DNA from: an uncultured Actinomycetes bacterium
GTDB taxonomy: Bacteria; Actinomycetota; Actinomycetes; S36-B12; UBA10799
Assembly: GCA_946803585.1 (NCBI GenBank)
Contig: CAMPEQ010000011.1
Span: 558,001 to 622,000 of the forward strand
Length of the DNA stretch: 64,000 nucleotides
Direction of reading: 5' to 3'
Below are positions 1-64,000 of the stretch, one piece after another. A program made the position numbers and the translations under genes. The notes under the pieces are model-generated. The model was not told the DNA's origin and made no database searches. It saw nothing but the letters and a program-made list of their open reading frames with translations. Numbering within the stretch: the stretch's first letter is position 1; each line of letters starts with the position of its first letter.

Positions 1-1863
1 GCGCTACTCGACATCTTCGCCTGGCTAGTCGCCGGGACCCTCGCCGCGACGATCCGTTTTGAGCTGATCCCCTCCGGAACTGTCGTCACCAACTACCTCC
101 TCGTCGGCATCGCGGCGGCACTCACCCAACTAGCCGTTGGCTACATCTTCAACCTCTACCAGGGCCGCTACCGCACCGCGAGCTTCGACGATTTCCGCAA
201 CATCAGCGTCACAACCATCACCGTCGCTGTCATCGTCACCATCCCCATCGTTGCCTTCCACCCGGTGGACTTCCCTCGCTCGATGGCCTTCACCTCCGGC
301 GTCATCGCGCTGACCATCATGATTGCTGCCCGCGCCCTGCACCGCGTAAACTATGAACGCTCCATGACGACGCTCGCCACCGCCGAGAACGTCATCCTGT
401 TCGGAGCCGGAGAAGCTGGCGAACAACTCGCCCGCTCAATGCGTCGCGACCCAAACGCCGGCTTCAACCCAGTCGCCTTCCTCGACGACGACCCGAAGTA
501 CCAGAACCTCCGCCTAGAAGGCGTTCCCGTCGAGGGCACCCGTCACGACCTCAGTCGGCTCGTTCGCCAAACCGGCGCCACCACCCTCATCGCCGCCGTC
601 GCCAACGCCGACTCCACGCTACTCACCGACCTCTCCGAACGCGCCGACCGCGCTGGGGTCAACCTCCTGGTCCTGCCACCAGTCAGCCAACTCGTCACCC
701 AAGGCGTCGGCATCGGCGACCTGCGCGAGATCAGCGAGGCCGACCTACTGGGCCGAGCCGTCGTCGAGACCGACCAGCAGGCCATCTCCGAGCTCATCCA
801 CGGCAAGCGCGTCCTCATCACCGGTGCCGGCGGCTCCATCGGCTCCGAACTCGCCCGCAAGATTCAGCCGTTCGGCCCCAAACGCCTCTTCCTGCTCGAC
901 CGCGACGAGTCGGCTCTGCACGCGGTCCAGATGAGCCTGCACGGCCATGCGCTCCTCGAAGGTGAGGACGTGATCCTCGCCGATATTCGCGACCCCCACC
1001 GCCTCACCGAGGTCTTCGACGAGTGTCAGCCGGAGATCGTGTTCCACGCGGCCGCGCTCAAGCACCTTCCCCTCCTGCAGCACGCCCCCAAGGAAGCCAT
1101 CAAGACCAACATCGCGGGCACCACCAACGTCCTGGCGGCGGCGGAACGCTCCGGGGTGGAGGTGTTTGTCAACATCTCCACCGACAAGGCGGCAAACCCC
1201 ACCAGCGTGCTGGGCTTCTCCAAACGCATCACCGAGCGCCTCACCGCCGAACTCGACTCCCGCAACGGCGCCCGCTACATCAGCGTGCGCTTTGGCAACG
1301 TGCTCGGCAGTCGCGGCTCGATGCTCGGCACCTTCACCGAGCAGATCAACCGCGGCGGGCCGGTCACCGTCACCCACCCGGACATCACCCGGTTCTTCAT
1401 GACCATCCCTGAGGCGTGCGAGCTCGTCCTGCAGGCCAGCGTTGTTGGCCGCGGTGGCGAGGTGCTGATCCTCGATATGGGCGACCCGGTGCGCATCACC
1501 GACGTCGCCAACCGATTGATCCGCCACTCCGGTCAGCGCATCAAGATTGTCTACACCGGACTACGTGATGGCGAGAAGCTCCACGAGGATCTGGTCAGTG
1601 ACACCGAGGATGGTGCACGGCCGTTCCATCCGAAGATCACCCATGTGCGGGTACCAGCCCTTGATCCGTCTGCCGCCCGGCCTGATCTGCGGGAGCCTGA
1701 CGAGGAGATTCGAACCTGGATGGCGAAGATGGCCTACCTGGTTCCCGAGGTGTCAGCTCCTCAACCAATCCGTGTCGCGTCGCCCGAGAGCAGTTCTGAG
1801 GAGGGCCTTCCAGCTAGCCCTCGCGACCGCGTTCGTGACGCTCGGGGTGGGGCCACCAGCTAG
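1..1863 (+). CDS. CapD/WbpM-type nucleoside-diphosphate-sugar 4,6-dehydratase (5' truncated)
   Basis: The reading frame is open from the first base, so the N-terminus lies outside the window; 620 codons are visible. The first ~110 residues are hydrophobic (remnant of the membrane domain of long CapD/WbpM proteins). A first Rossmann motif VILFGAGEAG lies near visible residue 133 and the catalytic short-chain dehydrogenase motif ITGAGGSIGSELA near 272. The catalytic region reads STDKAANPTSVLGFSKR: the Lys is present, but the Tyr/Met position of FlaA1/WbpM is Leu. Family knowledge: membrane-bound enzymes converting UDP-GlcNAc to 4-keto-6-deoxy sugars for surface polysaccharide or glycoprotein glycans. 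The downstream UDP-HexNAc dehydrogenase fits a polysaccharide locus. The last ~50 residues are a poorly conserved tail. Family assignment is firm, substrate is inferred. Confidence 0.9.
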   Translation, partial: ALLDIFAWLVAGTLAATIRFELIPSGTVVTNYLLVGIAAALTQLAVGYIFNLYQGRYRTASFDDFRNISVTTITVAVIVTIPIVAFHPVDFPRSMAFTSGVIALTIMIAARALHRVNYERSMTTLATAENVILFGAGEAGEQLARSMRRDPNAGFNPVAFLDDDPKYQNLRLEGVPVEGTRHDLSRLVRQTGATTLIAAVANADSTLLTDLSERADRAGVNLLVLPPVSQLVTQGVGIGDLREISEADLLGRAVVETDQQAISELIHGKRVLITGAGGSIGSELARKIQPFGPKRLFLLDRDESALHAVQMSLHGHALLEGEDVILADIRDPHRLTEVFDECQPEIVFHAAALKHLPLLQHAPKEAIKTNIAGTTNVLAAAERSGVEVFVNISTDKAANPTSVLGFSKRITERLTAELDSRNGARYISVRFGNVLGSRGSMLGTFTEQINRGGPVTVTHPDITRFFMTIPEACELVLQASVVGRGGEVLILDMGDPVRITDVANRLIRHSGQRIKIVYTGLRDGEKLHEDLVSDTEDGARPFHPKITHVRVPALDPSAARPDLREPDEEIRTWMAKMAYLVPEVSAPQPIRVASPESSSEEGLPASPRDRVRDARGGATS

Positions 1864-2025
1864 GTACGGGCTTCCACCGCTGATTGCTTGCCAGTGAACT
1901 AGCCTTCGGTGCTCCACTCGTTTGGCTGCCACGTCTAACCTCAGCAAGGATGTGCCAGCAGCTGTTGGCTCCTCATGGCAAGCTGGACCTACCTCGGCAC
2001 AAATAGACTCGTGAAAGGTTCGACC

Positions 2026-3312
2026 ATGCGGGATATACCAGACCAGGCTGCTGCAATAGCGATCATTGGTCTCGGGTACGTGGGGCTTCCACTCGCGGTC
2101 GAATTTGGCAGGCTCCGCCCAACGATCGGCTTCGATATTGACCCAGGCAGGATCTCCACCCTCGCGGGTGGTCAAGACTGGAACCTGGAGACCACCGAGA
2201 ACGAACTGCAGTCAGCTACCTACTTGGAATTCACCGACGACTACACGGAGTTGGCCGCTGCTGGGACCTACATCATCACCGTCCCTACCCCGATTGACGC
2301 AGCGAAACGGCCGGACCTGCAGCCCCTCGTCTCCGCGAGCCAAATGGTGGGCCGAACACTGGCCGCTGGTGATGTCGTTGTGTACGAGTCGACCGTCTAT
2401 CCCGGTGCAACCGAAGAAGTTTGTGTTCCCGAGCTTGAAGCAGCTTCCGGGTTGACCTTCAATCAGGACTTCTTCGTTGGCTACAGCCCCGAACGCATCA
2501 ATCCGGGTGATAAGCAGAATCGCCTTCCGGACATCATCAAGGTGACGTCCGGGTCTGACTCCGATACCGCCGATACCGTGGATGCGCTGTACCGGGAGAT
2601 CATCAAAGCAGGTACCCACCGGGCGCCGTCGATCCGAGTCGCCGAGGCAGCCAAGGTCATTGAGAACACCCAGCGTGACGTCAACATTGCCCTCATCAAT
2701 GAGCTTGCCATCCTCTTTGGAAAGCTCGACATCGACACTCAAGACGTCCTTGCCGCCGCGGGAACAAAGTGGAACTTCCTGAAGTTCTCCCCCGGTCTAG
2801 TGGGAGGGCATTGCATCGGGGTTGACCCGTACTATCTGACCCACAAGGCGCAAGAGGTCGGTCATCATCCCGAGGTAATCCTGGCGGGGCGTCGAATCAA
2901 CGATGGGATGGGTCGGCTCATAGCTGATCGAGTCGTGCAACTGATGGGTAGCCGGAACATTCTGAGCCCATCAGCCCGAGTCCTCGTCCTCGGACTCGCG
3001 TTCAAGGAGAACTGTCCCGATATCCGCAATACTCGGGTCACGGATATCGTCGACCGGATTGGCGACTACGGCCTCGCCGTGGACGTCGTCGACCCGTGGG
3101 TCGGACCTGCTGACGCCAAGCACGAGTACGGACTCGACCTGTGCTCGCTTGAGGGCGCGCTGGACACGACCTACGACGCTGTTGTACTAGCAGTCGCCCA
3201 CGACGAGTTCACTGGACTCGCTTCGGAGTTCCGCAACAAGCTCGGCCCGAATGCCATCCTCTACGACGTCAAGGGCGCGTGGCCGCGGGCCCTCGTTGAT
3301 GGGCGCCTCTAG
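2026..3312 (+). CDS. UDP-N-acetyl-hexosamine 6-dehydrogenase (WbpA/TviB/WecC-like)
   Basis: This 428-aa cytosolic protein of the UDP-glucose/GDP-mannose dehydrogenase family oxidises C6 of a UDP-HexNAc to the uronic acid in two NAD-dependent steps. The N-terminal NAD-binding motif IAIIGLGYVGLPLAVEFG starts near residue 10. The catalytic cysteine lies in GLVGGHCIGVDPYYL, and the C-terminal UDP-binding domain contains GLAFKENCPDIRNT. An in-frame ATG at 1975 exists, but the ATG at 2026 has a GAAAGG Shine-Dalgarno 8 bases upstream and puts the Rossmann strand at the usual distance, so it is preferred. It follows the CapD-like gene by ~160 bases and probably supplies uronic-acid sugar for the same polymer. 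Whether the substrate is GlcNAc or GalNAc cannot be told. Confidence 0.93.
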   Translation: MRDIPDQAAAIAIIGLGYVGLPLAVEFGRLRPTIGFDIDPGRISTLAGGQDWNLETTENELQSATYLEFTDDYTELAAAGTYIITVPTPIDAAKRPDLQPLVSASQMVGRTLAAGDVVVYESTVYPGATEEVCVPELEAASGLTFNQDFFVGYSPERINPGDKQNRLPDIIKVTSGSDSDTADTVDALYREIIKAGTHRAPSIRVAEAAKVIENTQRDVNIALINELAILFGKLDIDTQDVLAAAGTKWNFLKFSPGLVGGHCIGVDPYYLTHKAQEVGHHPEVILAGRRINDGMGRLIADRVVQLMGSRNILSPSARVLVLGLAFKENCPDIRNTRVTDIVDRIGDYGLAVDVVDPWVGPADAKHEYGLDLCSLEGALDTTYDAVVLAVAHDEFTGLASEFRNKLGPNAILYDVKGAWPRALVDGRL

Positions 3313-3426
3313 GCCGAGGCCACCAAAGCGGCGGAGCAGTCCATTCGCGTGCGGATAGACAGTCCAGTCCACACAAGTCCTTCCGCGAGCGTGGGTACCT
3401 CAGAGCTGAGTGTGTACTATGTGTGT

Positions 3427-3648
3427 ATGGCTCGGATTAACGTCTATCTCCCCGATGAGCTCGCCGACCAAGCGCGAAAGGCCGAGCTCAACGTCTCGGC
3501 GATCACTCAGGCTGCGCTAGCCGATGCGCTCGCAACTCGAGATATGCGGTGGTGGCTGTCCGACCTCGCCGTGATTGATGCCGTCGATGTTCCATCAGAA
3601 CGGGTTCGCGATGCCATCGATGCCGGGCGCGAGGACTTCGGACTGTGA
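3427..3648 (+). CDS. Antitoxin of a VapBC-like pair (ribbon-helix-helix, CcdA/VapB type)
   Basis: A 73-aa protein starting MARINVYLPDELADQARKAE, typical of the N-terminal beta-strand and first helix of RHH antitoxins of the CcdA/VapB type. The C-terminal half is hydrophilic and presumably wraps the toxin. The start at 3427 fits the family; an upstream in-frame ATG at 3349 adds an unconserved stretch. No clear Shine-Dalgarno precedes 3427, so translation may be leaderless. The stop overlaps the toxin start by four bases (GTGA), giving translational coupling. Family knowledge: such antitoxins autoregulate by binding their promoter; the TGTG-rich sequence just before the start could be the operator, but this is inference. 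Confidence 0.82.
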   Translation: MARINVYLPDELADQARKAELNVSAITQAALADALATRDMRWWLSDLAVIDAVDVPSERVRDAIDAGREDFGL

Positions 3649-4061
3649 CCACGCCCGCCGTCGTGCTGGACGCCGCAGTCCTGGTCGACGTGCTCCTAGT
3701 CCCGGCTCGTGGCCAGCATCTTGAGACTGTGATCGCTGGCCGGGTGGCAGCCGTTCCGGCGCACTTCGATGCCGAGGTCGCCTCAGCGCTAGCACGACTT
3801 CACCGAGGCGGGAACCTATCGGCCGATGAGGTAGCGGTTCGCTTAGCGGCGTTGGACTCGCCCGCCTTCCGCCGCTTCCCGACGGCACCCCTGTTGGCGC
3901 GGGCATGGGAGTTACGGGACAACATTGCCATTCTCGACGCGATCTACGTCGCCCTTGCCGAGGAGCTTGACGCTGTGGTTCTCACTACCGACCAGCGTCT
4001 CGGCCGCTCTTCGCCGCGCGTTCAGGTTGTGGCATGGCCCGAGGCCCCGGAGGTCGCGTAG
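3645..4061 (+). CDS. PIN-domain ribonuclease toxin (VapC-like)
   Basis: A 138-aa PIN-domain protein starting at a GTG that overlaps the antitoxin stop. The four acidic residues expected for metal-dependent RNA cleavage are visible: Asp9 (VVLDAAVLVD), Glu44 (FDAEVASAL), Asp98 (AILDAIYVALAEEL) and Asp116 (LTTDQRLG). Length and spacing match VapC toxins, which cleave tRNA or rRNA when released from the antitoxin. The pair sits alone between a polysaccharide locus and a VOC gene. All catalytic residues are intact, so it is probably functional; the RNA target is unknown. Confidence 0.88.
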   Translation: MTTPAVVLDAAVLVDVLLVPARGQHLETVIAGRVAAVPAHFDAEVASALARLHRGGNLSADEVAVRLAALDSPAFRRFPTAPLLARAWELRDNIAILDAIYVALAEELDAVVLTTDQRLGRSSPRVQVVAWPEAPEVA

Positions 4062-4166
4062 CGGCGCGCCAGGTCATCCCTTCGCTCCCTTGCGGATTGT
4101 CAGACTCTGGCACTACGGTCGTGTGCACTAGGTCACACACATACTTCAATCCCACTAGGAGCACAC

Positions 4167-4958
4167 GTGAAGAAGTCCTCGTACACCGCCGGAACCCCGT
4201 CATGGGTTGACCTCATGACAGTCGATCAAGACGCAGCTATCGCCTTCTACTGCGACCTCTTCGGCTGGGAGTGCATGAAGTCTGGTCCAGATATGGGCAA
4301 CTACGGCATGTGTATGAAGGACGGCGTGCCCGTCGCGGGGATCGGCCCGATTCCCGAGGCCACACCCTTCCCTGCCTCGTGGACGATGTACATCAGCACC
4401 GACGATGCCGCGGCATCTTCAGCAGCAGCGGTGGCTGCAGGTGGGCAGCTCATCACCGAGGTCATGGATGTCGGCGGCCCCGGCGAAGAGCTCATGGGAC
4501 GAATGGCCGTCATCATGGATCCCACCGGAAGCGTCTTCGGCGTGTGGGAGCCGCACGCGCACACCGGCTCGGGAATCGTCAATGAGGCGGGAACCTTCGT
4601 CTGGAATGAGCTGCTGAGCCGGGATGCCAAGGCTTCCCGCGACTTCCTGGAGACGATGTTCGGCTACGACTGGGCTCCGATGGAAGGTACTCCCAACGGA
4701 ATGGAGTACTACACCGGGAAGATCGACGGTGGCGACGTTATCGGCGCGATGGATATCCCCGCAGATTTCCCAGCCGAGGTCCCAAGCCACTGGCAGAACT
4801 ACTTCGGCGTTGCCGACACTGATGACACGTTGGCGCGCGCAGTTGCTAGCGGAGGAACCGCCCTAGGGCCAGCATTCGACTCCCCCCACGGCCGAATGGC
4901 AGTCATCGAGGATCCGCAGGGCGCTCGCTTCTCGATTGTGCAGATGCCCTCGGAGTAG
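4167..4958 (+). CDS. Two-domain VOC (glyoxalase/bleomycin-resistance fold) protein, Cfp30B-like
   Basis: A 263-aa protein with two tandem VOC domains (about residues 5-125 and 135-260). Each begins with the family signature, first as PSWVDLMTVDQDAAIAFYCD and then as FVWNELLSRDAKASRDFLE, and each ends with a phrase of the type GRMAVI-DP-G (MGRMAVIMDPTGSVFGVWEP; HGRMAVIEDPQGARFSIVQ). The GTG start has an AGGAG Shine-Dalgarno eight bases upstream. Mycobacterial Cfp30B and Streptomyces hydroxylase-annotated relatives have this length and architecture, but no firm reaction is known for this subgroup. It is monocistronic and followed at once by a strong hairpin terminator. Confidence 0.85.
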   Translation: MKKSSYTAGTPSWVDLMTVDQDAAIAFYCDLFGWECMKSGPDMGNYGMCMKDGVPVAGIGPIPEATPFPASWTMYISTDDAAASSAAAVAAGGQLITEVMDVGGPGEELMGRMAVIMDPTGSVFGVWEPHAHTGSGIVNEAGTFVWNELLSRDAKASRDFLETMFGYDWAPMEGTPNGMEYYTGKIDGGDVIGAMDIPADFPAEVPSHWQNYFGVADTDDTLARAVASGGTALGPAFDSPHGRMAVIEDPQGARFSIVQMPSE

Positions 4959-4968
4959 CGAGACCTAG

Positions 4969-5010
4969 TGTTTCTGGGCCCGCACCTTCATGGTTGCGGG
5001 CCCAGAAACA
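4969..5010 (+). terminator. Perfect 16-bp stem terminator-like hairpin
   Basis: Arms 4969-4984 and 4995-5010 (TGTTTCTGGGCCCGCA and its exact complement) flank a 10-base loop, 11 bases after the VOC gene stop. There is no U-tract, as is common for actinobacterial terminators. Confidence 0.8.
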
Positions 5011-5061
5011 ATTCGGCGCTGCTTACGTCCCGCACCGACCCCGCAGCACTAGATTGCAACC

Positions 5062-6120
5062 GTGGCAACTGAACCCCAGCTCGAAGTAACCGGCTCGCGA
5101 ACGCTTCCGCAATGGCTAAGCGATCGCAATATCGCCCTGGCATTCACCACCTACCAAGCGGGCAAGCTCTTCCTCGTCGGAACCAACACAGAGGGGCGCC
5201 TGTCCATCTTTGAGCGCACCTTCGCACGAGCCATGGGCATGTGTGTCGTTGACGATTCGATGTGGATGAGCAGCCTGTACCAACTCTGGCGCTTTGAGAA
5301 CGCCCTCGCCCCAGGCCAGAACCACGACGGCTACGACAAGCTCTACGTCCCCCGGATCGGCTACACCACCGGCGACCTCGACATCCACGACGTCGCAGTC
5401 GAGGACGACGGCCGAGTCGTTTTCATCTCTACCGCGCTGTCCTGTCTGGCAACTGTGAGCGAGAAATACAGCGTGACGCCGCTATGGAAGCCATCGTTCG
5501 TCTCCAAGCTCGCGCCAGAAGACCGCTGCCATCTCAACGGCCTGGCACTACGGGACGGGAAAGCGCGCTACGCCACCGCCGTCTCCCAAGCTGACGTTGG
5601 CGACGGCTGGCGCGACCATCGCCGCGACGGCGGGATCGTCATCGACATCGAGACCAACGACATCATCGCCACCGGCCTGTCGATGCCCCATTCCCCGCGC
5701 TGGCACAACGGACGCCTGTGGCTGCACAACTCCGGAACCGGCGAGTTCGGGTTCATCGATGTCGACTCCGGCTCAGATGAGTTCGTGCCGCTGGCGTTCT
5801 GCCCCGGCTACTTGCGTGGGCTGACCTTTATCGGGAACTTCGCCATCGTCGGACTATCCGGACCGCGCGCGGACGGCACGTTCGAAGGTCTCCAGCTCGA
5901 TGAGGAACTGGCCTCACGCTCGGCCACGCCGCGCTGCGGTCTGCAGATCATCGACCTGTCGACCGGCAACATCGTGGAGTGGCTGCGGATCACCGGGATC
6001 GTCAACGAGCTCTACGACGTCGCCGTGCTGACCGACACCAAGCGGCCAATGGCGCTGGGCTTCAAGACCAACGAGATCCAACACCTCATCAGCCTGGGCG
6101 AGGACCTGTCGGGCAACTGA
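5062..6120 (+). CDS. TIGR03032-family protein of unknown function
   Basis: A 352-aa soluble protein without signal peptide. The opening (GSRTLPQWLSDRNIALAFTT, YQAGKLFLVG, FERTFARAMGM, SLYQLWRFEN) and later stretches (CHLNGLALRDG, MPHSPRWHNGRLWL, FCPGYLRGLTF) are recognisable as the TIGR03032/DUF4915 family, which looks like a beta-propeller. In other bacteria members often sit near glycosyltransferases or peptide-modification genes, but no reaction is established. The GTG start at 5062 has no strong ribosome site and may be leaderless. The gene stands alone; the next gene starts 75 bases downstream. Family recognition is good, function unknown. Confidence 0.8.
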   Translation: MATEPQLEVTGSRTLPQWLSDRNIALAFTTYQAGKLFLVGTNTEGRLSIFERTFARAMGMCVVDDSMWMSSLYQLWRFENALAPGQNHDGYDKLYVPRIGYTTGDLDIHDVAVEDDGRVVFISTALSCLATVSEKYSVTPLWKPSFVSKLAPEDRCHLNGLALRDGKARYATAVSQADVGDGWRDHRRDGGIVIDIETNDIIATGLSMPHSPRWHNGRLWLHNSGTGEFGFIDVDSGSDEFVPLAFCPGYLRGLTFIGNFAIVGLSGPRADGTFEGLQLDEELASRSATPRCGLQIIDLSTGNIVEWLRITGIVNELYDVAVLTDTKRPMALGFKTNEIQHLISLGEDLSGN

Positions 6121-6195
6121 GCTGCCGCGAACCCTCCAGATCGCCCGGGCGTGGCTTGGGCATCAGCGGCGCCAGGAATTGCCAGAATGTAGCCG

Positions 6196-7986
6196 ATGAA
6201 TACCTCCGCTGCGGGCCCCAACGTTCCTGGCTCAGATCAGGTCACCGCGGACGAGGCTCCGCCGCAAGAGCACGCCCGCCTCGAGGCCGGTGAGTTCCCG
6301 CACCTCGACTTTGCCCCCAACCCCGCCGTGCTCAAAGGCGCCTTGCTCGTGCTGGCCGGATTGTTCACCCTGCTGTTTCCTGGAGTATCGGAACCGATCG
6401 TTCGCGGTGCGGCCGGAATCGGGCTGATCGCCTACGCCGCAGTCGACATCTGGGCGAACATCCGCCACACCAAGGAGCGCAGCCTCGCCGCGATCGCGCT
6501 AGCACTGCTTGCCGCCGTGACCGGCGCAATCATCCTGCTGCCGGGACAGAGCATCGACCTGATCGTGACGCTGCTCGGCTTCTACCTGCTCCTACGAGGG
6601 GTCGGGGCCGCCCTGCGCCTACTCTTCCACCGGAGCCGCAGCGTCGTGATGGACGTGATTGCCGCCGGAACCCAGACCGCGCTGGGCATCATGATGGTTG
6701 TTCTACCGTCGACGATTCTGCTCGCGTTCCTCGGTGCGCTCGCCATCGCCGCTGTCATCGCCGGTGGCATGATGATCGCCTTCGGGTTGAAGCAGCGCTC
6801 CAATGTCGAGGTAGACGTCGACACCCTGGCCAAGCTGACCCAGGGTTGGCTGCACACCCGCGACCTCGGCGACGAGCGCCGCAGCGAGATCGCCGACGAC
6901 CTCTACTTCGAACCACCCGGACAGGTCAACAAACTCACCGCCTGGTGGGTGATGCTCACCCTCAGCGTCATCATCGCCACCTACGGAATCCTGCAGGACT
7001 CGACCGCCGTCGTCATCGGCGCGATGCTGATCGCCCCACTCATGACCCCGATCGTTGGTGCGGCCGGCGCGATTGTAAACGGACGCAAGTCGCGACTGGT
7101 TCGCTCGCTGCTGCTCGTCGCCGCCGGGGTCGGCGCGGCAATCCTGATCGCGGTCATCATCGGCAAGTGGAGCCCGAGCGCCATCCCGTTAGATATCAAC
7201 ACCCAGGTCATCAGCCGAACGAGCCCGAACGTCCTCGATATGGCTATTGCCCTGGCGGCAGGGGCAGCCGGGGCATTCGCGATCATCAACCGGCACCTGG
7301 CTAGCGGCCTGGCCGGAGTGGCCGTCGCGGTCGCCCTCGTCCCGCCGCTAGGTGTCACCGGACTAACTTTGGAGACCGGGGACTACGCCTCTGCGTGGGG
7401 TGCGTTCCTGCTCTTCCTTACCAACCTGGTCTCGATTCTGCTGTCAGCCACCGTCGTGTTTGTCATCGCCGGCTGGATCTCGATGGACCGCCTACGAGCT
7501 CAAGCCACCAGTATCGCGATGACGGCCGGGACCGTCCTAGCCGCCGCGATGGTGATCCTGCTGCCGCTGCTGTTCACTTCGCAAGGTTTGGTCAACGCCT
7601 CACTGCAGCGGACAACCGCAACCAACATCACCACCGAATGGTTCGATCAGAATGCCTCGGAGTTGTCCGTCAATCGGGTCTCGGTCGATGACGGGACCGT
7701 CAAGATTGCCGTCTCCGGGCCACAAGAGGTCCCGAACCCAGAGTCGCTAGCGGACGAGCTGTCGCAGGCGCTTGGTGAACCGGTCAACGTGTCGATCTCC
7801 CTGATCCCAACCGAGCTCATCAACTACTCCCAAGACGACGACACCGTGACGCGGTTCTCCAACGATCGCCGGGCACCGAGTAACAGCCCGACGACGCTGA
7901 TCTCGCCCACCGCGAGTCCATCGGCCAGTCCTGCCGAACAGTCAGGTAGTCCCTCGGTCAACCCGTCGGGGACTCCCTCCCGGTAA
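6196..7986 (+). CDS. DUF308 (HdeD-like) - DUF389 membrane fusion protein
   Basis: A 596-aa integral membrane protein. After ~45 hydrophilic residues come about six helices resembling DUF308/HdeD (residues ~50-200, e.g. ALLVLAGLFTLLFPGVSEPI). A linker leads to a DUF389 domain (residues ~240-430) with the signature WWVMLTLSVIIATYGILQDS followed by AVVIGAMLIAPLMTPI. The region after residue ~460 is a soluble domain, and the last ~45 residues are a Ser/Pro/Thr-rich tail. Neither domain has an established transport substrate. The tail resembles a wall-spanning linker, but topology is inferred. No neighbouring partner gene is obvious. Confidence 0.85.
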   Translation: MNTSAAGPNVPGSDQVTADEAPPQEHARLEAGEFPHLDFAPNPAVLKGALLVLAGLFTLLFPGVSEPIVRGAAGIGLIAYAAVDIWANIRHTKERSLAAIALALLAAVTGAIILLPGQSIDLIVTLLGFYLLLRGVGAALRLLFHRSRSVVMDVIAAGTQTALGIMMVVLPSTILLAFLGALAIAAVIAGGMMIAFGLKQRSNVEVDVDTLAKLTQGWLHTRDLGDERRSEIADDLYFEPPGQVNKLTAWWVMLTLSVIIATYGILQDSTAVVIGAMLIAPLMTPIVGAAGAIVNGRKSRLVRSLLLVAAGVGAAILIAVIIGKWSPSAIPLDINTQVISRTSPNVLDMAIALAAGAAGAFAIINRHLASGLAGVAVAVALVPPLGVTGLTLETGDYASAWGAFLLFLTNLVSILLSATVVFVIAGWISMDRLRAQATSIAMTAGTVLAAAMVILLPLLFTSQGLVNASLQRTTATNITTEWFDQNASELSVNRVSVDDGTVKIAVSGPQEVPNPESLADELSQALGEPVNVSISLIPTELINYSQDDDTVTRFSNDRRAPSNSPTTLISPTASPSASPAEQSGSPSVNPSGTPSR

Positions 7987-8026
7987 GTGGAGAGTCCGGC
8001 AATCTAATTGACGCAGGGGAACCTTC

Positions 8027-9151
8027 CTAGCCAATGACAACTCGGCGGCGGCGGATGAACCAAACGGCCGACCCGACGATCGCGACAAGGACAAGCCCAG
8101 CGATCACCTTGCGAGTTGTCGTCCACCAAGAGATCTCTAACGTCGGCGGATCAGGCGCCTCTACGGTAAAGTCGGGCGCCACTACTTGGAACACAAACGA
8201 ATAGGTCCCGGGCTGCCAACCCCCCGCGGGCACGTAGGTGGCCTTGGCATCGGTGAGGCCCGACTTCAGTACATCGAGAGAAGCTAGATCCGCCACTTCG
8301 ATCTGCTCACCGTCGTGTTTCACCGCAACCTGAATCGCAACCGGGCCAGTGACGGGCTGTATGTCATTCCTCACGCTTGACACCAACTCGACCGAGATCG
8401 GCTCACCGCTGGGCGGATTGGGCTTAGCCGCCGTTAAGAAGAAGCTGACTGCCTTGACTGGGATGACAACATCGGTGTTCTGATTGGCAATCACTTCAAA
8501 GTCTGTGGATTCGGAAGCAAGTCCGGTGATCTCAAAGAGGCCCGTGTACGCCCCAGGAGCCAACTGCGCCACCACCTCAGTGCCCTCGGCTGATGCGACA
8601 GGAATTCCTCGGCCAGAATCCTGCTCCGTGAGGATGGAGAACTTGCCCGTCAAAGCGGAGTTACTACCCTCTGCAACCGCCGTCACTCTCGCGGTTCCTG
8701 TCTCACCAACGACGTCTAACGTGAAGTTGATATCGACCGCGGGCGCAAAAACGACGGTTCCCGAGTCCGATTTGGGGACATTCTTCTGACGGAACTGAGC
8801 GACGATCTTGTAGGTTCCCGGTATCGCCTGGCTGTCGGCGGAAGCAGATAGTTGGACATCTCGTTGCTCGCCCGGCTGCAAGGTAAAGCTCTCATCTGAA
8901 GCCCTAATGCTGACACCGGCCGGAACTCCGCCTGGAGAGTAGGCGACGTCGGCAGGCTGTGACCCGGAGTTTTGGATGATCGCTCTTGTGAAGTTGGGCA
9001 CCGATTGTCCCAACGCGAGGGAGAGCACTGGCTTGTTCGGAAGAGTGCTCCCGCCCCCAAGCGCGTAGGTGTCCTTTGCTGCAGCGGGCGATGAGGCACC
9101 GAACAACGCGACCAGCAGCCCGACCAGGATCGATAGCGCGCGCAACTTCAT
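8027..9151 (-). CDS. Exported Ig-like protein with C-terminal membrane anchor
   Basis: A 374-aa protein with a signal peptide (MKLRALSILVGLLVALFGAS, cleavage expected after SPAAA). It contains several beta-rich segments: residues ~40-160 look like an NEAT/DUF916-style Ig domain (FTRAIIQNSGSQPADVAYSP, FTLQPGEQRDVQLSASADSQ), then two more putative Ig-like modules. A hydrophobic helix near residues 345-365 and a basic end (IRRRRVVIG) anchor it in the membrane. The layout resembles WxL-interacting surface proteins of Firmicutes, but no sequence identity is claimed. It lies downstream of another exported protein on the same strand, with a long hairpin between them. Function unknown. Confidence 0.75.
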   Translation of the reverse strand: MKLRALSILVGLLVALFGASSPAAAKDTYALGGGSTLPNKPVLSLALGQSVPNFTRAIIQNSGSQPADVAYSPGGVPAGVSIRASDESFTLQPGEQRDVQLSASADSQAIPGTYKIVAQFRQKNVPKSDSGTVVFAPAVDINFTLDVVGETGTARVTAVAEGSNSALTGKFSILTEQDSGRGIPVASAEGTEVVAQLAPGAYTGLFEITGLASESTDFEVIANQNTDVVIPVKAVSFFLTAAKPNPPSGEPISVELVSSVRNDIQPVTGPVAIQVAVKHDGEQIEVADLASLDVLKSGLTDAKATYVPAGGWQPGTYSFVFQVVAPDFTVEAPDPPTLEISWWTTTRKVIAGLVLVAIVGSAVWFIRRRRVVIG

Positions 9152-9223
9152 GCCGACATCTATTCATACGTAGAGCCGCGATGTCGCGACGAGCGGGTGC
9201 GGTGCCCTGGCTTCGAGGGGGCA

Positions 9224-9267
9224 CGTTTGAGGGGTGAGACCACTTGATTGGTCCCACCCCTCAAACG
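9224..9267 (-). terminator. 19-nt inverted repeat between two exported-protein genes
   Basis: Arms 9224-9242 and 9249-9267 pair over 19 positions with one mismatch around a 6-base loop. The repeat starts 17 bases after the upstream minus-strand gene's stop and ~70 bases before the next start. It can act as a terminator or as a read-through attenuator lowering expression of the downstream membrane protein. Confidence 0.65.
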
Positions 9268-9283
9268 AGCGACTCTGGATCGA

Positions 9284-10288
9284 CTATGCAGCGTTACCGA
9301 CACCAACTGCCACGGTTGCGCTGTACTCACCGATAGGTAGGCCACCACCGCTCGTTAGGCGGCAGGAGTTCACAAGTGCTGTTGTTCCCGCCTCCGGCGT
9401 TCCGGATGTCAGCACACCTGCGTCGAGGGTTTGGGCGAGCAGTGTCAGCCGAGTGGCATTGCCTTCAGTGAAAGTGTCAGCCGCTTCGCAGTCGAGCGCT
9501 ACATCACCCGTTCCGACTGCAGTTGCCGGTGTTCCCCCAGCGATCCCTGCCGTGTTTAGAGTCGGAACCGTCATTTCAAACTCAGTGTCCTGAGACATCG
9601 ACACATCGGTTGCGCCATTCGCGATGATCGTTCCATCTGAATCATCCAACGACGTCGCAGCCCCTGGTGCGCCACTATCGACCTCTCCATACGACACTCC
9701 CAAACGCTGTGCCGTGATAGTCGAGAAGTAGCCAACAGGCATCATGTTCGCGTTGTTGTCGATGCCGTCATCGTCACTGACGTCGGTGGCCGTTGCAATC
9801 ACAGTCCAGTCACCTTCCAACGAGACCGCGCCAGCCCTAAACTCAAAGTCCATCGCCATCGATGTCGCAGCCGCGTTGTAGTTACTCACGGAGGTGCCCA
9901 GCGCCCAGGTCGTAGCGGCGTCCGGATCCATTGTGAACGCATCCGTTGCTCGCGTCCACGTAATCGAGACCGTGTTTTGAGGATCCGTGGCGGCACAAGT
10001 GGCGTCGCCAACACCCGTCCGGTACAGACACAGCTCCACCGTCGCGAGGTCCTGCAGTAGGTCCGCGTCACCGGCGAGGACCTCGATGAGCTGCAGGTCA
10101 CTACCCGTTGCGGTCGGGGTGACAGTGCCCATCGGATCACCAGTCGTGATGGCCGCGGTGGGTGCGGTATTCCCCGGGGTAAAATCGTCCGCGGCGGCGG
10201 GGCCAACAGCAGCGACTGCCATCCCACCCGCTAGCAGCGACAGAATCGCCCCACGCGCCGCCCATTTCTTCGTCGTCGTCCGCCTCAT
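9284..10288 (-). CDS. Secreted acidic protein of unknown function
   Basis: A 334-aa protein with a clear signal peptide (MRRTTTKKWAARGAILSLLA, cleavage after GPAAA). The mature part is rich in Asp, Thr, Ala and Gly and poor in Lys, like surface-layer or wall-associated proteins. Internal stretches such as DLQLIEVLAGDADLLQDLAT and EGDWTVIATATDVSDDDGID suggest Ig-like or cadherin-like beta domains. No C-terminal anchor or LPXTG motif is visible. Four cysteines could form two disulfides. It is the first gene of a minus-strand pair with the membrane-anchored Ig-like protein at 8027-9151, suggesting a secreted subunit and its anchored partner. I do not recognise a family. Confidence 0.7.
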   Translation of the reverse strand: MRRTTTKKWAARGAILSLLAGGMAVAAVGPAAADDFTPGNTAPTAAITTGDPMGTVTPTATGSDLQLIEVLAGDADLLQDLATVELCLYRTGVGDATCAATDPQNTVSITWTRATDAFTMDPDAATTWALGTSVSNYNAAATSMAMDFEFRAGAVSLEGDWTVIATATDVSDDDGIDNNANMMPVGYFSTITAQRLGVSYGEVDSGAPGAATSLDDSDGTIIANGATDVSMSQDTEFEMTVPTLNTAGIAGGTPATAVGTGDVALDCEAADTFTEGNATRLTLLAQTLDAGVLTSGTPEAGTTALVNSCRLTSGGGLPIGEYSATVAVGVGNAA

Positions 10289-10465
10289 GTTCCCACTCCT
10301 TCGATCTGCGCCTAAGCACTTCCATGATCAGCGGGTGATCCCGACGATCCCTTGTTAGTCAGATCACACTAAACGTGCTCCGGTGTCCCGCGATCTTGAG
10401 TCTCGATGCGCCGAATGGGGTAACGAGACCAGGGAATCCGCTGGCCAATCGTCGATGATCTTCGT

Positions 10466-11359
10466 TTACTTGAGTAGTCGGCTCATCCGACGATCGGCAA
10501 GCACCTTGCCGCCGGTCTGACACGTCGGGCAGTACTGCAGCGACGAGCTCGCAAACGACACCTCCCGCACCGTGTCCCCACACACCGGGCAGGACTGGCC
10601 CGTGCGACCGTGGACCGCCATCGCGGCCTTCTTCTCCGCCTTCAACGTCTCCGGCGCCGACCCCGCCGCGCGCGCGATCGCCGCTCGCAACGTCGACTGG
10701 ATCGCATCGAACAACGCCTCGCGTTCATCGGTCGTGAGCTTCCCGGCGGCGGCGTATGGCGAGAGCTTCGCGGCGTGCAGGATCTCGTCGCTGTAGGCGT
10801 TACCGATTCCGGCGATCACCGATTGATCCCGCAGCACACCCTTGATCTGCTTACCGCCCGCGTTGTCCAAGATGAGCGCGAGCTCACCGTGGGTAAACGC
10901 CTCATCAAGCGGGTCCGGACCAAGGCGAACGATCCCCGGAACCTCACTGAGGTGGCGAACCACGTAGACCGACAGCCGCTTCTGCGTCCCCGCCTCGGTG
11001 ACGTCGACACCGCCAATGACCGACCCGTCGACGTTGCCAAAGGCCAGGCGCAATGCCAGCGGGCCACGACCCGGTTTGGGCGGGGTATCGGAAGGCTTGT
11101 CCACCCAACGAATCCAACCCGCGCGCGACAAATGAATCACCAGAAATAGCTGCTCACCGGTGGTCTCCACCAACGACCAGACGATGAACTTGCCCTGCCT
11201 GGCAATATCGTCGACCACGGCTCCGCGCAGCCCAAGTAACGGCGGATCGACCGTCTTCAGCGCCGATAAGTCAGCCAGCGCAACCCGTTGAATCCGGTGA
11301 CCGAGGGTGCGCTGCGCCAGCGCCTCAGTCAAAGCTTGCACCTCAGGAATCTCAGGCAT
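10466..11359 (-). CDS. Fpg/Nei-family DNA glycosylase / AP lyase
   Basis: A 297-aa base-excision repair enzyme. The catalytic N-terminus MPEIPEVQALTEALAQRTLG carries Pro2 (Schiff-base nucleophile) and Glu3. The C-terminus carries a zinc finger CPVCGDTVREVSFASSSLQY followed by CPTCQ, and the helix-two-turn-helix region VLRDQSVIAGIGNAYSDEIL is intact. It removes oxidised bases and nicks the resulting abasic site. The overall sequence (e.g. GKFIVWSLVETTGEQLFLVI) resembles the second Fpg-like group of actinobacteria rather than canonical MutM, so substrate preference (8-oxoG or oxidised pyrimidine) is open. It is monocistronic and divergent from the subtilase gene. Confidence 0.9.
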   Translation of the reverse strand: MPEIPEVQALTEALAQRTLGHRIQRVALADLSALKTVDPPLLGLRGAVVDDIARQGKFIVWSLVETTGEQLFLVIHLSRAGWIRWVDKPSDTPPKPGRGPLALRLAFGNVDGSVIGGVDVTEAGTQKRLSVYVVRHLSEVPGIVRLGPDPLDEAFTHGELALILDNAGGKQIKGVLRDQSVIAGIGNAYSDEILHAAKLSPYAAAGKLTTDEREALFDAIQSTLRAAIARAAGSAPETLKAEKKAAMAVHGRTGQSCPVCGDTVREVSFASSSLQYCPTCQTGGKVLADRRMSRLLK

Positions 11360-11621
11360 CGCGGCCTCACCTCCGAATCGCCGTTCGCGGAACTACTGTT
11401 CGCGGGGTTTGTTCTCATCCCACACGCCACCGTCTCCATTGTCTACCCCGCGACGGTGCGAAGGTGAGGGCAGCATAAGGATCATGCGCTCAGGTTGGAT
11501 CCAGGACCAAGTAATCCCCAAAGATCGGTGAAGTGACGCGTTTTCCATGCGCCGGGTGCGCCGAATCTGATACCTCTGACGTGAACGACAACGGGGGCCA
11601 AACTTTTCTCGTACGCAAGCA

Positions 11622-13616
11622 GTGCTGCTGGACGGAGGCAGGGTGGATCCACAACGGATCATCACGGCGTCACTTTGCGTCGGTACTTTGCTTATTGGTG
11701 GCCTCGTTCCGGTCGCCTCCGCGAGTGCTGCCACCGCCGCTACCGCCTCCGCTAGTGCCGCCTCCGCGACCTCCGCCACCGTCTCGGCCTCCACGGCCGC
11801 TGCACTCGCGCAATCGGCTGCGGCAAACGGCGGCAACAAGCAGGCGCTCGATGTGCAGGAGCTGAACCCGGTCCAGGCCCTGCGATCCAGCCAACAATCC
11901 GACCTCCAGCAGTCCGCCTCGGTTACCCCCGCCCCCACCCTCGATGTCCGCGACGCACCGGCGAACGACTCGCTAACCGTCGTCAAGAAGTCCGCCGACG
12001 GCGAGCTGTCCGTCACCGAGGTCACCGCTAGCAAACCCGCCCGAACCGCACGCGAACTCGATTCCCAACCCAAGACGGTCGCCTCGACCGCCGTCACCCG
12101 CACCATCCTGGACGCCCCCGACACCGAGGGCGACGCCCGAGACTTGCAGTGGCAGCTCAACCGGTTGGGCGCCGAGGACGCGTGGCGGACCTCGTCGGGC
12201 GCGGGAATCACCGTCGCCGTCGTCGACACCGGAGTCGACGCAGCCCACCCAGACCTCAACGGACGCGTGCTGCCCGGCTACGACGCCATCCGCCGTCGAT
12301 CCGGCGGAACCACCGACCCCAACGGCCACGGCACCCACGTCGCCGGGGCGATCGTCGGCAATGGCACCGTCGCCGGAATCGCGCCAAACGCCAAAGTCCT
12401 ACCCATCCGCGTGATGGACAAATCCGGCTTCGGCACCACCTCCGACATCGCCGCCGGAATCGTCTGGGCCGTGAAGAACGGCGCCGACATCATCAATATG
12501 TCCCTAGGCAGCGACCAGGCCGACAAGGCCGAGAAGAAGGTCATCAAGTGGGCGCACAAACGCGGCGTACTCGTCGTCGCCGCCGCGGGTAACGACGGCA
12601 GCAAGCGCAAGATCTACCCGGCCGCCTACAAGGACGCCAAACGCAACGCCTCCGTCACCAAAGACCCCGTCCTAGGCGTCGCGGCGACTCACCGCAACGG
12701 CAGCCACCCGAACTTCAGTCAACGCGGGCGGTTCGTCGACGTGTCCGCCCCCGGGGTTCGACTGCTATCGACCTCACCGCGCAGCGACGGATCATACGGC
12801 TGGCAGTCGGGCACCTCCATGTCTGCGCCCCTAGCCGCCGGAGTCGCCGCAGTCGCAATGTCCTACTGGAAGTCAGCTGGGCTAGGCGGGACCGCTAAGG
12901 CCCGCTCGGCCGGTATCAGCTCCGTCCTACGATCCTCCGCGCATGACCGGGGCAAGACCGGCACCGACAAGAAGTTCGGCAGCGGGGAAGTCGACGCCGT
13001 TGCCGCCTTAGCCGCACTTGGAGCACCCACAACTTTTGGCATGTCCGCTGACGCCCGCCTCATCGGCGGAGCGCGCGGGCGAGCGATCCTGGCGTTCACC
13101 GCACCCGCTGGTGCAGACGTCAAAGTGCGCCTCACGTCACGCTCAGGCGGCGGCGGTGTACACGGAACGGCGTCGCCCTCCGGTGGCCAACACGTGTGGT
13201 CCGGCGCGGGCGGGCGAGAGGTGCAGCTTTCGATCGGCTCACTATCGGACAGCAAGTCCTACACGGCAACGATCTTCTCGACGGTCAACGGCGTGACGTC
13301 GCGAACAGTCACCGGACTACGACCCGTTCAGCTGCGCGTCTGGTACCCCAAGAAGATGAAGCTGAGCAAACGCAGCAAGCTCAAAGTCGCCACCATCCGC
13401 CCAACCGAGTTCGGAATCCCCGGCGGCGCCATCACCGTCACCTTCACCTCCGGCTCCGACAAGGAGATCCGCCGAATCGTTCCCGGCGGCGACGGCAAAG
13501 CCGTCGTCCCCGTCCCCTCCATGCGCGGCAAAGTTCGTTTCGAGGTCGCCGTCGACGCCGCCGAGGGCAACTGGCCGACCAGCTCCGGCGGCCACCGCTT
13601 CCGCCTCAAGCGCTAA
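11622..13616 (+). CDS. Secreted subtilisin-like serine protease (S8)
   Basis: A 664-aa exported peptidase. A signal sequence (IITASLCVGTLLIGGLVPVA) is followed by an Ala/Ser-rich propeptide of ~130 residues. The S8 domain (~170-465) has the complete active site: Asp202 (VVDTGVD), His236 (HGTHVAGAI), oxyanion Asn324 (AAAGNDG) and Ser399 (SGTSMSAPLAAG). A C-terminal ~190-residue region contains beta-rich, lysine-rich repeats (YPKKMKLSKRSKLKVATIRP) that may bind the cell wall. The GTG at 11622 is listed; a GTG at 11643 with GGAGG four bases upstream would give a shorter signal peptide. A weak palindrome of the TACCCCAC family follows the stop. Likely an extracellular protease; substrate unknown. 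Confidence 0.93.
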   Translation: MLLDGGRVDPQRIITASLCVGTLLIGGLVPVASASAATAATASASAASATSATVSASTAAALAQSAAANGGNKQALDVQELNPVQALRSSQQSDLQQSASVTPAPTLDVRDAPANDSLTVVKKSADGELSVTEVTASKPARTARELDSQPKTVASTAVTRTILDAPDTEGDARDLQWQLNRLGAEDAWRTSSGAGITVAVVDTGVDAAHPDLNGRVLPGYDAIRRRSGGTTDPNGHGTHVAGAIVGNGTVAGIAPNAKVLPIRVMDKSGFGTTSDIAAGIVWAVKNGADIINMSLGSDQADKAEKKVIKWAHKRGVLVVAAAGNDGSKRKIYPAAYKDAKRNASVTKDPVLGVAATHRNGSHPNFSQRGRFVDVSAPGVRLLSTSPRSDGSYGWQSGTSMSAPLAAGVAAVAMSYWKSAGLGGTAKARSAGISSVLRSSAHDRGKTGTDKKFGSGEVDAVAALAALGAPTTFGMSADARLIGGARGRAILAFTAPAGADVKVRLTSRSGGGGVHGTASPSGGQHVWSGAGGREVQLSIGSLSDSKSYTATIFSTVNGVTSRTVTGLRPVQLRVWYPKKMKLSKRSKLKVATIRPTEFGIPGGAITVTFTSGSDKEIRRIVPGGDGKAVVPVPSMRGKVRFEVAVDAAEGNWPTSSGGHRFRLKR

Positions 13617-13635
13617 CTCGGACTACCCGCCAGCC

Positions 13636-13678
13636 GTGGGGAGACTATTCGGGCTCCATTAACGACTACTTACCCCAC
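13636..13678 (+). terminator. Imperfect palindrome of the TACCCCAC family after the subtilase
   Basis: Arms 13636-13651 and 13663-13678 begin GTGGGG and end CCCCAC, pairing over 16 positions with three mismatches and one wobble. The right arm shares its sequence with the stronger palindromes at 14756 and 30663. Confidence 0.55.
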
Positions 13679-13766
13679 AATCCACGGATTCGTGAGTGAC
13701 CCATCGGTATCCACGGGCCGACGCACACTTCCACCGAGATCTGCTCGGATGCTGCAGATTTCAGAC

Positions 13767-14756
13767 ATGTCCACCTCCCGGATTCGAAGCCTCCCTACCC
13801 ACGAGCACGCTCGGCAAGATGCCGCCGGGCAATCTGGGGTCATCAGCCGCCAGCAACTACTGCTTCGCGGGTTCAGCGATGAAACAAGCCGAGCGCAGCT
13901 CAAGGCCCAGCGCTGGTCACGCCTCCTACCCGGGGTCTACCTCACCAACAACGGCAACCCAACAATCCAGGCCTGGTGGTGGGCCGCCCACCTCTACGCG
14001 GGCCACGCGTCAGCCATCGCGGGCGACTCAGCGCTACAGCTTTGGGGAGTACGGACCGCTTCACTCCCAGTCACTGTGGAAATACCTCATGAACAGCAAA
14101 TCGCGGTGAGTCCTACGGTCGCCCCGGATCTCGTCGTCTGGCGCAGGCGGACTCAACGGCCCGCCCGTTCACTCACTGGCCTCCCGCCAGCGGTCAAGCT
14201 TGCCGATACCGTGATCGACCTCAGCGAACAGCTCGCGAGCCGCCGCGCGATCGGAGACCTCGTGACTTCCGCCTGCCGATCCGCCCACGCCTCGCCAGCA
14301 AGAATCCGCACCGCACTTTCTCTGCGCCCGACCGTTATCAACCGTGCCCACCTCGAGGGCGTACTCCTGGAGATCGAGGGAGGAGCCGACTCGGTCCTGG
14401 AGATAGATGGTGTTCAGCTGGTCTTGCGTCCGCACGGTCTGCCCGAAGGTGAAGGACAAGTGAGGTCCTCCAACCGGGGAGCGGCAATCTTCCACGACCG
14501 GCTGATACAGGAGTACGCCCTGGTTCTCGAGTTCGACGGGGCACTCGGCCACGACGGCTACTCCGACCGAATTCGCGATCACCGACGCGACAACGCCGTG
14601 GCAGCCGCCGGAGGTCAGACGCTGCGGTTCGATTGGAGCGCGGTACATGACACACCGTGTGAGACGGCCGCAATCATCGCCCGAGTACTCCGCCAGCGAG
14701 GTTGGGCTGGCATTGCACTCGAGTGCGGTCCGCGATGCAGGGTAAATCGCAGCTAG
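13767..14756 (+). CDS. AbiEi-like winged-helix plus DUF559/Vsr-like nuclease-fold protein
   Basis: About 329 aa. The N-terminus (GQSGVISRQQLLLRGFSDET, then WSRLLPGVYLTN) is the winged-helix start found in AbiEi-type and related actinobacterial proteins. The C-terminus (YALVLEFDGALGHDGYSDRI then RDHRRDNAVAAAGGQTLRFD) has the E-x-D and D-x-x-R pattern of DUF559, a Vsr/very-short-patch-repair-like nuclease fold. Such two-domain proteins are common single genes in actinobacteria, often placed with AbiEi antitoxins, but no AbiEii toxin is adjacent here. In-frame GTG at 13692 and ATG at 13749 are alternative starts; 13767 matches the usual short N-terminus. Palindromes lie on both sides. Nuclease activity is inferred only. 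Confidence 0.75.
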   Translation: MSTSRIRSLPTHEHARQDAAGQSGVISRQQLLLRGFSDETSRAQLKAQRWSRLLPGVYLTNNGNPTIQAWWWAAHLYAGHASAIAGDSALQLWGVRTASLPVTVEIPHEQQIAVSPTVAPDLVVWRRRTQRPARSLTGLPPAVKLADTVIDLSEQLASRRAIGDLVTSACRSAHASPARIRTALSLRPTVINRAHLEGVLLEIEGGADSVLEIDGVQLVLRPHGLPEGEGQVRSSNRGAAIFHDRLIQEYALVLEFDGALGHDGYSDRIRDHRRDNAVAAAGGQTLRFDWSAVHDTPCETAAIIARVLRQRGWAGIALECGPRCRVNRS

Positions 14757-14798
14757 TGGGGTAAGTAGCCGTGCACCGTGCACGGCTACTTACCCCAC
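14756..14798 (+). terminator. Perfect 43-base palindrome terminator
   Basis: Positions 14756-14776 and 14778-14798 are exact complements around one central base, starting on the last base of the stop codon. The arm begins GTGGGGTAAGTAGCCGTGCA. It is a very strong hairpin and shares its core with 13636-13678 and 30663-30715. Confidence 0.8.
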
Positions 14799-15000
14799 CA
14801 CCCAGCCAGTCCGCACAAACGAGACCGCGACCTGCGAAATCCGGTGTGATTGGTCCTCGATCAGCGCGGCTGTGCAGCGGAGATGGGCACCAACCAGCCC
14901 GCGTAGCGCTCACGGCGGAGGTTGGCCCTGTGGTCGGCGATTCTGTTCGCTGAGAGGGGTACGGGTGTTGTTCCGGAGTCAAAACATGGAGGATGGGGTT

Positions 15001-15384
15001 ATGTCGCCCGATCAGAGTCCCGCTGAACCGATGACGAGCGCCCTTCTACCCGGACGGGTTGGGCTGTTCGTTCGGCTTGCGGCCCACCCAGGCGGGCGAA
15101 CCGGCCTGCTCGACGCCCTGCATACCTATGCAGACCAGATCTCGGCCGAGCCGAACACCGAGGCGTTTGTCATCGCCCTCGATCCGGAGGACGAGGACAT
15201 CGTCTGGCTCTACGAGTGGTTCACCGATGAGGCGGCGCTAGAAGCGCATCGCCTGAGCCAGCCATTCACCGAACTCGTAGCGGCGATCCCCGACATGTTG
15301 GCGGCGCCGCCCGGCCTGCTCCGGATAGATCCGCTGCGGGTGGACCTGCAGACCGCCGTCCTGAAAGACAACGCGAGCCTCTAG
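15001..15384 (+). CDS. ABM-domain (antibiotic biosynthesis monooxygenase-like) protein
   Basis: A 127-aa soluble protein whose central part (VGLFVRLAAHPGGRTGLLDA, AFVIALDPEDEDIVWLYEWF, DEAALEAHRLSQPFTELV) matches the ABM ferredoxin-like fold of quinol monooxygenases such as YgiN. Those are small dimeric enzymes acting on quinones or aromatic polyketides, or heme-degrading relatives. The ATG at 15001 is chosen because GGAGGA lies seven bases upstream; an ATG at 14986 is also in frame. It sits between the DUF559 gene and tRNA-Leu with no linked pathway. Catalytic role is uncertain. Confidence 0.75.
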   Translation: MSPDQSPAEPMTSALLPGRVGLFVRLAAHPGGRTGLLDALHTYADQISAEPNTEAFVIALDPEDEDIVWLYEWFTDEAALEAHRLSQPFTELVAAIPDMLAAPPGLLRIDPLRVDLQTAVLKDNASL

Positions 15385-15469
15385 CGGCGGGGCTTGACGC
15401 CCCACCGGTGCGGATCCGATCCTGCGGTGGGCCGTTCGCGGGGCGCGCTGCTAACCTTGGGCCGCACTC

Positions 15470-15552
15470 GCGCGAGTGGCGGAACGGCAGACGCGCTGGC
15501 TTCAGGTGCCAGTGCCCGAAAGGGTGTGGGGGTTCAAATCCCCCCTCGCGCA
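15470..15552 (+). tRNA. tRNA-Leu (anticodon CAG)
   Basis: An 83-base class II tRNA. The acceptor stem GCGCGAG (15470-15476) pairs with CTCGCGC (15545-15551), with discriminator A at 15552. The anticodon stem-loop CTGGC-TTCAGGT-GCCAG gives anticodon CAG. A long variable arm (TGCCCGAAAGGGTG) and the T-arm GGGGGTTCAAATCCCCC follow. CCA is not encoded. Confidence 0.96.
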
Positions 15553-15578
15553 CTCTTGTCCTCTCTGGCGGACATAGG

Positions 15579-15608
15579 AAACTCGTGAACCCTTAGGTTC
15601 GCGAGTTT
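15579..15608 (+). terminator. Intrinsic terminator of tRNA-Leu
   Basis: A 13-bp hairpin (AAACTCG-T-GAACC, loop CTTA, GGTTC-G-CGAGTTT, one U.G pair) followed by a pyrimidine-rich TCTCTCGTTCT tail, 26 bases after the tRNA. Confidence 0.82.
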
Positions 15609-15688
15609 CTCTCGTTCTACGGTCGGCGCAAAACGCGTGTACTAGCCTCGAAGGCAGGCCAATCGCCGGGAGTCATGGAGGGAGCACC

Positions 15689-16597
15689 ATGGAACCAACC
15701 ATCGAGGTTCGCGGGCTGACTAAGCGATTCGGTGACTTCACCGCTGTGAACGACATCGACTTTGGTATCGAGGCCGGCGAGGTTTTCGGGTTCCTGGGCC
15801 CCAACGGGTCGGGGAAGTCGACCACGATGAAGATGCTGCTCGATCAGCTGCATCCATCGGCCGGGCGGGCAGCGGTGCTGGGCCTGGACACGCAGAAGCA
15901 CTCACTGGAGATTCGGCGTCAGGTCGGCTACCTCCCCGGTGATCTTGCGCTGTACCCGAACCTGACGGGGCGCGCCACCCTGAAGTTCTACGCCAAGTTG
16001 CGCGGTGGCGTTGACGAGGAATACGTCGGTGAGCTCGCCGATCGGTTCGGCGCCGAGCTCGATAAGAAGGTGAAGGACTACTCGACGGGGAATCGGCAGA
16101 AGGTCGGCCTGATCCAAGCCTTCATGCACCGACCTGCGGTGCTGATTCTGGATGAGCCGACGGCCGGTCTCGATCCGTTGGTGCAGCAGGAGTTCCACAA
16201 CCTGGTCCTGGAAACCGCGGCGCAAGGGCGCACGGTCTTCCTGTCGAGCCACACGCTGTCCGAGGTTGAGCGAGTGGCCGGTCGGGTCGCGATCATTCGC
16301 GAGGGCAGTCTCGTGGTCGTCGAGCAGCTAGAGGACCTCAAGAAGAAGGCCATCAAGCGGATGGATATCGACTTCGCTCAAACCGTCCCGGCGGATGTGT
16401 TCGACGGAGTCACTGGGGTGAAGGACTACACGGTCACCGGCGCGCACGCGAGCGTGTCCTTCGACGGCTCCGTGAACGACATCCTGCACGCGGCGACTCG
16501 ATTCGAGGTGAACAACCTCAGCAGCCGTGAGGCCGACTTGGAGGAGATCTTCCTGGCCTACTATCGCCCGCAGAGCCTGCCAACTGAGTCGTCATGA
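15689..16597 (+). CDS. ABC-2 type exporter ATP-binding protein
   Basis: A 302-aa cytoplasmic ATPase of an ABC-2 exporter. Walker A is GPNGSGKST (residues ~37-45), the signature reads YSTGNRQKVGLIQAF (a variant of LSGGQ), Walker B is AVLILDEPTAGLDP, and the H-loop is LSSHTLSE. A ~75-residue C-terminal extension is typical of drug or lantibiotic exporter ATPases. Its stop overlaps the first permease by four bases (ATGA), so the three genes form an operon with two distinct permeases. Family knowledge suggests export of a lipid, antibiotic or polymer; the cargo is unknown. The ATG follows GGAGGGAGCACC. Confidence 0.92.
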   Translation: MEPTIEVRGLTKRFGDFTAVNDIDFGIEAGEVFGFLGPNGSGKSTTMKMLLDQLHPSAGRAAVLGLDTQKHSLEIRRQVGYLPGDLALYPNLTGRATLKFYAKLRGGVDEEYVGELADRFGAELDKKVKDYSTGNRQKVGLIQAFMHRPAVLILDEPTAGLDPLVQQEFHNLVLETAAQGRTVFLSSHTLSEVERVAGRVAIIREGSLVVVEQLEDLKKKAIKRMDIDFAQTVPADVFDGVTGVKDYTVTGAHASVSFDGSVNDILHAATRFEVNNLSSREADLEEIFLAYYRPQSLPTESS

Positions 16598-17376
16598 CCA
16601 GCCTGACCCTGTGGGGAAAGGATGCACGCGACCGGGCATTGACGGTACTAGTGCTCGGTGCTGGCTTGGCGCTTATGTCGGTGTTCGCGCTGATGCTCTA
16701 CGACAACATGAAGGAGACCCTCGACGAGCTCACCGCGAGCCTGCCGACCGGGCTCGATGCCCTCGTCGGCGGGGGTGAGGCGCCCGGTGGATACGTTGTC
16801 GGTGAGCTGTTCAACCTGATCGCCCCGATCGCGATCGTGGGCTACGCGGTCATGCTCGGTGCATCGGCTTCCGCTGGCGAAGAGGACAGCGGAACCCTCG
16901 CGGTGCTGATGAGTATCCCGATCAGCCGAACCCGGTTCATCCTGACCAAAGCTGGAACCGTCTTGGCCGCGGTGCTCGTCAGCACGGCGCTGTTTTGGCT
17001 AGGGGTAGCAGTCGCTGCCGCAATCACCGGACTCGATTTGAACCATCAGGGAATGGCTGCGGCCTGCCTGCAGCTCGCGCTGCTGGCTGTTTTCTTCGGG
17101 TACGTGGCCCTCGCGGTCGGCGCGATCAAAGGCCGGGGTGCGATCGCTGCTGGCGTCGCTGGAGGTATGGCCGCCCTGTCCTACCTAGTCGCCACATTTG
17201 TTCCGCTCACGGATTACCCAGACGTCGCGAAGGTGAGTCCTTGGTACTACTACATGGGTGCCGACCCACTCGTGAACGGTTTTGATGGTGCGCACATCGC
17301 TGTGCTCGCCGTCCTCGCGCTCGCGGCGTGCCTGGTCGCGGTCGTCAGCTATCCGCGGCGGGATCTCCACGCATGA
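16594..17376 (+). CDS. ABC-2 type permease
   Basis: A 260-aa membrane protein with about six transmembrane helices, starting within the ATPase stop codon. The layout (long extracellular loop between helices 1 and 2, then LFNLIAPIAIVGYAVMLGAS, EEDSGTLAVLMSIPISRTRF) is that of ABC-2 permeases: the segment after the second helix is the coupling region contacting the ATPase. The C-terminal stretch YPDVAKVSPWYYYMGADPLV recurs almost identically in the next gene, so the two permeases are paralogues and probably form a heterodimer with the shared ATPase. Confidence 0.88.
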   Translation: MTSLTLWGKDARDRALTVLVLGAGLALMSVFALMLYDNMKETLDELTASLPTGLDALVGGGEAPGGYVVGELFNLIAPIAIVGYAVMLGASASAGEEDSGTLAVLMSIPISRTRFILTKAGTVLAAVLVSTALFWLGVAVAAAITGLDLNHQGMAAACLQLALLAVFFGYVALAVGAIKGRGAIAAGVAGGMAALSYLVATFVPLTDYPDVAKVSPWYYYMGADPLVNGFDGAHIAVLAVLALAACLVAVVSYPRRDLHA

Positions 17377-17416
17377 GGACTGAACTCGTAAGACGAGGGC
17401 TCTTAGGGAGTACGCG

Positions 17417-18322
17417 ATGACACCCACTCAAGCAGCAGCACCGCCACCAGACTCGACACCCCAGGCGGGCTCGACACCACCGGCGGGCTCGGGACGCTCG
17501 AACCCCACACCCTCGGACGCCACACCATCCGCCACCGCCCAGTGGCGCGCGATCACGACTCTCGCCCTCGCCGATCGATGGGCGATGATCGCGATCATCT
17601 CGGTCCTCATGGTCGCGATGGGTCTCATCGTGGGAGCGCTGTGGCCTTCGATGCAATCCTCCCTTGGCGAGTTCGCGAATGCGCCCGAGGCGATGACGGC
17701 ACTAGCTGGCGGCTCTGCCCTCAATACGCCCGCTGGCTGGGTGAACGCCGAGATGCTCAGCATCATCGCCCCCGTGGGAGTCATTGCGATCGCAGTCAGC
17801 CTGGGCGGACGCGCTATCGCCACGGAAGAGGAAACCAAGACGATCAGCACGCTCCTATCGACACCCACGAGTCGCTCGACTCTGATGGCCGCCAAACTGG
17901 CCGCGCTCGTTATTGCCACCACGATTGTCGGGGTCGCAATCTGGGTCGGGTTACTACTTGCTAATCCGATCGGAGGCCTCGGGCTGTCGGTCTCCGGCGT
18001 CACTGCGGCATCGCTGCAGGCGGTTCTGCTTGGCGTCCTATTTGGAGCGGTGGCGTTTACGGTCGGGGTATGGCGCGGAAGCCGACGGCTGGCGGCAGCG
18101 GTTGCCGCTGCCCTTGCCGCCGCCGCGTTCTTCGCCGCCAGCTTTCTCCCGTTGGCGGAGAGCCTGGCCGACCTCGCCAAGCTCAGCCCCTGGTACTACT
18201 ACACGGCCGACAATCCGATCCTGCTCGGCTTCACTGCATCGAATATCGCGGTGCTGCTGAGCGTGACCGTCGTGGTCACCGCACCGGGTTGGATCATCTT
18301 CACCAGGCGAAGCCTGCGGTGA
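17417..18322 (+). CDS. ABC-2 type permease paralogue with Pro/Ser-rich N-terminus
   Basis: A 301-aa membrane protein, paralogue of the preceding permease: compare EEETKTISTLLSTPTSRSTL and LADLAKLSPWYYYTADNPIL with the equivalent segments upstream. It has six predicted helices. The first ~42 residues are an unusual Pro/Ser/Thr/Gly-rich, presumably disordered cytoplasmic extension absent from the sister protein. The ATG has AGGGAG nine bases upstream, 40 bases after the previous stop. It completes the three-gene exporter operon and ends 29 bases from the convergent MarR gene. Confidence 0.86.
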   Translation: MTPTQAAAPPPDSTPQAGSTPPAGSGRSNPTPSDATPSATAQWRAITTLALADRWAMIAIISVLMVAMGLIVGALWPSMQSSLGEFANAPEAMTALAGGSALNTPAGWVNAEMLSIIAPVGVIAIAVSLGGRAIATEEETKTISTLLSTPTSRSTLMAAKLAALVIATTIVGVAIWVGLLLANPIGGLGLSVSGVTAASLQAVLLGVLFGAVAFTVGVWRGSRRLAAAVAAALAAAAFFAASFLPLAESLADLAKLSPWYYYTADNPILLGFTASNIAVLLSVTVVVTAPGWIIFTRRSLR

Positions 18323-18351
18323 CGGACCAGACGGCGGACTAGGGCGACGGA

Positions 18352-18903
18352 CTAAGGGTCTCCGCACTTCAGCGCGGAGATCAGGTCGTGCACCTCACCG
18401 GAAGTAACGCTGTGGTGGATCGCCGCGACGGATTCCGAGAATCGGTCGAGCAATCGGGCAAAGTCATCAATATCCTGATCCGTCCAGCCATCTAGCAGTG
18501 CGTCAAGGACCACCGAGTGCATGCTCTTTGCGGTCGTAGCGACCCGCAGCCCCTCATCGGTCAGAGCCAACAGCACCCGGCGTGAATCTTGCGGCGCCCT
18601 GTTGCGACTAACGAGCCCGTCACGCTCGCATTCGCTAGCTAGCCGACTCGCACTCGAGTGCTCCAGCGTTAGTTCGTCGGCGATATCGCTAACGGTCACG
18701 TCCCCTTTGGTGGACAGATCCAAAATCGCCTCGCAGGCGCTAATCCTGGAGAACTCGATTGCTCGGTCGTGGCCGGGCAGCGCGATGGCTCCACCAGGTG
18801 GCTTATTCATGAACCGTCGCATGCGCAGCAGGGATGCATGGATCGTCGAATAGGGATCTGCCGGACCCTCGTGCTCGGTCGTTGAGTCTGTGCTCATGGT
18901 CAC
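18352..18903 (-). CDS. MarR-family transcriptional regulator
   Basis: A 183-aa winged-helix regulator. The DNA-binding core (SACEAILDLSTKGDVTVSDI, DELTLEHSSASRLASECE, RDGLVSRNRAPQDSRRVLLA) is the classic MarR helix-turn-helix plus wing with the D-x-R wing motif. It is divergent from the MMPL transporter at 19002 with a 98-base intergenic region containing repeated ATGTACTAC. Family knowledge: MarR proteins repress divergent efflux genes until a phenolic or lipophilic ligand binds, so control of the MMPL pump is the natural inference. The N-terminal ~30 residues are unconserved. Confidence 0.9.
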   Translation of the reverse strand: MTMSTDSTTEHEGPADPYSTIHASLLRMRRFMNKPPGGAIALPGHDRAIEFSRISACEAILDLSTKGDVTVSDIADELTLEHSSASRLASECERDGLVSRNRAPQDSRRVLLALTDEGLRVATTAKSMHSVVLDALLDGWTDQDIDDFARLLDRFSESVAAIHHSVTSGEVHDLISALKCGDP

Positions 18904-18930
18904 CTTTCCTATCCCGCTGCATACCCGCTG

Positions 18931-18973
18931 AGGTATGTACTACTAGCATCTTACGCGAATACATGTACTACAC
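18931..18973. promoter_or_regulatory. Candidate MarR operator in the marR/mmpL divergent promoter
   Basis: ATGTACTAC occurs at 18935-18943 and again at 18963-18971, 28 bases apart. The second copy contains the palindrome TGTA-C-TACA (18964-18972); the first is TGTA-C-TACT. The position between divergent starts fits a shared operator. Confidence 0.5.
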
Positions 18974-19001
18974 ATACAAATAAGTTAGGTGGACGCAAAT
19001 A

Positions 19002-21221
19002 ATGGGAGCTGTTTCCCGCTGGGCCGTCAACAAGCCTTGGCAAGCAATCGGGGCCTGGGTGCTCCTACTCGTCGTCATCTTCGGTGGAGCGGCAACCGCT
19101 CCCGGGTCCTATGACGACTCGTTCAGTCTGCCAAACACTGAGTCCAGCCAGGCGATGGACCTGCTTGAGGCGGAGTTCGGTGCAGAAAGCAACAACGGCG
19201 CCGCGCAGATCGTCTTCAAGCCCTCAACCGGAACCATCGAGGATCCTCAGGTCCAAGCGGAGATGACCGCGCTCGCAGCGGAGATCACCGACATCGGCTC
19301 CGTGGCCTCCGTGGAAACTCCGTATGGCAATCCGGCAGCTGCCCAGATGGGGCTCGTCAGCCCAAGCGGCACGGTCGGACGGATGCAGGTCGCGTTCGAC
19401 GTTCCCGACGACGAGGTACCGCTGGCCGATGTCACCGCCCTCGTAGAAGACGTCGAAGCTGCCAATACCGACACCCTGCAGGTCGGGGCTGGCGGACAGA
19501 TCATCCAGTTCTCCTCCGCCGAGCCCCCGAGCAGCGAGCTCATTGGTATCGGCGTCGCGATCGTCATCATGCTCATCATGTTCGGCTCAGTGGTCGCTGC
19601 CGGACTCCCGCTACTTACCGCACTACTAGGCCTGGGCGCCGGAATCTCGATCCTCACGCTGGCCGCCAACTTCCTGTCAATCGCGACCTTCGGACCCACG
19701 CTGGCCGCAATGATCGGCCTCGGCGTCGGTATCGACTACTCCCTGTTCGTCATCAACCGTTACCGCCAGTCGGTCCTTGGTGGGATCGAACCGCGGGCGG
19801 CGGCGATCATCGCCGTCAACACGGCCGGACGAGCAGTCGTCTTCGCCGGGTTCACGGTCATCATCGCCCTCGGCGGCTTGTTCGTTCTTGGGCTGAGCTT
19901 CATGAACGGATTGGCGATCGGTGCCGGCATCACGGTGCTCAGCGTCATGGTCACCGCGGTGACATTGCTCCCGGCCGTCATCTCGGTGCTCGGACGCAAG
20001 ACGTTCGCCTTGAAACTTCCGTGGGCGCGCCACCCCCACCGCCAGAAGGAGAACAAGGGCTTCACCCGTTACGCCACCGGACTCCAGAAGCACCCGTGGC
20101 TCTTTGGTGGAGTGGCCTTTGTCCTCATGGCGGTGCTGGCAATCCCGATGTTCTCGATGCGCTCCGGCTTCCCGGACGCGGGCGGAAACGCGCCCGGTAA
20201 CACCTCCCGGATTGCTTACGATCTGACGACTGAAGGATTCGGCGCCGGGTCGAACGGACCGTTCCTCGTTGTCGTCGAGCTCCCCAGCCCGGAAGCAGTC
20301 GGTGAGGCACAAGAACTCTCCGACGCGATCGCGGCAACCCCAGGCGTCGCCTCGGCTACCCCGGTGATTCCCGGGACTCCGACGGTCAGCGCCGACGGAA
20401 CCACCGCGATCATCAGCGTCCAGCCGACCACCGGTCCGCAAGACCCCGGCACGACGGCGCTCCTAGAAACGCTGCGAACTCAGACGATTCCGGAGGCAAC
20501 TGCCGGAACCGGAATGAGCGCTTACGTTGGCGGCTCAACGGCGATCACCGAGGACTTCTCAACTGTCCTATCGGACAAACTCCTGCTGTTCCTCGGCGTG
20601 GTGATGGGGCTTGGATTCCTCGTCCTATTGGTCCTATTCAGATCGTTGGTGGTGCCGCTGACAGCGGTCCTGACCTCGCTGTTGAGCTACGGAGCAGCGC
20701 TAGGCGTCACCGTCTTCGTCTTCCAATGGGGCCACCTCAGCGACCTATTTGCGGTGACCGCGACCGGACCGATTCTGCCGTTCTTGCCGGTCATGCTGTT
20801 CGCGATCCTGTTCGGGCTCTCAATGGACTACCAAGTATTCCTCGTCAGCCGGATGCAAGAGGAATGGCTGCAGAACAAGAACGGAAACGAGGCAGTTCGC
20901 CACGGACTCGGCGGATCCGGCCGAGTGGTCGCTGCCGCAGCCTTGATCATGTTCAGCGTGTTCATCTCGTTCGTCTTCGGCGATGACACGACGATCAAGA
21001 TGTTCGGTCTGTCGCTAGCAGTCGCGATCTTCCTGGATGCCTTCGTTGTTCGTCTCGTCCTCGTCCCGTCGTTGATGACGGTTCTGGGTAAGGCGAACTG
21101 GTACCTGCCCGGCTGGCTATCTCGAATCCTTCCCGAGATCAAGGTAGAGGACCACTCGGACTTCGAGGCGGAGTTCTCCCAAGGGGACAAGCCGGAACCG
21201 TTAGCACCCAGCCAAAGCTGA
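19002..21221 (+). CDS. MMPL/RND-family membrane transporter
   Basis: A 739-aa inner-membrane transporter. Helix 1 (AIGAWVLLLVVIFGGAATAP) is followed by a ~140-residue extracellular domain, then five helices including the conserved GLGVGIDYSLFVINRYR. After a cytoplasmic linker the pattern repeats (second extracellular domain ~390-500), with ILFGLSMDYQVFLVSRMQEE as the second D-Y motif. Proton-relay aspartate-tyrosine pairs are intact in both halves. Family knowledge: MMPL proteins export lipids or amphipathic drugs. It is probably regulated by the divergent MarR. A short acidic C-terminal tail follows the last helix; the lipid substrate is unknown. Confidence 0.92.
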   Translation: MGAVSRWAVNKPWQAIGAWVLLLVVIFGGAATAPGSYDDSFSLPNTESSQAMDLLEAEFGAESNNGAAQIVFKPSTGTIEDPQVQAEMTALAAEITDIGSVASVETPYGNPAAAQMGLVSPSGTVGRMQVAFDVPDDEVPLADVTALVEDVEAANTDTLQVGAGGQIIQFSSAEPPSSELIGIGVAIVIMLIMFGSVVAAGLPLLTALLGLGAGISILTLAANFLSIATFGPTLAAMIGLGVGIDYSLFVINRYRQSVLGGIEPRAAAIIAVNTAGRAVVFAGFTVIIALGGLFVLGLSFMNGLAIGAGITVLSVMVTAVTLLPAVISVLGRKTFALKLPWARHPHRQKENKGFTRYATGLQKHPWLFGGVAFVLMAVLAIPMFSMRSGFPDAGGNAPGNTSRIAYDLTTEGFGAGSNGPFLVVVELPSPEAVGEAQELSDAIAATPGVASATPVIPGTPTVSADGTTAIISVQPTTGPQDPGTTALLETLRTQTIPEATAGTGMSAYVGGSTAITEDFSTVLSDKLLLFLGVVMGLGFLVLLVLFRSLVVPLTAVLTSLLSYGAALGVTVFVFQWGHLSDLFAVTATGPILPFLPVMLFAILFGLSMDYQVFLVSRMQEEWLQNKNGNEAVRHGLGGSGRVVAAAALIMFSVFISFVFGDDTTIKMFGLSLAVAIFLDAFVVRLVLVPSLMTVLGKANWYLPGWLSRILPEIKVEDHSDFEAEFSQGDKPEPLAPSQS

Positions 21222-21345
21222 CGAGACCCGGCCAGGCTCAACGTGACTAGCTCACCTGCCTGAATGGGGGTTGGCAACGGCCAAGATCTCGCCTAGATTC
21301 GAGAGCAGCGCACGTCAGGTGTGCACCGAACAAGGAGTGATCATC

Positions 21346-22251
21346 ATGGCCAGCAGCGGGTACACGCGGCGTCCAGTACTGCTGGGTGCGCTGTTCCCGC
21401 TGAGCATCGGCTTGACGGTGGCGCTCGCGGTTCCCCCCGCCGCAGCCACCGTCGCCTCGGCCGTCACCGCAGTCGGTGGCGCAGTCGGCACCGCGACCGT
21501 GAGCAACGGCATCGCGACGGTGCAGGCCCCAAACCCTCGGGCGGGCGCCACCAACGCCGTCGTGAAGTTCAACGGCAGTACCTGCGGTGCCTCGATCCGG
21601 GTCAAACTCAAAGGCCTCAAGGGTCGCGCCAAGGGCTCCAAACAGTGGGTGACGCGCTCGGCCGGTAACGGCAAGAAGGTCAAGCTGAAGCTGGTCAAGG
21701 GGAAGTACAAGGCCAAATTCCCAGCGAGCGTTTCCAGCGGCTCATGTTCGGCGACTGCTTCCAAGACTAAGAAGAAGTTCGTCGTCAAGAAGGGCAAGCG
21801 CGCCAAAGTGTCGGTGCGCTACGGCAGCTTCACCAGTAGTGCCCAAGCCACAGAGGTTCTCGAGCTGACTAACGCCGCCCGCGCTAAGAGCCGAACCTGC
21901 GGGAACACCAACCACCCGGCCGTGGGTCCACTCAGCTCCAACTCGATCCTGCAATCCGTTGCCCAGGCGCATAGCCAGGACATGGCGAATCGCGGCTACT
22001 TCGACCACACCAACTTGGCAGGCAAGTCCCCGTTTGATCGGATGGAGGCGGCCGGCTACAACTACCGCAGTGCCGGGGAGAACATCGCCGCCGGCCAGCC
22101 AACCCCGTCCGCGGTCGTGCAGGCCTGGATCGACAGTCCCGGACACTGTCGCAACATCATGAGCGGTAGCTTCACCGAGCTCGGTGTCGGGATTGCGACG
22201 GGCGGCGACTACGGAATCTATTGGACGCAGAACTTCGGGACTCCGCGCTAA
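21346..22251 (+). CDS. Secreted CAP/SCP-domain protein with lysine-rich module
   Basis: A 301-aa exported protein. The ATG at 21346 has AAGGAG seven to eight bases upstream, better than the in-frame ATG at 21271. A signal peptide (FPLSIGLTVALAVPPAAA) leads into a ~100-residue lysine-rich beta region (VKLKGLKGRAKGSKQWVTRS; KTKKKFVVKKGKRAKVSVRY). The C-terminal ~135 residues are a CAP domain with SVAQAHSQDMANRGYFDHTN, SAGENIAAG and WIDSPGHCRNIM; the His and Glu cavity residues are present. Bacterial CAP proteins are secreted and of uncertain function (lipid binding or wall association). The basic module resembles parts of other secreted proteins in this window. Confidence 0.88.
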   Translation: MASSGYTRRPVLLGALFPLSIGLTVALAVPPAAATVASAVTAVGGAVGTATVSNGIATVQAPNPRAGATNAVVKFNGSTCGASIRVKLKGLKGRAKGSKQWVTRSAGNGKKVKLKLVKGKYKAKFPASVSSGSCSATASKTKKKFVVKKGKRAKVSVRYGSFTSSAQATEVLELTNAARAKSRTCGNTNHPAVGPLSSNSILQSVAQAHSQDMANRGYFDHTNLAGKSPFDRMEAAGYNYRSAGENIAAGQPTPSAVVQAWIDSPGHCRNIMSGSFTELGVGIATGGDYGIYWTQNFGTPR

Positions 22252-22327
22252 GAGTTCGAGGAATAGTCACCGGTACTCATTTGCCGTACTGTCGGTCGAA
22301 TAGGCAGCGACCCTCGTGGAGTGACAG

Positions 22328-24658
22328 ATGACCAGCGTCACAGACAAACCACAATCTGACACAGGAGAACCCAACGACGTCGAATGCGTCGTTGGGATTG
22401 GTGGCACGGCCGACTGCCTTGATTCACTGGCAATCCTGATCGCTTCGATCCCCGCAACGCTCCCGTTTGCCTACGTGATTGCCCAACACTTTCCGGCCGG
22501 AACCGATCACGCGACCTACTCGCTCTCTGACTCGTTGGGTGCCGAGACCGAACTCGATGTCGTCGATGCCACCGATGGCCTAGCGCTGCAGCGCGGCGTG
22601 ATCGCGGTATGTCCGCCCCAGCATCACGTCACGGTCGTCAACCAGACAATCGTGGTGACCAAAGCTGCAGAGACCGACCTACACCGACCAGATATCGACG
22701 AGCTGTTTCACTCCCTCGCCGCCCACTGGGGGCCAACTGCTGTCGGGATCCTGCTCACCGGATCCGGTGATGAGGGTAAGCGCGGGCTACAAGCGATCAG
22801 CGAGGCGGCGGGCAAGAGCATCACTCACCGACCAGGACCCGGCGGGTCTCAGGCCGCAACCTCGGAAGTTCCCGATTCTTTCCATCCCATCCCGCACCCG
22901 CGAGATGTTGGGACCGTTCTCACTGCAGTCGCGAGCGGCCAGCACGACCAGCCCCGACGTCCGGGCCACAATAGTTCGGCCAGTAGTCAGGCCGAGCTCG
23001 ATGCCTTCTTCGCGCTCGACTACATCGGCATCTTGCTCGTTGACTCAGCCGATCGGATTCTGCGCGCCAACCAGGCCCTCGCCGATATCACCGGCTACCC
23101 CTTGGCCGAACTCATCGGCAAACCGGTAGATGCCATTACCCAGATCTTCAACGACCCGTCAACGCGCAGCCACGATCCGGGCGCCGAGAACCTGCGCATC
23201 GCGGGCCTGCATCACGGCTCACTGATCTCCGTAGACGGGTCGGTTCATTCGGTCAGTATCCAGCTGCGCGCCGTTGCTCATGCCATTGGCGAGGAGCCGC
23301 GCAGGATCATCCTTATTGACGACTTGGCTCGCGCCTTCGCCAACACCAGCGAGATGGCAGAGCTCGTCCGCTTCGATCAGCAGACCGGGCTGTTGTCGCG
23401 ATCGCACTTCGGCAAGCTGGTCGATGAGGAGCTCCGGCGCGCCCGAGTCGAGAAGGCCACGACATCCTCGGCCGTGATCTGGATCAACCTCGACGGCTTC
23501 AAACAGGTAAACGACACCCACGGCAACCAGGAAGGCGATGCTGTCCTCCTGCAGGTCGCCGATCGAATTCGAGCGACGACCAGCCGTTCGGATCAAGTCG
23601 GGCGTCTCGGTGGTGACGAGTTCGGCGTTCTGATCGTCAACGCAACCGGTCCAGAGATGGTCGACGAGATCGCTGACCAAATCCTTGCCGCACTTCGCGA
23701 ACCATTCCGTGCAATGGAGAGCGAGGTCTTCACCCCCGGATCAGTCGGCATCGCCATGACACCAGAGGACGGCGAGGACGCCGACACCTTGCTCCACAAC
23801 GCAGGCACGGCGATGCAGTCGGCCAAAGTGAAGGGCGGAAATACCTCAACCTTCTTCCAGGCAAAGATGGAAGCCGAGTCACACGAGCGCGCCGAGCTGC
23901 GACAGCGACTGGCTAAGGCAGTGCGCTCACGCGAGTTCACGATGTTCTACCAGCCGATCGTGTCCGTCGCGACTGGTCAAGCCGTCAGTGTTGAGGCCCT
24001 CATTCGATGGGACCGCGAGGGCGAGATCGTCAGCGCGGATCGGTTCATCGACACCGCGCGTTCCGCAGGCCACCTGCGAGCGATTGGGCAGATCGGTCGC
24101 GAACGCGTCCAAGAGGACCTTCTGGCGATGGATGCCACCCCTGGCCTGGAGATGATCCCCGTCGGAATCAACCTGTCGCCCGACGAACTCGACGAGCGTG
24201 AGCTGGCATCGCGGGTGTTGAACTGGGAACCACAAGGCGGGTTCGAGCGGATTCACGTCGAGATCACCGAACAGACTCTGCTGCGCGAGGCGGGGCAAGC
24301 CAGCGGCGCCGTCCGACTACTGAAGCGACTGGGGGCGCAGATCTGCATTGACGACTTCGGCACCGGATACTCCAACCTCGCGTTGTTGGATCAGGTCGGG
24401 CCGAGCGTGATCAAAATTGACCGCAGCATGTTGGTGGCGGCGGTGGAGCGTCCCCGCGCCCGAGCCCTGTTGCATGCATCGATCCAGATGGTGCATGCCC
24501 TCGGTGCGCAGGTCGTGGTTGAGGGTGTTGAGGACGAGGCTCAGTGGGCGTTGGTCACTGAACTCGGCGCCGATCGGGTCCAAGGATTTCTGGTTGCCCG
24601 ACCAATGCCCGTAGCTGAACTCGTTGCCTGGCAGACGCGACGCCTAGCCACCGGATAG
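22328..24658 (+). CDS. CheB-like - PAS - GGDEF - EAL fusion protein
   Basis: A 776-aa soluble signalling protein. Residues ~18-200 resemble the CheB methylesterase domain, but its triad is altered: the Ser position is Thr27 (GIGGTADCLDSL), His54 is kept (IAQHFP) and the Asp position is Glu149 (LTGSGDEG). Residues ~218-320 are a PAS domain (YIGILLVDSADRILRANQAL). The diguanylate cyclase has intact GGDEF (428-432), without the usual RxxD inhibitory motif. The phosphodiesterase domain has intact EAL (556-558), HVEITEQTLL, IDDFGTGYSNL, VVEGVE and VQGFL. It should make and/or degrade c-di-GMP in the cytoplasm. No chemotaxis gene is nearby, so the CheB part is probably a sensor or protein-interaction module. 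Confidence 0.93.
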   Translation: MTSVTDKPQSDTGEPNDVECVVGIGGTADCLDSLAILIASIPATLPFAYVIAQHFPAGTDHATYSLSDSLGAETELDVVDATDGLALQRGVIAVCPPQHHVTVVNQTIVVTKAAETDLHRPDIDELFHSLAAHWGPTAVGILLTGSGDEGKRGLQAISEAAGKSITHRPGPGGSQAATSEVPDSFHPIPHPRDVGTVLTAVASGQHDQPRRPGHNSSASSQAELDAFFALDYIGILLVDSADRILRANQALADITGYPLAELIGKPVDAITQIFNDPSTRSHDPGAENLRIAGLHHGSLISVDGSVHSVSIQLRAVAHAIGEEPRRIILIDDLARAFANTSEMAELVRFDQQTGLLSRSHFGKLVDEELRRARVEKATTSSAVIWINLDGFKQVNDTHGNQEGDAVLLQVADRIRATTSRSDQVGRLGGDEFGVLIVNATGPEMVDEIADQILAALREPFRAMESEVFTPGSVGIAMTPEDGEDADTLLHNAGTAMQSAKVKGGNTSTFFQAKMEAESHERAELRQRLAKAVRSREFTMFYQPIVSVATGQAVSVEALIRWDREGEIVSADRFIDTARSAGHLRAIGQIGRERVQEDLLAMDATPGLEMIPVGINLSPDELDERELASRVLNWEPQGGFERIHVEITEQTLLREAGQASGAVRLLKRLGAQICIDDFGTGYSNLALLDQVGPSVIKIDRSMLVAAVERPRARALLHASIQMVHALGAQVVVEGVEDEAQWALVTELGADRVQGFLVARPMPVAELVAWQTRRLATG

Positions 24659-24740
24659 GCCCACCATCTACCTGATACACCACCGCCGGATCCGAGCTCG
24701 AGGCTCGGCATAGGAAGAGCACGAACACGAGAGGACACAT

Positions 24741-26102
24741 ATGAAGACCGTCGATGTTGTCGTAATCGGAATGGGACCGGGCGGGGAAAGCGTGGCCGGG
24801 ACACTGGCCAAAGCCGGTCTAGATGTCGTCGGGATCGAGGCCGAACTCGTCGGCGGCGAATGCCCATATTGGGGATGTGTGCCGAGCAAGATGATGGTTC
24901 GCGGCGCCGGACTCCTGGCTGAGGGCCGGCGGATCCCTGGGATGGCCGGGAGCTCAACGGTCGAGGCTGACTTCGCTCCGGTCGCAGCTCGGATTCGCGC
25001 CGAAGCCACCGACAACTGGGATGACACGGTGGCCGTCGACCGCTTCGTGGATCAGGGCGGCACGTTCGTCCGTGGTCGCGGTCGACTCGTTGCATCCGAT
25101 GTTGTGCAAGTCGGCGATGAGCAGTTCCGCGCCACGCGAGCCATCGTTGTCGCGACCGGTACCAAGGCCGCCATCCCGCCAATCTCCGGACTTGAGGGCA
25201 CCCCGTTCTGGACTAACCGGGAGGCGGTTTCCGCGGAGGAAGTTCCCGCCAGTCTGATCGTCGTCGGGGGCGGTGCGATCGGTAGTGAGCTCGCGCAGGT
25301 CTACAGCCGATTCGGGGCAGACGTAACGATCGTCGAGGGCGCGGACCAACTCCTTCCCTACGAGGAACCCGCCGCCGGTGAACTAATCGCCGAGGTGTTC
25401 CGCGACGAGGGAATCACCGTGAGCACGGGAGCGGCAGTCGACGCCGTCGCGTACTCCGACGACGGTGCCGGCCAGTTCACCGTCACCGTTGACGGCGAGC
25501 AACTACAGGCCGAGAAGCTGCTGATAGCGACCGGCCGACGCACAGATGTCGGCAGTCTTGGCCTCGATCACGTCGGGGTGGACAGCGATGCGCGCTTCAT
25601 TCCGGTCGATGATCGCCTCCATGTCGCGGACAAGGTGTGGGCGCTCGGAGATATCACCGGCAAGGGCGCGTTCACCCACGTCGCGGTCTACCAAGGCCGC
25701 ATTGCGGCGGCGGCGATTCTGGACGAGCAATCCGACGCTGCCGACTACTCGGCGCTATCGCGCGTCACGTTCACCGACCCAGAGGTTGGCTCCGTCGGGA
25801 TGACTGAGCAGCAGGCTCGCGACGAAGGCCGTCAGATTCGCGTTGGCCAGGCTAACGTCCCCTCCACCGCCCGCGGTTGGCTGCATAAAGCCGGAAATGA
25901 GGGGCTGATCCAGGTCATCGAGGACACCTCGACCGGCACACTCATCGGCGCAACCAGTATCGGGCCCGCGGGCGGGGAGGTACTCGGGGCACTTGCCGTC
26001 GCCGTCCACGGCGCCGTCCCAGTCGCCACTCTCAAGTCGATGATCTACGCCTACCCGACGTTCCACCGAGGTATCGAGGACGCCCTGGGCGACCTGAGCT
26101 AG
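24741..26102 (+). CDS. Pyridine nucleotide-disulfide oxidoreductase (Lpd/MerA-like class I)
   Basis: A 453-aa FAD- and NAD(P)-dependent flavoenzyme. The N-terminal FAD motif is VVIGMGPGGESVAGTLAKAG, the redox-active disulfide is GGECPYWGCVPSK (Cys-x4-Cys), the NAD(P) motif is IVVGGGAIGSELAQVYSRFG, the second FAD motif is KVWALGDITGKGAFTHVAVY, and the dimerisation-domain end is YPTFHRGIEDAL with the catalytic His. The CPYWGC disulfide and YPTFHR ending are closer to the MerA/uncharacterised reductase branch than to true lipoamide dehydrogenase (HPTxxE). No mer genes or 2-oxoacid dehydrogenase genes are adjacent, so the substrate is open. The ATG follows GAGAGGACACAT. Confidence 0.9.
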   Translation: MKTVDVVVIGMGPGGESVAGTLAKAGLDVVGIEAELVGGECPYWGCVPSKMMVRGAGLLAEGRRIPGMAGSSTVEADFAPVAARIRAEATDNWDDTVAVDRFVDQGGTFVRGRGRLVASDVVQVGDEQFRATRAIVVATGTKAAIPPISGLEGTPFWTNREAVSAEEVPASLIVVGGGAIGSELAQVYSRFGADVTIVEGADQLLPYEEPAAGELIAEVFRDEGITVSTGAAVDAVAYSDDGAGQFTVTVDGEQLQAEKLLIATGRRTDVGSLGLDHVGVDSDARFIPVDDRLHVADKVWALGDITGKGAFTHVAVYQGRIAAAAILDEQSDAADYSALSRVTFTDPEVGSVGMTEQQARDEGRQIRVGQANVPSTARGWLHKAGNEGLIQVIEDTSTGTLIGATSIGPAGGEVLGALAVAVHGAVPVATLKSMIYAYPTFHRGIEDALGDLS

Positions 26103-26124
26103 CCCACCGTCCGCCCTGGCACGA

Positions 26125-27858
26125 TCATCCCGCTTGCTGTAGCCGAACCGTCCGGCGTAGCAAGGTCTGGAGCTCCTCGCTCTTAGGGTTACTCACCAGA
26201 CCGGCTTCAAGAACCGCGCGGGCAGCGGGGAGGTCGTTGTTGTAAGCCAGACACTTGGCCCGATCCACGGTCGCCTCCTGCGACTGGGGGCGGGCATTCA
26301 GAGCGGCGCCCGACGATGCCATGCACTGATCAGCAGTAACTAACCCACTGGAGACCGCCCAATTGTAGGCGCGCGCTTCGCGCAGACTGAGGTCTTGATC
26401 CCACGAGCGCAAAGCCTGAGCCGTGCTCCATCCGGACCGTGCTGCCTTGGCGTCACCAACAGCGAGTGCCCTCGTCGCGCCCGCGGCAAACATCTCCGAG
26501 ACGATCGTTAGCGCGAGCACGACGATGGCGATCGCTACAGCCGTCACCGGTGCAAAGTGCAGCGCCCTACGACTCGATTCAGACCCAGCACGGCCCCCGA
26601 GGTCAAGCGGGGACGAAGCGACGACGAATCCAGCAAGAGCAGCGAGTAAGGGGACAGTTCCCGGCGTTGTGATGTGCGTCTGGAGTCCGACGATTCCAGC
26701 TACCATCGCAGCGATCACCGGGGCCAACAGTTGGGTGTGGGAACGCAACTGGGGGATAGCGGACTTGATCCAAAGAAACGCCAGCGCCGCAACTGCGACA
26801 AGTAGCGCGAGACCACCAACGACCATGATCTGCAACAGGATGTTGTGCGGGGAGTCCAGGGTAAAGCGGGTTCCGGCACCGCTTGCGAATGCGTCTGTGT
26901 AGTAGGCCGGGGCAGAGTCAACAAATCCTGATGGGCCTACGCCAAACAGCAGGTTATCTCGGATGAGGGCCTCGGCCGAACCCCAGATCTCCCACCGTCC
27001 CGCGGCGGTCTTACTCGCGATCGCATCCGTTCCTAGAATCCGATCCCGAGTCATTGGAAGCAACATCACAACCGCCGCACAGGCTGCCAGCGCCCCCAGA
27101 ATGATGCGCCCGGATCGGGAGCGGGCCCGGAAGCACGCGAGCACGATCGCCCCAACTACCAACGCCAGCAGCGCACCGCGAGAAGCGGAAAGCAGGATTG
27201 AACCGAACGCGGTCAGGACCCCAACTAGGGCAAGCGGCTGGCGTTCCAGTGCCGCCGGAGCCAGCAGGAACACAACCATCGCCGACCAGAGCCCCAACTC
27301 GCTGGCATTTCCTAGCAGCGAATCGATGCGCTGATCCGGATCGCTGGTGAAGAACTCACCGAGTGCCACGACGAACACGGCGATTGATGAAATCGCCAGG
27401 GTGATTCCAAACGCCCGAATTGCGTTCGGCCAGTTCCGCAACCGCGCGCCTGCCGCAATCGCGGCAAGATAGATCGTCACCACCCATATCCCCTCGTATC
27501 GGGGGTAGCGACCAAAGAAGCTAGCGCCAAAATCCGTCGATGCCGCCGCCGCGACGAGCAGGACCGCGACGCACGCGAGCAGGCCAATCGATACCGTGCG
27601 AGGAACGACGAGTTTGCGGGTGCCCAGCAAGATGAGCAGGATGCCGATTCCGGCGACAAGCGCCTTGGATAAAGGGAGCGTCTCTAGGCCCCACGGCACG
27701 ATCGCCAACGGCGAGGCTGCGAGCAGAACCGCCCCGACGACAACGCTGGTCGAGGCGACCTCGACGGGTGACTTGCGAGTTTGAGGGCGCGATGGTCGGG
27801 CGCCTGGAGCCGAGGCTTTTGCGGCAGAGTTCTTGAACGCAGGCGAAGAGCTGCTCAT
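26125..27858 (-). CDS. O-antigen ligase / polymerase-like membrane protein (Wzy/WaaL fold)
   Basis: A 577-aa polytopic protein with about 12-13 helices between residues ~40 and 450. The short periplasmic motif GASFFGRYPRYEGIW after helix 3 and the long loop containing FGVGPSGFVDSAPAYYTDAF followed by SPHNILLQIMVVGGL are typical of the Wzy_C/O-antigen ligase family; the conserved H of the SPHN motif is present. The C-terminal ~120 residues (KAARSGWSTAQALRSWDQDL, AARAVLEAGLVSNPKSEELQ) look like a TPR-like extracellular helical domain. It probably transfers or polymerises a lipid-linked glycan for the cell surface, consistent with the polysaccharide genes at 1-3.3 kb, though it lies 23 kb away. 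It is convergent with the oxidoreductase gene. Confidence 0.85.
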   Translation of the reverse strand: MSSSSPAFKNSAAKASAPGARPSRPQTRKSPVEVASTSVVVGAVLLAASPLAIVPWGLETLPLSKALVAGIGILLILLGTRKLVVPRTVSIGLLACVAVLLVAAAASTDFGASFFGRYPRYEGIWVVTIYLAAIAAGARLRNWPNAIRAFGITLAISSIAVFVVALGEFFTSDPDQRIDSLLGNASELGLWSAMVVFLLAPAALERQPLALVGVLTAFGSILLSASRGALLALVVGAIVLACFRARSRSGRIILGALAACAAVVMLLPMTRDRILGTDAIASKTAAGRWEIWGSAEALIRDNLLFGVGPSGFVDSAPAYYTDAFASGAGTRFTLDSPHNILLQIMVVGGLALLVAVAALAFLWIKSAIPQLRSHTQLLAPVIAAMVAGIVGLQTHITTPGTVPLLAALAGFVVASSPLDLGGRAGSESSRRALHFAPVTAVAIAIVVLALTIVSEMFAAGATRALAVGDAKAARSGWSTAQALRSWDQDLSLREARAYNWAVSSGLVTADQCMASSGAALNARPQSQEATVDRAKCLAYNNDLPAARAVLEAGLVSNPKSEELQTLLRRTVRLQQAG

Positions 27859-27900
27859 TTGTCGTCATTTCATCGTCGTAATAACTATGGGCTACGTACA

Positions 27901-27946
27901 AGGTGTGGTTGTCGCCGCGATTCTCATTGCGACGACAACCACACCT
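27901..27946 (-). terminator. 14-bp stem hairpin after the collagen-like gene
   Basis: Arms 27901-27914 and 27933-27946 (AGGTGTGGTTGTCG and its exact complement), with an inner CGC/GCG pairing. It lies 24 bases past the minus-strand collagen-like gene stop and just upstream of the next minus-strand gene. Confidence 0.72.
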
Positions 27947-27969
27947 CGGGTGTGAATCAGCAGGTAGTG

Positions 27970-29076
27970 CTAGAGAACTGGCACAAGCGGCGCGAACGGC
28001 ACAAACGGTGGCTCGACAGTATTCGAGTAGCCCGAGTCTCCCCACTGGTTCTGAGCGCTAACGGCGACCTTGTACTGGACACCATCCGGTATCCACCTCA
28101 CGTCGATGTAGCAAGGCCCAGATACGTTCTTGCCTTTTCCATCAGCGTTCCTACAGTTGAAGCCGTAGGCCCTCTTCCAATCACCGTTGGACTTCTGCCG
28201 CCACATCTGCGCCTCATGACGCGTCGCGTCAGAACCTTCCGCGGAGGTGTAGTCGATCTGCATCCACCGATTGCCGCCGATCGTTGTCCAGGATGCACCC
28301 GTTGCGGTCGGAGCTGCGGGCCTTACCCCGGCAGTCCTCATCCGAATAGTTGTCGGTAAAGAAGTGCCTTTGCCTGGCGCAGTTGCAGTGACAGACATCG
28401 TGACCGTGGTCTCGGGAGCAAGTCCGTCAACCCGTGCACAACCGTCAAGCCCTTCTTGGATTCCATCCCAGTTGCTGAAGGTGCACTCGGCGATCTCCGT
28501 TGGGGTACCCGAAGTTGTCGTGAAGCTGTAGGTCTTGTCTGGATCGAAGTCCATGACGGCAAACCCGACATAGTCCGCGTAGGCAGTCCCACGCATCAGC
28601 ATCGGCGACTTAGTTGAGCCGATGCCGCTTTGTCCCGCTGGACCCTGCGGGCCAGTCGCTCCGGTTGCTCCAGTCGCACCGGCAGGACCACGTGCTCCGG
28701 CAGGTCCGACAGCGCCAACCTTGAGGTAGGTCATCTTACGCTTCTTGCACTTGGCAGCGCCGCCCTTGATCGCAAAGACAGAACCGTTCTTCTTGTAGCA
28801 AAGAACGCGCTTACCGCCTGCGCGGTTGACCTTCTTGACCGCCTTCTTAGTTGCCTTCAGGCGAACCTCGTTGTTACGGCACTTCTTCCTGAAGGCGACC
28901 TTTTTGCCCTTGGCGCACTTCGAGACTGCTTTCGACCCGGAGCCGTTAGCAGCTCCGGCAGGACCAGCGAACACCGCTGGAGCTACCAGCGCCACGAGGA
29001 GCGCAAGGACAACAAAGAGCCCACCACCCCGCGACGTAGTGAATACAGACTTACCGTTTTCCATTAGATCTCGCAT
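27970..29076 (-). CDS. Secreted protein with collagen-like Gly-X-Y stretch and FN3-like end
   Basis: About 368 aa. The ATG at 29076 is preferred (GGGGTGG upstream) over an ATG at 29172 that adds 32 unconserved residues. After a signal/anchor segment (GLFVVLALLVALVAPAVFAG) comes a Cys/Lys-rich region (~120 residues, e.g. CAKGKKVAFRKKCRNNEVRL). A collagen-like run of ~12 Gly-X-Y triplets starting GPAGARGPAGATGATGATGP follows, then a beta-rich domain. The last ~100 residues resemble fibronectin type III (WIPDGVQYKVAVSAQNQWGD). No wall anchor is visible. Such collagen-like actinobacterial proteins are thought to be surface or matrix components. Monocistronic with its own terminator. Confidence 0.75.
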   Translation of the reverse strand: MRDLMENGKSVFTTSRGGGLFVVLALLVALVAPAVFAGPAGAANGSGSKAVSKCAKGKKVAFRKKCRNNEVRLKATKKAVKKVNRAGGKRVLCYKKNGSVFAIKGGAAKCKKRKMTYLKVGAVGPAGARGPAGATGATGATGPQGPAGQSGIGSTKSPMLMRGTAYADYVGFAVMDFDPDKTYSFTTTSGTPTEIAECTFSNWDGIQEGLDGCARVDGLAPETTVTMSVTATAPGKGTSLPTTIRMRTAGVRPAAPTATGASWTTIGGNRWMQIDYTSAEGSDATRHEAQMWRQKSNGDWKRAYGFNCRNADGKGKNVSGPCYIDVRWIPDGVQYKVAVSAQNQWGDSGYSNTVEPPFVPFAPLVPVL

Positions 29077-29200
29077 CTCGTTCGGTCCACCCCCGTGGGC
29101 GGCGTCTCTTACTGAGCGACAAAGTCGACCAGTGCCTCCCAGATTTGGAGAGCGTGCGCTATTCAACGCCAAAAATGATCAAGAAGGGTTATCAAACACA

Positions 29201-29228
29201 CCAAGATCATCTGAAAGGGTGATCTTGG
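29201..29228. promoter_or_regulatory. 9-bp perfect inverted repeat upstream of two divergent genes
   Basis: CCAAGATCA (29201-29209) and TGATCTTGG (29220-29228) are exact complements separated by 10 bases, between the collagen-like gene (minus) and the HMA gene (plus). It could be an operator or an RNA hairpin. Confidence 0.4.
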
Positions 29229-29373
29229 TAGAACTTGGCTGTTCGATCTTGACAAACCCTCCGAAGTAGTGCTCGGACAAGCTTCCCTGCGAGCACCCTC
29301 GTGACATTGAGCCAGGTACCCAATAGGGTCGACATCAACCCTCCGGTCGAATACCTGCCTCAAGGAGCCAGCC

Positions 29374-29601
29374 ATGGTGAGCACCACGTACCTCGTCAAG
29401 GGAATGACCTGCTCGCATTGCGTGTCAGGACTGACCCAGGAACTCACACCGCTGACGGGCGTGACCGGAGTCAACATCGACCTCGTGCCAGAGGGCCTAT
29501 CCAAGGTGACGATTACGAGCACCTCGCGCCTCGATCTGTCGACTGTTCAGGCGGCCGTCGAAGAGGCCGGACAAGAGCTCGACTCCGTCGTTTCACCCTA
29601 G
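29374..29601 (+). CDS. Heavy-metal-associated (HMA) domain protein, CopZ-like
   Basis: A 75-aa single-domain HMA protein. The metal site is GMTCSHC (Cys-x-x-Cys) in the first loop, and the ferredoxin-like fold continues with VNIDLVPEGLSKVTITSTS. The ATG has AAGGAG eight bases upstream. Family knowledge: such proteins bind Cu(I) or another soft metal in the cytoplasm and hand it to P-type ATPases or regulators; none of these lies within the window. A paralogue without the cysteines is encoded ~0.8 kb downstream. The metal is inferred, not shown. Confidence 0.88.
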   Translation: MVSTTYLVKGMTCSHCVSGLTQELTPLTGVTGVNIDLVPEGLSKVTITSTSRLDLSTVQAAVEEAGQELDSVVSP

Positions 29602-29798
29602 TGGTCGAGACCACCCATCTCCGATCGGCGCGGTCATCGCAGCCACCTGGGTCGAGCAACCGGCACCATACTCGCAAGGTCTTTACTAAATGCAAACTGT
29701 TCGGCTACTCCTTGACTAAGAGTTAGAAATGCCGGATATCTCGGATCGTTTTTGCCCGCTAGCGTTGAGGCAGCAATCGATATCCGAGGAGAAACAAC

Positions 29799-30206
29799 AT
29801 GAAACCAAGTCGCACAAAGTCAGCAATTGTCGCTGGGGCAGCCATCGCTGTGTTCACGCTTCCGGCAGCGGCCAGTTCCGTCGCTGCTCATCCTTTCCAC
29901 GGATCTGCGGTCAGCACGGTTTCGGTGTCAGCCAAGTACGATTCTGAGGTCCGAAGCGAGATCCGGGCTGCCAAGCGCGAGTTCCGGCAGACCGTTCGCG
30001 AAGCACGCCAGACCTTCCGGGCGGATACCGCGGACGATCGAGCAACCAAGCGCGCGGCGATCAAGGCAGCCGACTCGAAGGAAGGGCGCAAGGCAGCCCG
30101 CAAGGCTTTCCGCGCAGCCACCGTCGATGAACGCGCCGTCTTCAAAGAGGCTCGCGCGGCGGCAAAAGATGTGAAGCGAGCAGCAATCGCGGCCGCGAAG
30201 GCGTAG
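29799..30206 (+). CDS. Small exported, highly charged helical protein
   Basis: A 135-aa protein with a signal peptide (SAIVAGAAIAVFTLPAAASS, cleavage before HPFHG). The mature chain is almost entirely Ala, Arg, Lys, Glu and Asp in heptad-like order (REARQTFRADTADDRATKRA; EAAR/KAAR-type repeats), predicting one or two long amphipathic helices. The ATG has GAGGAG nine to ten bases upstream. A GATATCCG/CGGATATC inverted repeat (29733-29740 and 29779-29786) lies in the leader. It is flanked by the two HMA paralogues, which hints at a shared role such as periplasmic or wall metal handling, but no metal ligand cluster is visible apart from two N-terminal histidines. Family not recognised. Confidence 0.7.
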   Translation: MKPSRTKSAIVAGAAIAVFTLPAAASSVAAHPFHGSAVSTVSVSAKYDSEVRSEIRAAKREFRQTVREARQTFRADTADDRATKRAAIKAADSKEGRKAARKAFRAATVDERAVFKEARAAAKDVKRAAIAAAKA

Positions 30207-30242
30207 CTGCTTCGCAAATCGCACCGTAGCCTTCTCCGACCT

Positions 30243-30267
30243 GTCCGACCGTTTCACCTGGTCAGAC
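30243..30267 (+). terminator. Hairpin after the charged exported protein
   Basis: GTCCGACC (30243-30250) pairs with GGTCAGAC (30260-30267) with one mismatch and a 9-base loop, 37 bases after the stop. Modest evidence. Confidence 0.45.
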
Positions 30268-30422
30268 GGGTCGTAGAATCGCTCTGTGTCCTCACACGAA
30301 CACCCACCGCGACGAACCTTGCTGAAGTGTGGTGTAGGCGACACAACCTCCTGCTATTCGCCAGGTTGAAGCCCCTCAAGCGGGGCATCCCTTAGGTACG
30401 CAACAAGAAACAGGAGCAGAAA

Positions 30423-30650
30423 ATGGAAAGCACAACCTTTGGCCTCACCGGCCTAAAGCACGTAAAAGCGATTTCCAACGTGACCCATGAACTTTCACAC
30501 CTGCAGGGCGTCACCGGAGTCACCATCAAGGTGGAACCACAAGGCATCTCGTTGCTGACGATTACTGGAACGAGTGTGCCCGCCGAAGAAGAATTGCGGG
30601 AAGCTGTACTAGCTGTCGGATGCGAACTGAAGCCGTTGGCAGTCGCATAA
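30423..30650 (+). CDS. HMA-fold paralogue lacking the Cys-x-x-Cys site
   Basis: A 75-aa protein of the same length as the HMA protein at 29374 and alignable throughout: GLKHVKAISNVTHELSHLQG against GMTCSHCVSGLTQELTPLTG, then VTGVTIKVEPQGISLLTITG against VTGVNIDLVPEGLSKVTITS. Both metal-binding cysteines are replaced (Thr-Cys-Ser-His-Cys becomes Lys-His-Val-Lys-Ala); one Cys remains near the C-terminus (VGCELKPL). The ATG has AGGAG seven bases upstream, and a GCCCC/GGGGC hairpin (30371-30386) lies in the leader, so it looks expressed rather than decayed. It probably cannot bind Cu(I) in the usual way and may regulate or dimerise with the first HMA protein. That is inference. Confidence 0.78.
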   Translation: MESTTFGLTGLKHVKAISNVTHELSHLQGVTGVTIKVEPQGISLLTITGTSVPAEEELREAVLAVGCELKPLAVA

Positions 30651-30662
30651 CGAGCTCACGCC

Positions 30663-30715
30663 AACTGGTGGGGTAACTGGTCGTTAAGGGGAAACGGCTA
30701 GTTACCCCACCAGTT
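30663..30715. terminator. 23-bp palindrome, bidirectional terminator (TACCCCAC family)
   Basis: Arms 30663-30685 and 30693-30715 pair over 23 positions with only two G.U wobbles and a 7-base loop. It lies between convergent genes (HMA paralogue and TfoX-N) and shares the core GTGGGGTAAC with 14756-14798. Confidence 0.8.
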
Positions 30716-30734
30716 GAAATTCGGTCGCAATTCG

Positions 30735-31064
30735 CTACTTGACCGGCAGAGTTTCGACGAATTCCGTGGCTCGGCCGATCCACAACGCTAGATCGTCCGC
30801 TGTCTCTAAGACATCGGGGGAGATTACAAGGAATCCGCGCATCGGTCGGCCAGTGAAATCCATCGGATGTGCGCCGGGCTCACCGATTAGGTCCTGGTAT
30901 CGATCTCGACCGATTCTGACCATCAGGTCCTCACCCATAACCCCGACCAACATGTTGCCGCGCCACATAACGGCAAGCCCACCGAACATCTTCCGGGTGC
31001 GAATATCCTCGAGCACCTCCACCTCAGCCAGGACGCGATCAGCGAGGTCTTCGTCGTAGGCCAT
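30735..31064 (-). CDS. TfoX N-terminal-domain protein
   Basis: A 109-aa protein matching the TfoX_N family: DLADRVLAEVEVLEDIRTRK then MFGGLAVMWRGNMLVGVMGE, and MRGFLVISPDVLETADDLAL near the end. In gammaproteobacteria the full-length TfoX/Sxy regulates competence, but stand-alone N-terminal domains in actinobacteria have no established role. It is a single gene transcribed towards the palindrome at 30663, and divergent from the ArsR-type gene ~125 bases away. Confidence 0.85.
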   Translation of the reverse strand: MAYDEDLADRVLAEVEVLEDIRTRKMFGGLAVMWRGNMLVGVMGEDLMVRIGRDRYQDLIGEPGAHPMDFTGRPMRGFLVISPDVLETADDLALWIGRATEFVETLPVK

Positions 31065-31181
31065 ATTTCTCCTCGGTTTCCTCGGGCATGCTGCGCAGAT
31101 CGACTGACAGGTCCTGAGACCTACGGTTCAGTGTGCCGTTTCCACCTTCGCGATTCCCTTCTAGTGGAGTCTCTGCTAACG

Positions 31182-31199
31182 TACAACCTAATGGTTGTA
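31182..31199 (+). promoter_or_regulatory. Operator palindrome overlapping the ArsR-type start codon
   Basis: TACAACC (31182-31188) and GGTTGTA (31193-31199) are perfect complements with a 4-base spacer, and the ATG at 31191 lies inside. Binding of the encoded repressor here would block both RNA polymerase and a leaderless start; autoregulation is inferred. Confidence 0.7.
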
Positions 31200-31529
31200 G
31201 ATAGTGAACTCTCTGACAGCGAGGTGGACCGGATCTTCCGGGCCCTCGCGGATGCGACGCGGCGCGATATCGTCCGGCGCACCCTTGCCGGTGAGGCCTC
31301 TGTCTCCGACCTTGCCGCGGCCTATGACATGTCATTTGCCGCGGTCCAAAAGCATGTCGCCGTTCTCGAGGGAGCTGGTCTGGTGGGAAAGCGACAGCAG
31401 GGCCGCGAACGTTTGGTGCACGCAAACCCGGCGGCAATCCGTCGAGCACAGGAACTGCTAGGCCGCTATGAACAGATCTGGATTTCCCGCGTGAACCAAC
31501 TAGATGCCCTCCTAGCTGAAGCCCCGTAG
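31191..31529 (+). CDS. ArsR-family transcriptional repressor
   Basis: A 112-aa winged-helix regulator: VDRIFRALADATRRDIVRRT and SVSDLAAAYDMSFAAVQKHV followed by AVLEGAGLVGKRQQGRER are the canonical ArsR helix-turn-helix and wing. No metal-binding cysteine motif is present, which fits the subgroup that pairs with SRPBCC/AHSA1 proteins rather than sensing metals. The start at 31191 lies in a perfect operator palindrome and has no Shine-Dalgarno, so it is probably leaderless; an in-frame ATG at 31131 is less likely. The SRPBCC gene follows 51 bases downstream in the same transcript. Confidence 0.9.
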   Translation: MVVDSELSDSEVDRIFRALADATRRDIVRRTLAGEASVSDLAAAYDMSFAAVQKHVAVLEGAGLVGKRQQGRERLVHANPAAIRRAQELLGRYEQIWISRVNQLDALLAEAP

Positions 31530-31580
31530 CCGAACGCCCCGCTCCAACAACCACACGTCCCCACTCTGAGAGGTAGTCCC

Positions 31581-32558
31581 ATGCCAGTCACATCAACAAC
31601 CACTGATCCCGAAGCCCTGACGATGACGGTCGTAGCGGAGTTCGCCGCCCCCGTTCAGCGCGTCTGGGACGCCTACGCCGACCCACGTCAGATTGAGCGC
31701 TTCTGGGGACCGCCGGAGTACCCGGCCCAGTTCACCCGTCACGACTTCGCCGTCGGCGGCAAGTCGGCGTATGCGATGACTGGTCCCGAGGGCGATCGCC
31801 ACGAGGGGTACTGGGAGTGGCTGACAGTGGAGCCGCTGGAGCGCTTCGAAGTGATCGACGGGTTCGCCAACCCGGATGGCACACCGAACAGCGAACTACC
31901 AGCGATGCGAATGGTGATCGGCTTTGACGAGATCGCCGATGACCGCGGGACACGGGTCACGATGACTTCCTACTTCAGCTCGCTCGAGGCCCTCGAGCAA
32001 CTCCTTGAGATGGGGGCAGAAGAAGGCACTGTCACCGCCGTCAATCAGATGGATGCGGTCCTGGCCGACCTCCGCGAGTTCGCTTCCGACATTCCCACCC
32101 ACTCACAACTCCTCAGCGATACGCAGGTGCGAATCAGCCGGGTCCTCAACGGATCCGTCGAGCAGATCTGGCGAGCCCACAACGATGCCGGGCTGATGCA
32201 GCAGTGGCTCCTAGGCCCCGAGGGCTGGAGTATGCCGGTGTGCGAGATCGCCGCAAACGTCGGCGACTCGTACCGCTACGAGTGGGCACCCGAGGGCGGC
32301 GGTGAAGGCGGGTTTGGCTTCGTCGGGGAACTACTGGAGTCCCAAGCGCCCTACCGCGCGGTTACCACTGAGCGGATGATCGGAATGCCTGGCGACGGCA
32401 CGCTCAACGAGCTGACGCTAACCCCAATTGCAGACGGAACCCTGCTCACGTTGGTCATCACCTACCCGACGATGGAGCTACGCGACACCATCCTCGGAAC
32501 CGGAATGACCGACGGGATGGAGGTCTCCTACCAGCGCCTTGAGGCATTGGCAGGCTGA
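31581..32558 (+). CDS. Tandem SRPBCC/AHSA1 (START-like) domain protein
   Basis: A 325-aa cytosolic protein with two helix-grip domains: residues ~10-165 (VVAEFAAPVQRVWDAYADPR, QIERFWGPPEYPAQ) and ~180-320 (RISRVLNGSVEQIWRAHNDA, GLMQQWLLGPEGWSMPVCEI). Each begins with the family phrase for a hydrophobic ligand cavity. Such proteins bind lipophilic ligands or act as AHA1-like co-chaperones; ligand unknown. Single-domain versions are usual, so the fusion makes an intramolecular pair. It is co-transcribed with the ArsR-type repressor, whose ligand may be the compound this protein binds. Confidence 0.88.
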   Translation: MPVTSTTTDPEALTMTVVAEFAAPVQRVWDAYADPRQIERFWGPPEYPAQFTRHDFAVGGKSAYAMTGPEGDRHEGYWEWLTVEPLERFEVIDGFANPDGTPNSELPAMRMVIGFDEIADDRGTRVTMTSYFSSLEALEQLLEMGAEEGTVTAVNQMDAVLADLREFASDIPTHSQLLSDTQVRISRVLNGSVEQIWRAHNDAGLMQQWLLGPEGWSMPVCEIAANVGDSYRYEWAPEGGGEGGFGFVGELLESQAPYRAVTTERMIGMPGDGTLNELTLTPIADGTLLTLVITYPTMELRDTILGTGMTDGMEVSYQRLEALAG

Positions 32559-32572
32559 TCGCCACCGAGCGA

Positions 32573-34075
32573 CTAGATGTCGGTGCGCGCGTCCACTCGA
32601 CCGTTGGCGATGGCCGCCACTAGCGCGGCGTGGTCGCGGTCGTTCTGGTCGGCGTAGTCCTCTGAGAACGACACGATCGCCTTATCGAAGGCATCGCTAG
32701 TTCCCAGGTACGCCGCCAGTGCGATCGAATCGCCCGAGCGAGCGTGGGCGCGCGCCAACGTCCAGCCGCACGCTTTGGCGTAGACATCCATTGCGCTCGG
32801 ATCCATCACGTCGATGTTGGCCGAGCCCTTGCCATCGCGTAGTTGCCGGAAGTAGAAGTCGCGCGATACCCCTTGTAGGTCCTGCATCCGGTTCCACCCA
32901 AGGAAGATGTCGCTGACCGCCTGCATGAGGCGTTGGCCGGCCACAGCTCGCTCGCCGGCATTGTCGAATCGTGGCGCACCAACGTAGGGCTCGAGCACCG
33001 ACGTCTGAGCTTCCTTGGCCTGCAACAGCAGCGGGTCACCGAGGTCACGCCCGATCATCAGCAGCACCCAGCACCGAGTGCCCACACTTCCCACACCCAC
33101 GACCTTGTGGGCGATGTCCACCAACTCGTATTGCTCCAGCAGGACCCGGCGGTCATCGGGCAGCGAGGCGCGGTAGTCGCGAAGCATCCCGTGGATTCGG
33201 TCCGCGACTTCCTGGGCCGACCCGTCCGGTAGCAGCTCATCGAGCGGAATCAACAGAGGCGGTTGGGAAATGAACCGTGCCTTCCCATCTACCGTCTCGG
33301 TCAGCTTGCCAAATGCCTGCTCGCTGTCTCGCGAGAGCGCCTTGTCCCGTCCCTTGCGCGCCCGCTTGCGGGTGGTGGAATCGGTCTTCTTGCCAAACCG
33401 CCGAAGCATCTCATCGACGTCGAGCTTCGCGTACCAAACATCAAGGTTGCCTTGCTCAGCAAACTCCGCCATTGCTTCTCGGTACGCCCGCACGAGCGCC
33501 AATACAATCCGTTCACGGGTAGCTCGATCAAAACCTCGGCTCCGTCCGGCAACGACGAAGCTAGCCGCCAACCGTTTGACATCCCATTCCCACGGACCGC
33601 GCGTCGTCTCATCGAAGTCGTTGATATCGAAGACCAGGCTGCGCTCAGGGGATGAGTAGACCCCGAAGTTCACCAGGTGAGCGTCACCACAGGCCTGAAC
33701 GGGCAGGCCAGAGTCTGGGGTGCCCGCCAAGTCCGCCGACATGACGGCGGCGGCGCCGCGATAGAACGCGAACGGTGAGGCCGCCATCCGCCCGTAGCGA
33801 ATCGGGATCAGCTCGGCAGTACGGGTGGCAGCTTGTTGCTCCAGGATCGCAATCGGATCCGACCTGTCGGCGGCCGGTGCGAAGCCAGCGTGGCTGCTGC
33901 GCGGAACGAGTCCTCGAGCCCTCTTTCCCCGAGCGATCCGGGCCTGAACGCTGGGATGCTCGACCTTCTTGGCCTTCGACCTATTCTTCGACTTGGGCTC
34001 GACGTTTGACTTGCCCTTGCCCTTGCCCTTGGACTTGCCTTTCGATCGGCCCTTCGATCTGGCCGATTTTGCCAT
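32573..34075 (-). CDS. DUF2252 family protein with Lys-rich N-terminus
   Basis: A 500-aa soluble protein. From residue ~85 it matches DUF2252: PIRYGRMAASPFAFYRGAAA, VQACGDAHLVNFGVYSSPER, LVFDINDFDETTRGPWEWDV. The G-D-x-H-x-x-N and D-x-N-D-F-D motifs resemble the catalytic loops of kinase-like (APH/HipA-type) folds, so a phosphotransferase activity is plausible but unproven. The first ~40 residues are almost pure Lys/Ser/Gly/Arg (MAKSARSKGRSKGKSKGKGK), which is unusual and could bind nucleic acid, lipid or polymer. It is preceded by a 39-aa small ORF six bases upstream. Confidence 0.85.
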   Translation of the reverse strand: MAKSARSKGRSKGKSKGKGKGKSNVEPKSKNRSKAKKVEHPSVQARIARGKRARGLVPRSSHAGFAPAADRSDPIAILEQQAATRTAELIPIRYGRMAASPFAFYRGAAAVMSADLAGTPDSGLPVQACGDAHLVNFGVYSSPERSLVFDINDFDETTRGPWEWDVKRLAASFVVAGRSRGFDRATRERIVLALVRAYREAMAEFAEQGNLDVWYAKLDVDEMLRRFGKKTDSTTRKRARKGRDKALSRDSEQAFGKLTETVDGKARFISQPPLLIPLDELLPDGSAQEVADRIHGMLRDYRASLPDDRRVLLEQYELVDIAHKVVGVGSVGTRCWVLLMIGRDLGDPLLLQAKEAQTSVLEPYVGAPRFDNAGERAVAGQRLMQAVSDIFLGWNRMQDLQGVSRDFYFRQLRDGKGSANIDVMDPSAMDVYAKACGWTLARAHARSGDSIALAAYLGTSDAFDKAIVSFSEDYADQNDRDHAALVAAIANGRVDARTDI

Positions 34076-34081
34076 GTCCGT

Positions 34082-34201
34082 CTACTCTTCGTCGCCGCGT
34101 TCTTCTTCGCGATGCGGATGGTGCTTGATGTCTTCCTCGTGGCGTCGCTCGTCTTGGCTCTCGCCGTTCTCGCCTTCACCGTGTTTGGGATCGTGACTCA
34201 T
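34082..34201 (-). CDS. 39-aa highly charged small ORF upstream of DUF2252
   Basis: A short ORF starting at the ATG 34201-34199 and ending with TAG at 34084-34082. A strong Shine-Dalgarno GAGGAG lies six bases before the ATG. The peptide (MSHDPKHGEGENGESQDERR, then a His/Glu/Arg-rich end HHPHREEERGDEE) is about 30% Glu/Asp and 15% His, with no hydrophobic segment. It stops six bases before the DUF2252 start, suggesting translational coupling. Its acidic charge is opposite to the basic tail of the DUF2252 protein, so complex formation can be imagined. Composition is low complexity, hence moderate confidence. Confidence 0.5.
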   Translation of the reverse strand: MSHDPKHGEGENGESQDERRHEEDIKHHPHREEERGDEE

Positions 34202-34336
34202 TTTTTCTCCTCGGAATGGGGTGCGAGCGAGCAACGGGAACTCCGTCGCAGACATGCTTGCATGAGTTCACCAGCGATGCCATTTGCACTAGCCACCCTG
34301 TGCACCCGTGGTTTGACAACGACGCAAACGAGTCAG

Positions 34337-35491
34337 CTAGTGCGCGACGTCGGACTTCCAGCCACTGGTAGCAGAGTCTGCGCCTGCCGCTGCTTCGGCA
34401 TCTGCGAGGGCATCGACTTCTGCCATTGCCACTGATTCGGCTTCAGCGTCAGCTGCTATCCGCGGCGATGCCCAGCGAATCACCACGTTCATGATGACGC
34501 CGATGATCACGGCAATCACCGCACCTAGGAGCGTGAATTCAAACCGTTCACTGGCCAATGTGACCTGACCGTTGCCTGCCGAGTCGAGCAGAATCACCGC
34601 CGGTGTGAGGAAGCTGGCATAGATCCAATAGGCGCGCTTCTCCGCCATGATCGTCAGGGCAGTAACCATCAGAATCCCGGCGATCACATAGATCGCTGCG
34701 GAGTGTTCGACCACCGAGATCACTGCGAGCGCAACAATAGAACCGATGAATGTCCCACCCACTCGGGCGAAGATCATGTCGAAGTCGAGGTGACGTGTTG
34801 GCTTCGTGAGCAAATAGATCGTGAGCGTCAACCACATCCAGTAGGTATCGGGATACCAAGTCAAGGCTACGAAGGTGATAGACCCCGTCGTTCCCGCGAG
34901 CAATACCCCGTAGAGAACCGACGCACCAACCGACGGAATCTGTGGTTTGTCGCCGAAGCTTGGGAGCTTCACGAGTTTGGCAACGATGAATGCGGCATAT
35001 AGGCCGGCGGCTAGAAGGACGAACAAGGTGATGAGTAGGAATAGGAACTCGTTGTCGGCGATCCCTGACCGCGGCTTCTCCGAAATTGCAGCATGGACGA
35101 CATAGGGCACCAACGGTGCCGTAAAGACCATTGGACCGGCGAGACCGCGAAGCCCGAAGAAGGCAACGAGCGCCGACATCACGGCAACGAGCAAGGCCGC
35201 GAGTACCGGCTGACCGCCCGTCCACACCCCGATCGTCGCGGCCACGGCAAAGATCGAGACGAAGAGGGCACCAGTGGAGAATCCTCGACCCAGCGCGGAG
35301 AACATTCCCACAATCGAGGCGAACGCAATCACCGATACGGCTTGCGGCCACCAAATCGACACCAGAATTGCCGGAGGGGCGATGGCAACGATGCCAAGGA
35401 TGAATACCTTGACGGCGGTCGATAGGAATCCCGTCACTACAAGACCTCGATTGTTGTCTGTGCGGCTGAAGAGTACTGGTGCTGCCGGCAT
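34337..35491 (-). CDS. FUSC-family-like integral membrane protein
   Basis: About 384 aa with around 10-11 transmembrane helices in two bundles. The second half includes ITFVALTWYPDTYWMWLTLT and KPTRHLDFDMIFARVGGTFI followed by GSIVALAVISVVEHSAAIYV, the phrase typical of FUSC/aromatic-acid-exporter proteins (PF13515-like). Family knowledge points to export of aromatic acids or related small anions. A TTG at 35506 is an alternative start; the ATG at 35491 is listed. The C-terminal ~40 residues are an Ala/Glu/Asp-rich tail. It begins ~30 bases after the ACR3 gene and probably belongs to the same minus-strand transcript. Confidence 0.75.
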   Translation of the reverse strand: MPAAPVLFSRTDNNRGLVVTGFLSTAVKVFILGIVAIAPPAILVSIWWPQAVSVIAFASIVGMFSALGRGFSTGALFVSIFAVAATIGVWTGGQPVLAALLVAVMSALVAFFGLRGLAGPMVFTAPLVPYVVHAAISEKPRSGIADNEFLFLLITLFVLLAAGLYAAFIVAKLVKLPSFGDKPQIPSVGASVLYGVLLAGTTGSITFVALTWYPDTYWMWLTLTIYLLTKPTRHLDFDMIFARVGGTFIGSIVALAVISVVEHSAAIYVIAGILMVTALTIMAEKRAYWIYASFLTPAVILLDSAGNGQVTLASERFEFTLLGAVIAVIIGVIMNVVIRWASPRIAADAEAESVAMAEVDALADAEAAAGADSATSGWKSDVAH

Positions 35492-35521
35492 ATCCCTCGG
35501 CAGCAAGCTAAGAAGCCGAGG

Positions 35522-36619
35522 TTACACCTTTGCCCCGCTGACGCTCGGCCACCAACGGCGACGCAACCGCAGGGAGACGTACACCAGCGCCACGAGGACC
35601 GGTACCTCGATGAGTGGTCCCACAGCGCCGGTGAGTGCTTGCCCGCTCGTTACTCCCCAGACACCAATGCTGACCGCGATTGCCAACTCGAAGTTGTTCC
35701 CCGCGGCGGTGAAGGCCACGGTGGCTGATCGCTCGTAGCTAAGACCCAGCGCCTTGGCCAGCAGCATCGACACGAACCACATGATGAAGAAGTAGCAGAG
35801 CAGTGGGACCGCGATCTGGAGGACGATGACGGGATTGTTCAGTAGTGCGCTGCCCTGTAACGAGAACAACACCACGATCGTGAACAGCAGGCCCCAGAGC
35901 GCGATTGGGGCGATCTTTGGCGCAAAGACATTGTCGTACCAATCTGATCCCCTCCGAGCAACACCGATTCGACGCGTCAGGTAGCCCGCGACCAACGGAA
36001 TCCCCAGGAAGATCACCACTGCCTTGGTGATCGCCAGCGTTGAGAATGCGACATCCTGGGTATCGAGTCCGAGCCAGCCCGGCAAGATCGCGAGGTAGAA
36101 CGTGCCGAGTAGCGCATAGCCAAGGATCTGAAAAACCGAGTTGATTGCGACCAGCAGCGCTCCGGCTTCGCGACTGCCGCAGGCGAGATCGTTCCAGATC
36201 AACACCATTGCGATACACCGTGCTAGTCCGATCACGATGAGTCCGGTTCGGAAGGCTGGCTCATCCGCGAGGAAGATCCAGGCCAGGGTGAACATCAGCG
36301 CCGGACCAACAATCCAGTTGAGCACCAGTGAGAGCCACAGCATCCGCCGGTCCCCCGTCAGGTGACCCATTTCCTCGTACTTCACTCGGGCCAGCACTGG
36401 GTACATCATTGCCAGCAGCCCGACCGCGATCGGAAGACTCGTGCCGTCCATACTGACCGCGTCCAGGGTTGCCTGTAGCGACGGAATCGTCTGGCTCAAC
36501 AACAGACCCAGACCCATCGCGAGGCCGATCCAGACCGGCAGGAACCGATCCAGCGTTGAGAGTCGCCCGACTACCGCGCTCTCGGTGCCGCTGTTCGGTG
36601 GCGCTTGATCAGCAGCCAC
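35522..36619 (-). CDS. ACR3-family arsenite efflux transporter
   Basis: A 365-aa membrane protein with 10 helices. The conserved ACR3 stretches are visible: LPIAVGLLAMMYPVLARVKY, FRTGLIVIGLARCIAMVLIW then NDLACGSREAGALLVAINSV, and TVAFTAAGNNFELAIAVSIG. The Cys of the GLARCIAMV motif is the residue implicated in arsenite transport in characterised members. It extrudes As(III) using the proton gradient. No arsenate reductase or metal-type ArsR is next to it, so resistance to arsenate would need a gene elsewhere. It is first in a minus-strand chain with the FUSC-like protein. Confidence 0.92.
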   Translation of the reverse strand: MAADQAPPNSGTESAVVGRLSTLDRFLPVWIGLAMGLGLLLSQTIPSLQATLDAVSMDGTSLPIAVGLLAMMYPVLARVKYEEMGHLTGDRRMLWLSLVLNWIVGPALMFTLAWIFLADEPAFRTGLIVIGLARCIAMVLIWNDLACGSREAGALLVAINSVFQILGYALLGTFYLAILPGWLGLDTQDVAFSTLAITKAVVIFLGIPLVAGYLTRRIGVARRGSDWYDNVFAPKIAPIALWGLLFTIVVLFSLQGSALLNNPVIVLQIAVPLLCYFFIMWFVSMLLAKALGLSYERSATVAFTAAGNNFELAIAVSIGVWGVTSGQALTGAVGPLIEVPVLVALVYVSLRLRRRWWPSVSGAKV

Positions 36620-36723
36620 GGCTGCCTCGATCTTGGCCGGGATTCACTACATTCACCGTTTCTTTACCTTTCCGCAATCAGCACGTGTTCTGGGGTGAAC
36701 TTCCCCGCGTAAGAATCCTATTC

Positions 36724-37122
36724 ATGAACAGCTGGTTCGATCCCCCCGCAGCCAGACCACGTGTGCGGACTGCGTTCAACGTTGAGCTCTCCTTCCACCT
36801 CAACGACGATGACGCCGTCAGCCGCCGACGCCGACTCGAACTCGTTCGCCAGGCTCTGAAACAGATTGGCATGCGTGACGACCGACTAGCGTCCTGGCAG
36901 ATCTCCCAGGTCGCCGCATCCGGTTGGGTCTACATCAGCGCCGTCGTCATCGCGGATGCACCAGGCGAGGTGGCGTCGCTGAGTGAGAACTGGATGCGCT
37001 CAGCCGTCGCAGCCGCGAATCTGGGATGTGCGAACCCGGCGGCGCAAAGCCTCCCGCAACAGCGCAGTGAGTCCGCCTTTGGGATGGCCATGGATTCCGT
37101 GACCGCCCAAGTGAGCACCTAG
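36724..37122 (+). CDS. Conserved-looking small protein of unknown function
   Basis: A 132-aa soluble protein starting MNSWFDPPAARPRVRTAFNV. The central part (FHLNDDDAVSRRRRLELVRQ, ALKQIGMRDDRLASWQISQV, ASGWVYISAVVIADAPGEVA) looks folded, alpha/beta, with the pattern of an ACT or ferredoxin-like domain. The ATG at 36724 has no clear Shine-Dalgarno and could be leaderless; the frame is open further upstream without a better start. It is divergent from ACR3 and convergent with the glycosyltransferase gene. Function unknown. Confidence 0.55.
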   Translation: MNSWFDPPAARPRVRTAFNVELSFHLNDDDAVSRRRRLELVRQALKQIGMRDDRLASWQISQVAASGWVYISAVVIADAPGEVASLSENWMRSAVAAANLGCANPAAQSLPQQRSESAFGMAMDSVTAQVST

Positions 37123-37177
37123 CTAGCTTGCACGACGACGGCACAGCCTGACCCACTCGCACTAGCAACTCCGGCGG

Positions 37178-38476
37178 CTAGGAAGCTCCGGGATCCTTGA
37201 CGACTTCGCGTTCGGTTTTGGCCCAGGTCTTGGTCCCCTTGAGTTGACGAAAGAGCCCCAAGAACACGACCGGCCACATCACCCACACATAGGCGTAGTA
37301 GGACGGAAAAAGCTTGATAACTGGCCATATGCCACGCCAACCAAGACCCCTCGCGCTGACGATGACCCCCATCCCGAGCGGACCAAAGGTCAGCGCCACG
37401 GTAAACAGCAGCGCCCAGAGATTCCCGAACGGGAACAGCGGAATCTGGAAGATGGCGAAACCGAGAAGGGCGACAATGACGGCCGTGCCGACGATGATCT
37501 GCAGCACCGGCATGATCAACGTCATAAGGGCATCGAAGCGCCGCAAGCCCGTCAAGTGATGCGCGTAGAGCCGTGTTGCCGAGCCGATCACTTGTAGGTT
37601 CCCTTGCATCCACCGGGTTCGTTGCCGGTAGAGCTTCTTCAGCGAGTTCAGCCCCTGCTGGCTCACATTGGTCCGCGGCTCGTGCTCGCATACCCAGCCT
37701 CGTTCCAGGAGCCGAAGTCCAAGCTCCTGGTCCTCGGTCAGGAAGTCCGACCATGGCCCTTCCGGACCGGACACACTCATCAGCGCTGACATCCGATTGA
37801 ACTGTCCGTTGCCGCCCATGAACGCGGTACCCCACTCGGACCGGCCAACCTGGAAGAGCCCACCGAAGATCTTGAACTCCTGTGCCTGCATTCGGGTCAG
37901 CCAGGAGTCCTGGTTGTAGATCGCCACCCGTACCTGCACGCCAGCGAGCCGTGGGTTCGCAAAGTGCGGGGCGACATACGACGGCGCGTCCGCGGCCAGG
38001 CGACCGTCGGCGTCGACGATCACCACGATCGTGCGATCTGGGGTCCAGTGTGAATAGAGATCGGAGGTGAGCACGGTGTCGGAGATGAAGTCCAGCGCGT
38101 TGTTCAGCGCGGCAGCCTTTCCCTTGCGCGCATTCGGGGCGACTCGAGTAAGGACCGCCAGATCGGGCCCGGCGATCCGTTCGAGGACCTCACCGGTGTC
38201 GTCCTCCGAGCCATCATTAATCACCAACGCGACCTTGTTCTTAACCGTGACACTGCGCAACCGCGCGACTGAGTCGGCGATCGTTACGCCTTCATTGAGG
38301 GCAGGGACCAGGAAGACCCAGAGGTAGTCATCGTCACCACCAACCGGTTGCTGATCGAGCTTGTCCATGAAGCGGCCGCCGGCGATGTACAGCACGATCG
38401 TCCACGCCCAGCCGAGCAGGATGGCAGTCAGGGCAATCGAGTACCAGCCCCACTGCAGCCACGATGAGATGGTCAT
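37178..38476 (-). CDS. BcsA-like membrane glycosyltransferase (GT2) without PilZ domain
   Basis: A 432-aa inner-membrane processive-type glycosyltransferase. After two N-terminal hydrophobic helices, the GT2 core shows the D,D,D,QxxRW set: ALVINDGSEDDTGEVLERIA, IVVIVDADGRLA, FLTEDQELGLRLL and YRQRTRWMQGNLQVIG. Four C-terminal helices follow (LQIIVGTAVIVALLGFAIFQ, SYYAYVWVMWPVVFLGLF). The start at 38476 overlaps the BcsB-like stop by four bases (ATGA); an upstream ATG at 38530 is unlikely. Unlike BcsA it ends soon after the last helix, with no c-di-GMP-binding PilZ domain. It probably synthesises a beta-glycan; which one is unknown. Confidence 0.9.
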   Translation of the reverse strand: MTISSWLQWGWYSIALTAILLGWAWTIVLYIAGGRFMDKLDQQPVGGDDDYLWVFLVPALNEGVTIADSVARLRSVTVKNKVALVINDGSEDDTGEVLERIAGPDLAVLTRVAPNARKGKAAALNNALDFISDTVLTSDLYSHWTPDRTIVVIVDADGRLAADAPSYVAPHFANPRLAGVQVRVAIYNQDSWLTRMQAQEFKIFGGLFQVGRSEWGTAFMGGNGQFNRMSALMSVSGPEGPWSDFLTEDQELGLRLLERGWVCEHEPRTNVSQQGLNSLKKLYRQRTRWMQGNLQVIGSATRLYAHHLTGLRRFDALMTLIMPVLQIIVGTAVIVALLGFAIFQIPLFPFGNLWALLFTVALTFGPLGMGVIVSARGLGWRGIWPVIKLFPSYYAYVWVMWPVVFLGLFRQLKGTKTWAKTEREVVKDPGAS

Positions 38477-40422
38477 GAGCTCGCTGCGTCGCCCGGACGG
38501 ATAGGTGCAGTTCCCCGCGGTCGACGCCACAGCCAGGCAAGTAGTAGGACAGCTAGTAGTCCGAGCACAATCGATGTCGCCAGGATGTAGGGCCCGAGGC
38601 TCTGGGGCGGTGCGGGCTGCGCAATCGTCAGGGTCTCGATCGGGGCACCTGGCAGTTTGGTCACCACCTGATTGGTCAGCACAGCCCAGCCAGCTTTGTT
38701 GCTGTTGACGTAGGCGGCGAGCTCATCGCGGGCAGTCAGTGCTTGGGCCTCGTTACCGGCTGAATGCGTACCCAGCATGATGATGTTGCGATCGTCGTCA
38801 CTGAGATACGCCTGCAGGAACGCGTAGGGAGCATCGCTGGTCAGCGCCACGCTCGCGCCATCGCTGGACAGCATCGTCGCGTCGGTGGTGCTCGACAGCG
38901 GAGCTTGCGTGAAGACGGCCGGACTGTTCTGCTCATCCGGATTCCCCACGGCGATTCCGGAGGTGCCGCTCTTGGTGAAGTCCTCCGGCGAGATGATCGA
39001 GTAGGTGTGCTGTAGCGGCCAATTCCGCTCCAGCGATGCGATCAGGTTCGCGGTAGCGCTCAGGTCGGCAGTCGTGGGTCCGTTGTTCAAGTAGGTGACC
39101 GGAACGGCCGAGCTGAAGACCTGCGGGAACCGCCCAAAACCGGGTGGAAGCGAGTCACCGTCATCAGCCAGGACCCGGGTGGTTGAGATATCGATATCGG
39201 CGCGCGCCCCGAGTGGCTTAGGTGAACACTCGCCACCGGGCGGGGCGTAGCTCAACGAGATCCCGAAATCGTTCGTCCGACGTAGCTGCTCGGAGGGGAC
39301 CTTTAAGGTGTTGCTAATCGTCGATGCCATCCCCATCGGGATGGAATCAATCAGCTCGTCGTTCCAGAGGAAATCGACGCGGCCTTGACCGCCGGTGGGT
39401 AACTCGGTCATCGCTCCGGTGACGTCAATCTCGACCGAATCCAGGGATGAACCAAAGCTGGGCTGGTTGATCGCGAGCTCCACCGTCTGCGTGCCGATTC
39501 CCTCGAGGTGAACGGGAGCGGCATTCAGCCCGGAGAGAGTGGTATCCAGCGGACTCGGCTGGTAGATCAACTCATCGGTGATGTTCGAGGCGGTATTGGT
39601 AGTAATGGCGGCAATATCGGGATTGGACAGCGCTGCGGCGGCATCGGTCAGTCCGGTCCCAGCACCAGTGATCGTCATAACGGACTGATCGACCGAGATC
39701 GTATTGCTGGGTTGAGGGCTATCGGAATCACCGGAGTCGCTGGTATCGCTGGTCGCGTCCTGCTCAACGATTCGGACCTGTCGGCTAAGGAATCCGGCCT
39801 CTCCTGGGCTGTCAGTACTCACCAAACTCACCTGGGTCGGTGGACCATAGGAATGGCTCAACGCCGCAACCGCATTGAGTCCGGCGCTTTGAGCGTCGGT
39901 GCTAGCCGCAGTTGGGACGACGACGGTGAACTGCGGGATCCCGGAGCTCAGGAAGTCCCCGATCGAGGTGATTCCCTCTGGGGCCGCAAGTTGGTACGCC
40001 AGTGACGCACTGACTAGGGATGCGATTGCGTTGTCCTCGGCAAAGCAGTTCTTATCCGATTCCAGCCGGGTGGTAAGGCCGATCGGGACGCCGAACTCGG
40101 TCACGTCCGCTTGTGTGAGCGGGATGTCGATCCGTCCACCCGTCCGGGAGTCCACGGTTGCCGCGCTTCGGCCATTGATGCTGACGTTGATAGTCCCCGG
40201 TGTCGTGTAGGTGGAGGTGATTTCACCAGTGAGTGCCAGCGGTGTGGTGCCTTCTGGAATCTGGGCATCGGTCTCGGCAATACCGTTCGCCCCCTTGATG
40301 CTCAGGGTGTACGGAAGCTCAGTCTTACTGGTGGCTTCCTCGGTCGGCGCGGCAGACGCCGAGATAGGCACTGCTACCAAGGCGGCGGCACTCAGGCCGA
40401 CAAAGAATGCGCTAATTCGCAC
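38473..40422 (-). CDS. BcsB-like cellulose-synthase accessory protein
   Basis: A 649-aa exported protein with a signal peptide (FFVGLSAAALVAVPISASAA) and a single C-terminal transmembrane helix (YILATSIVLGLLAVLLLAWL). The beta-rich repeats (TGEITSTYTTPGTINVSING; VHLEGIGTQTVELAINQPSF) and alpha/beta segments match the carbohydrate-binding plus flavodoxin-like pattern of BcsB, which guides the nascent polymer across the periplasm and anchors by a C-terminal helix. The GTG start at 40422 has AAGGAG about ten bases upstream. Together with the overlapping GT2 gene it forms a two-gene synthase; no BcsC, BcsZ or BcsG is present, as expected in a Gram-positive. Confidence 0.85.
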   Translation of the reverse strand: MRISAFFVGLSAAALVAVPISASAAPTEEATSKTELPYTLSIKGANGIAETDAQIPEGTTPLALTGEITSTYTTPGTINVSINGRSAATVDSRTGGRIDIPLTQADVTEFGVPIGLTTRLESDKNCFAEDNAIASLVSASLAYQLAAPEGITSIGDFLSSGIPQFTVVVPTAASTDAQSAGLNAVAALSHSYGPPTQVSLVSTDSPGEAGFLSRQVRIVEQDATSDTSDSGDSDSPQPSNTISVDQSVMTITGAGTGLTDAAAALSNPDIAAITTNTASNITDELIYQPSPLDTTLSGLNAAPVHLEGIGTQTVELAINQPSFGSSLDSVEIDVTGAMTELPTGGQGRVDFLWNDELIDSIPMGMASTISNTLKVPSEQLRRTNDFGISLSYAPPGGECSPKPLGARADIDISTTRVLADDGDSLPPGFGRFPQVFSSAVPVTYLNNGPTTADLSATANLIASLERNWPLQHTYSIISPEDFTKSGTSGIAVGNPDEQNSPAVFTQAPLSSTTDATMLSSDGASVALTSDAPYAFLQAYLSDDDRNIIMLGTHSAGNEAQALTARDELAAYVNSNKAGWAVLTNQVVTKLPGAPIETLTIAQPAPPQSLGPYILATSIVLGLLAVLLLAWLWRRPRGTAPIRPGDAASS

Positions 40423-40613
40423 GGGACAGGCTCCTTAGGGGGACTCGTTGGTCAACAATCCCAAACCCCGCGCCTAGATTTCTTGCTGAGAGCCGCAGTT
40501 ACCCCGCCCACCCGGATGAGCCGAGATGCGAGAGCCGTCGGGACCCGTAAGACTCGAACAGCGCAGACTCGGTACCGAAGTCGGGTCCAGCAGCCGAAGG
40601 GACTGGTGCCGCG

Positions 40614-41159
40614 ATGGGATTGACGAGCCGAGTGATTCCATGGCCAATCCGTGGGATCTTGGCCGGATTCGCCGGAACGCTGGCGATGTCGACGGTGTAT
40701 TCCCTCGATCACTGGCGACGTCCTGGGGCCCTTGGCGTGGCGGGAATCGCTGGAATCGGCGGACACGTCGGTCTGGACTACGACGACTCCGGGGTACCCG
40801 GCCGGATCGCGGCTAACCTCCTGCACTTGCCCGAACTCAGCGATAGGCAAGCCGGTCAACTGACCCTGGCGATTCGCTGGTCCTACGGCTCGGTCTTTGG
40901 AGTTGCCCACGTGCTGCTGCGTTCCAGGCTGCCGGAGCCAGCGGCGACGACAGTCTTCGGTACCGCGCTGATGTCGATGACATTCAGCATGTTCCCGCTA
41001 CTGGGTAAGACCCCACCTCCGTGGAAGTGGCGCGGAGACGAGTTGGTGACCAGTGTGGCCACTCACTTCGCGTACATCACGACAGCGGCCGTCGTCGACG
41101 ACGTCCTGCGCGGGCGGAACAAGATCCTCTACCGGGCGTTACCGATCGCTCGCGTCTAA
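40614..41159 (+). CDS. Small integral membrane protein of unknown function
   Basis: A 181-aa protein with about four hydrophobic segments (PIRGILAGFAGTLAMSTVYS, ALGVAGIAGIGGHVGL, WSYGSVFGVAHVLLRSRL, VFGTALMSMTFSMFPLLG). The first helix with G-x-x-A-T/G-x-x-A spacing resembles DUF1440/DUF1648-like small membrane families, but I cannot assign one. The ATG at 40614 lacks an obvious Shine-Dalgarno. It is divergent from the BcsB-like gene (191 bases) and convergent with the response regulator, whose stop it abuts. Function unknown. Confidence 0.65.
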   Translation: MGLTSRVIPWPIRGILAGFAGTLAMSTVYSLDHWRRPGALGVAGIAGIGGHVGLDYDDSGVPGRIAANLLHLPELSDRQAGQLTLAIRWSYGSVFGVAHVLLRSRLPEPAATTVFGTALMSMTFSMFPLLGKTPPPWKWRGDELVTSVATHFAYITTAAVVDDVLRGRNKILYRALPIARV

Positions 41160-41815
41160 GGCGCGATGCCTGCCTCGTGAGCAAGCACTGTCGCGTGGAC
41201 GCGGTCACGCAGATCGAGTTTGGTGAGCACATTCGATACGTGCGTCTTAGCGGTAGCTGGCGAGATCGTCAGTTGTGCCGCGATCTCCTGATTCGTCAAC
41301 CCGCGGGCGACTAGGCGCAGGACTTCTAGCTCCCGACTCGTCAGCGTTTCCTCGATGTGAGCACGTTGAGCGTCCTGCGCTGGCACAGTCGGGGCGGCCA
41401 AGCCTTTGAGAAGTCTCCGCAGCACGTGGGGGTCGATCACCGAGCCGCCAGCAGCCACCGTGTTGATCGCCCTGACTAGGTCATCGGCGCTGGCATCTTT
41501 GAGCAGGAATCCGGCCGCCCCGGCGTTCAGTGATCGTTGGACGTCAACCTCAACATCGAAAGTCGTGAGCACGAGTACACGCGTGCGGTTCCGTTGGTCC
41601 GCCATGATCCGCTCAGTTGCCGCGATCCCGTCGAGGACCGGCATCCGCACGTCCATCACAGCGACGTCGGGACGATACTGCGCGGCCAACTCAACCGCTT
41701 CACGCCCGTCGCTGGCCTCGGCGACTACCTGGAAGTCAGCCTCAGCATCTAGCAGCATCCGCAACCCGGAACGAACAAGCGCCTGATCATCAGCGAGTAG
41801 GACAGTGATCGTCAC
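41156..41815 (-). CDS. NarL/LuxR-family response regulator
   Basis: A 219-aa response regulator. The receiver domain has the acidic pair Asp9-Asp10, the phosphoacceptor Asp55 (VAVMDVRMPVLDG) and the conserved Lys in FLLKDASADD. The output domain is a LuxR helix-turn-helix (LTSRELEVLRLVARGLTNQE; QLTISPATAKTHVSNVLTKL). The GTG start overlaps the histidine-kinase stop (GTGA), giving coupled expression. It probably controls the ABC transporter genes at 43.1-44.8 kb, through an operator such as that at 44916-44931. The stimulus is unknown; envelope-active antibiotics are typical for this arrangement. Confidence 0.93.
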   Translation of the reverse strand: MTITVLLADDQALVRSGLRMLLDAEADFQVVAEASDGREAVELAAQYRPDVAVMDVRMPVLDGIAATERIMADQRNRTRVLVLTTFDVEVDVQRSLNAGAAGFLLKDASADDLVRAINTVAAGGSVIDPHVLRRLLKGLAAPTVPAQDAQRAHIEETLTSRELEVLRLVARGLTNQEIAAQLTISPATAKTHVSNVLTKLDLRDRVHATVLAHEAGIAP

Positions 41816-42984
41816 TGTTGCCCCTGCGGATACGACGGATTGGCCACGGCACGATTGTCGACTAGCGGTAGCTGTGCAGTCACTTCGAATATCGAGTCAG
41901 CCCTGCTGCCGGCTGACAGTGAGCCACCGATCGTGGCCATCCGTTGCTGCATACCTGCGATTCCCCGCCCTGCCCCAACAGCTCCCGCCCACGGCTCCTT
42001 AGAGATGGTGTTGGTGATCTCGGCGGTGAGAACTGAACCCTGCGCCTGGCCCTGTCGACTGAAAGTAACCCGCGCTCCGGCGGATAGGTCGCCGTGCTTC
42101 ATCGCGTTGGTCAGCGACTCCCGCACGATCTGGTAGATCACGACCTGCGATGCCACGGGGAGGTCTGCGACAACTGCCAGGTTCTCAACGGAAAGCGCGA
42201 GCCCGGATGCCTCGAAGACTGCGAGCAGCCCGGGAAGATCAGCGGCCGTTGCGTCCTCGGTGCTATCAATCAAGCCAAGCACGACTCGCAGCTCTCGCTG
42301 TGCCCGCCTGGAAGCCTCCGCGATATCGCTCAGCGCTTGGGCGGCCCGCTCGGGATCAGCCAATGCGATTCGCTGCGCACCGGTCGCTTGCGCGGAGACA
42401 ACCGTCAGGGTGTGGGCGATCGAGTCGTGCATCTCGTGGGCGATTCGCTCCCGCTCGGCGGCAGCTGCCAGGTAGCCGGCCTCGGCAAGTTCCCTCGAAC
42501 GGATCTCACTGCGAGTCTGACTGACCGTGAACCGGAGCCGACCGATAGAGGCCGCTGTCCCCACCAACATGAGGACGACGATCGCGATACCAGGCCCGGA
42601 GACGATATCAACCAATGCGATCGCGAACGGTGCCAGCGCAGCCGCACACAGCCCGCCAATCACCTTGCCGTGGCTTGGCTCCCACCTCGCCACGGAGTAG
42701 CTCGCGATCGCCAGTCCCAGTGCGGCCGCAACCGAGAACTGGTCGGTCGGCGTCACCAACGCGATAGCTGCAACGACCACCACGACAACGAAGGGGTAGC
42801 GCACACGCCACCACAGTGCGATCGCAATACCGACCGCGCCCACCACGGTCGCGGTCGCAGCGAGCGACCAGCCAGTTTCAGCGGCCTGCTCGGCACTGAG
42901 CAACCCGGCCTGCACGACGGCGAGCACGACCAGCCCAACCGTGATGCCGATTGAGACGATCGTGCTCGATCTTGCAGTGGTCAT
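41812..42984 (-). CDS. DesK/NarX-type sensor histidine kinase
   Basis: About 390 aa. Six to seven N-terminal hydrophobic helices without a large extracellular domain form an intramembrane sensor (IGITVGLVVLAVVQAGLLSA, FVVVVVVAAIALVTP, FAIALVDIVSGPGIAIVVLM). The HisKA_3 phosphorylation motif is ERERIAHEMHDSIAHTLTVV, and the ATPase domain shows RESLTNAMKHG and GAGRGIAGMQQRMATIGGSL. An in-frame GTG start at 43008 is possible; the ATG at 42984 is listed. It lies downstream of the ABC permease, separated by a strong hairpin, and immediately upstream of its response regulator. Confidence 0.92.
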   Translation of the reverse strand: MTTARSSTIVSIGITVGLVVLAVVQAGLLSAEQAAETGWSLAATATVVGAVGIAIALWWRVRYPFVVVVVVAAIALVTPTDQFSVAAALGLAIASYSVARWEPSHGKVIGGLCAAALAPFAIALVDIVSGPGIAIVVLMLVGTAASIGRLRFTVSQTRSEIRSRELAEAGYLAAAAERERIAHEMHDSIAHTLTVVSAQATGAQRIALADPERAAQALSDIAEASRRAQRELRVVLGLIDSTEDATAADLPGLLAVFEASGLALSVENLAVVADLPVASQVVIYQIVRESLTNAMKHGDLSAGARVTFSRQGQAQGSVLTAEITNTISKEPWAGAVGAGRGIAGMQQRMATIGGSLSAGSRADSIFEVTAQLPLVDNRAVANPSYPQGQQ

Positions 42985-43009
42985 GTCATTCACCCTAGAT
43001 CTAGGCACG

Positions 43010-43053
43010 CTGTAGGGCTAATCGGTTGGTATTGCGACCGATTAGCCCTACAG
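43010..43053 (-). terminator. Perfect 17-bp stem terminator between ABC and kinase genes
   Basis: Arms 43010-43026 and 43037-43053 are exact complements (CTGTAGGGCTAATCGGT and complement) with a 10-base loop. It lies 67 bases after the ABC permease stop on the minus strand, and the kinase starts 26 bases further on, so part of the transcription may read through. Confidence 0.8.
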
Positions 43054-43119
43054 ATTGGCCCGGCCCCAGCCGAGCCGGAGTTTGAGCCGCTCAGCGAGGA
43101 AACTGCAAGGGGCTCAGAG

Positions 43120-43815
43120 CTACAGGCTGAGCCTTTCCAGTGCCCGGTGACCAAACCAGAGGATCGCGCCCGCCGACAACACCAGCCCAATCGGAGTCAG
43201 CGGCGTTGCGCCCGGAGCGAGGGTCATCACGGCCCCGATTGGGGCCAGGAAGTGCCCCACTAGCGACAGGCCGTAGGGCGCAATAAACGCGCCCACCAGA
43301 CCGACACCGACGTAGATGAAGACACTGGCACTCGTTCGGTGAGTGATCCAGGTCAAGCCAACAAATAGCGCAGTCACCAGCGCGGTCAGGGCCCACCCAA
43401 TCGCGGTCGCATAGATCACTCCCGTCACCGTTCCGTCAAAAATGTAGGGAAGGGTGAGCAACGACTGCGCGCCGAACCCGATCGTGACGGCAACCAAAGC
43501 TGCCGCCAGTTTCGCGGTGAACAGCACTCCACGCCTCGGGCTGGCAATCAGGTCCGACACGATTGTGCCGTCGCTGAAGCTACGGCCAACCACAGTGGCA
43601 GCGATCGCGGCATACCCAGGGGCTATAAACCCAGCCGATCCCGGGCCCTCGAGCAGAGCGGTGGAGACGACACCGGCTAGAACGACCGCAGCGAAGGCGA
43701 AGTAGAGCCAGCGCGTCGAGGCCAACAGCATGAGTTCGGCTCGCGTGGCCCTGGTGAACTGCTGAAAAGTGTTGCGCCTAGTACTCGGATCTTCGGTTCT
43801 CACATCTTGCAACAT
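43120..43815 (-). CDS. ABC-2-type permease of a peptide/antibiotic-type exporter
   Basis: About 231 aa with six hydrophobic segments (WLYFAFAAVVLAGVVSTALL, GYAAIAATVVGRSFSDGTIV, ASVFIYVGVGLVGAFIAPYG). The ATG at 43815 has GAGGGAG six bases upstream and is preferred to an ATG at 43845. The permease has no large extracellular domain and resembles those encoded with NarL-type two-component systems in actinobacteria. It follows the ATPase gene with a ~55-base gap and forms the transporter with it. Substrate unknown. Confidence 0.83.
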   Translation of the reverse strand: MLQDVRTEDPSTRRNTFQQFTRATRAELMLLASTRWLYFAFAAVVLAGVVSTALLEGPGSAGFIAPGYAAIAATVVGRSFSDGTIVSDLIASPRRGVLFTAKLAAALVAVTIGFGAQSLLTLPYIFDGTVTGVIYATAIGWALTALVTALFVGLTWITHRTSASVFIYVGVGLVGAFIAPYGLSLVGHFLAPIGAVMTLAPGATPLTPIGLVLSAGAILWFGHRALERLSL

Positions 43816-43871
43816 CGTCGTCTCCCTCTTCGGTTGGCTATTCATCGTTTGCTTTCTGCTCCCTGACCTAG

Positions 43872-44813
43872 TCAGGCGGTGATTCGGTATTGGTCATTTG
43901 CTGGCTGCGCGGCGATTGCGTCCTCAAGCCGAAGCGGCGCATCGGCCATTGCCGTGATCGCGATCAGGTGACTCAGGGCCAGTTCCGCAATGCGCTCGCG
44001 GGTGATGCCAGTAACGACCGCACCGGGTCCGGCGATCTCAACGTTGCCGCCTGGTTCAGCTAGTAGCAGCGGCACCAACTTCTCAAGGTCAGGCGATTCC
44101 AGCGTGATCCGCGAGGTCGCGTTCAATAGCTGGTCCATAGCCGCATCGGTGATGATGCGGCCGTCGGATAGACCGACAATGCGATCGGCGGTCTCCTCGA
44201 GTTCGCCTAGTAGGTGGCTGGACACACACACCGTGTTCCCTTGTGCGGCGTATTGCCGCAGGAACCCGCGCAACCAGCGCATACTCGCCGGGTCCAACCC
44301 ATTGGCTGGTTCATCCAGGAGCAGGACCCGCGGTTGTGCCACAAGCGCCAGAGCGAGGCCAAGTCGCTGGCGCATCCCAAGCGAGAAGGTACCGATTCGG
44401 CTGGTGGCGACCGATTCCAATCCCAGGGACGAGATCAGCTCGTCAGCCCGGGTCCGGTCGGTTCCATTCGCGATGGCCATTGCCCGCAAGTAGGTGCCTG
44501 TACGGCGGGCATCCGGTAGGCAACTGGGATCGAGATGAGCCCCCACAACGTGGCCGGGAAACTGGTAGTCCCCCAGGTGGCGGCCTCCGTAGAACACCTC
44601 CCCGCTACCCCGAGCTAGGCCCAGCATCATCTTGAGCAGGGTTGACTTCCCGCTGCCATTGGGGCCGATCAGACCAGTGACGGTCCCGGGCTCAAAGCTG
44701 ACGCTGACGTCTTGTAGCGCGGTTTTGCCTGAGTACTGCATCCGCAGCGCGCGGGTTTCTACCCGCATCGGCGCTAGCTGTGGCTCGCTGTGGGTGCCTA
44801 CTTGGGTTGACAT
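43872..44813 (-). CDS. ABC transporter ATP-binding protein
   Basis: A 313-aa ATPase: Walker A IGPNGSGKSTLLK, signature FSLGMRQRLGLALALV, Walker B RVLLLDEPANGLDP, H-loop VSSHLLGELEE. The C-terminal ~90 residues (ITLESPDLEKLVPLLLAEPG) match antibiotic/lantibiotic exporter ATPases. The ATG has GGAGGA five to six bases upstream. It is the first gene of the minus-strand block ATPase-permease-kinase-regulator, and a palindromic operator candidate lies ~100 bases upstream of the start. Export of an antimicrobial or a lipid is likely; cargo not identified. Confidence 0.91.
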   Translation of the reverse strand: MSTQVGTHSEPQLAPMRVETRALRMQYSGKTALQDVSVSFEPGTVTGLIGPNGSGKSTLLKMMLGLARGSGEVFYGGRHLGDYQFPGHVVGAHLDPSCLPDARRTGTYLRAMAIANGTDRTRADELISSLGLESVATSRIGTFSLGMRQRLGLALALVAQPRVLLLDEPANGLDPASMRWLRGFLRQYAAQGNTVCVSSHLLGELEETADRIVGLSDGRIITDAAMDQLLNATSRITLESPDLEKLVPLLLAEPGGNVEIAGPGAVVTGITRERIAELALSHLIAITAMADAPLRLEDAIAAQPANDQYRITA

Positions 44814-45163
44814 GTGGTCCTCCTGGCGTTGAATGACTGACTGGCTACGTCACCAACAATGAGGAAATTCGACCCCAAATTGATCGGTCTGCGGGGGTAT
44901 CTTGCCCTCGCGGCGTACTCCCGTAGGAGTAGGGCACCTCAGTCAGCCGCGTTTCTCACTGCGTTTCCCTCCCAGTAAGAAGGTCGCTAGAAACCAGCCG
45001 CTGGACGCCGCGTGATCGGATTCTCACGCTTTGGTGGCCGCTCAGCAGCACAAACGGTGCCCTTACGCCGCTAGCATCACGATGGGCGCAGTGTGCGTCG
45101 CTTACGTCGTCGATTTCTGGCGGGGTGAGTACCGGTAGGAAATGCTGGAAGTTGGAGGACACG
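44814..45163. other. 350-base divergent intergenic region (ABC operon / fhaA)
   Basis: No gene is visible here on either strand. It holds the promoters for the minus-strand ABC-kinase block and the plus-strand fhaA operon. The notable element is the palindrome at 44904-44935, described separately. Nothing else with clear structure was found. Confidence 0.6.
44904..44935 (-). promoter_or_regulatory. Candidate response-regulator operator TACTCC-N4-GGAGTA
   Basis: TACTCC (44916-44921) and GGAGTA (44926-44931) form a perfect inverted repeat with spacer CGTA, embedded in a larger GCCC/GGGC pairing (44904-44907 with 44932-44935). It lies ~100 bases upstream of the ABC ATPase start; on the minus strand a GATACC sequence follows 14 bases later and could be the -10 region. 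The dyad size fits NarL-type regulators. Confidence 0.5.
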
Positions 45164-45841
45164 GTGGGCTTGCTGGATCGCTTTGAGCAGCGCGTTGACC
45201 GGACGGTCAATGGTGCCTTCGCCAAGGCCTTCAAAGCCGAGGTGCAGCCAGTTGAGTTGGCGGCTGCCCTGCAGCGCGAACTCGATGACCGGGCCGCCAT
45301 CGTTGCGCGCGGACGAACGGTCGTCCCCAATATGTTCACCGTGGCGCTATCTAGCGAGGACTTCGATCGGCTCGCGGTCTACGCCGAGACCCTGCAAGGT
45401 GAGCTCGCCGGACTAGCCCGCGAATATGCCGAGGATCAGCGTTACACCTTCCTTGGCCCAGTCACCGTCCACCTACAGCTCGATGATTCGTTGGACACCG
45501 GCCTATTCCGTGTTACCAGTGAGGCCAAAGCAGCTGTCACTTCCCAGGCCCGCAACTCCCAACTCGCTGACGCGTCGCTGATCGCCGCCGGCGGTGAATA
45601 CTCGCTGTCGACCGGAGTGACCGGCCTGGGCCGTGGAGCCGACGCCGACATTCGAATCGACGATCCAGGTGTCTCCCGCCATCACTGCCAGCTCGAGATC
45701 AGCGACCAGGCGGTGCTGCGTGATCTCGGATCGACTAATGGCACCTACGTCGACGGGGTGCAGATTGCGGAGAAGGTCCTACGTGACGGCTCAGTCATCC
45801 GCTTGGGATCAACCAGCCTGACCTTCCGGAGCGGTCGATGA
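45164..45841 (+). CDS. fhaA: FhaA: DUF3662 plus C-terminal FHA domain
   Basis: A 225-aa cytosolic adaptor. The N-terminal DUF3662 domain begins MGLLDRFEQRVDRTVNGAFA and continues with LAAALQRELDDRAAIVARGR and VVPNMFTVALSSEDFDRL. The FHA domain (residues ~145-225) has the phosphothreonine-binding residues in LGRGADADIRIDDPGVSRHH and RDLGSTNGTYVDGVQ. The GTG at 45164 has GGAGGA seven bases upstream; an earlier in-frame start at 45125 is unlikely. In mycobacteria FhaA binds phosphorylated MviN/FipA and regulates peptidoglycan synthesis. The linker between the two domains is shorter than the Gly/Gln-rich linker of M. tuberculosis FhaA. First gene of the operon. Confidence 0.93.
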   Translation: MGLLDRFEQRVDRTVNGAFAKAFKAEVQPVELAAALQRELDDRAAIVARGRTVVPNMFTVALSSEDFDRLAVYAETLQGELAGLAREYAEDQRYTFLGPVTVHLQLDDSLDTGLFRVTSEAKAAVTSQARNSQLADASLIAAGGEYSLSTGVTGLGRGADADIRIDDPGVSRHHCQLEISDQAVLRDLGSTNGTYVDGVQIAEKVLRDGSVIRLGSTSLTFRSGR

Positions 45842-46299
45842 GCGAACTCGCGCTAACCCTGTTGCGCTTTGGCTTTCTGTTGCTTTTGTGGTTCTTTGTT
45901 CTTATGACGGTCAGCGTGCTGCGTCGTGATTTGGCAGCCTCCAGCGATACGCCGATCGCCGGTGTGCCCGATAAGACGATGAAGAAGCCACCGCGGGCCG
46001 CCCGGGTTCGCGCTCGCAATCTCGTCGTTACCCACGGCTCCCTAGAAGGTACGGTCCTGCCGCTTGGTTCCGCACCGGTCACGATTGGGCGCGCAGCCGA
46101 CAACACGCTCGTGGTCGACGACGACTACGCCTCGAGCCACCACGCCAAGATCTATCAGTCCGAAGGTCGCTGGATTGTGGAAGATACCGGTAGCACGAAC
46201 GGAACCTGGATCGACCGAAATCGCATTACCGGCGCCACGATCCTCGAGCCGGGTTCACCGCTGCGAGTTGGTCGCACTGTCCTCGAGCTGCGGAAGTAG
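45838..46299 (+). CDS. fhaB: FhaB/FipA-like membrane-anchored FHA protein
   Basis: A 153-aa protein with an N-terminal transmembrane helix (LLRFGFLLLLWFFVLMTVSV) and a C-terminal FHA domain (residues ~65-150). The phosphothreonine-binding motifs are TIGRAADNTLVVDDDYASSH and DTGSTNGTWIDRNRI. The start overlaps the fhaA stop by four bases (ATGA). In mycobacteria the orthologue is phosphorylated by PknA/PknB and takes part in septal and polar wall assembly. A Thr in the ~35-residue linker after the helix (DTPIAGVPDKTMKK) is the likely phosphosite, by inference. Confidence 0.93.
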   Translation: MSELALTLLRFGFLLLLWFFVLMTVSVLRRDLAASSDTPIAGVPDKTMKKPPRAARVRARNLVVTHGSLEGTVLPLGSAPVTIGRAADNTLVVDDDYASSHHAKIYQSEGRWIVEDTGSTNGTWIDRNRITGATILEPGSPLRVGRTVLELRK

Positions 46300-46308
46300 C
46301 TGACTGCG

Positions 46309-47658
46309 TTGACGTCCGAGCCCGAAGAGCAGCCTCCCGTGCCAGAAAGTCACGTCGAGACCCCGCTGCGCCTGCGCTATTCGGCGCGCTCCGATGTCGG
46401 CTTGGTCCGGCAAGGCAACGAGGACTCCGGATACGCCGGGGGCCACATGCTCGTGGTCGCCGACGGGATGGGCGGGCACGCTGCCGGAGAGCTCGCGAGC
46501 TCAACGACGATTGCTGCCTTCGCCGAACTCGATCGCCAACCTCCCGGTGAGAGCGTTCTCACCGCGATGGCCGACACCGTTGAGGCCGCCCACGAGGAAC
46601 TCGGACGGATCATCGGCGAATCACCGGACTTCTCCGGGATGGGAACCACCATCACCGCGATGAGTTGGGAAGGCGACCGCGTCGCAATCGCCCACGTCGG
46701 TGACTCCCGCGCCTACCTCCTGCGCGACGGCAAACTACTGCAGGTCACCAAAGACCACACGTTTGTTCAGACGCTGGTTGATGCCGGAAAGATCACCGAC
46801 GACGAGGCGGCTCATCACCCCAAGCGCAACCTGTTGATGAAGGCGCTCGATGGTGTCCACACAGTTGAACCGGACCTGTCGGTACGTGAGGTCAAAGCTG
46901 GTGACCGCTTCTTGCTCTGTAGTGACGGTCTGTCCGGAGTTCTCTCCCCGACTGAGATCCGCGAGGTCTTGAGTTCCGGTGATCCCACGGGGTGTGTCAC
47001 GGCCCTCGTTGAGCGCGCTCTAGAAGGCGGGGCACCAGATAACGTCACGGTGGTCGTGGCCGACCTCGTCACAGATGACCGCGAGCCTGGCGACGAGGAG
47101 CCCTACCGGATGCCCGTCGTCGTCGGAGCCGCGGCCGAGCTTCGTAATCGCGATCGCCTCCCTGGAATCGACTTCCCGGAGGATTCGACCAGGGACCCTG
47201 ACCGAGCCGATCCTGATCCCGCAACGGCCGCTGAGGCAGACGCAGCGCCTTCGACACCGACGCGTAAGCGACCACGTATCTCCTGGCTTGTCGGCTCTCT
47301 GAGCTTCCTGGCAATCGTCCTCATCGGCATGGTTGGCTTCTGGTTCTGGGCCAATAACCAGTATTACGTTGGTGAGGACAACGGCAAAGTGGCGATCTAC
47401 CAGGGTATTCCCGATGGCTTCGGTGAGAACGGGTTCTCCAAGGCCATCCAGACCAGCCAGACGCCGGTTAGCTCGCTACCGGAGTACTCCCAAGAGGAGC
47501 TCGCGGACACCATCCCGGCCTCCGATCTTGACTCCGCTCGCAACATCCTCGTTCAACTCCAGGCACAAGCCACCCAGTGCACCGAAAAGCCGAAGACCCC
47601 TGGCTGTCCGCCACCGCCAGGAGAGGCGGCTACTGACGATCCGGCGGCCTCATCGTGA
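46309..47658 (+). CDS. pstP: PstP: membrane PP2C Ser/Thr phosphatase
   Basis: A 449-aa phosphatase that reverses PknB phosphorylation. The cytoplasmic PP2C domain (residues ~22-255) has the metal-binding motifs RQGNEDSGYAG, VVADGMGGHAAGE, VGDSRAYLLRDG, LLCSDGLSG and APDNVTVVVADL. A linker of ~70 residues and one transmembrane helix (SFLAIVLIGMVGFWFWANNQ) lead to a ~100-residue extracellular domain that ends Pro-rich (TPGCPPPPGEAATDDPAASS). The start at 46309 is TTG; a GTG at 46339 is a plausible alternative. Ten bases separate it from fhaB, and its stop overlaps rodA by four bases. Confidence 0.94.
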   Translation: MTSEPEEQPPVPESHVETPLRLRYSARSDVGLVRQGNEDSGYAGGHMLVVADGMGGHAAGELASSTTIAAFAELDRQPPGESVLTAMADTVEAAHEELGRIIGESPDFSGMGTTITAMSWEGDRVAIAHVGDSRAYLLRDGKLLQVTKDHTFVQTLVDAGKITDDEAAHHPKRNLLMKALDGVHTVEPDLSVREVKAGDRFLLCSDGLSGVLSPTEIREVLSSGDPTGCVTALVERALEGGAPDNVTVVVADLVTDDREPGDEEPYRMPVVVGAAAELRNRDRLPGIDFPEDSTRDPDRADPDPATAAEADAAPSTPTRKRPRISWLVGSLSFLAIVLIGMVGFWFWANNQYYVGEDNGKVAIYQGIPDGFGENGFSKAIQTSQTPVSSLPEYSQEELADTIPASDLDSARNILVQLQAQATQCTEKPKTPGCPPPPGEAATDDPAASS

Positions 47659-49067
47659 GCGCGCCAACTGCAGCACCACGCTCCGACATTGGAGAGAAGG
47701 ACGCCGCCGTTGCACAGCCGAATCGGCGCAATGCGGAACTGCTACTGCTGATAGTCGCTCTTGCTATCGGCCTGTATGCCTACGCGAACGTCGACTTGGC
47801 GATGTTGGGAACGCTCCCGCCGAACTTCCTCGCTGTCGCCGGAATCCTGACGTTACTCCTAGGCGGAGCCCACGTAGCCGTTCGATTCTTGGCACCGTTC
47901 GCTGACCCCATCCTGTTGCCAGCTGCAGCCATGCTCAACCTGCTCGGCCTGGCGATGATTCACCGGCTAGATCTTGCCGAGGAACAGCGCGCGATCCGCA
48001 ACAACACCAACATCCCTAGTCCGGATGTAGTCCCGCAACTAACCTGGACCGCACTCGCGCTCGTCCTATTCGTGACGATCCTGTTTGTTGTCCACGATCA
48101 TCGGCGGCTACAGAAGTACACCTACACCGCAATGGTGCTCGGAATCCTGCTGTTGATGCTGCCGCTGGTCCCTGGCCTGGGAACAACGGTCAATGGTGCC
48201 AACCTGTGGGTTCGCCTCGGGCCGCTGTCATTCCAGCCATCAGAACTAGCAAAGATCGTCCTGGCCGTGTTCTTCGCTGGCTACCTCGTGACAACCCGGG
48301 ACTCTCTAGCACTGGTGCGACGCAAGGTCGCTGGTGTCGGACTACCGCGGGGTCGCGATCTTGGACCTATCCTGGTCGTCTGGCTGGCGTGCGTGGCCGT
48401 GCTTATTTTCCAGCGCGATCTGGGCACCGCATTGATGTTCTTCGGCCTCTTCGTCTCATTGCTCTACGTCGCCACGCAACGCCGTAGCTGGATCATCATC
48501 GGCGGCGTGCTGGCGATCATTGGAGTGAGCTTCGCTTACTTCACGTTCGGCTACGTCCGGCAGCGCTTCGAGATCTGGCTGGACACCTGGTCCTACGCCA
48601 ACGATCAGGGCTACCAAATCGCGCAATCGCTCTTTGGCCTGGCCAATGGCGGCATGCTCGGAACCGGGTGGGGCCAGGGCTATCCGGAGTTCGTACCTTT
48701 TGCCAAGACCGACTTCATTACCGCCGCCCTCGGTGAGGAGCTCGGGGTCACCGGATTGATGGCCATCCTGGTCGTCTACGCCGTCATCATCGAGCGCGGT
48801 CTACGGACAGCGATCGCCTGTCGGGATCCGTTCGGAAAACTGCTCGCCGTCGGCTTTGCCACCGTCATTGGCCTACAGCTCTTCGTCGTCGTTGGTGGCG
48901 TCACCCGACTCATCCCGCTAACGGGCCTGACCACACCCTTCCTGTCCTACGGTGGATCCGCGCTCGTAGCTAACTGGATGATGATTTCCCTGCTCATCCG
49001 CATCTCTGATCGCGCCCGTCGTCCCCTTCCCAGTGGCACCGTCGACGTCGGAAGGGGCCTGGGATGA
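47655..49067 (+). CDS. rodA: RodA/FtsW-family SEDS peptidoglycan glycosyltransferase
   Basis: A 470-aa membrane protein with ~12 helices, the SEDS polymerase that extends glycan strands from lipid II. Conserved stretches: GANLWVRLGPLSFQPSELAK, IFQRDLGTALMFFGLFVSLL (containing the catalytic Asp), GLANGGMLGTGWGQGYPEFV and LTGLTTPFLSYGGSALVANW. Its partner is the class B PBP encoded next, with which it overlaps by four bases (ATGA). The GTG start overlaps the pstP stop (GTGA). The context identifies it as RodA (elongation) rather than FtsW. The first ~25 residues are hydrophilic. Confidence 0.94.
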   Translation: MSAPTAAPRSDIGEKDAAVAQPNRRNAELLLLIVALAIGLYAYANVDLAMLGTLPPNFLAVAGILTLLLGGAHVAVRFLAPFADPILLPAAAMLNLLGLAMIHRLDLAEEQRAIRNNTNIPSPDVVPQLTWTALALVLFVTILFVVHDHRRLQKYTYTAMVLGILLLMLPLVPGLGTTVNGANLWVRLGPLSFQPSELAKIVLAVFFAGYLVTTRDSLALVRRKVAGVGLPRGRDLGPILVVWLACVAVLIFQRDLGTALMFFGLFVSLLYVATQRRSWIIIGGVLAIIGVSFAYFTFGYVRQRFEIWLDTWSYANDQGYQIAQSLFGLANGGMLGTGWGQGYPEFVPFAKTDFITAALGEELGVTGLMAILVVYAVIIERGLRTAIACRDPFGKLLAVGFATVIGLQLFVVVGGVTRLIPLTGLTTPFLSYGGSALVANWMMISLLIRISDRARRPLPSGTVDVGRGLG

Positions 49068-50515
49068 ACCGGTCAATCAGACGCCTCGGCTTAGCCCTAG
49101 GAATCCTTGTTCTTGCGCTAATGATCAATATCAATGTGCAGCAGGTCTTCCTGGCATCAGAGACCCGCGACCGACCGGGTAACCAGCGCACGGTGCTCGA
49201 GGAATACGACCGCGAGCGGGGCCCGATCCTGGTCGGCAATGATCCGGTAGCTCGCTCGATTCCCACAGATGATCAGTACAAGTACCTGCGCAAGTACAGC
49301 GAAGGCCCGCTGTACGCGCCAGCGACCGGTTTCTACTCGGCGCTCTATGGTTCAACCGGTATCGAGCGGGCAGAGAACGATGTTCTGTCCGGAACGAGCG
49401 ATCTATTCCTCGTTGACCGGATGCAGCAGCTCATCAGTGGACGCGAGGCTAAGGGCGGGGCGGTCACGCTGACGCTGAATGCGGCTGCTCAAGAAGCTGC
49501 CTTTAGTGGTCTGGGCACGCGGGTCGGTAGCGTCACCGCGATCGATCCCTCCACCGGCGAGATCCTGGCCATGGCCAGCTCCCCGTCCTTCAACCCGAAT
49601 CTGCTGGCAACCCACGATCTACAAGCCAGCCAAAAGGCCTACGAAGAGCTCAATGCTGATCCGAACAAGCCGATGCTCAACCGCCCGCTTGTCTCCGACC
49701 CGCCTCCTGGTTCTACCTTCAAACTTGTCACAACGGCAGCAGCCTTGGAGTCGGGACAGTTCACCGCAACCTCGATCATCCCCGGTCCCACCGCCTACAA
49801 ACTGCCCGGCACCGACACCTCGCTGCGTAACTGGCAGGGCGCGCCATGTGGTCCCGGCGGAGAGACCACGCTGGCCAATGCGATGGCCGTCAGCTGTAAC
49901 AGCGCGTATGCCTACCTCGGTAACGAGCTCGGACAGGACGCTCTGCGTGCGCAAGCGGAGAAGTTTGGGTTCAATCGCAGCTTCACCGTCCCGATGCGAG
50001 CGGCGATTAGTAGCTACCCCGAAGGCCTCGATGCCGCGCAGACCGCCATGAGCGCAATCGGTCAGTTCGATGTCACAGCGACAACCCTGCAAATGGCGAT
50101 GGTGGGAGCCGCGATCGGCAACCAGGGCGTCACGATGAATCCCTACCTGGTCAAGGAGATCCGCGGCGCTGAGTTGCAGGTCATCCAACGAGCCGCACCG
50201 TCACAGTTCGCCACCGCCATGTCCCCGGAGAACGCCCGGGCCGAGATGGGCATGATGGTTGGTGTCGTTGAGAACGGCACGGGATCAAACGCCCGTATTC
50301 CTGGGATTCAGGTAGGTGGCAAGACGGGGACAGCCGAGACCGGTCCCGGTCGTCCCGCGGTCGCCTGGTTCGTGGCCGTTGCCCCCGCTGATTCACCTAG
50401 GGTCGCCGTTGCCGTCAGTATTGAAGATGCTGGTGGCCGGGCAGAAGTCAGCGGAAATGGGCTCGCGGCACCAATCGCTCGCGACGTCATTCAGGCGATT
50501 CTCAATGGACAGTGA
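49064..50515 (+). CDS. pbpA: PbpA: class B penicillin-binding protein (transpeptidase)
   Basis: A 483-aa transpeptidase cross-linking peptidoglycan. One N-terminal helix (LGLALGILVLALMININVQQ) anchors it. The dimerisation/pedestal region follows, then the transpeptidase domain (~155-480) with Ser217 in STFK (PPGSTFKLVTT), SCN (AVSCNSAYAYLG) and KTG (VGGKTGTAETG). It works with RodA, encoded directly upstream, and its activity in mycobacteria is modulated by PknB phosphorylation. A ~110-base gap separates it from pknB; pknA, normally in this position, is absent. Confidence 0.95.
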   Translation: MNRSIRRLGLALGILVLALMININVQQVFLASETRDRPGNQRTVLEEYDRERGPILVGNDPVARSIPTDDQYKYLRKYSEGPLYAPATGFYSALYGSTGIERAENDVLSGTSDLFLVDRMQQLISGREAKGGAVTLTLNAAAQEAAFSGLGTRVGSVTAIDPSTGEILAMASSPSFNPNLLATHDLQASQKAYEELNADPNKPMLNRPLVSDPPPGSTFKLVTTAAALESGQFTATSIIPGPTAYKLPGTDTSLRNWQGAPCGPGGETTLANAMAVSCNSAYAYLGNELGQDALRAQAEKFGFNRSFTVPMRAAISSYPEGLDAAQTAMSAIGQFDVTATTLQMAMVGAAIGNQGVTMNPYLVKEIRGAELQVIQRAAPSQFATAMSPENARAEMGMMVGVVENGTGSNARIPGIQVGGKTGTAETGPGRPAVAWFVAVAPADSPRVAVAVSIEDAGGRAEVSGNGLAAPIARDVIQAILNGQ

Positions 50516-50528
50516 GAGACGACAAGGC

Positions 50529-50627
50529 ATGATAGGCACCAACAACGGCACGTTTTCGCATACGAGCAGTAGCAAGTCCAGAAGTTCGAGTAGTAGTTCG
50601 AGGCCAGACAATAGGGAGCACCAGTGA
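50529..50627 (+). CDS. Possible 32-aa Ser-rich peptide between pbpA and pknB
   Basis: An ATG at 50529 with AAGG close upstream opens a 32-codon frame rich in Ser (GTFSHTSSSKSRSSSSSSRP) whose stop overlaps the pknB GTG by four bases. The junction style matches the other overlaps in this operon, and it occupies the place of pknA. It could be a coupling leader, a kinase substrate or chance. Low confidence. Confidence 0.25.
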   Translation: MIGTNNGTFSHTSSSKSRSSSSSSRPDNREHQ

Positions 50628-52459
50628 CCGAAGCCCGAAAGCTCGGCGATCGCTACGAACTTGGCGAGCCACTAGGTCGCGGCGGTATGGCCGAGGTCTT
50701 GGAAGGCCGCGATCTGCGGCTCGGCCGCCGAGTAGCAGTGAAGATCCTGCGACCCGACTTGGCCAAGGATCCCTCTTTCCAGTCACGATTCCGGCGCGAA
50801 GCCCAATCGGCCGCATCCCTTAACCACCCCAACATCGTCGCCGTCTACGACACCGGCGAGGACATCCTCGGTGAAGACGGCAAGACCGTCGTCGTTCCCT
50901 ACATCGTGATGGAGCACGTCGACGGCCAGACGCTACGGCAGCTACTAGCCTCCGGCCGGCGCCTACTGCCCGAGCGCGCACTAGAGATCACCGCCGGAAT
51001 CCTGGCGGCGCTGGACTACTCCCATCGTCACGGCATCGTCCACCGAGACATTAAGCCAGCGAACATCATGCTCACGCGTACCGGCGACGTAAAGGTGATG
51101 GACTTCGGTATCGCCCGCGCGCTGGCTGACGCATCAGCCACGATGACGGCCGCCTCCGCCGTAATGGGCACCGCTCAGTACCTCTCACCGGAACAAGCCC
51201 GAGGTGAGGTCGTCGATGCTCGCTCCGACCTCTACTCCACCGGCTGTCTGCTCTACGAACTGCTCACCGGGCGCCCGCCTTTCCAGGGAGACTCACCGGT
51301 ATCGGTGGCCTACCAGCACGTCAGCGAGACGCCGTTGCCGCCATCGCAGGTCGACCCAGCCGTTCCGCCTTCGCTGGATCCCCTGGTGCTCAAGGCACTT
51401 GCCAAGGACCCAGACGATCGATACCAAAGCGCCGCGGACTTCCGTGCCGACGTCGAGCGCGCCATGGCAGGGCTTCCGATCACTTCTGCGATGCCGGTCG
51501 TCGCCCCGGTGGCCGCTGGTGTTGCCGCCGCTGACGCCACCCAACAGTTCGCACCTGCCGGAGCCACAGCCGATCCGATGGCTGGGGTTGACGATGGCGA
51601 GAAGAAGCGCAGCCCGTGGGTATGGATTGGGATCGCTGCACTGGTGTTGCTCGTGGCCGGGCTTGCCCTGTTCCTCGGGCGAGTGCTGTTCGGCGCCACC
51701 GCGGCCGAGCAGGTCTCCGTGCCCACCGTCGTAGGTAAAACGGTTCAACAAGCCGAGACGACACTGTCAAAACAAGGCCTGAAACTCGGGACGCAAACAC
51801 CCCAGGCATCCGAGCAGCCGGAGGGCGACATTCTGTCGCAGAATCCGCAGGCTGGATCGCAACTAGCCAAAGGCCAGTCGGTCGCTGTGACTGTCTCCGC
51901 CGGGCGCGCACAGGTACAAGTGCCGACATTGACCGGACTTGCGAGTTCTAGTGACGCCCAAGCTGCCCTCAGCGAGGTCAACCTCACTCTCGGCAACGTA
52001 ACGAGGCAGGATTCTGACCAACCTGAGGGGATGGTTCTGTCGCAATCCCCAAGTTCCGGGACGACGGTGGATGAGGGCAGTAGCGTCAACATCACGGTGT
52101 CCAACGGCATGGTTGAGGTTCCCAATGTGGTTGGTAATAGCGAGGCACAAGCCAATGCAACGCTGATCAACGCCGGGTTCAACGTCCAGGTGATCAACCA
52201 ACCGAGTAGTGACCCAACCGGCACCGTCCTTGCTCAGTCCCCGAACGGCGGAAGTAAGGCACAGAAGGGCGCCCAGGTCACGATCACGGTCGCGACCGCC
52301 CTGGCGCAGCAAGAACCGCCTGACCGTGCCAACGCGGCTCCGCCAGAAGATGCGCAAGATCAAGCAGGTGCCCTCGCTGGCGGTCCGTCAGCCTCGCCGT
52401 CGCCATCAACCACGAAGTCGGCCGTCACCGACGACGGTGGTGTGATCCTTAAGCCGTAG
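50624..52459 (+). CDS. pknB: PknB: PASTA-domain Ser/Thr protein kinase
   Basis: A 611-aa transmembrane kinase. The cytoplasmic kinase domain (~10-275) has the Gly loop LGRGGMAEV, catalytic Lys40 (VAVKIL), Glu24 in the loop region, HRDIKPANIML (Asp142), DFGIARAL (Asp160) and the activation segment TMTAASAVMGTAQYLSPEQA. A juxtamembrane stretch leads to one helix near 332-352 (WVWIGIAALVLLVAGLALFL). Three extracellular PASTA domains (~364-429, 430-497, 498-561) can bind muropeptides or lipid II; mycobacterial PknB has four. The last ~50 residues are a Pro/Ser-rich tail. It phosphorylates wall-synthesis and division proteins, opposed by PstP. Confidence 0.95.
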   Translation: MTEARKLGDRYELGEPLGRGGMAEVLEGRDLRLGRRVAVKILRPDLAKDPSFQSRFRREAQSAASLNHPNIVAVYDTGEDILGEDGKTVVVPYIVMEHVDGQTLRQLLASGRRLLPERALEITAGILAALDYSHRHGIVHRDIKPANIMLTRTGDVKVMDFGIARALADASATMTAASAVMGTAQYLSPEQARGEVVDARSDLYSTGCLLYELLTGRPPFQGDSPVSVAYQHVSETPLPPSQVDPAVPPSLDPLVLKALAKDPDDRYQSAADFRADVERAMAGLPITSAMPVVAPVAAGVAAADATQQFAPAGATADPMAGVDDGEKKRSPWVWIGIAALVLLVAGLALFLGRVLFGATAAEQVSVPTVVGKTVQQAETTLSKQGLKLGTQTPQASEQPEGDILSQNPQAGSQLAKGQSVAVTVSAGRAQVQVPTLTGLASSSDAQAALSEVNLTLGNVTRQDSDQPEGMVLSQSPSSGTTVDEGSSVNITVSNGMVEVPNVVGNSEAQANATLINAGFNVQVINQPSSDPTGTVLAQSPNGGSKAQKGAQVTITVATALAQQEPPDRANAAPPEDAQDQAGALAGGPSASPSPSTTKSAVTDDGGVILKP

Positions 52460-52602
52460 CCGCGGCGAAAGGAGCATCCACTGAAGTCCGCCGTTCGCAA
52501 CTCGATATTGCAAACGGAACGAGGTTCTCACTACGCGTAGTCGGATCGATCCGAGGATTTCTCCGCGCGCAACAAAGCGGCCTGTGCGCTTACTTTCACT
52601 AG

Positions 52603-53280
52603 GTGACTGACTCAACTGAAAAGCGGCCTTGGGGCGGGCGGGCTATCACCGCTTTGCTCATCGGGTTGATCTGCATGGCTCTATTGGCAATCGTGAGCGT
52701 GCTCGCGCTCGGAATGAACACGGTGACTCAGCACGAGGTGTTGTACTCCGTAGCAGGTGGCGCCGTCGTCGGTTTGATCCGAATGGGTAGCCCGGTTGCG
52801 CGCTACGTCGGCTTCCTTGTTGGGCTCGTCCTTGGACTTATCTACTTTGTGTTGTTAGCCGCCGTCGTCCCAGGTGATGCGGTCGGCCGCATGATCGCCG
52901 GCCTCGTCGTGGTGGCACTGGCCGCGATCGTGAGCGCTCTCACCGGAATGTGGATCCAAATCTGGACGGTGTTCCTGGGCGCACTGCTGTTCATCGGCGC
53001 CTACCAACCACTCTTCGACGCCCAACTGTGGATGTTTGAGACCCAATCAGTTGGCACCCTCACCTCAACGGTCTTCTTGTCGACCATCGGATTCTGCGTA
53101 GTAATCGCAGTCGAGCTCATCGGCACGAACAAGAAAGTCAAGGAGACCCTCGATCACAGGCAGGGACACCAGGAGCCAACAGATCATTCGGTTCCAACGC
53201 AATCAGCCGTGACCACCGAGTCACCCACGGCCCAGAACCCGCTTGCCATCCTTGACGGACAGACAGGACAAACCAAATGA
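52603..53280 (+). CDS. Polytopic membrane protein, first of a two-gene unit
   Basis: A 225-aa protein with about five to six hydrophobic helices (ALLIGLICMALLAIVSVLAL, YVGFLVGLVLGLIYFVLLAA, MIAGLVVVALAAIVSALTGM, STIGFCVVIAVELIG) and a ~50-residue Gln/Thr/Ser-rich hydrophilic C-terminal tail. The GTG at 52603 has no Shine-Dalgarno and may be leaderless. Its stop overlaps the start of the large exported helical protein by four bases (ATGA), so the two are translationally coupled and probably form a complex in the membrane. It lies ~140 bases after pknB. I recognise no family. Confidence 0.72.
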   Translation: MTDSTEKRPWGGRAITALLIGLICMALLAIVSVLALGMNTVTQHEVLYSVAGGAVVGLIRMGSPVARYVGFLVGLVLGLIYFVLLAAVVPGDAVGRMIAGLVVVALAAIVSALTGMWIQIWTVFLGALLFIGAYQPLFDAQLWMFETQSVGTLTSTVFLSTIGFCVVIAVELIGTNKKVKETLDHRQGHQEPTDHSVPTQSAVTTESPTAQNPLAILDGQTGQTK

Positions 53281-55625
53281 AGTTGACCTCAAGGAGCCGA
53301 ACGAGTCTGCGAGTTCGAGCTGGACTGGCGGCATTTGCCAGTCTGGCCGTACTAGGTGTGAGTATCGGTGCCGCGGCCCCCGCATCGGCCCTGCCTTCGG
53401 AGAGCATCCTGGACGAGCTCATCCCCGCTGGCGACCCTGATCCGGTTGAAGAGATCGAAAAGCTCATCAGCCCGACTGCTGACCCGAGTCTCAAGCCGAA
53501 CCTGCTCAACAGCCGCCCGACCAAGCCCAACTCAACCGGGCTTAATGTCACCGTCGGGCGAGCAGTTGTAGTTTCCTCACTTGCCGACGGATCGTCCGCA
53601 GGTCTCACCGCACTGATCAGCAAGACGCAGGTTTCCGGCGACGGCTCGCGGGTCGTCGAGGTGCCGATGGCTACTGCCAACCCCAGCAACTCCGACAGCT
53701 TTCGCTCACTCGACGTCCAAGATGACGCGATCGTCTATGACGTCAGCAACACCGCACCCAACGTCCAAACGTTCAACGCCGGCAACGCAAGCTACGACGG
53801 CAAGTTACCGGTATCGGTTACCGTCCGAACCTGGCTTGACGGTGAAGAGATTGCCCCCACCGAGATGATCAACGTGACCGGCGAGGTCACGATGGAGTAC
53901 AAGTTCGAGAACCTCACGGGCGTTAAGACCCCACTGACCTTCAAGAACGCTCAGAACCAGACCGTCACCGAGTACGAGGACATCCCGGTTCCTTTCGGAG
54001 GCTCCTTCTCCGTGACGTTGCCGCCGAGCTTTGCCGATGTCAATGCTCCGTGGGCTAGTGGCGCGATGTCGCCCAGTGGTCTGGTCATGTCGGGTTCGGT
54101 GAACCTTCTCGGTCCGATTCCGGTGATCGGGGGAAGTGAGCAGACGCTGACAGTCACGGCTCGTGCCGACAAGGCAACGCTGCCGCAGGCGACGTATCAA
54201 GCAGTTCCCGTCGCCCTGTCGACCACGGAGGCTGACCTCGCCCTCAAGGCTGGGCCGGTTGCCACCGAGTTGACACAAATCGGCGCGAATGGCGTCAAGT
54301 GGGCCGACGACGAGATCTTGAAGTACCACGCCCTGTTCACCAAGTACGTCGCTGAGGCCGAGGACATCAACGACAAATATGTGCGGCCGATTCTGCGTGG
54401 CTTCGAGGATGGCTCATACCAGCAAATGCTCGATGAGGGCCTGGCCCAGGTCGAAGAGCTTGATGACGGCGCTCAGCAACTCGGGCAGCTCCTCCCCGTG
54501 TCCACCGAGGTCATCGGTTACCTGAATACGGCGATCGAGACGGGCGTTCCGCTTCTAGAAGAGAACCTCGACACGATCAACGAGATCATCGCCCAGTACG
54601 AGAAGTACCTCCCGCAACTAGCGGCACTAGTGCCTCAAATCAAAGAGACCTTGAAATGGCTAGACAACAACCTGGAGGGTTACCTTGCCCAGGGCGAGGA
54701 CTTGGCTAAGACGGCAGACAAAGTCTGCAACAGCGTGCAAGGTATCGACAACAAAATCGATAGCTTCTTCGCTTGGGTAGAGGCCACTCTCCCGGAATGG
54801 GTTGTCAACCTGATCAAACCGTACTTGCAGCCCATCATCGACGAGTTCAATACAATTGAGAGTTACGTCAATAACTGCGTCGAATATGCGCCCGTCGTCA
54901 TCGACTCGCTGCAGCTCGTACAAGAACAGCTACCCACCTACCTCGGGTACGCGGAATCAGCCTTCACGATTCTCAAGCGAGTCGTAGCGCTGGCGGAAGA
55001 GTACAACCCGTACGTCGAGGACTTCGTCAAGAATCAAGACGAGTACCTCAAGATGATCGACAACAACAAGTGCAAGAAGACACCTGAGACCATCACCAAG
55101 TGCGGCTACATGCAGCAGATCAACTTCCTGTATGGGCTGATGCAACAGGCCACATCGGCCGTCAACGACACGATGGTTCCTGGGCTCGACGAGGTTGTCG
55201 ACAACTACCTGCCGCTGGTACGCAAGTACTACAAGATGATCCAAGACAACGTGAACAAGTACGGTCCTGAAGCTGAGGCGCTACTGCCAACGGTCATCAA
55301 CTACATCGAGTCAACCTTTGGAACCGTTGAGGGATACACCGGTCAGGCCGCGAAGTACGTCGACGACGCCGGAATGATCATCGGTCGCACGGTTGCGGCG
55401 ATGGAGGCAATGGAAGACCGTGGTCAAGCCGGCCAAGGCCAACCTGCCGGGGCAAACGCTACTGGAGCCGACACAAGCCTGGCGGTCTACCAGTTCAGTA
55501 TGGCGCCGGCGGCTGATCCTGCCTCGGAGAACCTGCAGATGCTCGGAATCGCCCTCGTCTCAGCCCTCATTGCACTCGGGATGGGCACCTTCCTGCACCG
55601 ACGCAACAGTCGGCTAGGCAACTAA
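53277..55625 (+). CDS. Large exported helical protein with C-terminal membrane anchor
   Basis: A 782-aa exported protein. The signal peptide (AGLAAFASLAVLGVSIGAAA, cleavage near residue 37) is followed by ~50 disordered residues, then a beta-rich region (~85-320, e.g. KTPLTFKNAQNQTVTEYEDI; GSFSVTLPPSFADVNAPWAS). Residues ~335-720 are almost wholly helical and heptad-like (LLEENLDTINEIIAQYEKYL, PQLAALVPQIKETLKWLDNN), with four cysteines at 484, 534, 599 and 609 that could make two disulfides. A final helix (LGIALVSALIALGMGTFLHR) anchors the C-terminus, ending in a short basic tail. It overlaps the preceding membrane-protein gene. The arrangement suggests a wall-spanning or tubule-like structural protein; function unknown. 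Confidence 0.78.
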   Translation: MKLTSRSRTSLRVRAGLAAFASLAVLGVSIGAAAPASALPSESILDELIPAGDPDPVEEIEKLISPTADPSLKPNLLNSRPTKPNSTGLNVTVGRAVVVSSLADGSSAGLTALISKTQVSGDGSRVVEVPMATANPSNSDSFRSLDVQDDAIVYDVSNTAPNVQTFNAGNASYDGKLPVSVTVRTWLDGEEIAPTEMINVTGEVTMEYKFENLTGVKTPLTFKNAQNQTVTEYEDIPVPFGGSFSVTLPPSFADVNAPWASGAMSPSGLVMSGSVNLLGPIPVIGGSEQTLTVTARADKATLPQATYQAVPVALSTTEADLALKAGPVATELTQIGANGVKWADDEILKYHALFTKYVAEAEDINDKYVRPILRGFEDGSYQQMLDEGLAQVEELDDGAQQLGQLLPVSTEVIGYLNTAIETGVPLLEENLDTINEIIAQYEKYLPQLAALVPQIKETLKWLDNNLEGYLAQGEDLAKTADKVCNSVQGIDNKIDSFFAWVEATLPEWVVNLIKPYLQPIIDEFNTIESYVNNCVEYAPVVIDSLQLVQEQLPTYLGYAESAFTILKRVVALAEEYNPYVEDFVKNQDEYLKMIDNNKCKKTPETITKCGYMQQINFLYGLMQQATSAVNDTMVPGLDEVVDNYLPLVRKYYKMIQDNVNKYGPEAEALLPTVINYIESTFGTVEGYTGQAAKYVDDAGMIIGRTVAAMEAMEDRGQAGQGQPAGANATGADTSLAVYQFSMAPAADPASENLQMLGIALVSALIALGMGTFLHRRNSRLGN

Positions 55626-55694
55626 CCGGCTCGTATTCGCACGGCCTATCCGTCCATCACAGCAGTAAGCCGAACAGAAAGCTGGTAGTGCCAC

Positions 55695-56999
55695 GTGAAG
55701 CGAAGGATGCTCGGCTCGATCGCAGCGGCCGCAAGTGTGGTCCTACTTGGGGTTGGTGCGTGTAGTTCCGAACCTGCCGCGATCGAGGTCGGCGGAACTC
55801 CAGACACGCTCTGGGCACAAGCAAACGACCCCGTTGAGGGCCAGCCCTGGATCGTCGGACTTGGCGACTCCTATATGTCTGGCGAGGGCGGCCGTTGGGC
55901 AAGTAACGGCAGCGACAACTCCCAGTTCAGTGAGACTGGTGGCTGGCTCCTGGGGACACCTGAGCAGGTCTACGGGGACTCCCCTGACGGTACTGAATCG
56001 ATTCCGTTCTGCCACCGAACGGCGACGGCGCCCATGTTCATCGGTGAAGGATGGAACTCCAAGAACCTCGCGTGCTCCGGTGCCGAGACCCAGTCATTCC
56101 TGTCCAAGGACATTCGCCTCAAGCCTGGGATCGACTTCACTGAGACCACGACCGAGGCCGGACAAATGGTGGGCCAAGCCAAGCAACTTGCCGACTTCGC
56201 CAAGGACCATGACGTTAAGGCAGTCGTACTGTCCATTGGTGGCAACGACCTCGGATTCGCCGACATCATCTCGGCATGTGTAACGGGCTGGCTCAAGCCC
56301 GGCGAGACGCTATGCAGCCAATCGGAGACCGTCGCGGCGAGTATCAACACCGAGTTCCAGAAGATCGTGGCCGACCGAATTACCCAGTCCATATCGAATA
56401 TCAACCGAGCGATGTCCGAGTCTGGAAAGTCCCCAGAAGACTGGCGCCTCATCTACTCAGTTCCCCCATCACCGATCCCGGTTGCGGCTGATATCGCGTA
56501 CTCCGACAAGGGCTACTCGCGACAATCTGTTGGTGGCTGCGGAATCCACGATGCAGATCTCGACTTCTCCAACAGCGTCATTCTGCCGTTCGTCAAACAG
56601 ACGATCGAGAAGGGCGTGAAGGGTGCCCGCAAGCTCCCGAACCTCGCGCCGATCACGATCGTTGACAACTCCAATGCCCTCGACGGTCATCGGTTGTGCC
56701 AGGAGGGCACAAACCGGCCTCCTGCTGGCACCGGACTACCACCAAACGAGCTGGGTAACGAGGTCGAGTGGGTGCGGTTCCTATCGCTAGATATCGAACT
56801 GCGACACCCAGAGACCGTTGATGCCATCGAGGCAATGCACCCGACCTACTTCGGTCAGCGAGTACTGGGCTCCTGTACCCGAGCTGCAATCGAGAGCGCT
56901 CCGACAACGATGGAACTCGGCTGTACTCGCCCAGCGGATTCAGACTTCACCGGATCTGGGCTCAACGTCATGACTCCGGTAACAGCTGCCGCACAGTAG
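55695..56999 (+). CDS. SGNH/GDSL hydrolase lipoprotein
   Basis: A 434-aa predicted lipoprotein: the N-terminus MKRRMLGSIAAAASVVLLGV is followed by GACSS (lipobox V-G-A-C). The GDSL block I is IVGLGDSYMSGEGGRW with nucleophile Ser59; the block III region is VVLSIGGNDLGFADII, and the catalytic His382 lies in EAMHPTYFGQRVLG. It would hydrolyse ester bonds at the outer face of the membrane (lipid, glycan O-acetyl or wall ester). The GTG start is 70 bases after the helical protein stop, so it may be the third gene of that unit. Eight or more cysteines suggest disulfides. Substrate unknown. Confidence 0.87.
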   Translation: MKRRMLGSIAAAASVVLLGVGACSSEPAAIEVGGTPDTLWAQANDPVEGQPWIVGLGDSYMSGEGGRWASNGSDNSQFSETGGWLLGTPEQVYGDSPDGTESIPFCHRTATAPMFIGEGWNSKNLACSGAETQSFLSKDIRLKPGIDFTETTTEAGQMVGQAKQLADFAKDHDVKAVVLSIGGNDLGFADIISACVTGWLKPGETLCSQSETVAASINTEFQKIVADRITQSISNINRAMSESGKSPEDWRLIYSVPPSPIPVAADIAYSDKGYSRQSVGGCGIHDADLDFSNSVILPFVKQTIEKGVKGARKLPNLAPITIVDNSNALDGHRLCQEGTNRPPAGTGLPPNELGNEVEWVRFLSLDIELRHPETVDAIEAMHPTYFGQRVLGSCTRAAIESAPTTMELGCTRPADSDFTGSGLNVMTPVTAAAQ

Positions 57000-57056
57000 G
57001 GCACCCAAGGAGTAGCTCGGCGGGGGCTGGGCAGCGTACCGAGTTAGGCCCCCTGG

Positions 57057-57656
57057 TTAGGCGTGGCGCCGAAGTGGCACAACCGAACCGTTGGGATCCA
57101 TATCGGTTGGCGGTGTCGCGCCCATAGCCCGCAGGAAGTCGGCCGAGTCGCACACATCACGCAAGGAGAACAACTCGGGACTCGATAGCGCCCCGGGTTC
57201 GAGCCTCTCACCGTGCTCACGAACAATGAGAATGATGTCGACAGCCGGTGCGCAAGTCCCTCGGGGCGCGACGGTGATCGATGCGTCAACGATGTCGGCA
57301 CGCATGATGATTCGGTTCTCGTGGGGTCGACTCGGGCGCTCGATCATCAAGTAGGTCGTGGTGAGGCGGTAGTAGGTCGCGTGGTACCGCCCGAAGTTTC
57401 CAGTTCCAGACCCAGCTGCTGCAAGCCAAACCGTATCCCGGTCATGGTTGTAACGCTGCGCCCATTGGGACCAGCGGGCCATTCCCGACTCCAAGGCGCC
57501 GCGCTTCAGGACTCCTACCTCAGTGGCGGTGCGCTCAATCCGGGTCTCGTATCGAAGCGCCCGGGCCGTATCCTTAGACCGGTTCCGTCGTCCCAGAAAA
57601 CCGAGTACTCGGGCAAAGGATGGAAAGCCCGGGGGAATCAGAAGCTCAGCTGGCAT
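57057..57656 (-). CDS. Unknown soluble protein
   Basis: A 199-aa protein with an excellent ribosome site (AGGAGGT about five bases before the ATG). It has no signal peptide or hydrophobic helix. Residues ~60-160 look alpha/beta (YNHDRDTVWLAAAGSGTGNF, GRYHATYYRLTTTYLMIERP, RIIMRADIVDASITVAPRGT). The first 30 residues are Pro/Phe-rich and basic. It is convergent with the SGNH gene and divergent from the LacI-type gene, so it is its own unit. No family recognised. Confidence 0.6.
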   Translation of the reverse strand: MPAELLIPPGFPSFARVLGFLGRRNRSKDTARALRYETRIERTATEVGVLKRGALESGMARWSQWAQRYNHDRDTVWLAAAGSGTGNFGRYHATYYRLTTTYLMIERPSRPHENRIIMRADIVDASITVAPRGTCAPAVDIILIVREHGERLEPGALSSPELFSLRDVCDSADFLRAMGATPPTDMDPNGSVVPLRRHA

Positions 57657-57935
57657 TACGACCTCCTAGATCAGCAACACTCGTTCGTTAGATCCCCGTT
57701 CTTGCGCAGAAAATTCACTCTTTCAGCCGCCGGCCATTCTAGTCCGACGGCGTCACCCGTTCGGCCCCATCCTTAGCAGTGCCCCGCCGTTCGACCTACT
57801 AGATCCACGTCAGCGGATCGGATCGATCCGACTCGGAGATTGGTGACAAATCGGGTGTGCGCATGCCACGATGGGAGGTCACCATGGTTCTGCGTCTGGA
57901 GTGTCCGCTCGGCGCGAGCTTGAAGGGATCTGTCG

Positions 57936-58904
57936 ATGAAGAACCCTACGATTCTTGACGTGGCAAAGTTGGCCTATGTCTCACGGTCGACTGCTGCGCT
58001 GGCCCTGAGCAAGCGAAGCGACAAGGTCAATCCCGATACTCGCAGGCGAGTTCTCGCTGCAGCAGAGGAGCTCGGTTACCGGGCGAATCCGGCAGGCAAG
58101 GCCTTGCGCACGGGCGGGGGCCGCGAGGTTGCATTCATCTACCACGAGCTCAGCGACTTCGAGATGGAACACGGGGCGGGGCCCATGTGGGCGCGGTTCG
58201 CCATGCTGCTCGGAATGGACCTCGGTCGGGCTGGGTGCAGGCTCTTTATGCTGCCTAAATCCGCGGTCGAGGCTGAGCCACACACTGTCAGCGCAGTCCT
58301 GGCCTTCGCCGACAGGAACGGGCACGCGGTACTCCCCGATTTGCCCTACGGAACCCCGGTCTGGGTGGCAACGCCAGCGGACTCGGATATCCCATACGCC
58401 CGGATTACCCATGATTTCACCGCTATCGCGACCCAGGTGCTCGACTTTGTTCAAGCGCAACGAGGCCCAGTAGCTGACAGGGCGCTGCAAATCGGGATGT
58501 GCGTACGAGGGGTGGTTGACCCGCCCTTCACTCACGCAATGGAAGCAGCCTTACGGCAGGTAGGCCAACAGCGAGAGATCGACTTCATCGTTGAACGAGT
58601 AGACCCACGAGATGCTGACGGGCTTGTCGCGTTTGACACGTGCTCTCGCGAAGCAGAGATGGATGCCGTCTTCTACTGGGGACTCTGTCCCACAGATCTA
58701 CCCGAACCCATCGACGGCGCAACTCGAAAGCAACCACTCATCCTCGCGTTCTGTGAGAACGAGCTGACCAACTTCCCCCCGCAGACCCCGTACGTGAGCT
58801 TCCGCCTTGACGACGCCGCACGGCAAGTGGCCTGCGCTGTCGCGAAGACTGTCGATGGTTCTCCAATCGAAGACATCACCCTTACGCACACGTTCAGCCA
58901 TTAG
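57936..58904 (+). CDS. LacI-family transcriptional regulator
   Basis: A 322-aa regulator. The N-terminal helix-turn-helix TILDVAKLAYVSRSTAALAL is followed by SKRSDKVNPDTRRRVLAAAE and the hinge ELGYRANPAGKALRTG, as in LacI/PurR. The ligand-binding domain (~60-320) is poorly conserved relative to sugar-binding members. The ATG at 57936 follows AAGGGA. No sugar transport or catabolic gene is adjacent, so its regulon is elsewhere. Effector unknown. Confidence 0.88.
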   Translation: MKNPTILDVAKLAYVSRSTAALALSKRSDKVNPDTRRRVLAAAEELGYRANPAGKALRTGGGREVAFIYHELSDFEMEHGAGPMWARFAMLLGMDLGRAGCRLFMLPKSAVEAEPHTVSAVLAFADRNGHAVLPDLPYGTPVWVATPADSDIPYARITHDFTAIATQVLDFVQAQRGPVADRALQIGMCVRGVVDPPFTHAMEAALRQVGQQREIDFIVERVDPRDADGLVAFDTCSREAEMDAVFYWGLCPTDLPEPIDGATRKQPLILAFCENELTNFPPQTPYVSFRLDDAARQVACAVAKTVDGSPIEDITLTHTFSH

Positions 58905-58950
58905 TAGGTACCCAATTAGCAATATCGGGCCTAGAGTGGTGCAACGGGTT

Positions 58951-58998
58951 GGCGGTTTTCGTCGTCATACTTAGGCAACCGCCCAAACTCTTTGGGCG
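58951..58998 (+). promoter_or_regulatory. Overlapping hairpins in the leader of the trypsin-like gene
   Basis: GGCGGTT (58951-58957) pairs with AACCGCC (58977-58983), and CGCCCAAA (58980-58987) pairs perfectly with TTTGGGCG (58991-58998). They share bases 58980-58983, so only one can form. The second ends 20 bases before the ATG. No U-tract follows. Confidence 0.4.
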
Positions 58999-59018
58999 GA
59001 TAGGTCACGAGGTGTTAG

Positions 59019-59843
59019 ATGTCACGCAGTCGCAGTGCACTGGGGATAGTTGCGATCACGGCGGTTGCTGGTGCGACCCTTATTGCAGCCCCCGTTTCGG
59101 TTGCGGCTGACTCCGATGCACCAACTACTCGAATCGTCGGCGGAAGCACAACCACCACCGAACAGTGGCCGGGAATCGTCGCGCTCGTCGAACGCGGGCG
59201 AGGCGGTCGGTGGAGCCAATTCTGTGGCGGGACATTGATTCATCCGCGCTATGTCCTAACTGCTGCCCACTGCGTTGTCGATGCGCGGGCCTCGAGAACC
59301 AACGTCGTTATCGGACGAACCAGCCTGTCCTCTGATGAAGGAGAGCAGCTATCCGTCAAAAAAATCATCATCGGCAAGTACAAACCAAAGACCGACAAGA
59401 ACGACATCGCTCTACTTCGCCTCGACACTCCCTCCACCGGCGAGACCATGCCGAGACTCAAGAAGCGCGACCGGTGGGCCTATCGCGCAGGGGTAGATGC
59501 CCAAGTCGCCGGCTGGGGTGCCACCAAATCATCCGGCTGGGGTGGCTCCGATGTGTTGCGCGACACCGACGTCGAGATGGTGAGCACGCGTAACTGCAAG
59601 AAGCTCTACCGACCGATCTACGGCAAGAAGCAAATCTGCGCCGGGGTCTGGCCCAAGGGTGGCCGGGACAGTTGCAACGGAGACTCCGGCGGACCGTTAA
59701 CGGTATTCGCTCCGGATGGGCGCAGGATGCTAGCCGGCCTCGTCAGCTTCGGGGCCCAGAAATGCGCCTCCAAGCGAGCCCCGGCAGCCGTCTACACCCG
59801 GACGTCGGCGTACAACAAGTGGATTAATCGCAAGATTGGCTGA
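59019..59843 (+). CDS. Secreted trypsin-like serine protease (S1)
   Basis: A 274-aa chymotrypsin-fold protease. The signal peptide (ALGIVAITAVAGATLIAAPV, cleavage after VAA) and a short propeptide precede the mature N-terminus IVGGSTTTTEQWPGI, whose Ile is expected to activate the enzyme after cleavage at Arg. The triad is His84 (TAAHC), Asp129 (KNDIALLRL) and Ser223 (GDSGGP). RDSCNGDSGG places an Asp six residues before the Ser, predicting trypsin-like Arg/Lys specificity. Six cysteines fit the usual disulfides. Monocistronic, with a structured leader. Confidence 0.93.
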   Translation: MSRSRSALGIVAITAVAGATLIAAPVSVAADSDAPTTRIVGGSTTTTEQWPGIVALVERGRGGRWSQFCGGTLIHPRYVLTAAHCVVDARASRTNVVIGRTSLSSDEGEQLSVKKIIIGKYKPKTDKNDIALLRLDTPSTGETMPRLKKRDRWAYRAGVDAQVAGWGATKSSGWGGSDVLRDTDVEMVSTRNCKKLYRPIYGKKQICAGVWPKGGRDSCNGDSGGPLTVFAPDGRRMLAGLVSFGAQKCASKRAPAAVYTRTSAYNKWINRKIG

Positions 59844-60084
59844 TCCCTTTGGGGGTAGCCGGATCTGGGACGGAGCCGCTGGGCGGCGCAATGCGCCAAA
59901 TTAGTCGACCACTTCCACCAGACGAATGGCCGTCCCAATCACGCAGGGTGCCATGGCTTAAGTAGACGCACGTAGGTGTACGCCATTGTTCCGCGACCCA
60001 GTGCACCTCATATTCTGGAGCACGCAGGAATGATCGGCCGTGGGCAAGACTCTGAGCGCGCAATCTGAGAGATTGTCACTCGTG

Positions 60085-62181
60085 ATGAGCCCGCACAATT
60101 TTGTATTTGCAAACCGTCCACCGACGTTCCGCAAACGGGGACAGCGGGTGGCGTGCGTAGGAATCGCAACTACTTTTGGTGCGACAATGCTCGCTGGGAT
60201 CGGTCTCCCCGCTGCGAACGCGGCGCTAACAAGCCCCATCAATTTGCCTGGAGGCGCAAACGTTCAGATCAATGGGTCGGGCGAAGACGATCACAGCGGA
60301 CACTCCGTCTCCGGTATCGGGGATGTGAACGGAGACAACATCGACGATGTCATCATCGGCGCTCCCCTCGCCTCGAATAACGATCGCGATATCTCCGGTT
60401 CTACCTACATCGTCTATGGGCGGGCCAATCCAGGGACCCCCGTCGACCTCTCCTCTCTGAACCCCGCCACAACTGGGCTGCGCATCGACGGGGCCACCGC
60501 CGATTCCTACAGCGGATGGTCCGTCTCCGGAGCAGGGGATGTCAACGGCGATGGCCTCAACGATGTCGTGATCGGCGCGCCGTTCGATTCGGCTGACGAA
60601 TACTGGGCAGGCTCCTCGTACATCATCTACGGACAGCCGAACAACCAAGCGACGAATATCGACCTCGCGACGCCGCTGGTCCCAAGTAGCACGGGCTTCA
60701 AGATCGATGGAACTGATGCGCGAAGTTGGAACGGGTGGTCCGTTTCCGGAGCCGGTGACGTCAACGGTGATGGCAAGGACGACGTCATTGTGGGGGCCGA
60801 TGGCGACGACAGTCTTGGTCGCAACGGCAATGGAACTGCGTACATCATCTACGGCAAGGCCAATGGAGCTGCCGACAACATTGACTTGGGGACCCCCCTA
60901 GTCCCGACAAGTACCGGCTTTGCGGTCCGTGGAGCGGCTGACGGCGATGGGACGGGTGAATCGGTATCCTCAGCAGGTGACGTAAACGGCGATGGTATTG
61001 CCGACCTAGTTGTCGGAGCTCCGAGAACCTACTCCAATTTCTTCGCTGGAACGACCTATGTCGTCTACGGAAGACCGAGCGCGGACGCAAACAATATCGA
61101 TCTAGACGATGGGCTCGATCCGGCAAATACCGGCTTCCTAGTTACCGGTGTTGACGTCCTTGAGCTCAGCGGATATTCCGTATCTGGTGCCGGAGACGTC
61201 AACGGCGACAACTTTGATGACGTCGTTATCGGCGCGCCGACAGCCGCCTTCGAAGAGCCAACACAATCCGGATCCGCCTATGTCGTCTACGGAAAACCCA
61301 ACGGTTCGGCGGCGAATGTCGCCTTGGCAGACACACCACTGAACCCCGCAAGCACCGGATGGAAGATCACTGGAGCTGAGATTGGTGACAATGCGGGCAA
61401 TGCTGTCTCCGCGGCTGGGGACATTAACGACGATGGCCTTGACGACGTCCTGGTTGGCGCGTGGCATTCGAGCAACAACGGGCTGGACGAGGCTGGTTCC
61501 TCCTATGTCCTCTACGGCGCAGCCGATCAGAATGCCAGCAATATCGACTTGGCTACACCGTTGAACTCAGCAACAACGGGTATCCAGTTCGACGGCGGTG
61601 CGGAACACGACCACGTCGGGGCAGCGGTCTCCGGAGCATTCGATATGAACGGTGATGGCGCCAGCGACATGCTCATCGGTGCTCCTTACGCAGAATCCAA
61701 CGCCGAGCACTCGGGCTCCTCCTACGTCGTGTTCGGACAGCTCAAGCCGACACCAGCACCGGCCGCGCAAGTTCCATTGAGGAACTGCGTCAAGGTTCCA
61801 GTGGCGCTAGCCAAGAACAGCAAGACCAAGCTCACCAAACCTCGCTGTAAGACCAATGCCGGGCAATCTGTCCGCGTGACGGCAAAAGCCGTTAGCAAGC
61901 GGGGAGACATTCGCACCTTCAAACTCATCAGGAAGAAGAACGGGAAGACCTTCATTAAGACCTTCCAGACCCGAACCAAGGTGACCATCAAATGGAAGGC
62001 ACCGGCCACCTCCGGTTACAAGAAATACAAGCTGAAGCAGACCTTCAAGATCGGCAAGAAGGCTAAGCGACAACTGTCATTGCCGACACCGGAGAACCGC
62101 AGCAGTCCCGGCGCCAAGAGTTGGGCTCCTCATGAGCACCTTCAGGGCCCACGTCTGCGCCGAGCCCTAGCACGTAAGTGA
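60085..62181 (+). CDS. Secreted seven-repeat FG-GAP (integrin-alpha-like propeller) protein
   Basis: About 698 aa. The signal region is VACVGIATTFGATMLAGIGL (cleavage after AANA). Seven repeats of ~60-70 residues follow, each centred on the phrase VSGAGDVNGDG-x-DDVVIGAP (variants VSGIGDVNGDNIDDVIIGAP through VSGAFDMNGDGASDMLIGAP), which supplies a D-x-N-x-D calcium-binding loop; seven blades would close a beta-propeller. The C-terminal ~140 residues are lysine-rich beta repeats (CVKVPVALAKNSKTKLTKPR; TFIKTFQTRTKVTIKWKAPA), like those of the CAP and subtilase proteins. An earlier in-frame GTG at 60040 is possible. Probably a calcium-dependent surface or matrix protein. Confidence 0.88.
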   Translation: MSPHNFVFANRPPTFRKRGQRVACVGIATTFGATMLAGIGLPAANAALTSPINLPGGANVQINGSGEDDHSGHSVSGIGDVNGDNIDDVIIGAPLASNNDRDISGSTYIVYGRANPGTPVDLSSLNPATTGLRIDGATADSYSGWSVSGAGDVNGDGLNDVVIGAPFDSADEYWAGSSYIIYGQPNNQATNIDLATPLVPSSTGFKIDGTDARSWNGWSVSGAGDVNGDGKDDVIVGADGDDSLGRNGNGTAYIIYGKANGAADNIDLGTPLVPTSTGFAVRGAADGDGTGESVSSAGDVNGDGIADLVVGAPRTYSNFFAGTTYVVYGRPSADANNIDLDDGLDPANTGFLVTGVDVLELSGYSVSGAGDVNGDNFDDVVIGAPTAAFEEPTQSGSAYVVYGKPNGSAANVALADTPLNPASTGWKITGAEIGDNAGNAVSAAGDINDDGLDDVLVGAWHSSNNGLDEAGSSYVLYGAADQNASNIDLATPLNSATTGIQFDGGAEHDHVGAAVSGAFDMNGDGASDMLIGAPYAESNAEHSGSSYVVFGQLKPTPAPAAQVPLRNCVKVPVALAKNSKTKLTKPRCKTNAGQSVRVTAKAVSKRGDIRTFKLIRKKNGKTFIKTFQTRTKVTIKWKAPATSGYKKYKLKQTFKIGKKAKRQLSLPTPENRSSPGAKSWAPHEHLQGPRLRRALARK

Positions 62182-62375
62182 CCCGGAAAGCCAACAGCTA
62201 ACCGGCGCTGACTAGTTACCGAGGACCATGCCGGCCGCCACCGCCTGGGGAGCTCGTCGAGGGATTCGGCAGAGTCGCTTGACCCGGTGACGATGGTGGC
62301 ATCGCTGGCCTCTGCGGAGAGTTTCGTCGGGTCACGCACAAGGACTCCCCGTACCCGGTTTCAAAGAGGATTAAC

Positions 62376-62612
62376 GTGATCCGCTCGGCTGTTGGAGTCC
62401 TCATCGTTGCTCTACTCACGGGCAGTTTGATGGCCATCGGCGGAGTGCCCTTCCCCACCCTCCCGACGATCACGCAGTGGGCGATCGCTGTTGGCGCATT
62501 CGTTGTTGGTGTTGCGGGAGCTCAACTGGTTGCCGAAGCCATTCAACGTAGGAAACTGAAGCACATTCGGTCAGTGTGTCGGCAGCGCTATCAGATGCCG
62601 CCAACTGCTTAA
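62376..62612 (+). CDS. Small two-helix membrane protein
   Basis: A 78-aa protein with two hydrophobic helices (AVGVLIVALLTGSLMAIGGV and WAIAVGAFVVGVAGAQLVAE) and a basic C-terminal tail (QRRKLKHIRSVCRQRYQM). The GTG start has AGAGGA about five bases upstream. It stands alone between the FG-GAP and zinc-ribbon genes. Family not recognised. Confidence 0.5.
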   Translation: MIRSAVGVLIVALLTGSLMAIGGVPFPTLPTITQWAIAVGAFVVGVAGAQLVAEAIQRRKLKHIRSVCRQRYQMPPTA

Positions 62613-62736
62613 AGCCCTCTAAGCGCGTGTCAGGGATCGACGCCCATAAGCGGATCCTCAACTCAACGCGCGGTCATGCTTGACGCGAGATCGGACCGCA
62701 TCGTCGTTGGCTGTTGGCGCGGTTAGCCTTAGCTTT

Positions 62737-63735
62737 GTGATCAGGTGTCCAGCATGTCGAGCTGAGTCCATGGATGAGGCGTTGAGCTGTTGGCAGTGTG
62801 ATCATCGATTTCGTGCTGGTAGCGACGACGCGGATGAGGAATCAGAGATACCGTCGCGACAACGAGTGCGAGGGACCATTCACTTGCCTCCTGTCGTCGC
62901 GCTGCGTATCGGGATCGGGTTCCTCTTGATCTCGGCGGCTCTTGCGGCTTTTCGTACGATCGATACGTTGGTTGTTCCCGGTGTGCCGGAGAGCCTCTTT
63001 CTCCAGCCGGCCGTGCTGTTGCTTACGGTGATTTTCGGGGTGATCCTCATAACCCGGAAGGGCCCGGCTTTTGCTGGCCTCGGCATTGGCGTTGTGTTGT
63101 TTTGTGGTTACGTTCTTGGGTCCAACTTCACCTACGTCTACAGGGTTTTTGTTCGAAGTGAGGATGTCACCGGATCCGGGCTCGATGTCATCGAAGTAAC
63201 CGATTGGTCTTTCACGCTGTCAACGGTGTGGCTACCCACGTTGATCGGCCTGACCGGTATCGCTGCTTTGGTTCTTGTTGCGATGTGGGTCGTGCGAACA
63301 CGCCGACACGTGCGCCCACCGATCCTGGCGGTAGTGGGTGCAGTCTGTTACGCGATTGGATCGTTGGTGTACTTCGTTGTGTCGCTGTTTCCCCCGACGG
63401 TGCCGCCAGGTTTCGCGCCGCTATCTTCCACTCAGACGATCGTGTCGGTTGCCGGGAACGCGACAAGTTTGCTTCTTGCGTTAGCGGCGATTGGACTGAC
63501 GCTAATAGCTGGATCGGCTTGGTCAGTTGTGGGAATCGGTGCTGCGTGGGCGGCAGCGGCCGCCGCGCAAGTCGTCGTCGCGCTACGAATTGGTGGAGAG
63601 TCCCTTTCCGCTGGAGACGGGTTCTGGGCTGCCGGACTCATGATCGCGACGATCGCGCTAATTCGTCTTCGAATGTCAGGCACCCCCGCCGTAGTTGGAG
63701 CCTCCTCCGAAAGTGATGAGTCGCAGCAAAGCTAA
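62737..63735 (+). CDS. Membrane protein with N-terminal zinc-ribbon-like motif
   Basis: About 332 aa. The GTG at 62737 puts a CPAC...CWQC pair (IRCPACRAESMDEALSCWQC) at the very N-terminus, as in small zinc ribbons; a TTG at 62680 would add 19 unconserved residues. Then come ~50 hydrophilic residues and about eight to nine transmembrane helices (VALRIGIGFLLISAALAAFR, GLGIGVVLFCGYVLGSNF, LVYFVVSLFPPTVP). Zinc-ribbon membrane proteins of this type are frequent in actinobacteria and functionally unknown. No partner gene is visible before the window end. Confidence 0.7.
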   Translation: MIRCPACRAESMDEALSCWQCDHRFRAGSDDADEESEIPSRQRVRGTIHLPPVVALRIGIGFLLISAALAAFRTIDTLVVPGVPESLFLQPAVLLLTVIFGVILITRKGPAFAGLGIGVVLFCGYVLGSNFTYVYRVFVRSEDVTGSGLDVIEVTDWSFTLSTVWLPTLIGLTGIAALVLVAMWVVRTRRHVRPPILAVVGAVCYAIGSLVYFVVSLFPPTVPPGFAPLSSTQTIVSVAGNATSLLLALAAIGLTLIAGSAWSVVGIGAAWAAAAAAQVVVALRIGGESLSAGDGFWAAGLMIATIALIRLRMSGTPAVVGASSESDESQQS

Positions 63736-64000
63736 GGGCATTCTTGAGAAGAGTTGGTCGTAGGTCGATCGTTCTACGGCCACAGGCAGATACTGCTATT
63801 GCGTGGGTCTTTGGGAAAGAACTGCTGCTAGATCGCTCCTGACTGATGCTTTGGTCGCAGCTTGGCCGAGTGTGTGGTGCATATCTGCGAGTTCCACTGC
63901 CAGAAAGAAAAGGTTGCCTGGGTGGTTGCTATTTCAGCGCGACGGTCGACCGTCTGCTGGCGCGACCGATCGCTCTCTTGGAACTCAGATGCCAAAATTA
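63736..64000 (-). other. Window end; possible C-terminus of a minus-strand gene
   Basis: No complete gene is seen. On the minus strand one frame is open from about 63992 to a TAG near 63825 (beginning ASEFQESDRSRQQTVDRRAE), which could be the end of a gene outside the window or chance. A weak CGTAG/CTACG hairpin occurs near 63757-63777. Confidence 0.25.

Follow-up and report, generated by a model that had tools for sequence, protein, structure and literature searches.

Among the known systems closest to the one reported here are the RND transporter MmpL5 and its partner. The coiled coil of MmpL5 is antiparallel and bears a disulphide at the tip; the pump depends on the Ig-like protein MmpS5, and its coiled-coil tube ends short of the mycobacterial outer membrane (PMC12501195). 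The post-membrane step of MmpL-type lipid and drug movement through the wall is open even in mycobacteria. A different arrangement is found in YueB, whose large extracellular region comprises residues 31-817 (PMC9600267). Here we describe a widespread, unannotated pair of actinobacterial proteins with a pump-fused counterpart. The pair is a testable candidate for the post-membrane step in actinobacteria without a mycolic membrane, and our analysis provides a functional hypothesis for two protein families named in no database searched.

The pair was studied in a window of 64,000 nucleotides, the whole stretch of DNA analysed. Three open reading frames follow pknB, as a sequence-only reading of the same DNA had described, and encode a membrane protein (MP), a very large exported protein (BIG) and an SGNH lipoprotein (Table 1). 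A gap of 143 bases separates pknB from MP and one of 69 bases separates BIG from the SGNH gene. The MP and BIG reading frames share four bases (ATGA), confirming the overlap noted previously.

Table 1. Positions of the MP and BIG genes, the parts of BIG, adjoining genes and related loci of the same genome.
Feature	Position	Strand	Description
pknB	50624-52459		Upstream of MP
MP	52603..53280	+	Membrane protein of 225 aa with six helices and a hydrophilic tail at the C-terminus (ORF call, AF2, profile comparison, adjacency); homologous to the additional C-terminal membrane domain found in an MmpL/RND transporter that is encoded at another place in the genome
BIG	53277..55625	+	782-aa exported protein, C-terminally anchored
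BIG signal peptide	53277..53393	+	Residues 1-39 approximately, AxA-type end; hydrophobic stretch at residues 15-33
BIG beta head	53529..54230	+	Double beta-sandwich fold (residues 85-318), better conserved than any other part of the family
BIG helical stalk	54228..55430	+	Residues 318-718; cysteines 484/534 and 599/609
BIG juxtamembrane motif and anchor	55344..55622	+	Conserved glycine/proline-rich R...G.G.PxGxAxG.....Y and C-terminal membrane anchor, then basic residues
SGNH lipoprotein gene	55695-56999		434 aa (ORF call)
Further MP+BIG pairs	C11:220-226 kb (two in tandem); C10:74-76 kb; C10:171-174 kb		Pairs of the genome in addition to that of the window
RND-linked locus L187 (G000:C9:36000-52000)	6309-11290	-	Outside the window, explains the finding; 995-aa MMPL-family RND transporter whose added membrane domain at the C-terminus is homologous to MP, then a 665-aa BIG relative with a 4-base overlap

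MP was predicted by AF2 to form six helices (mean pLDDT 79, with good confidence in the core), and a fold search gave no significant relative. The predicted structure of BIG begins with a beta head (residues ~88-311, pLDDT mostly 70-96), continues as nearly all helix at lower confidence over residues 318-718 and ends with a strand (733-742) and a C-terminal membrane helix. With pLDDT values of 30-75 the shape of the stalk is uncertain. The beta-rich head, four cysteines, C-terminal anchor and export proposed for BIG by the sequence-only reading were all recovered in the sequence or the prediction. The helical region has an amphipathic periodicity of 3.5-3.6 residues, 13-16 SD over shuffled sequences, but the 17 prolines of the stalk point to a helical bundle with breaks instead of a single coiled coil. 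Cysteines 599 and 609 flank a loop between helices, and all four stalk cysteines (484, 534, 599 and 609) are kept in BIG family members that align well over the stalk. They would fit an exported, disulphide-braced protein. Topology signals place the head and stalk of BIG outside the membrane, with MP as the probable membrane base. The MP proteins of several paralogous pairs (e.g. L036:10738-11349, L043:9600-10271) share a recurrent C-terminal ...IIGG(A/S/T)(K/R) just before the overlap. This ending may be no protein motif but a by-product of a BIG ribosome-binding sequence located within the MP gene.

Neither protein belongs to a family that we could recognise. No Pfam or NCBIfam model reached its cut-off for the window MP or BIG, bearing out the earlier failure to assign them. 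When these window proteins and the family alignments were scanned against Pfam, NCBIfam and PADLOC, only TIGR03057 (xxxLxxG repeat) scored above cut-off, and only in paralogues. It matched 6 of 17 BIG members (best E 1.1e-18), although not the window BIG, and the stalk region of some BIG paralogues is an xxxLxxG heptad repeat. Models for YhgE/Pip and EsaA were not found in an NCBIfam scan of 17 BIG and 46 MP members. There was no match to MmpS, BIG being instead a 782-aa protein with its anchor at the C-terminus. A sequence search of solved structures gave BIG matches confined to the helix and none significant for MP. A viral fold library returned uninformative coiled-coil-type matches only, and a plasmid collection returned no match. 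In Foldseek the BIG head matched mu-homology domains (E 1.9e-7, TM-score ~0.5 on the target), but with identity of just 5-11% and so modest a TM-score we regard this as a resemblance of fold and rejected mu-homology identity. Neither the MP/BIG pair nor its fused transporter counterpart was found described in open-licence full texts.

Weak matches of two further kinds raised the question of whether MP and BIG are themselves a transport system. The weak fold matches of MP repeatedly include ALMT-type channels, and one transporter domain had a weak FUSC_2 match (E 0.14). The pair might thus be a small transporter in its own right, with MP as a permease-like half unit and BIG as its adaptor, comparable to the FUSC-type (AaeB/AaeA) efflux pairs. 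However, comparison of MP with actinobacterial FUSC domains gave profile probabilities of no more than 6%, and on this comparison a FUSC or ALMT link for MP was rejected; no fold match was significant and FUSC was absent from the families listed for 46 MPs. We therefore consider such a transporter unlikely. The genome has seven matches to FUSC_2 (fusaric acid resistance-like) above the family cut-off, including a 389-aa ORF on the minus strand of the window (34337-35506). A match of Mce4_CUP1 to the BIG stalk (E 5e-4) suggested an MCE-like lipid-transfer system, in which BIG would be an MCE-type needle and MP a YrbE-like permease. This match scored 20.1 bits against a Pfam cut-off of 32.6 and was confined to the helix. 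In family scans the BIG head was not an MCE domain and MP had no MlaE/YrbE match, and the anchor of BIG is C-terminal. An MCE link was rejected as a sub-threshold helix match, and a system of this type is extremely improbable.

We next consider whether MP and BIG form a unit. The source genome contains five diverged MP+BIG pairs. Full-length identity among its BIG paralogues is only ~20-25%, indicating that the copies are old. Across all loci fetched, from two classes of Actinomycetota, 42 distinct MP genes had 900 nt or more of downstream sequence, and each of the 42 was directly followed by a BIG head. This is the opposite of homologues that occur separately and never side by side, the outcome by which the sequence-only reading would have been overturned. 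The overlap was 4 bases in 22 of these 42 cases, the commonest arrangement, and 1 base in 7. Among 395 genomes sampled across the class, 29 had a confident MP and every one of these had BIG too, whilst 11 had a BIG-like head with MP undetected. Genomes carry one to six copies, and the pair is also present in a second class of the phylum. A scan of public genomes gave five loci, all from uncultured actinobacteria, one of them labelled Candidatus Nanopelagicales bacterium.

The two proteins have also diverged together. Distance matrices of MP and the BIG head correlated at 0.84 over 40 pairs, against a maximum of 0.27 in 2000 permutations, and nearest neighbours agreed for 28 of the 40. The correlation is due in part to the common ancestry of the genomes, but paralogues within the same genome keep the test of joint inheritance meaningful. 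Taken together, the genomic evidence indicates that MP and BIG are a real functional unit.

By contrast, the pair does not appear to belong with its neighbours in the window. One reading, which takes up the possible PknB control suggested by the sequence-only reading, places MP and BIG with the upstream peptidoglycan-elongation operon. The genes do lie on the same strand, 143 bases past pknB, with no predicted promoter or plus-strand terminator between. However, the operon itself is conserved in relatives (PknB ~57-78% identity) and the pair was found in 0 of 12 of their pknB neighbourhoods. About 7 of the 12 reach 1.5-9 kb past pknB, and in a congener the pair is absent from 9.4 kb of sequence beyond the gene. 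Pairs elsewhere adjoin unrelated genes, presumably nicotinamide-nucleotide-transhydrogenase-like genes, tetrapyrrole genes and polA, as we name them by sequence recognition. Membership of the operon and control by PknB are thus very unlikely.

The SGNH lipoprotein had been proposed as a third member of one complex on the strength of overlap and adjacency. This argument holds for MP and BIG but not for the lipoprotein, as the other loci fetched contain no homologue of its gene. The lipoprotein does match Lipase_GDSL_2, although weakly (18.4 bits, cut-off 32.9), and its sequence shows a lipobox and the catalytic-type motifs GDSY.SGEG and HPT. Further downstream in the window (59019-62181) lie a secreted trypsin-like protease and then a 713-aa FG-GAP repeat protein. 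The suggested location at an outer membrane face also failed to gain support. Pks13 is the mycolic-acid condensing enzyme, and no Pks13 match exceeded the cut-off in the source genome, compared with 1 of 14 control genomes over cut-off. An outer (mycolic) membrane is therefore unlikely in the source organism, as far as gene content can indicate.

A clearer indication of function came from BIG relatives without an MP gene alongside, which were revealed by a search with the BIG head. At eight such loci in the same order, including one on contig C9 of the genome, an MMPL-family RND transporter of 939-997 aa lies directly upstream and has an extra membrane domain past the standard RND end. The MP profile matched this extra domain with a probability of 95.7% (E 1e-8), or 95.9% with a 46-sequence MP profile. 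Matches to TM1, TM2-6, TM7, TM8-12 and the two loops of these transporters did not exceed 0.6%, and controls gave at most 0.1% for column-shuffled profiles and 1% for the reversed extra domain. The homology of MP is thus solely to the domain beyond the standard RND end, and neither MP nor BIG matched PF03176, the MMPL transmembrane domain. Profiles of stand-alone and RND-linked BIG proteins matched at 99.9% for the head and 91.9% for the tail. The RND-linked proteins have xxxLxxG repeats and one stalk cysteine pair 8-12 residues apart.

All 12 distinct transporters that carry the extra domain had BIG directly behind them, with a 4-base overlap in 11, a count that is partly selected because several MMPL-plus-BIG loci were found through BIG; four were re-found by the transporter domain alone. 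A genome search with the MMPL C-terminal region hit many MMPL proteins in their ordinary ends, covering just positions 1 to ~60 of the profile; only full-length matches were counted, all in the source order. An MP-type membrane domain directly upstream of a head-stalk-anchor BIG protein was therefore found in both stand-alone and fused forms. By profile comparison, MP is a stand-alone version of the transporter's extra C-terminal domain. A separate neighbouring gene in one branch that is fused in another, with the same partner, is a classic gene-fusion sign of shared functional context.

The genome encodes three MMPL proteins in addition to that on C9. One MMPL transporter of ordinary type, with 739 aa and no additional domain at its C-terminus, is encoded in the window (19002-21221), 31 kb from the pair. 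None of the five stand-alone pairs in the genome has an RND gene beside it. BIG-like heads also occur in other settings. At L188 (4412-7237) and L195 (6167-8977) they form part of proteins of ~940 aa that lack a C-terminal anchor and have neither MP nor an RND gene alongside, which makes a third arrangement for the head. Those at L189 (5660-8305) and L193 (5105-7897) have xxxLxxG-type stalks, belong to another family of the class and neighbour what we take to be sugar-type ABC transporter ATPase genes. The sequences of these four loci, which have neither MP nor RND gene, suggest that the head can serve elsewhere.

Because the module is fused to an MmpL-type RND transporter in the sister branch, the most likely job of the pair is that of an export accessory or adaptor. 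We propose that MP and BIG form a two-subunit envelope complex acting as an RND-type export accessory, either stalk or adaptor, a proposal for and against which we find the case evenly balanced. BIG would be exported and held by its C-terminal helix, with the beta head and a disulphide-braced stalk projecting into or through the cell wall. MP would be the membrane base on which BIG docks, and the stand-alone pair would be the free form of the module built into the MmpL-type transporter of the sister branch. Such a pair could help lipidic or amphiphilic substrates to cross the wall during export. The stalk would then serve in trans as their guide or tube, and the head would make contact with whichever pump, if any, the stand-alone pairs assist. 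Given the coiled coil of MmpL5 with its tip disulphide and its need for MmpS5, BIG may provide in trans what MmpL5 contributes in combination with MmpS. Against an export accessory are the absence of an RND gene at stand-alone pairs, the low confidence of the stalk, the lack of a significant fold relative for MP and the BIG-like heads found with neither MP nor RND gene.

The main rival is a structural role free of transport. Stand-alone pairs could be wall-spanning scaffolds or adhesin-like stalks, each with a dedicated membrane base that was later recruited into the RND fusion. The variable stalks of the five diverged copies in a genome would suit such a role, as would stand-alone pairs with no RND gene alongside and BIG-like proteins with neither RND nor MP partner. 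YueB/EsaA-type proteins similarly join a large extracellular domain to a polytopic membrane part (PMC9600267). However, the fused form is precise, comprising both the domain and the adjacent gene with the same overlap, which favours a shared role over chance recruitment. We consider the scaffold or adhesin role rather unlikely, whilst regarding it as a serious competitor. Returning to the export accessory, we tentatively suggest, with somewhat more doubt than confidence, that MP and BIG are the first members of a previously undescribed class of RND accessory belonging to bacteria that lack an outer membrane. This class would combine a wall-spanning stalk acting in trans with a six-helix base that is either separate or fused to the pump, and its several copies would serve different pumps or substrates.

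Of the known systems, MmpS5-MmpL5 also combines an MMPL-family RND pump with a beta-sandwich domain outside the cytoplasm and with a long stalk of helices bearing a cysteine pair. There, however, the coiled coil lies within MmpL5 and the Ig-like domain in the small MmpS, whereas here head, stalk and anchor make up the separate protein BIG. In the transporter branch of the present system the pump is extended by a further membrane domain at its C-terminus, and most copies of the system consist of the pair with no transporter. HlyD and other membrane fusion adaptors resemble the sister branch in having a beta domain and a helical stalk beside an RND pump gene. They differ in that BIG has no sequence match to them and is anchored at the other end, and without an outer membrane no outer membrane factor is expected. 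YhgE/Pip and EsaA/YueB proteins share the large extracellular region and polytopic membrane part, and TIGR03057 is found in those same 6 of 17 BIG members. Here, though, these parts are two proteins, of which BIG has a signal peptide and a single C-terminal anchor; no model of those families matches and the window BIG does not carry the repeat. By analogy, the pair would work most like the stalk-and-Ig accessories of MmpS/MmpL and is laid out like a split YueB/EsaA or YhgE/Pip protein, whilst standing outside each of these families.
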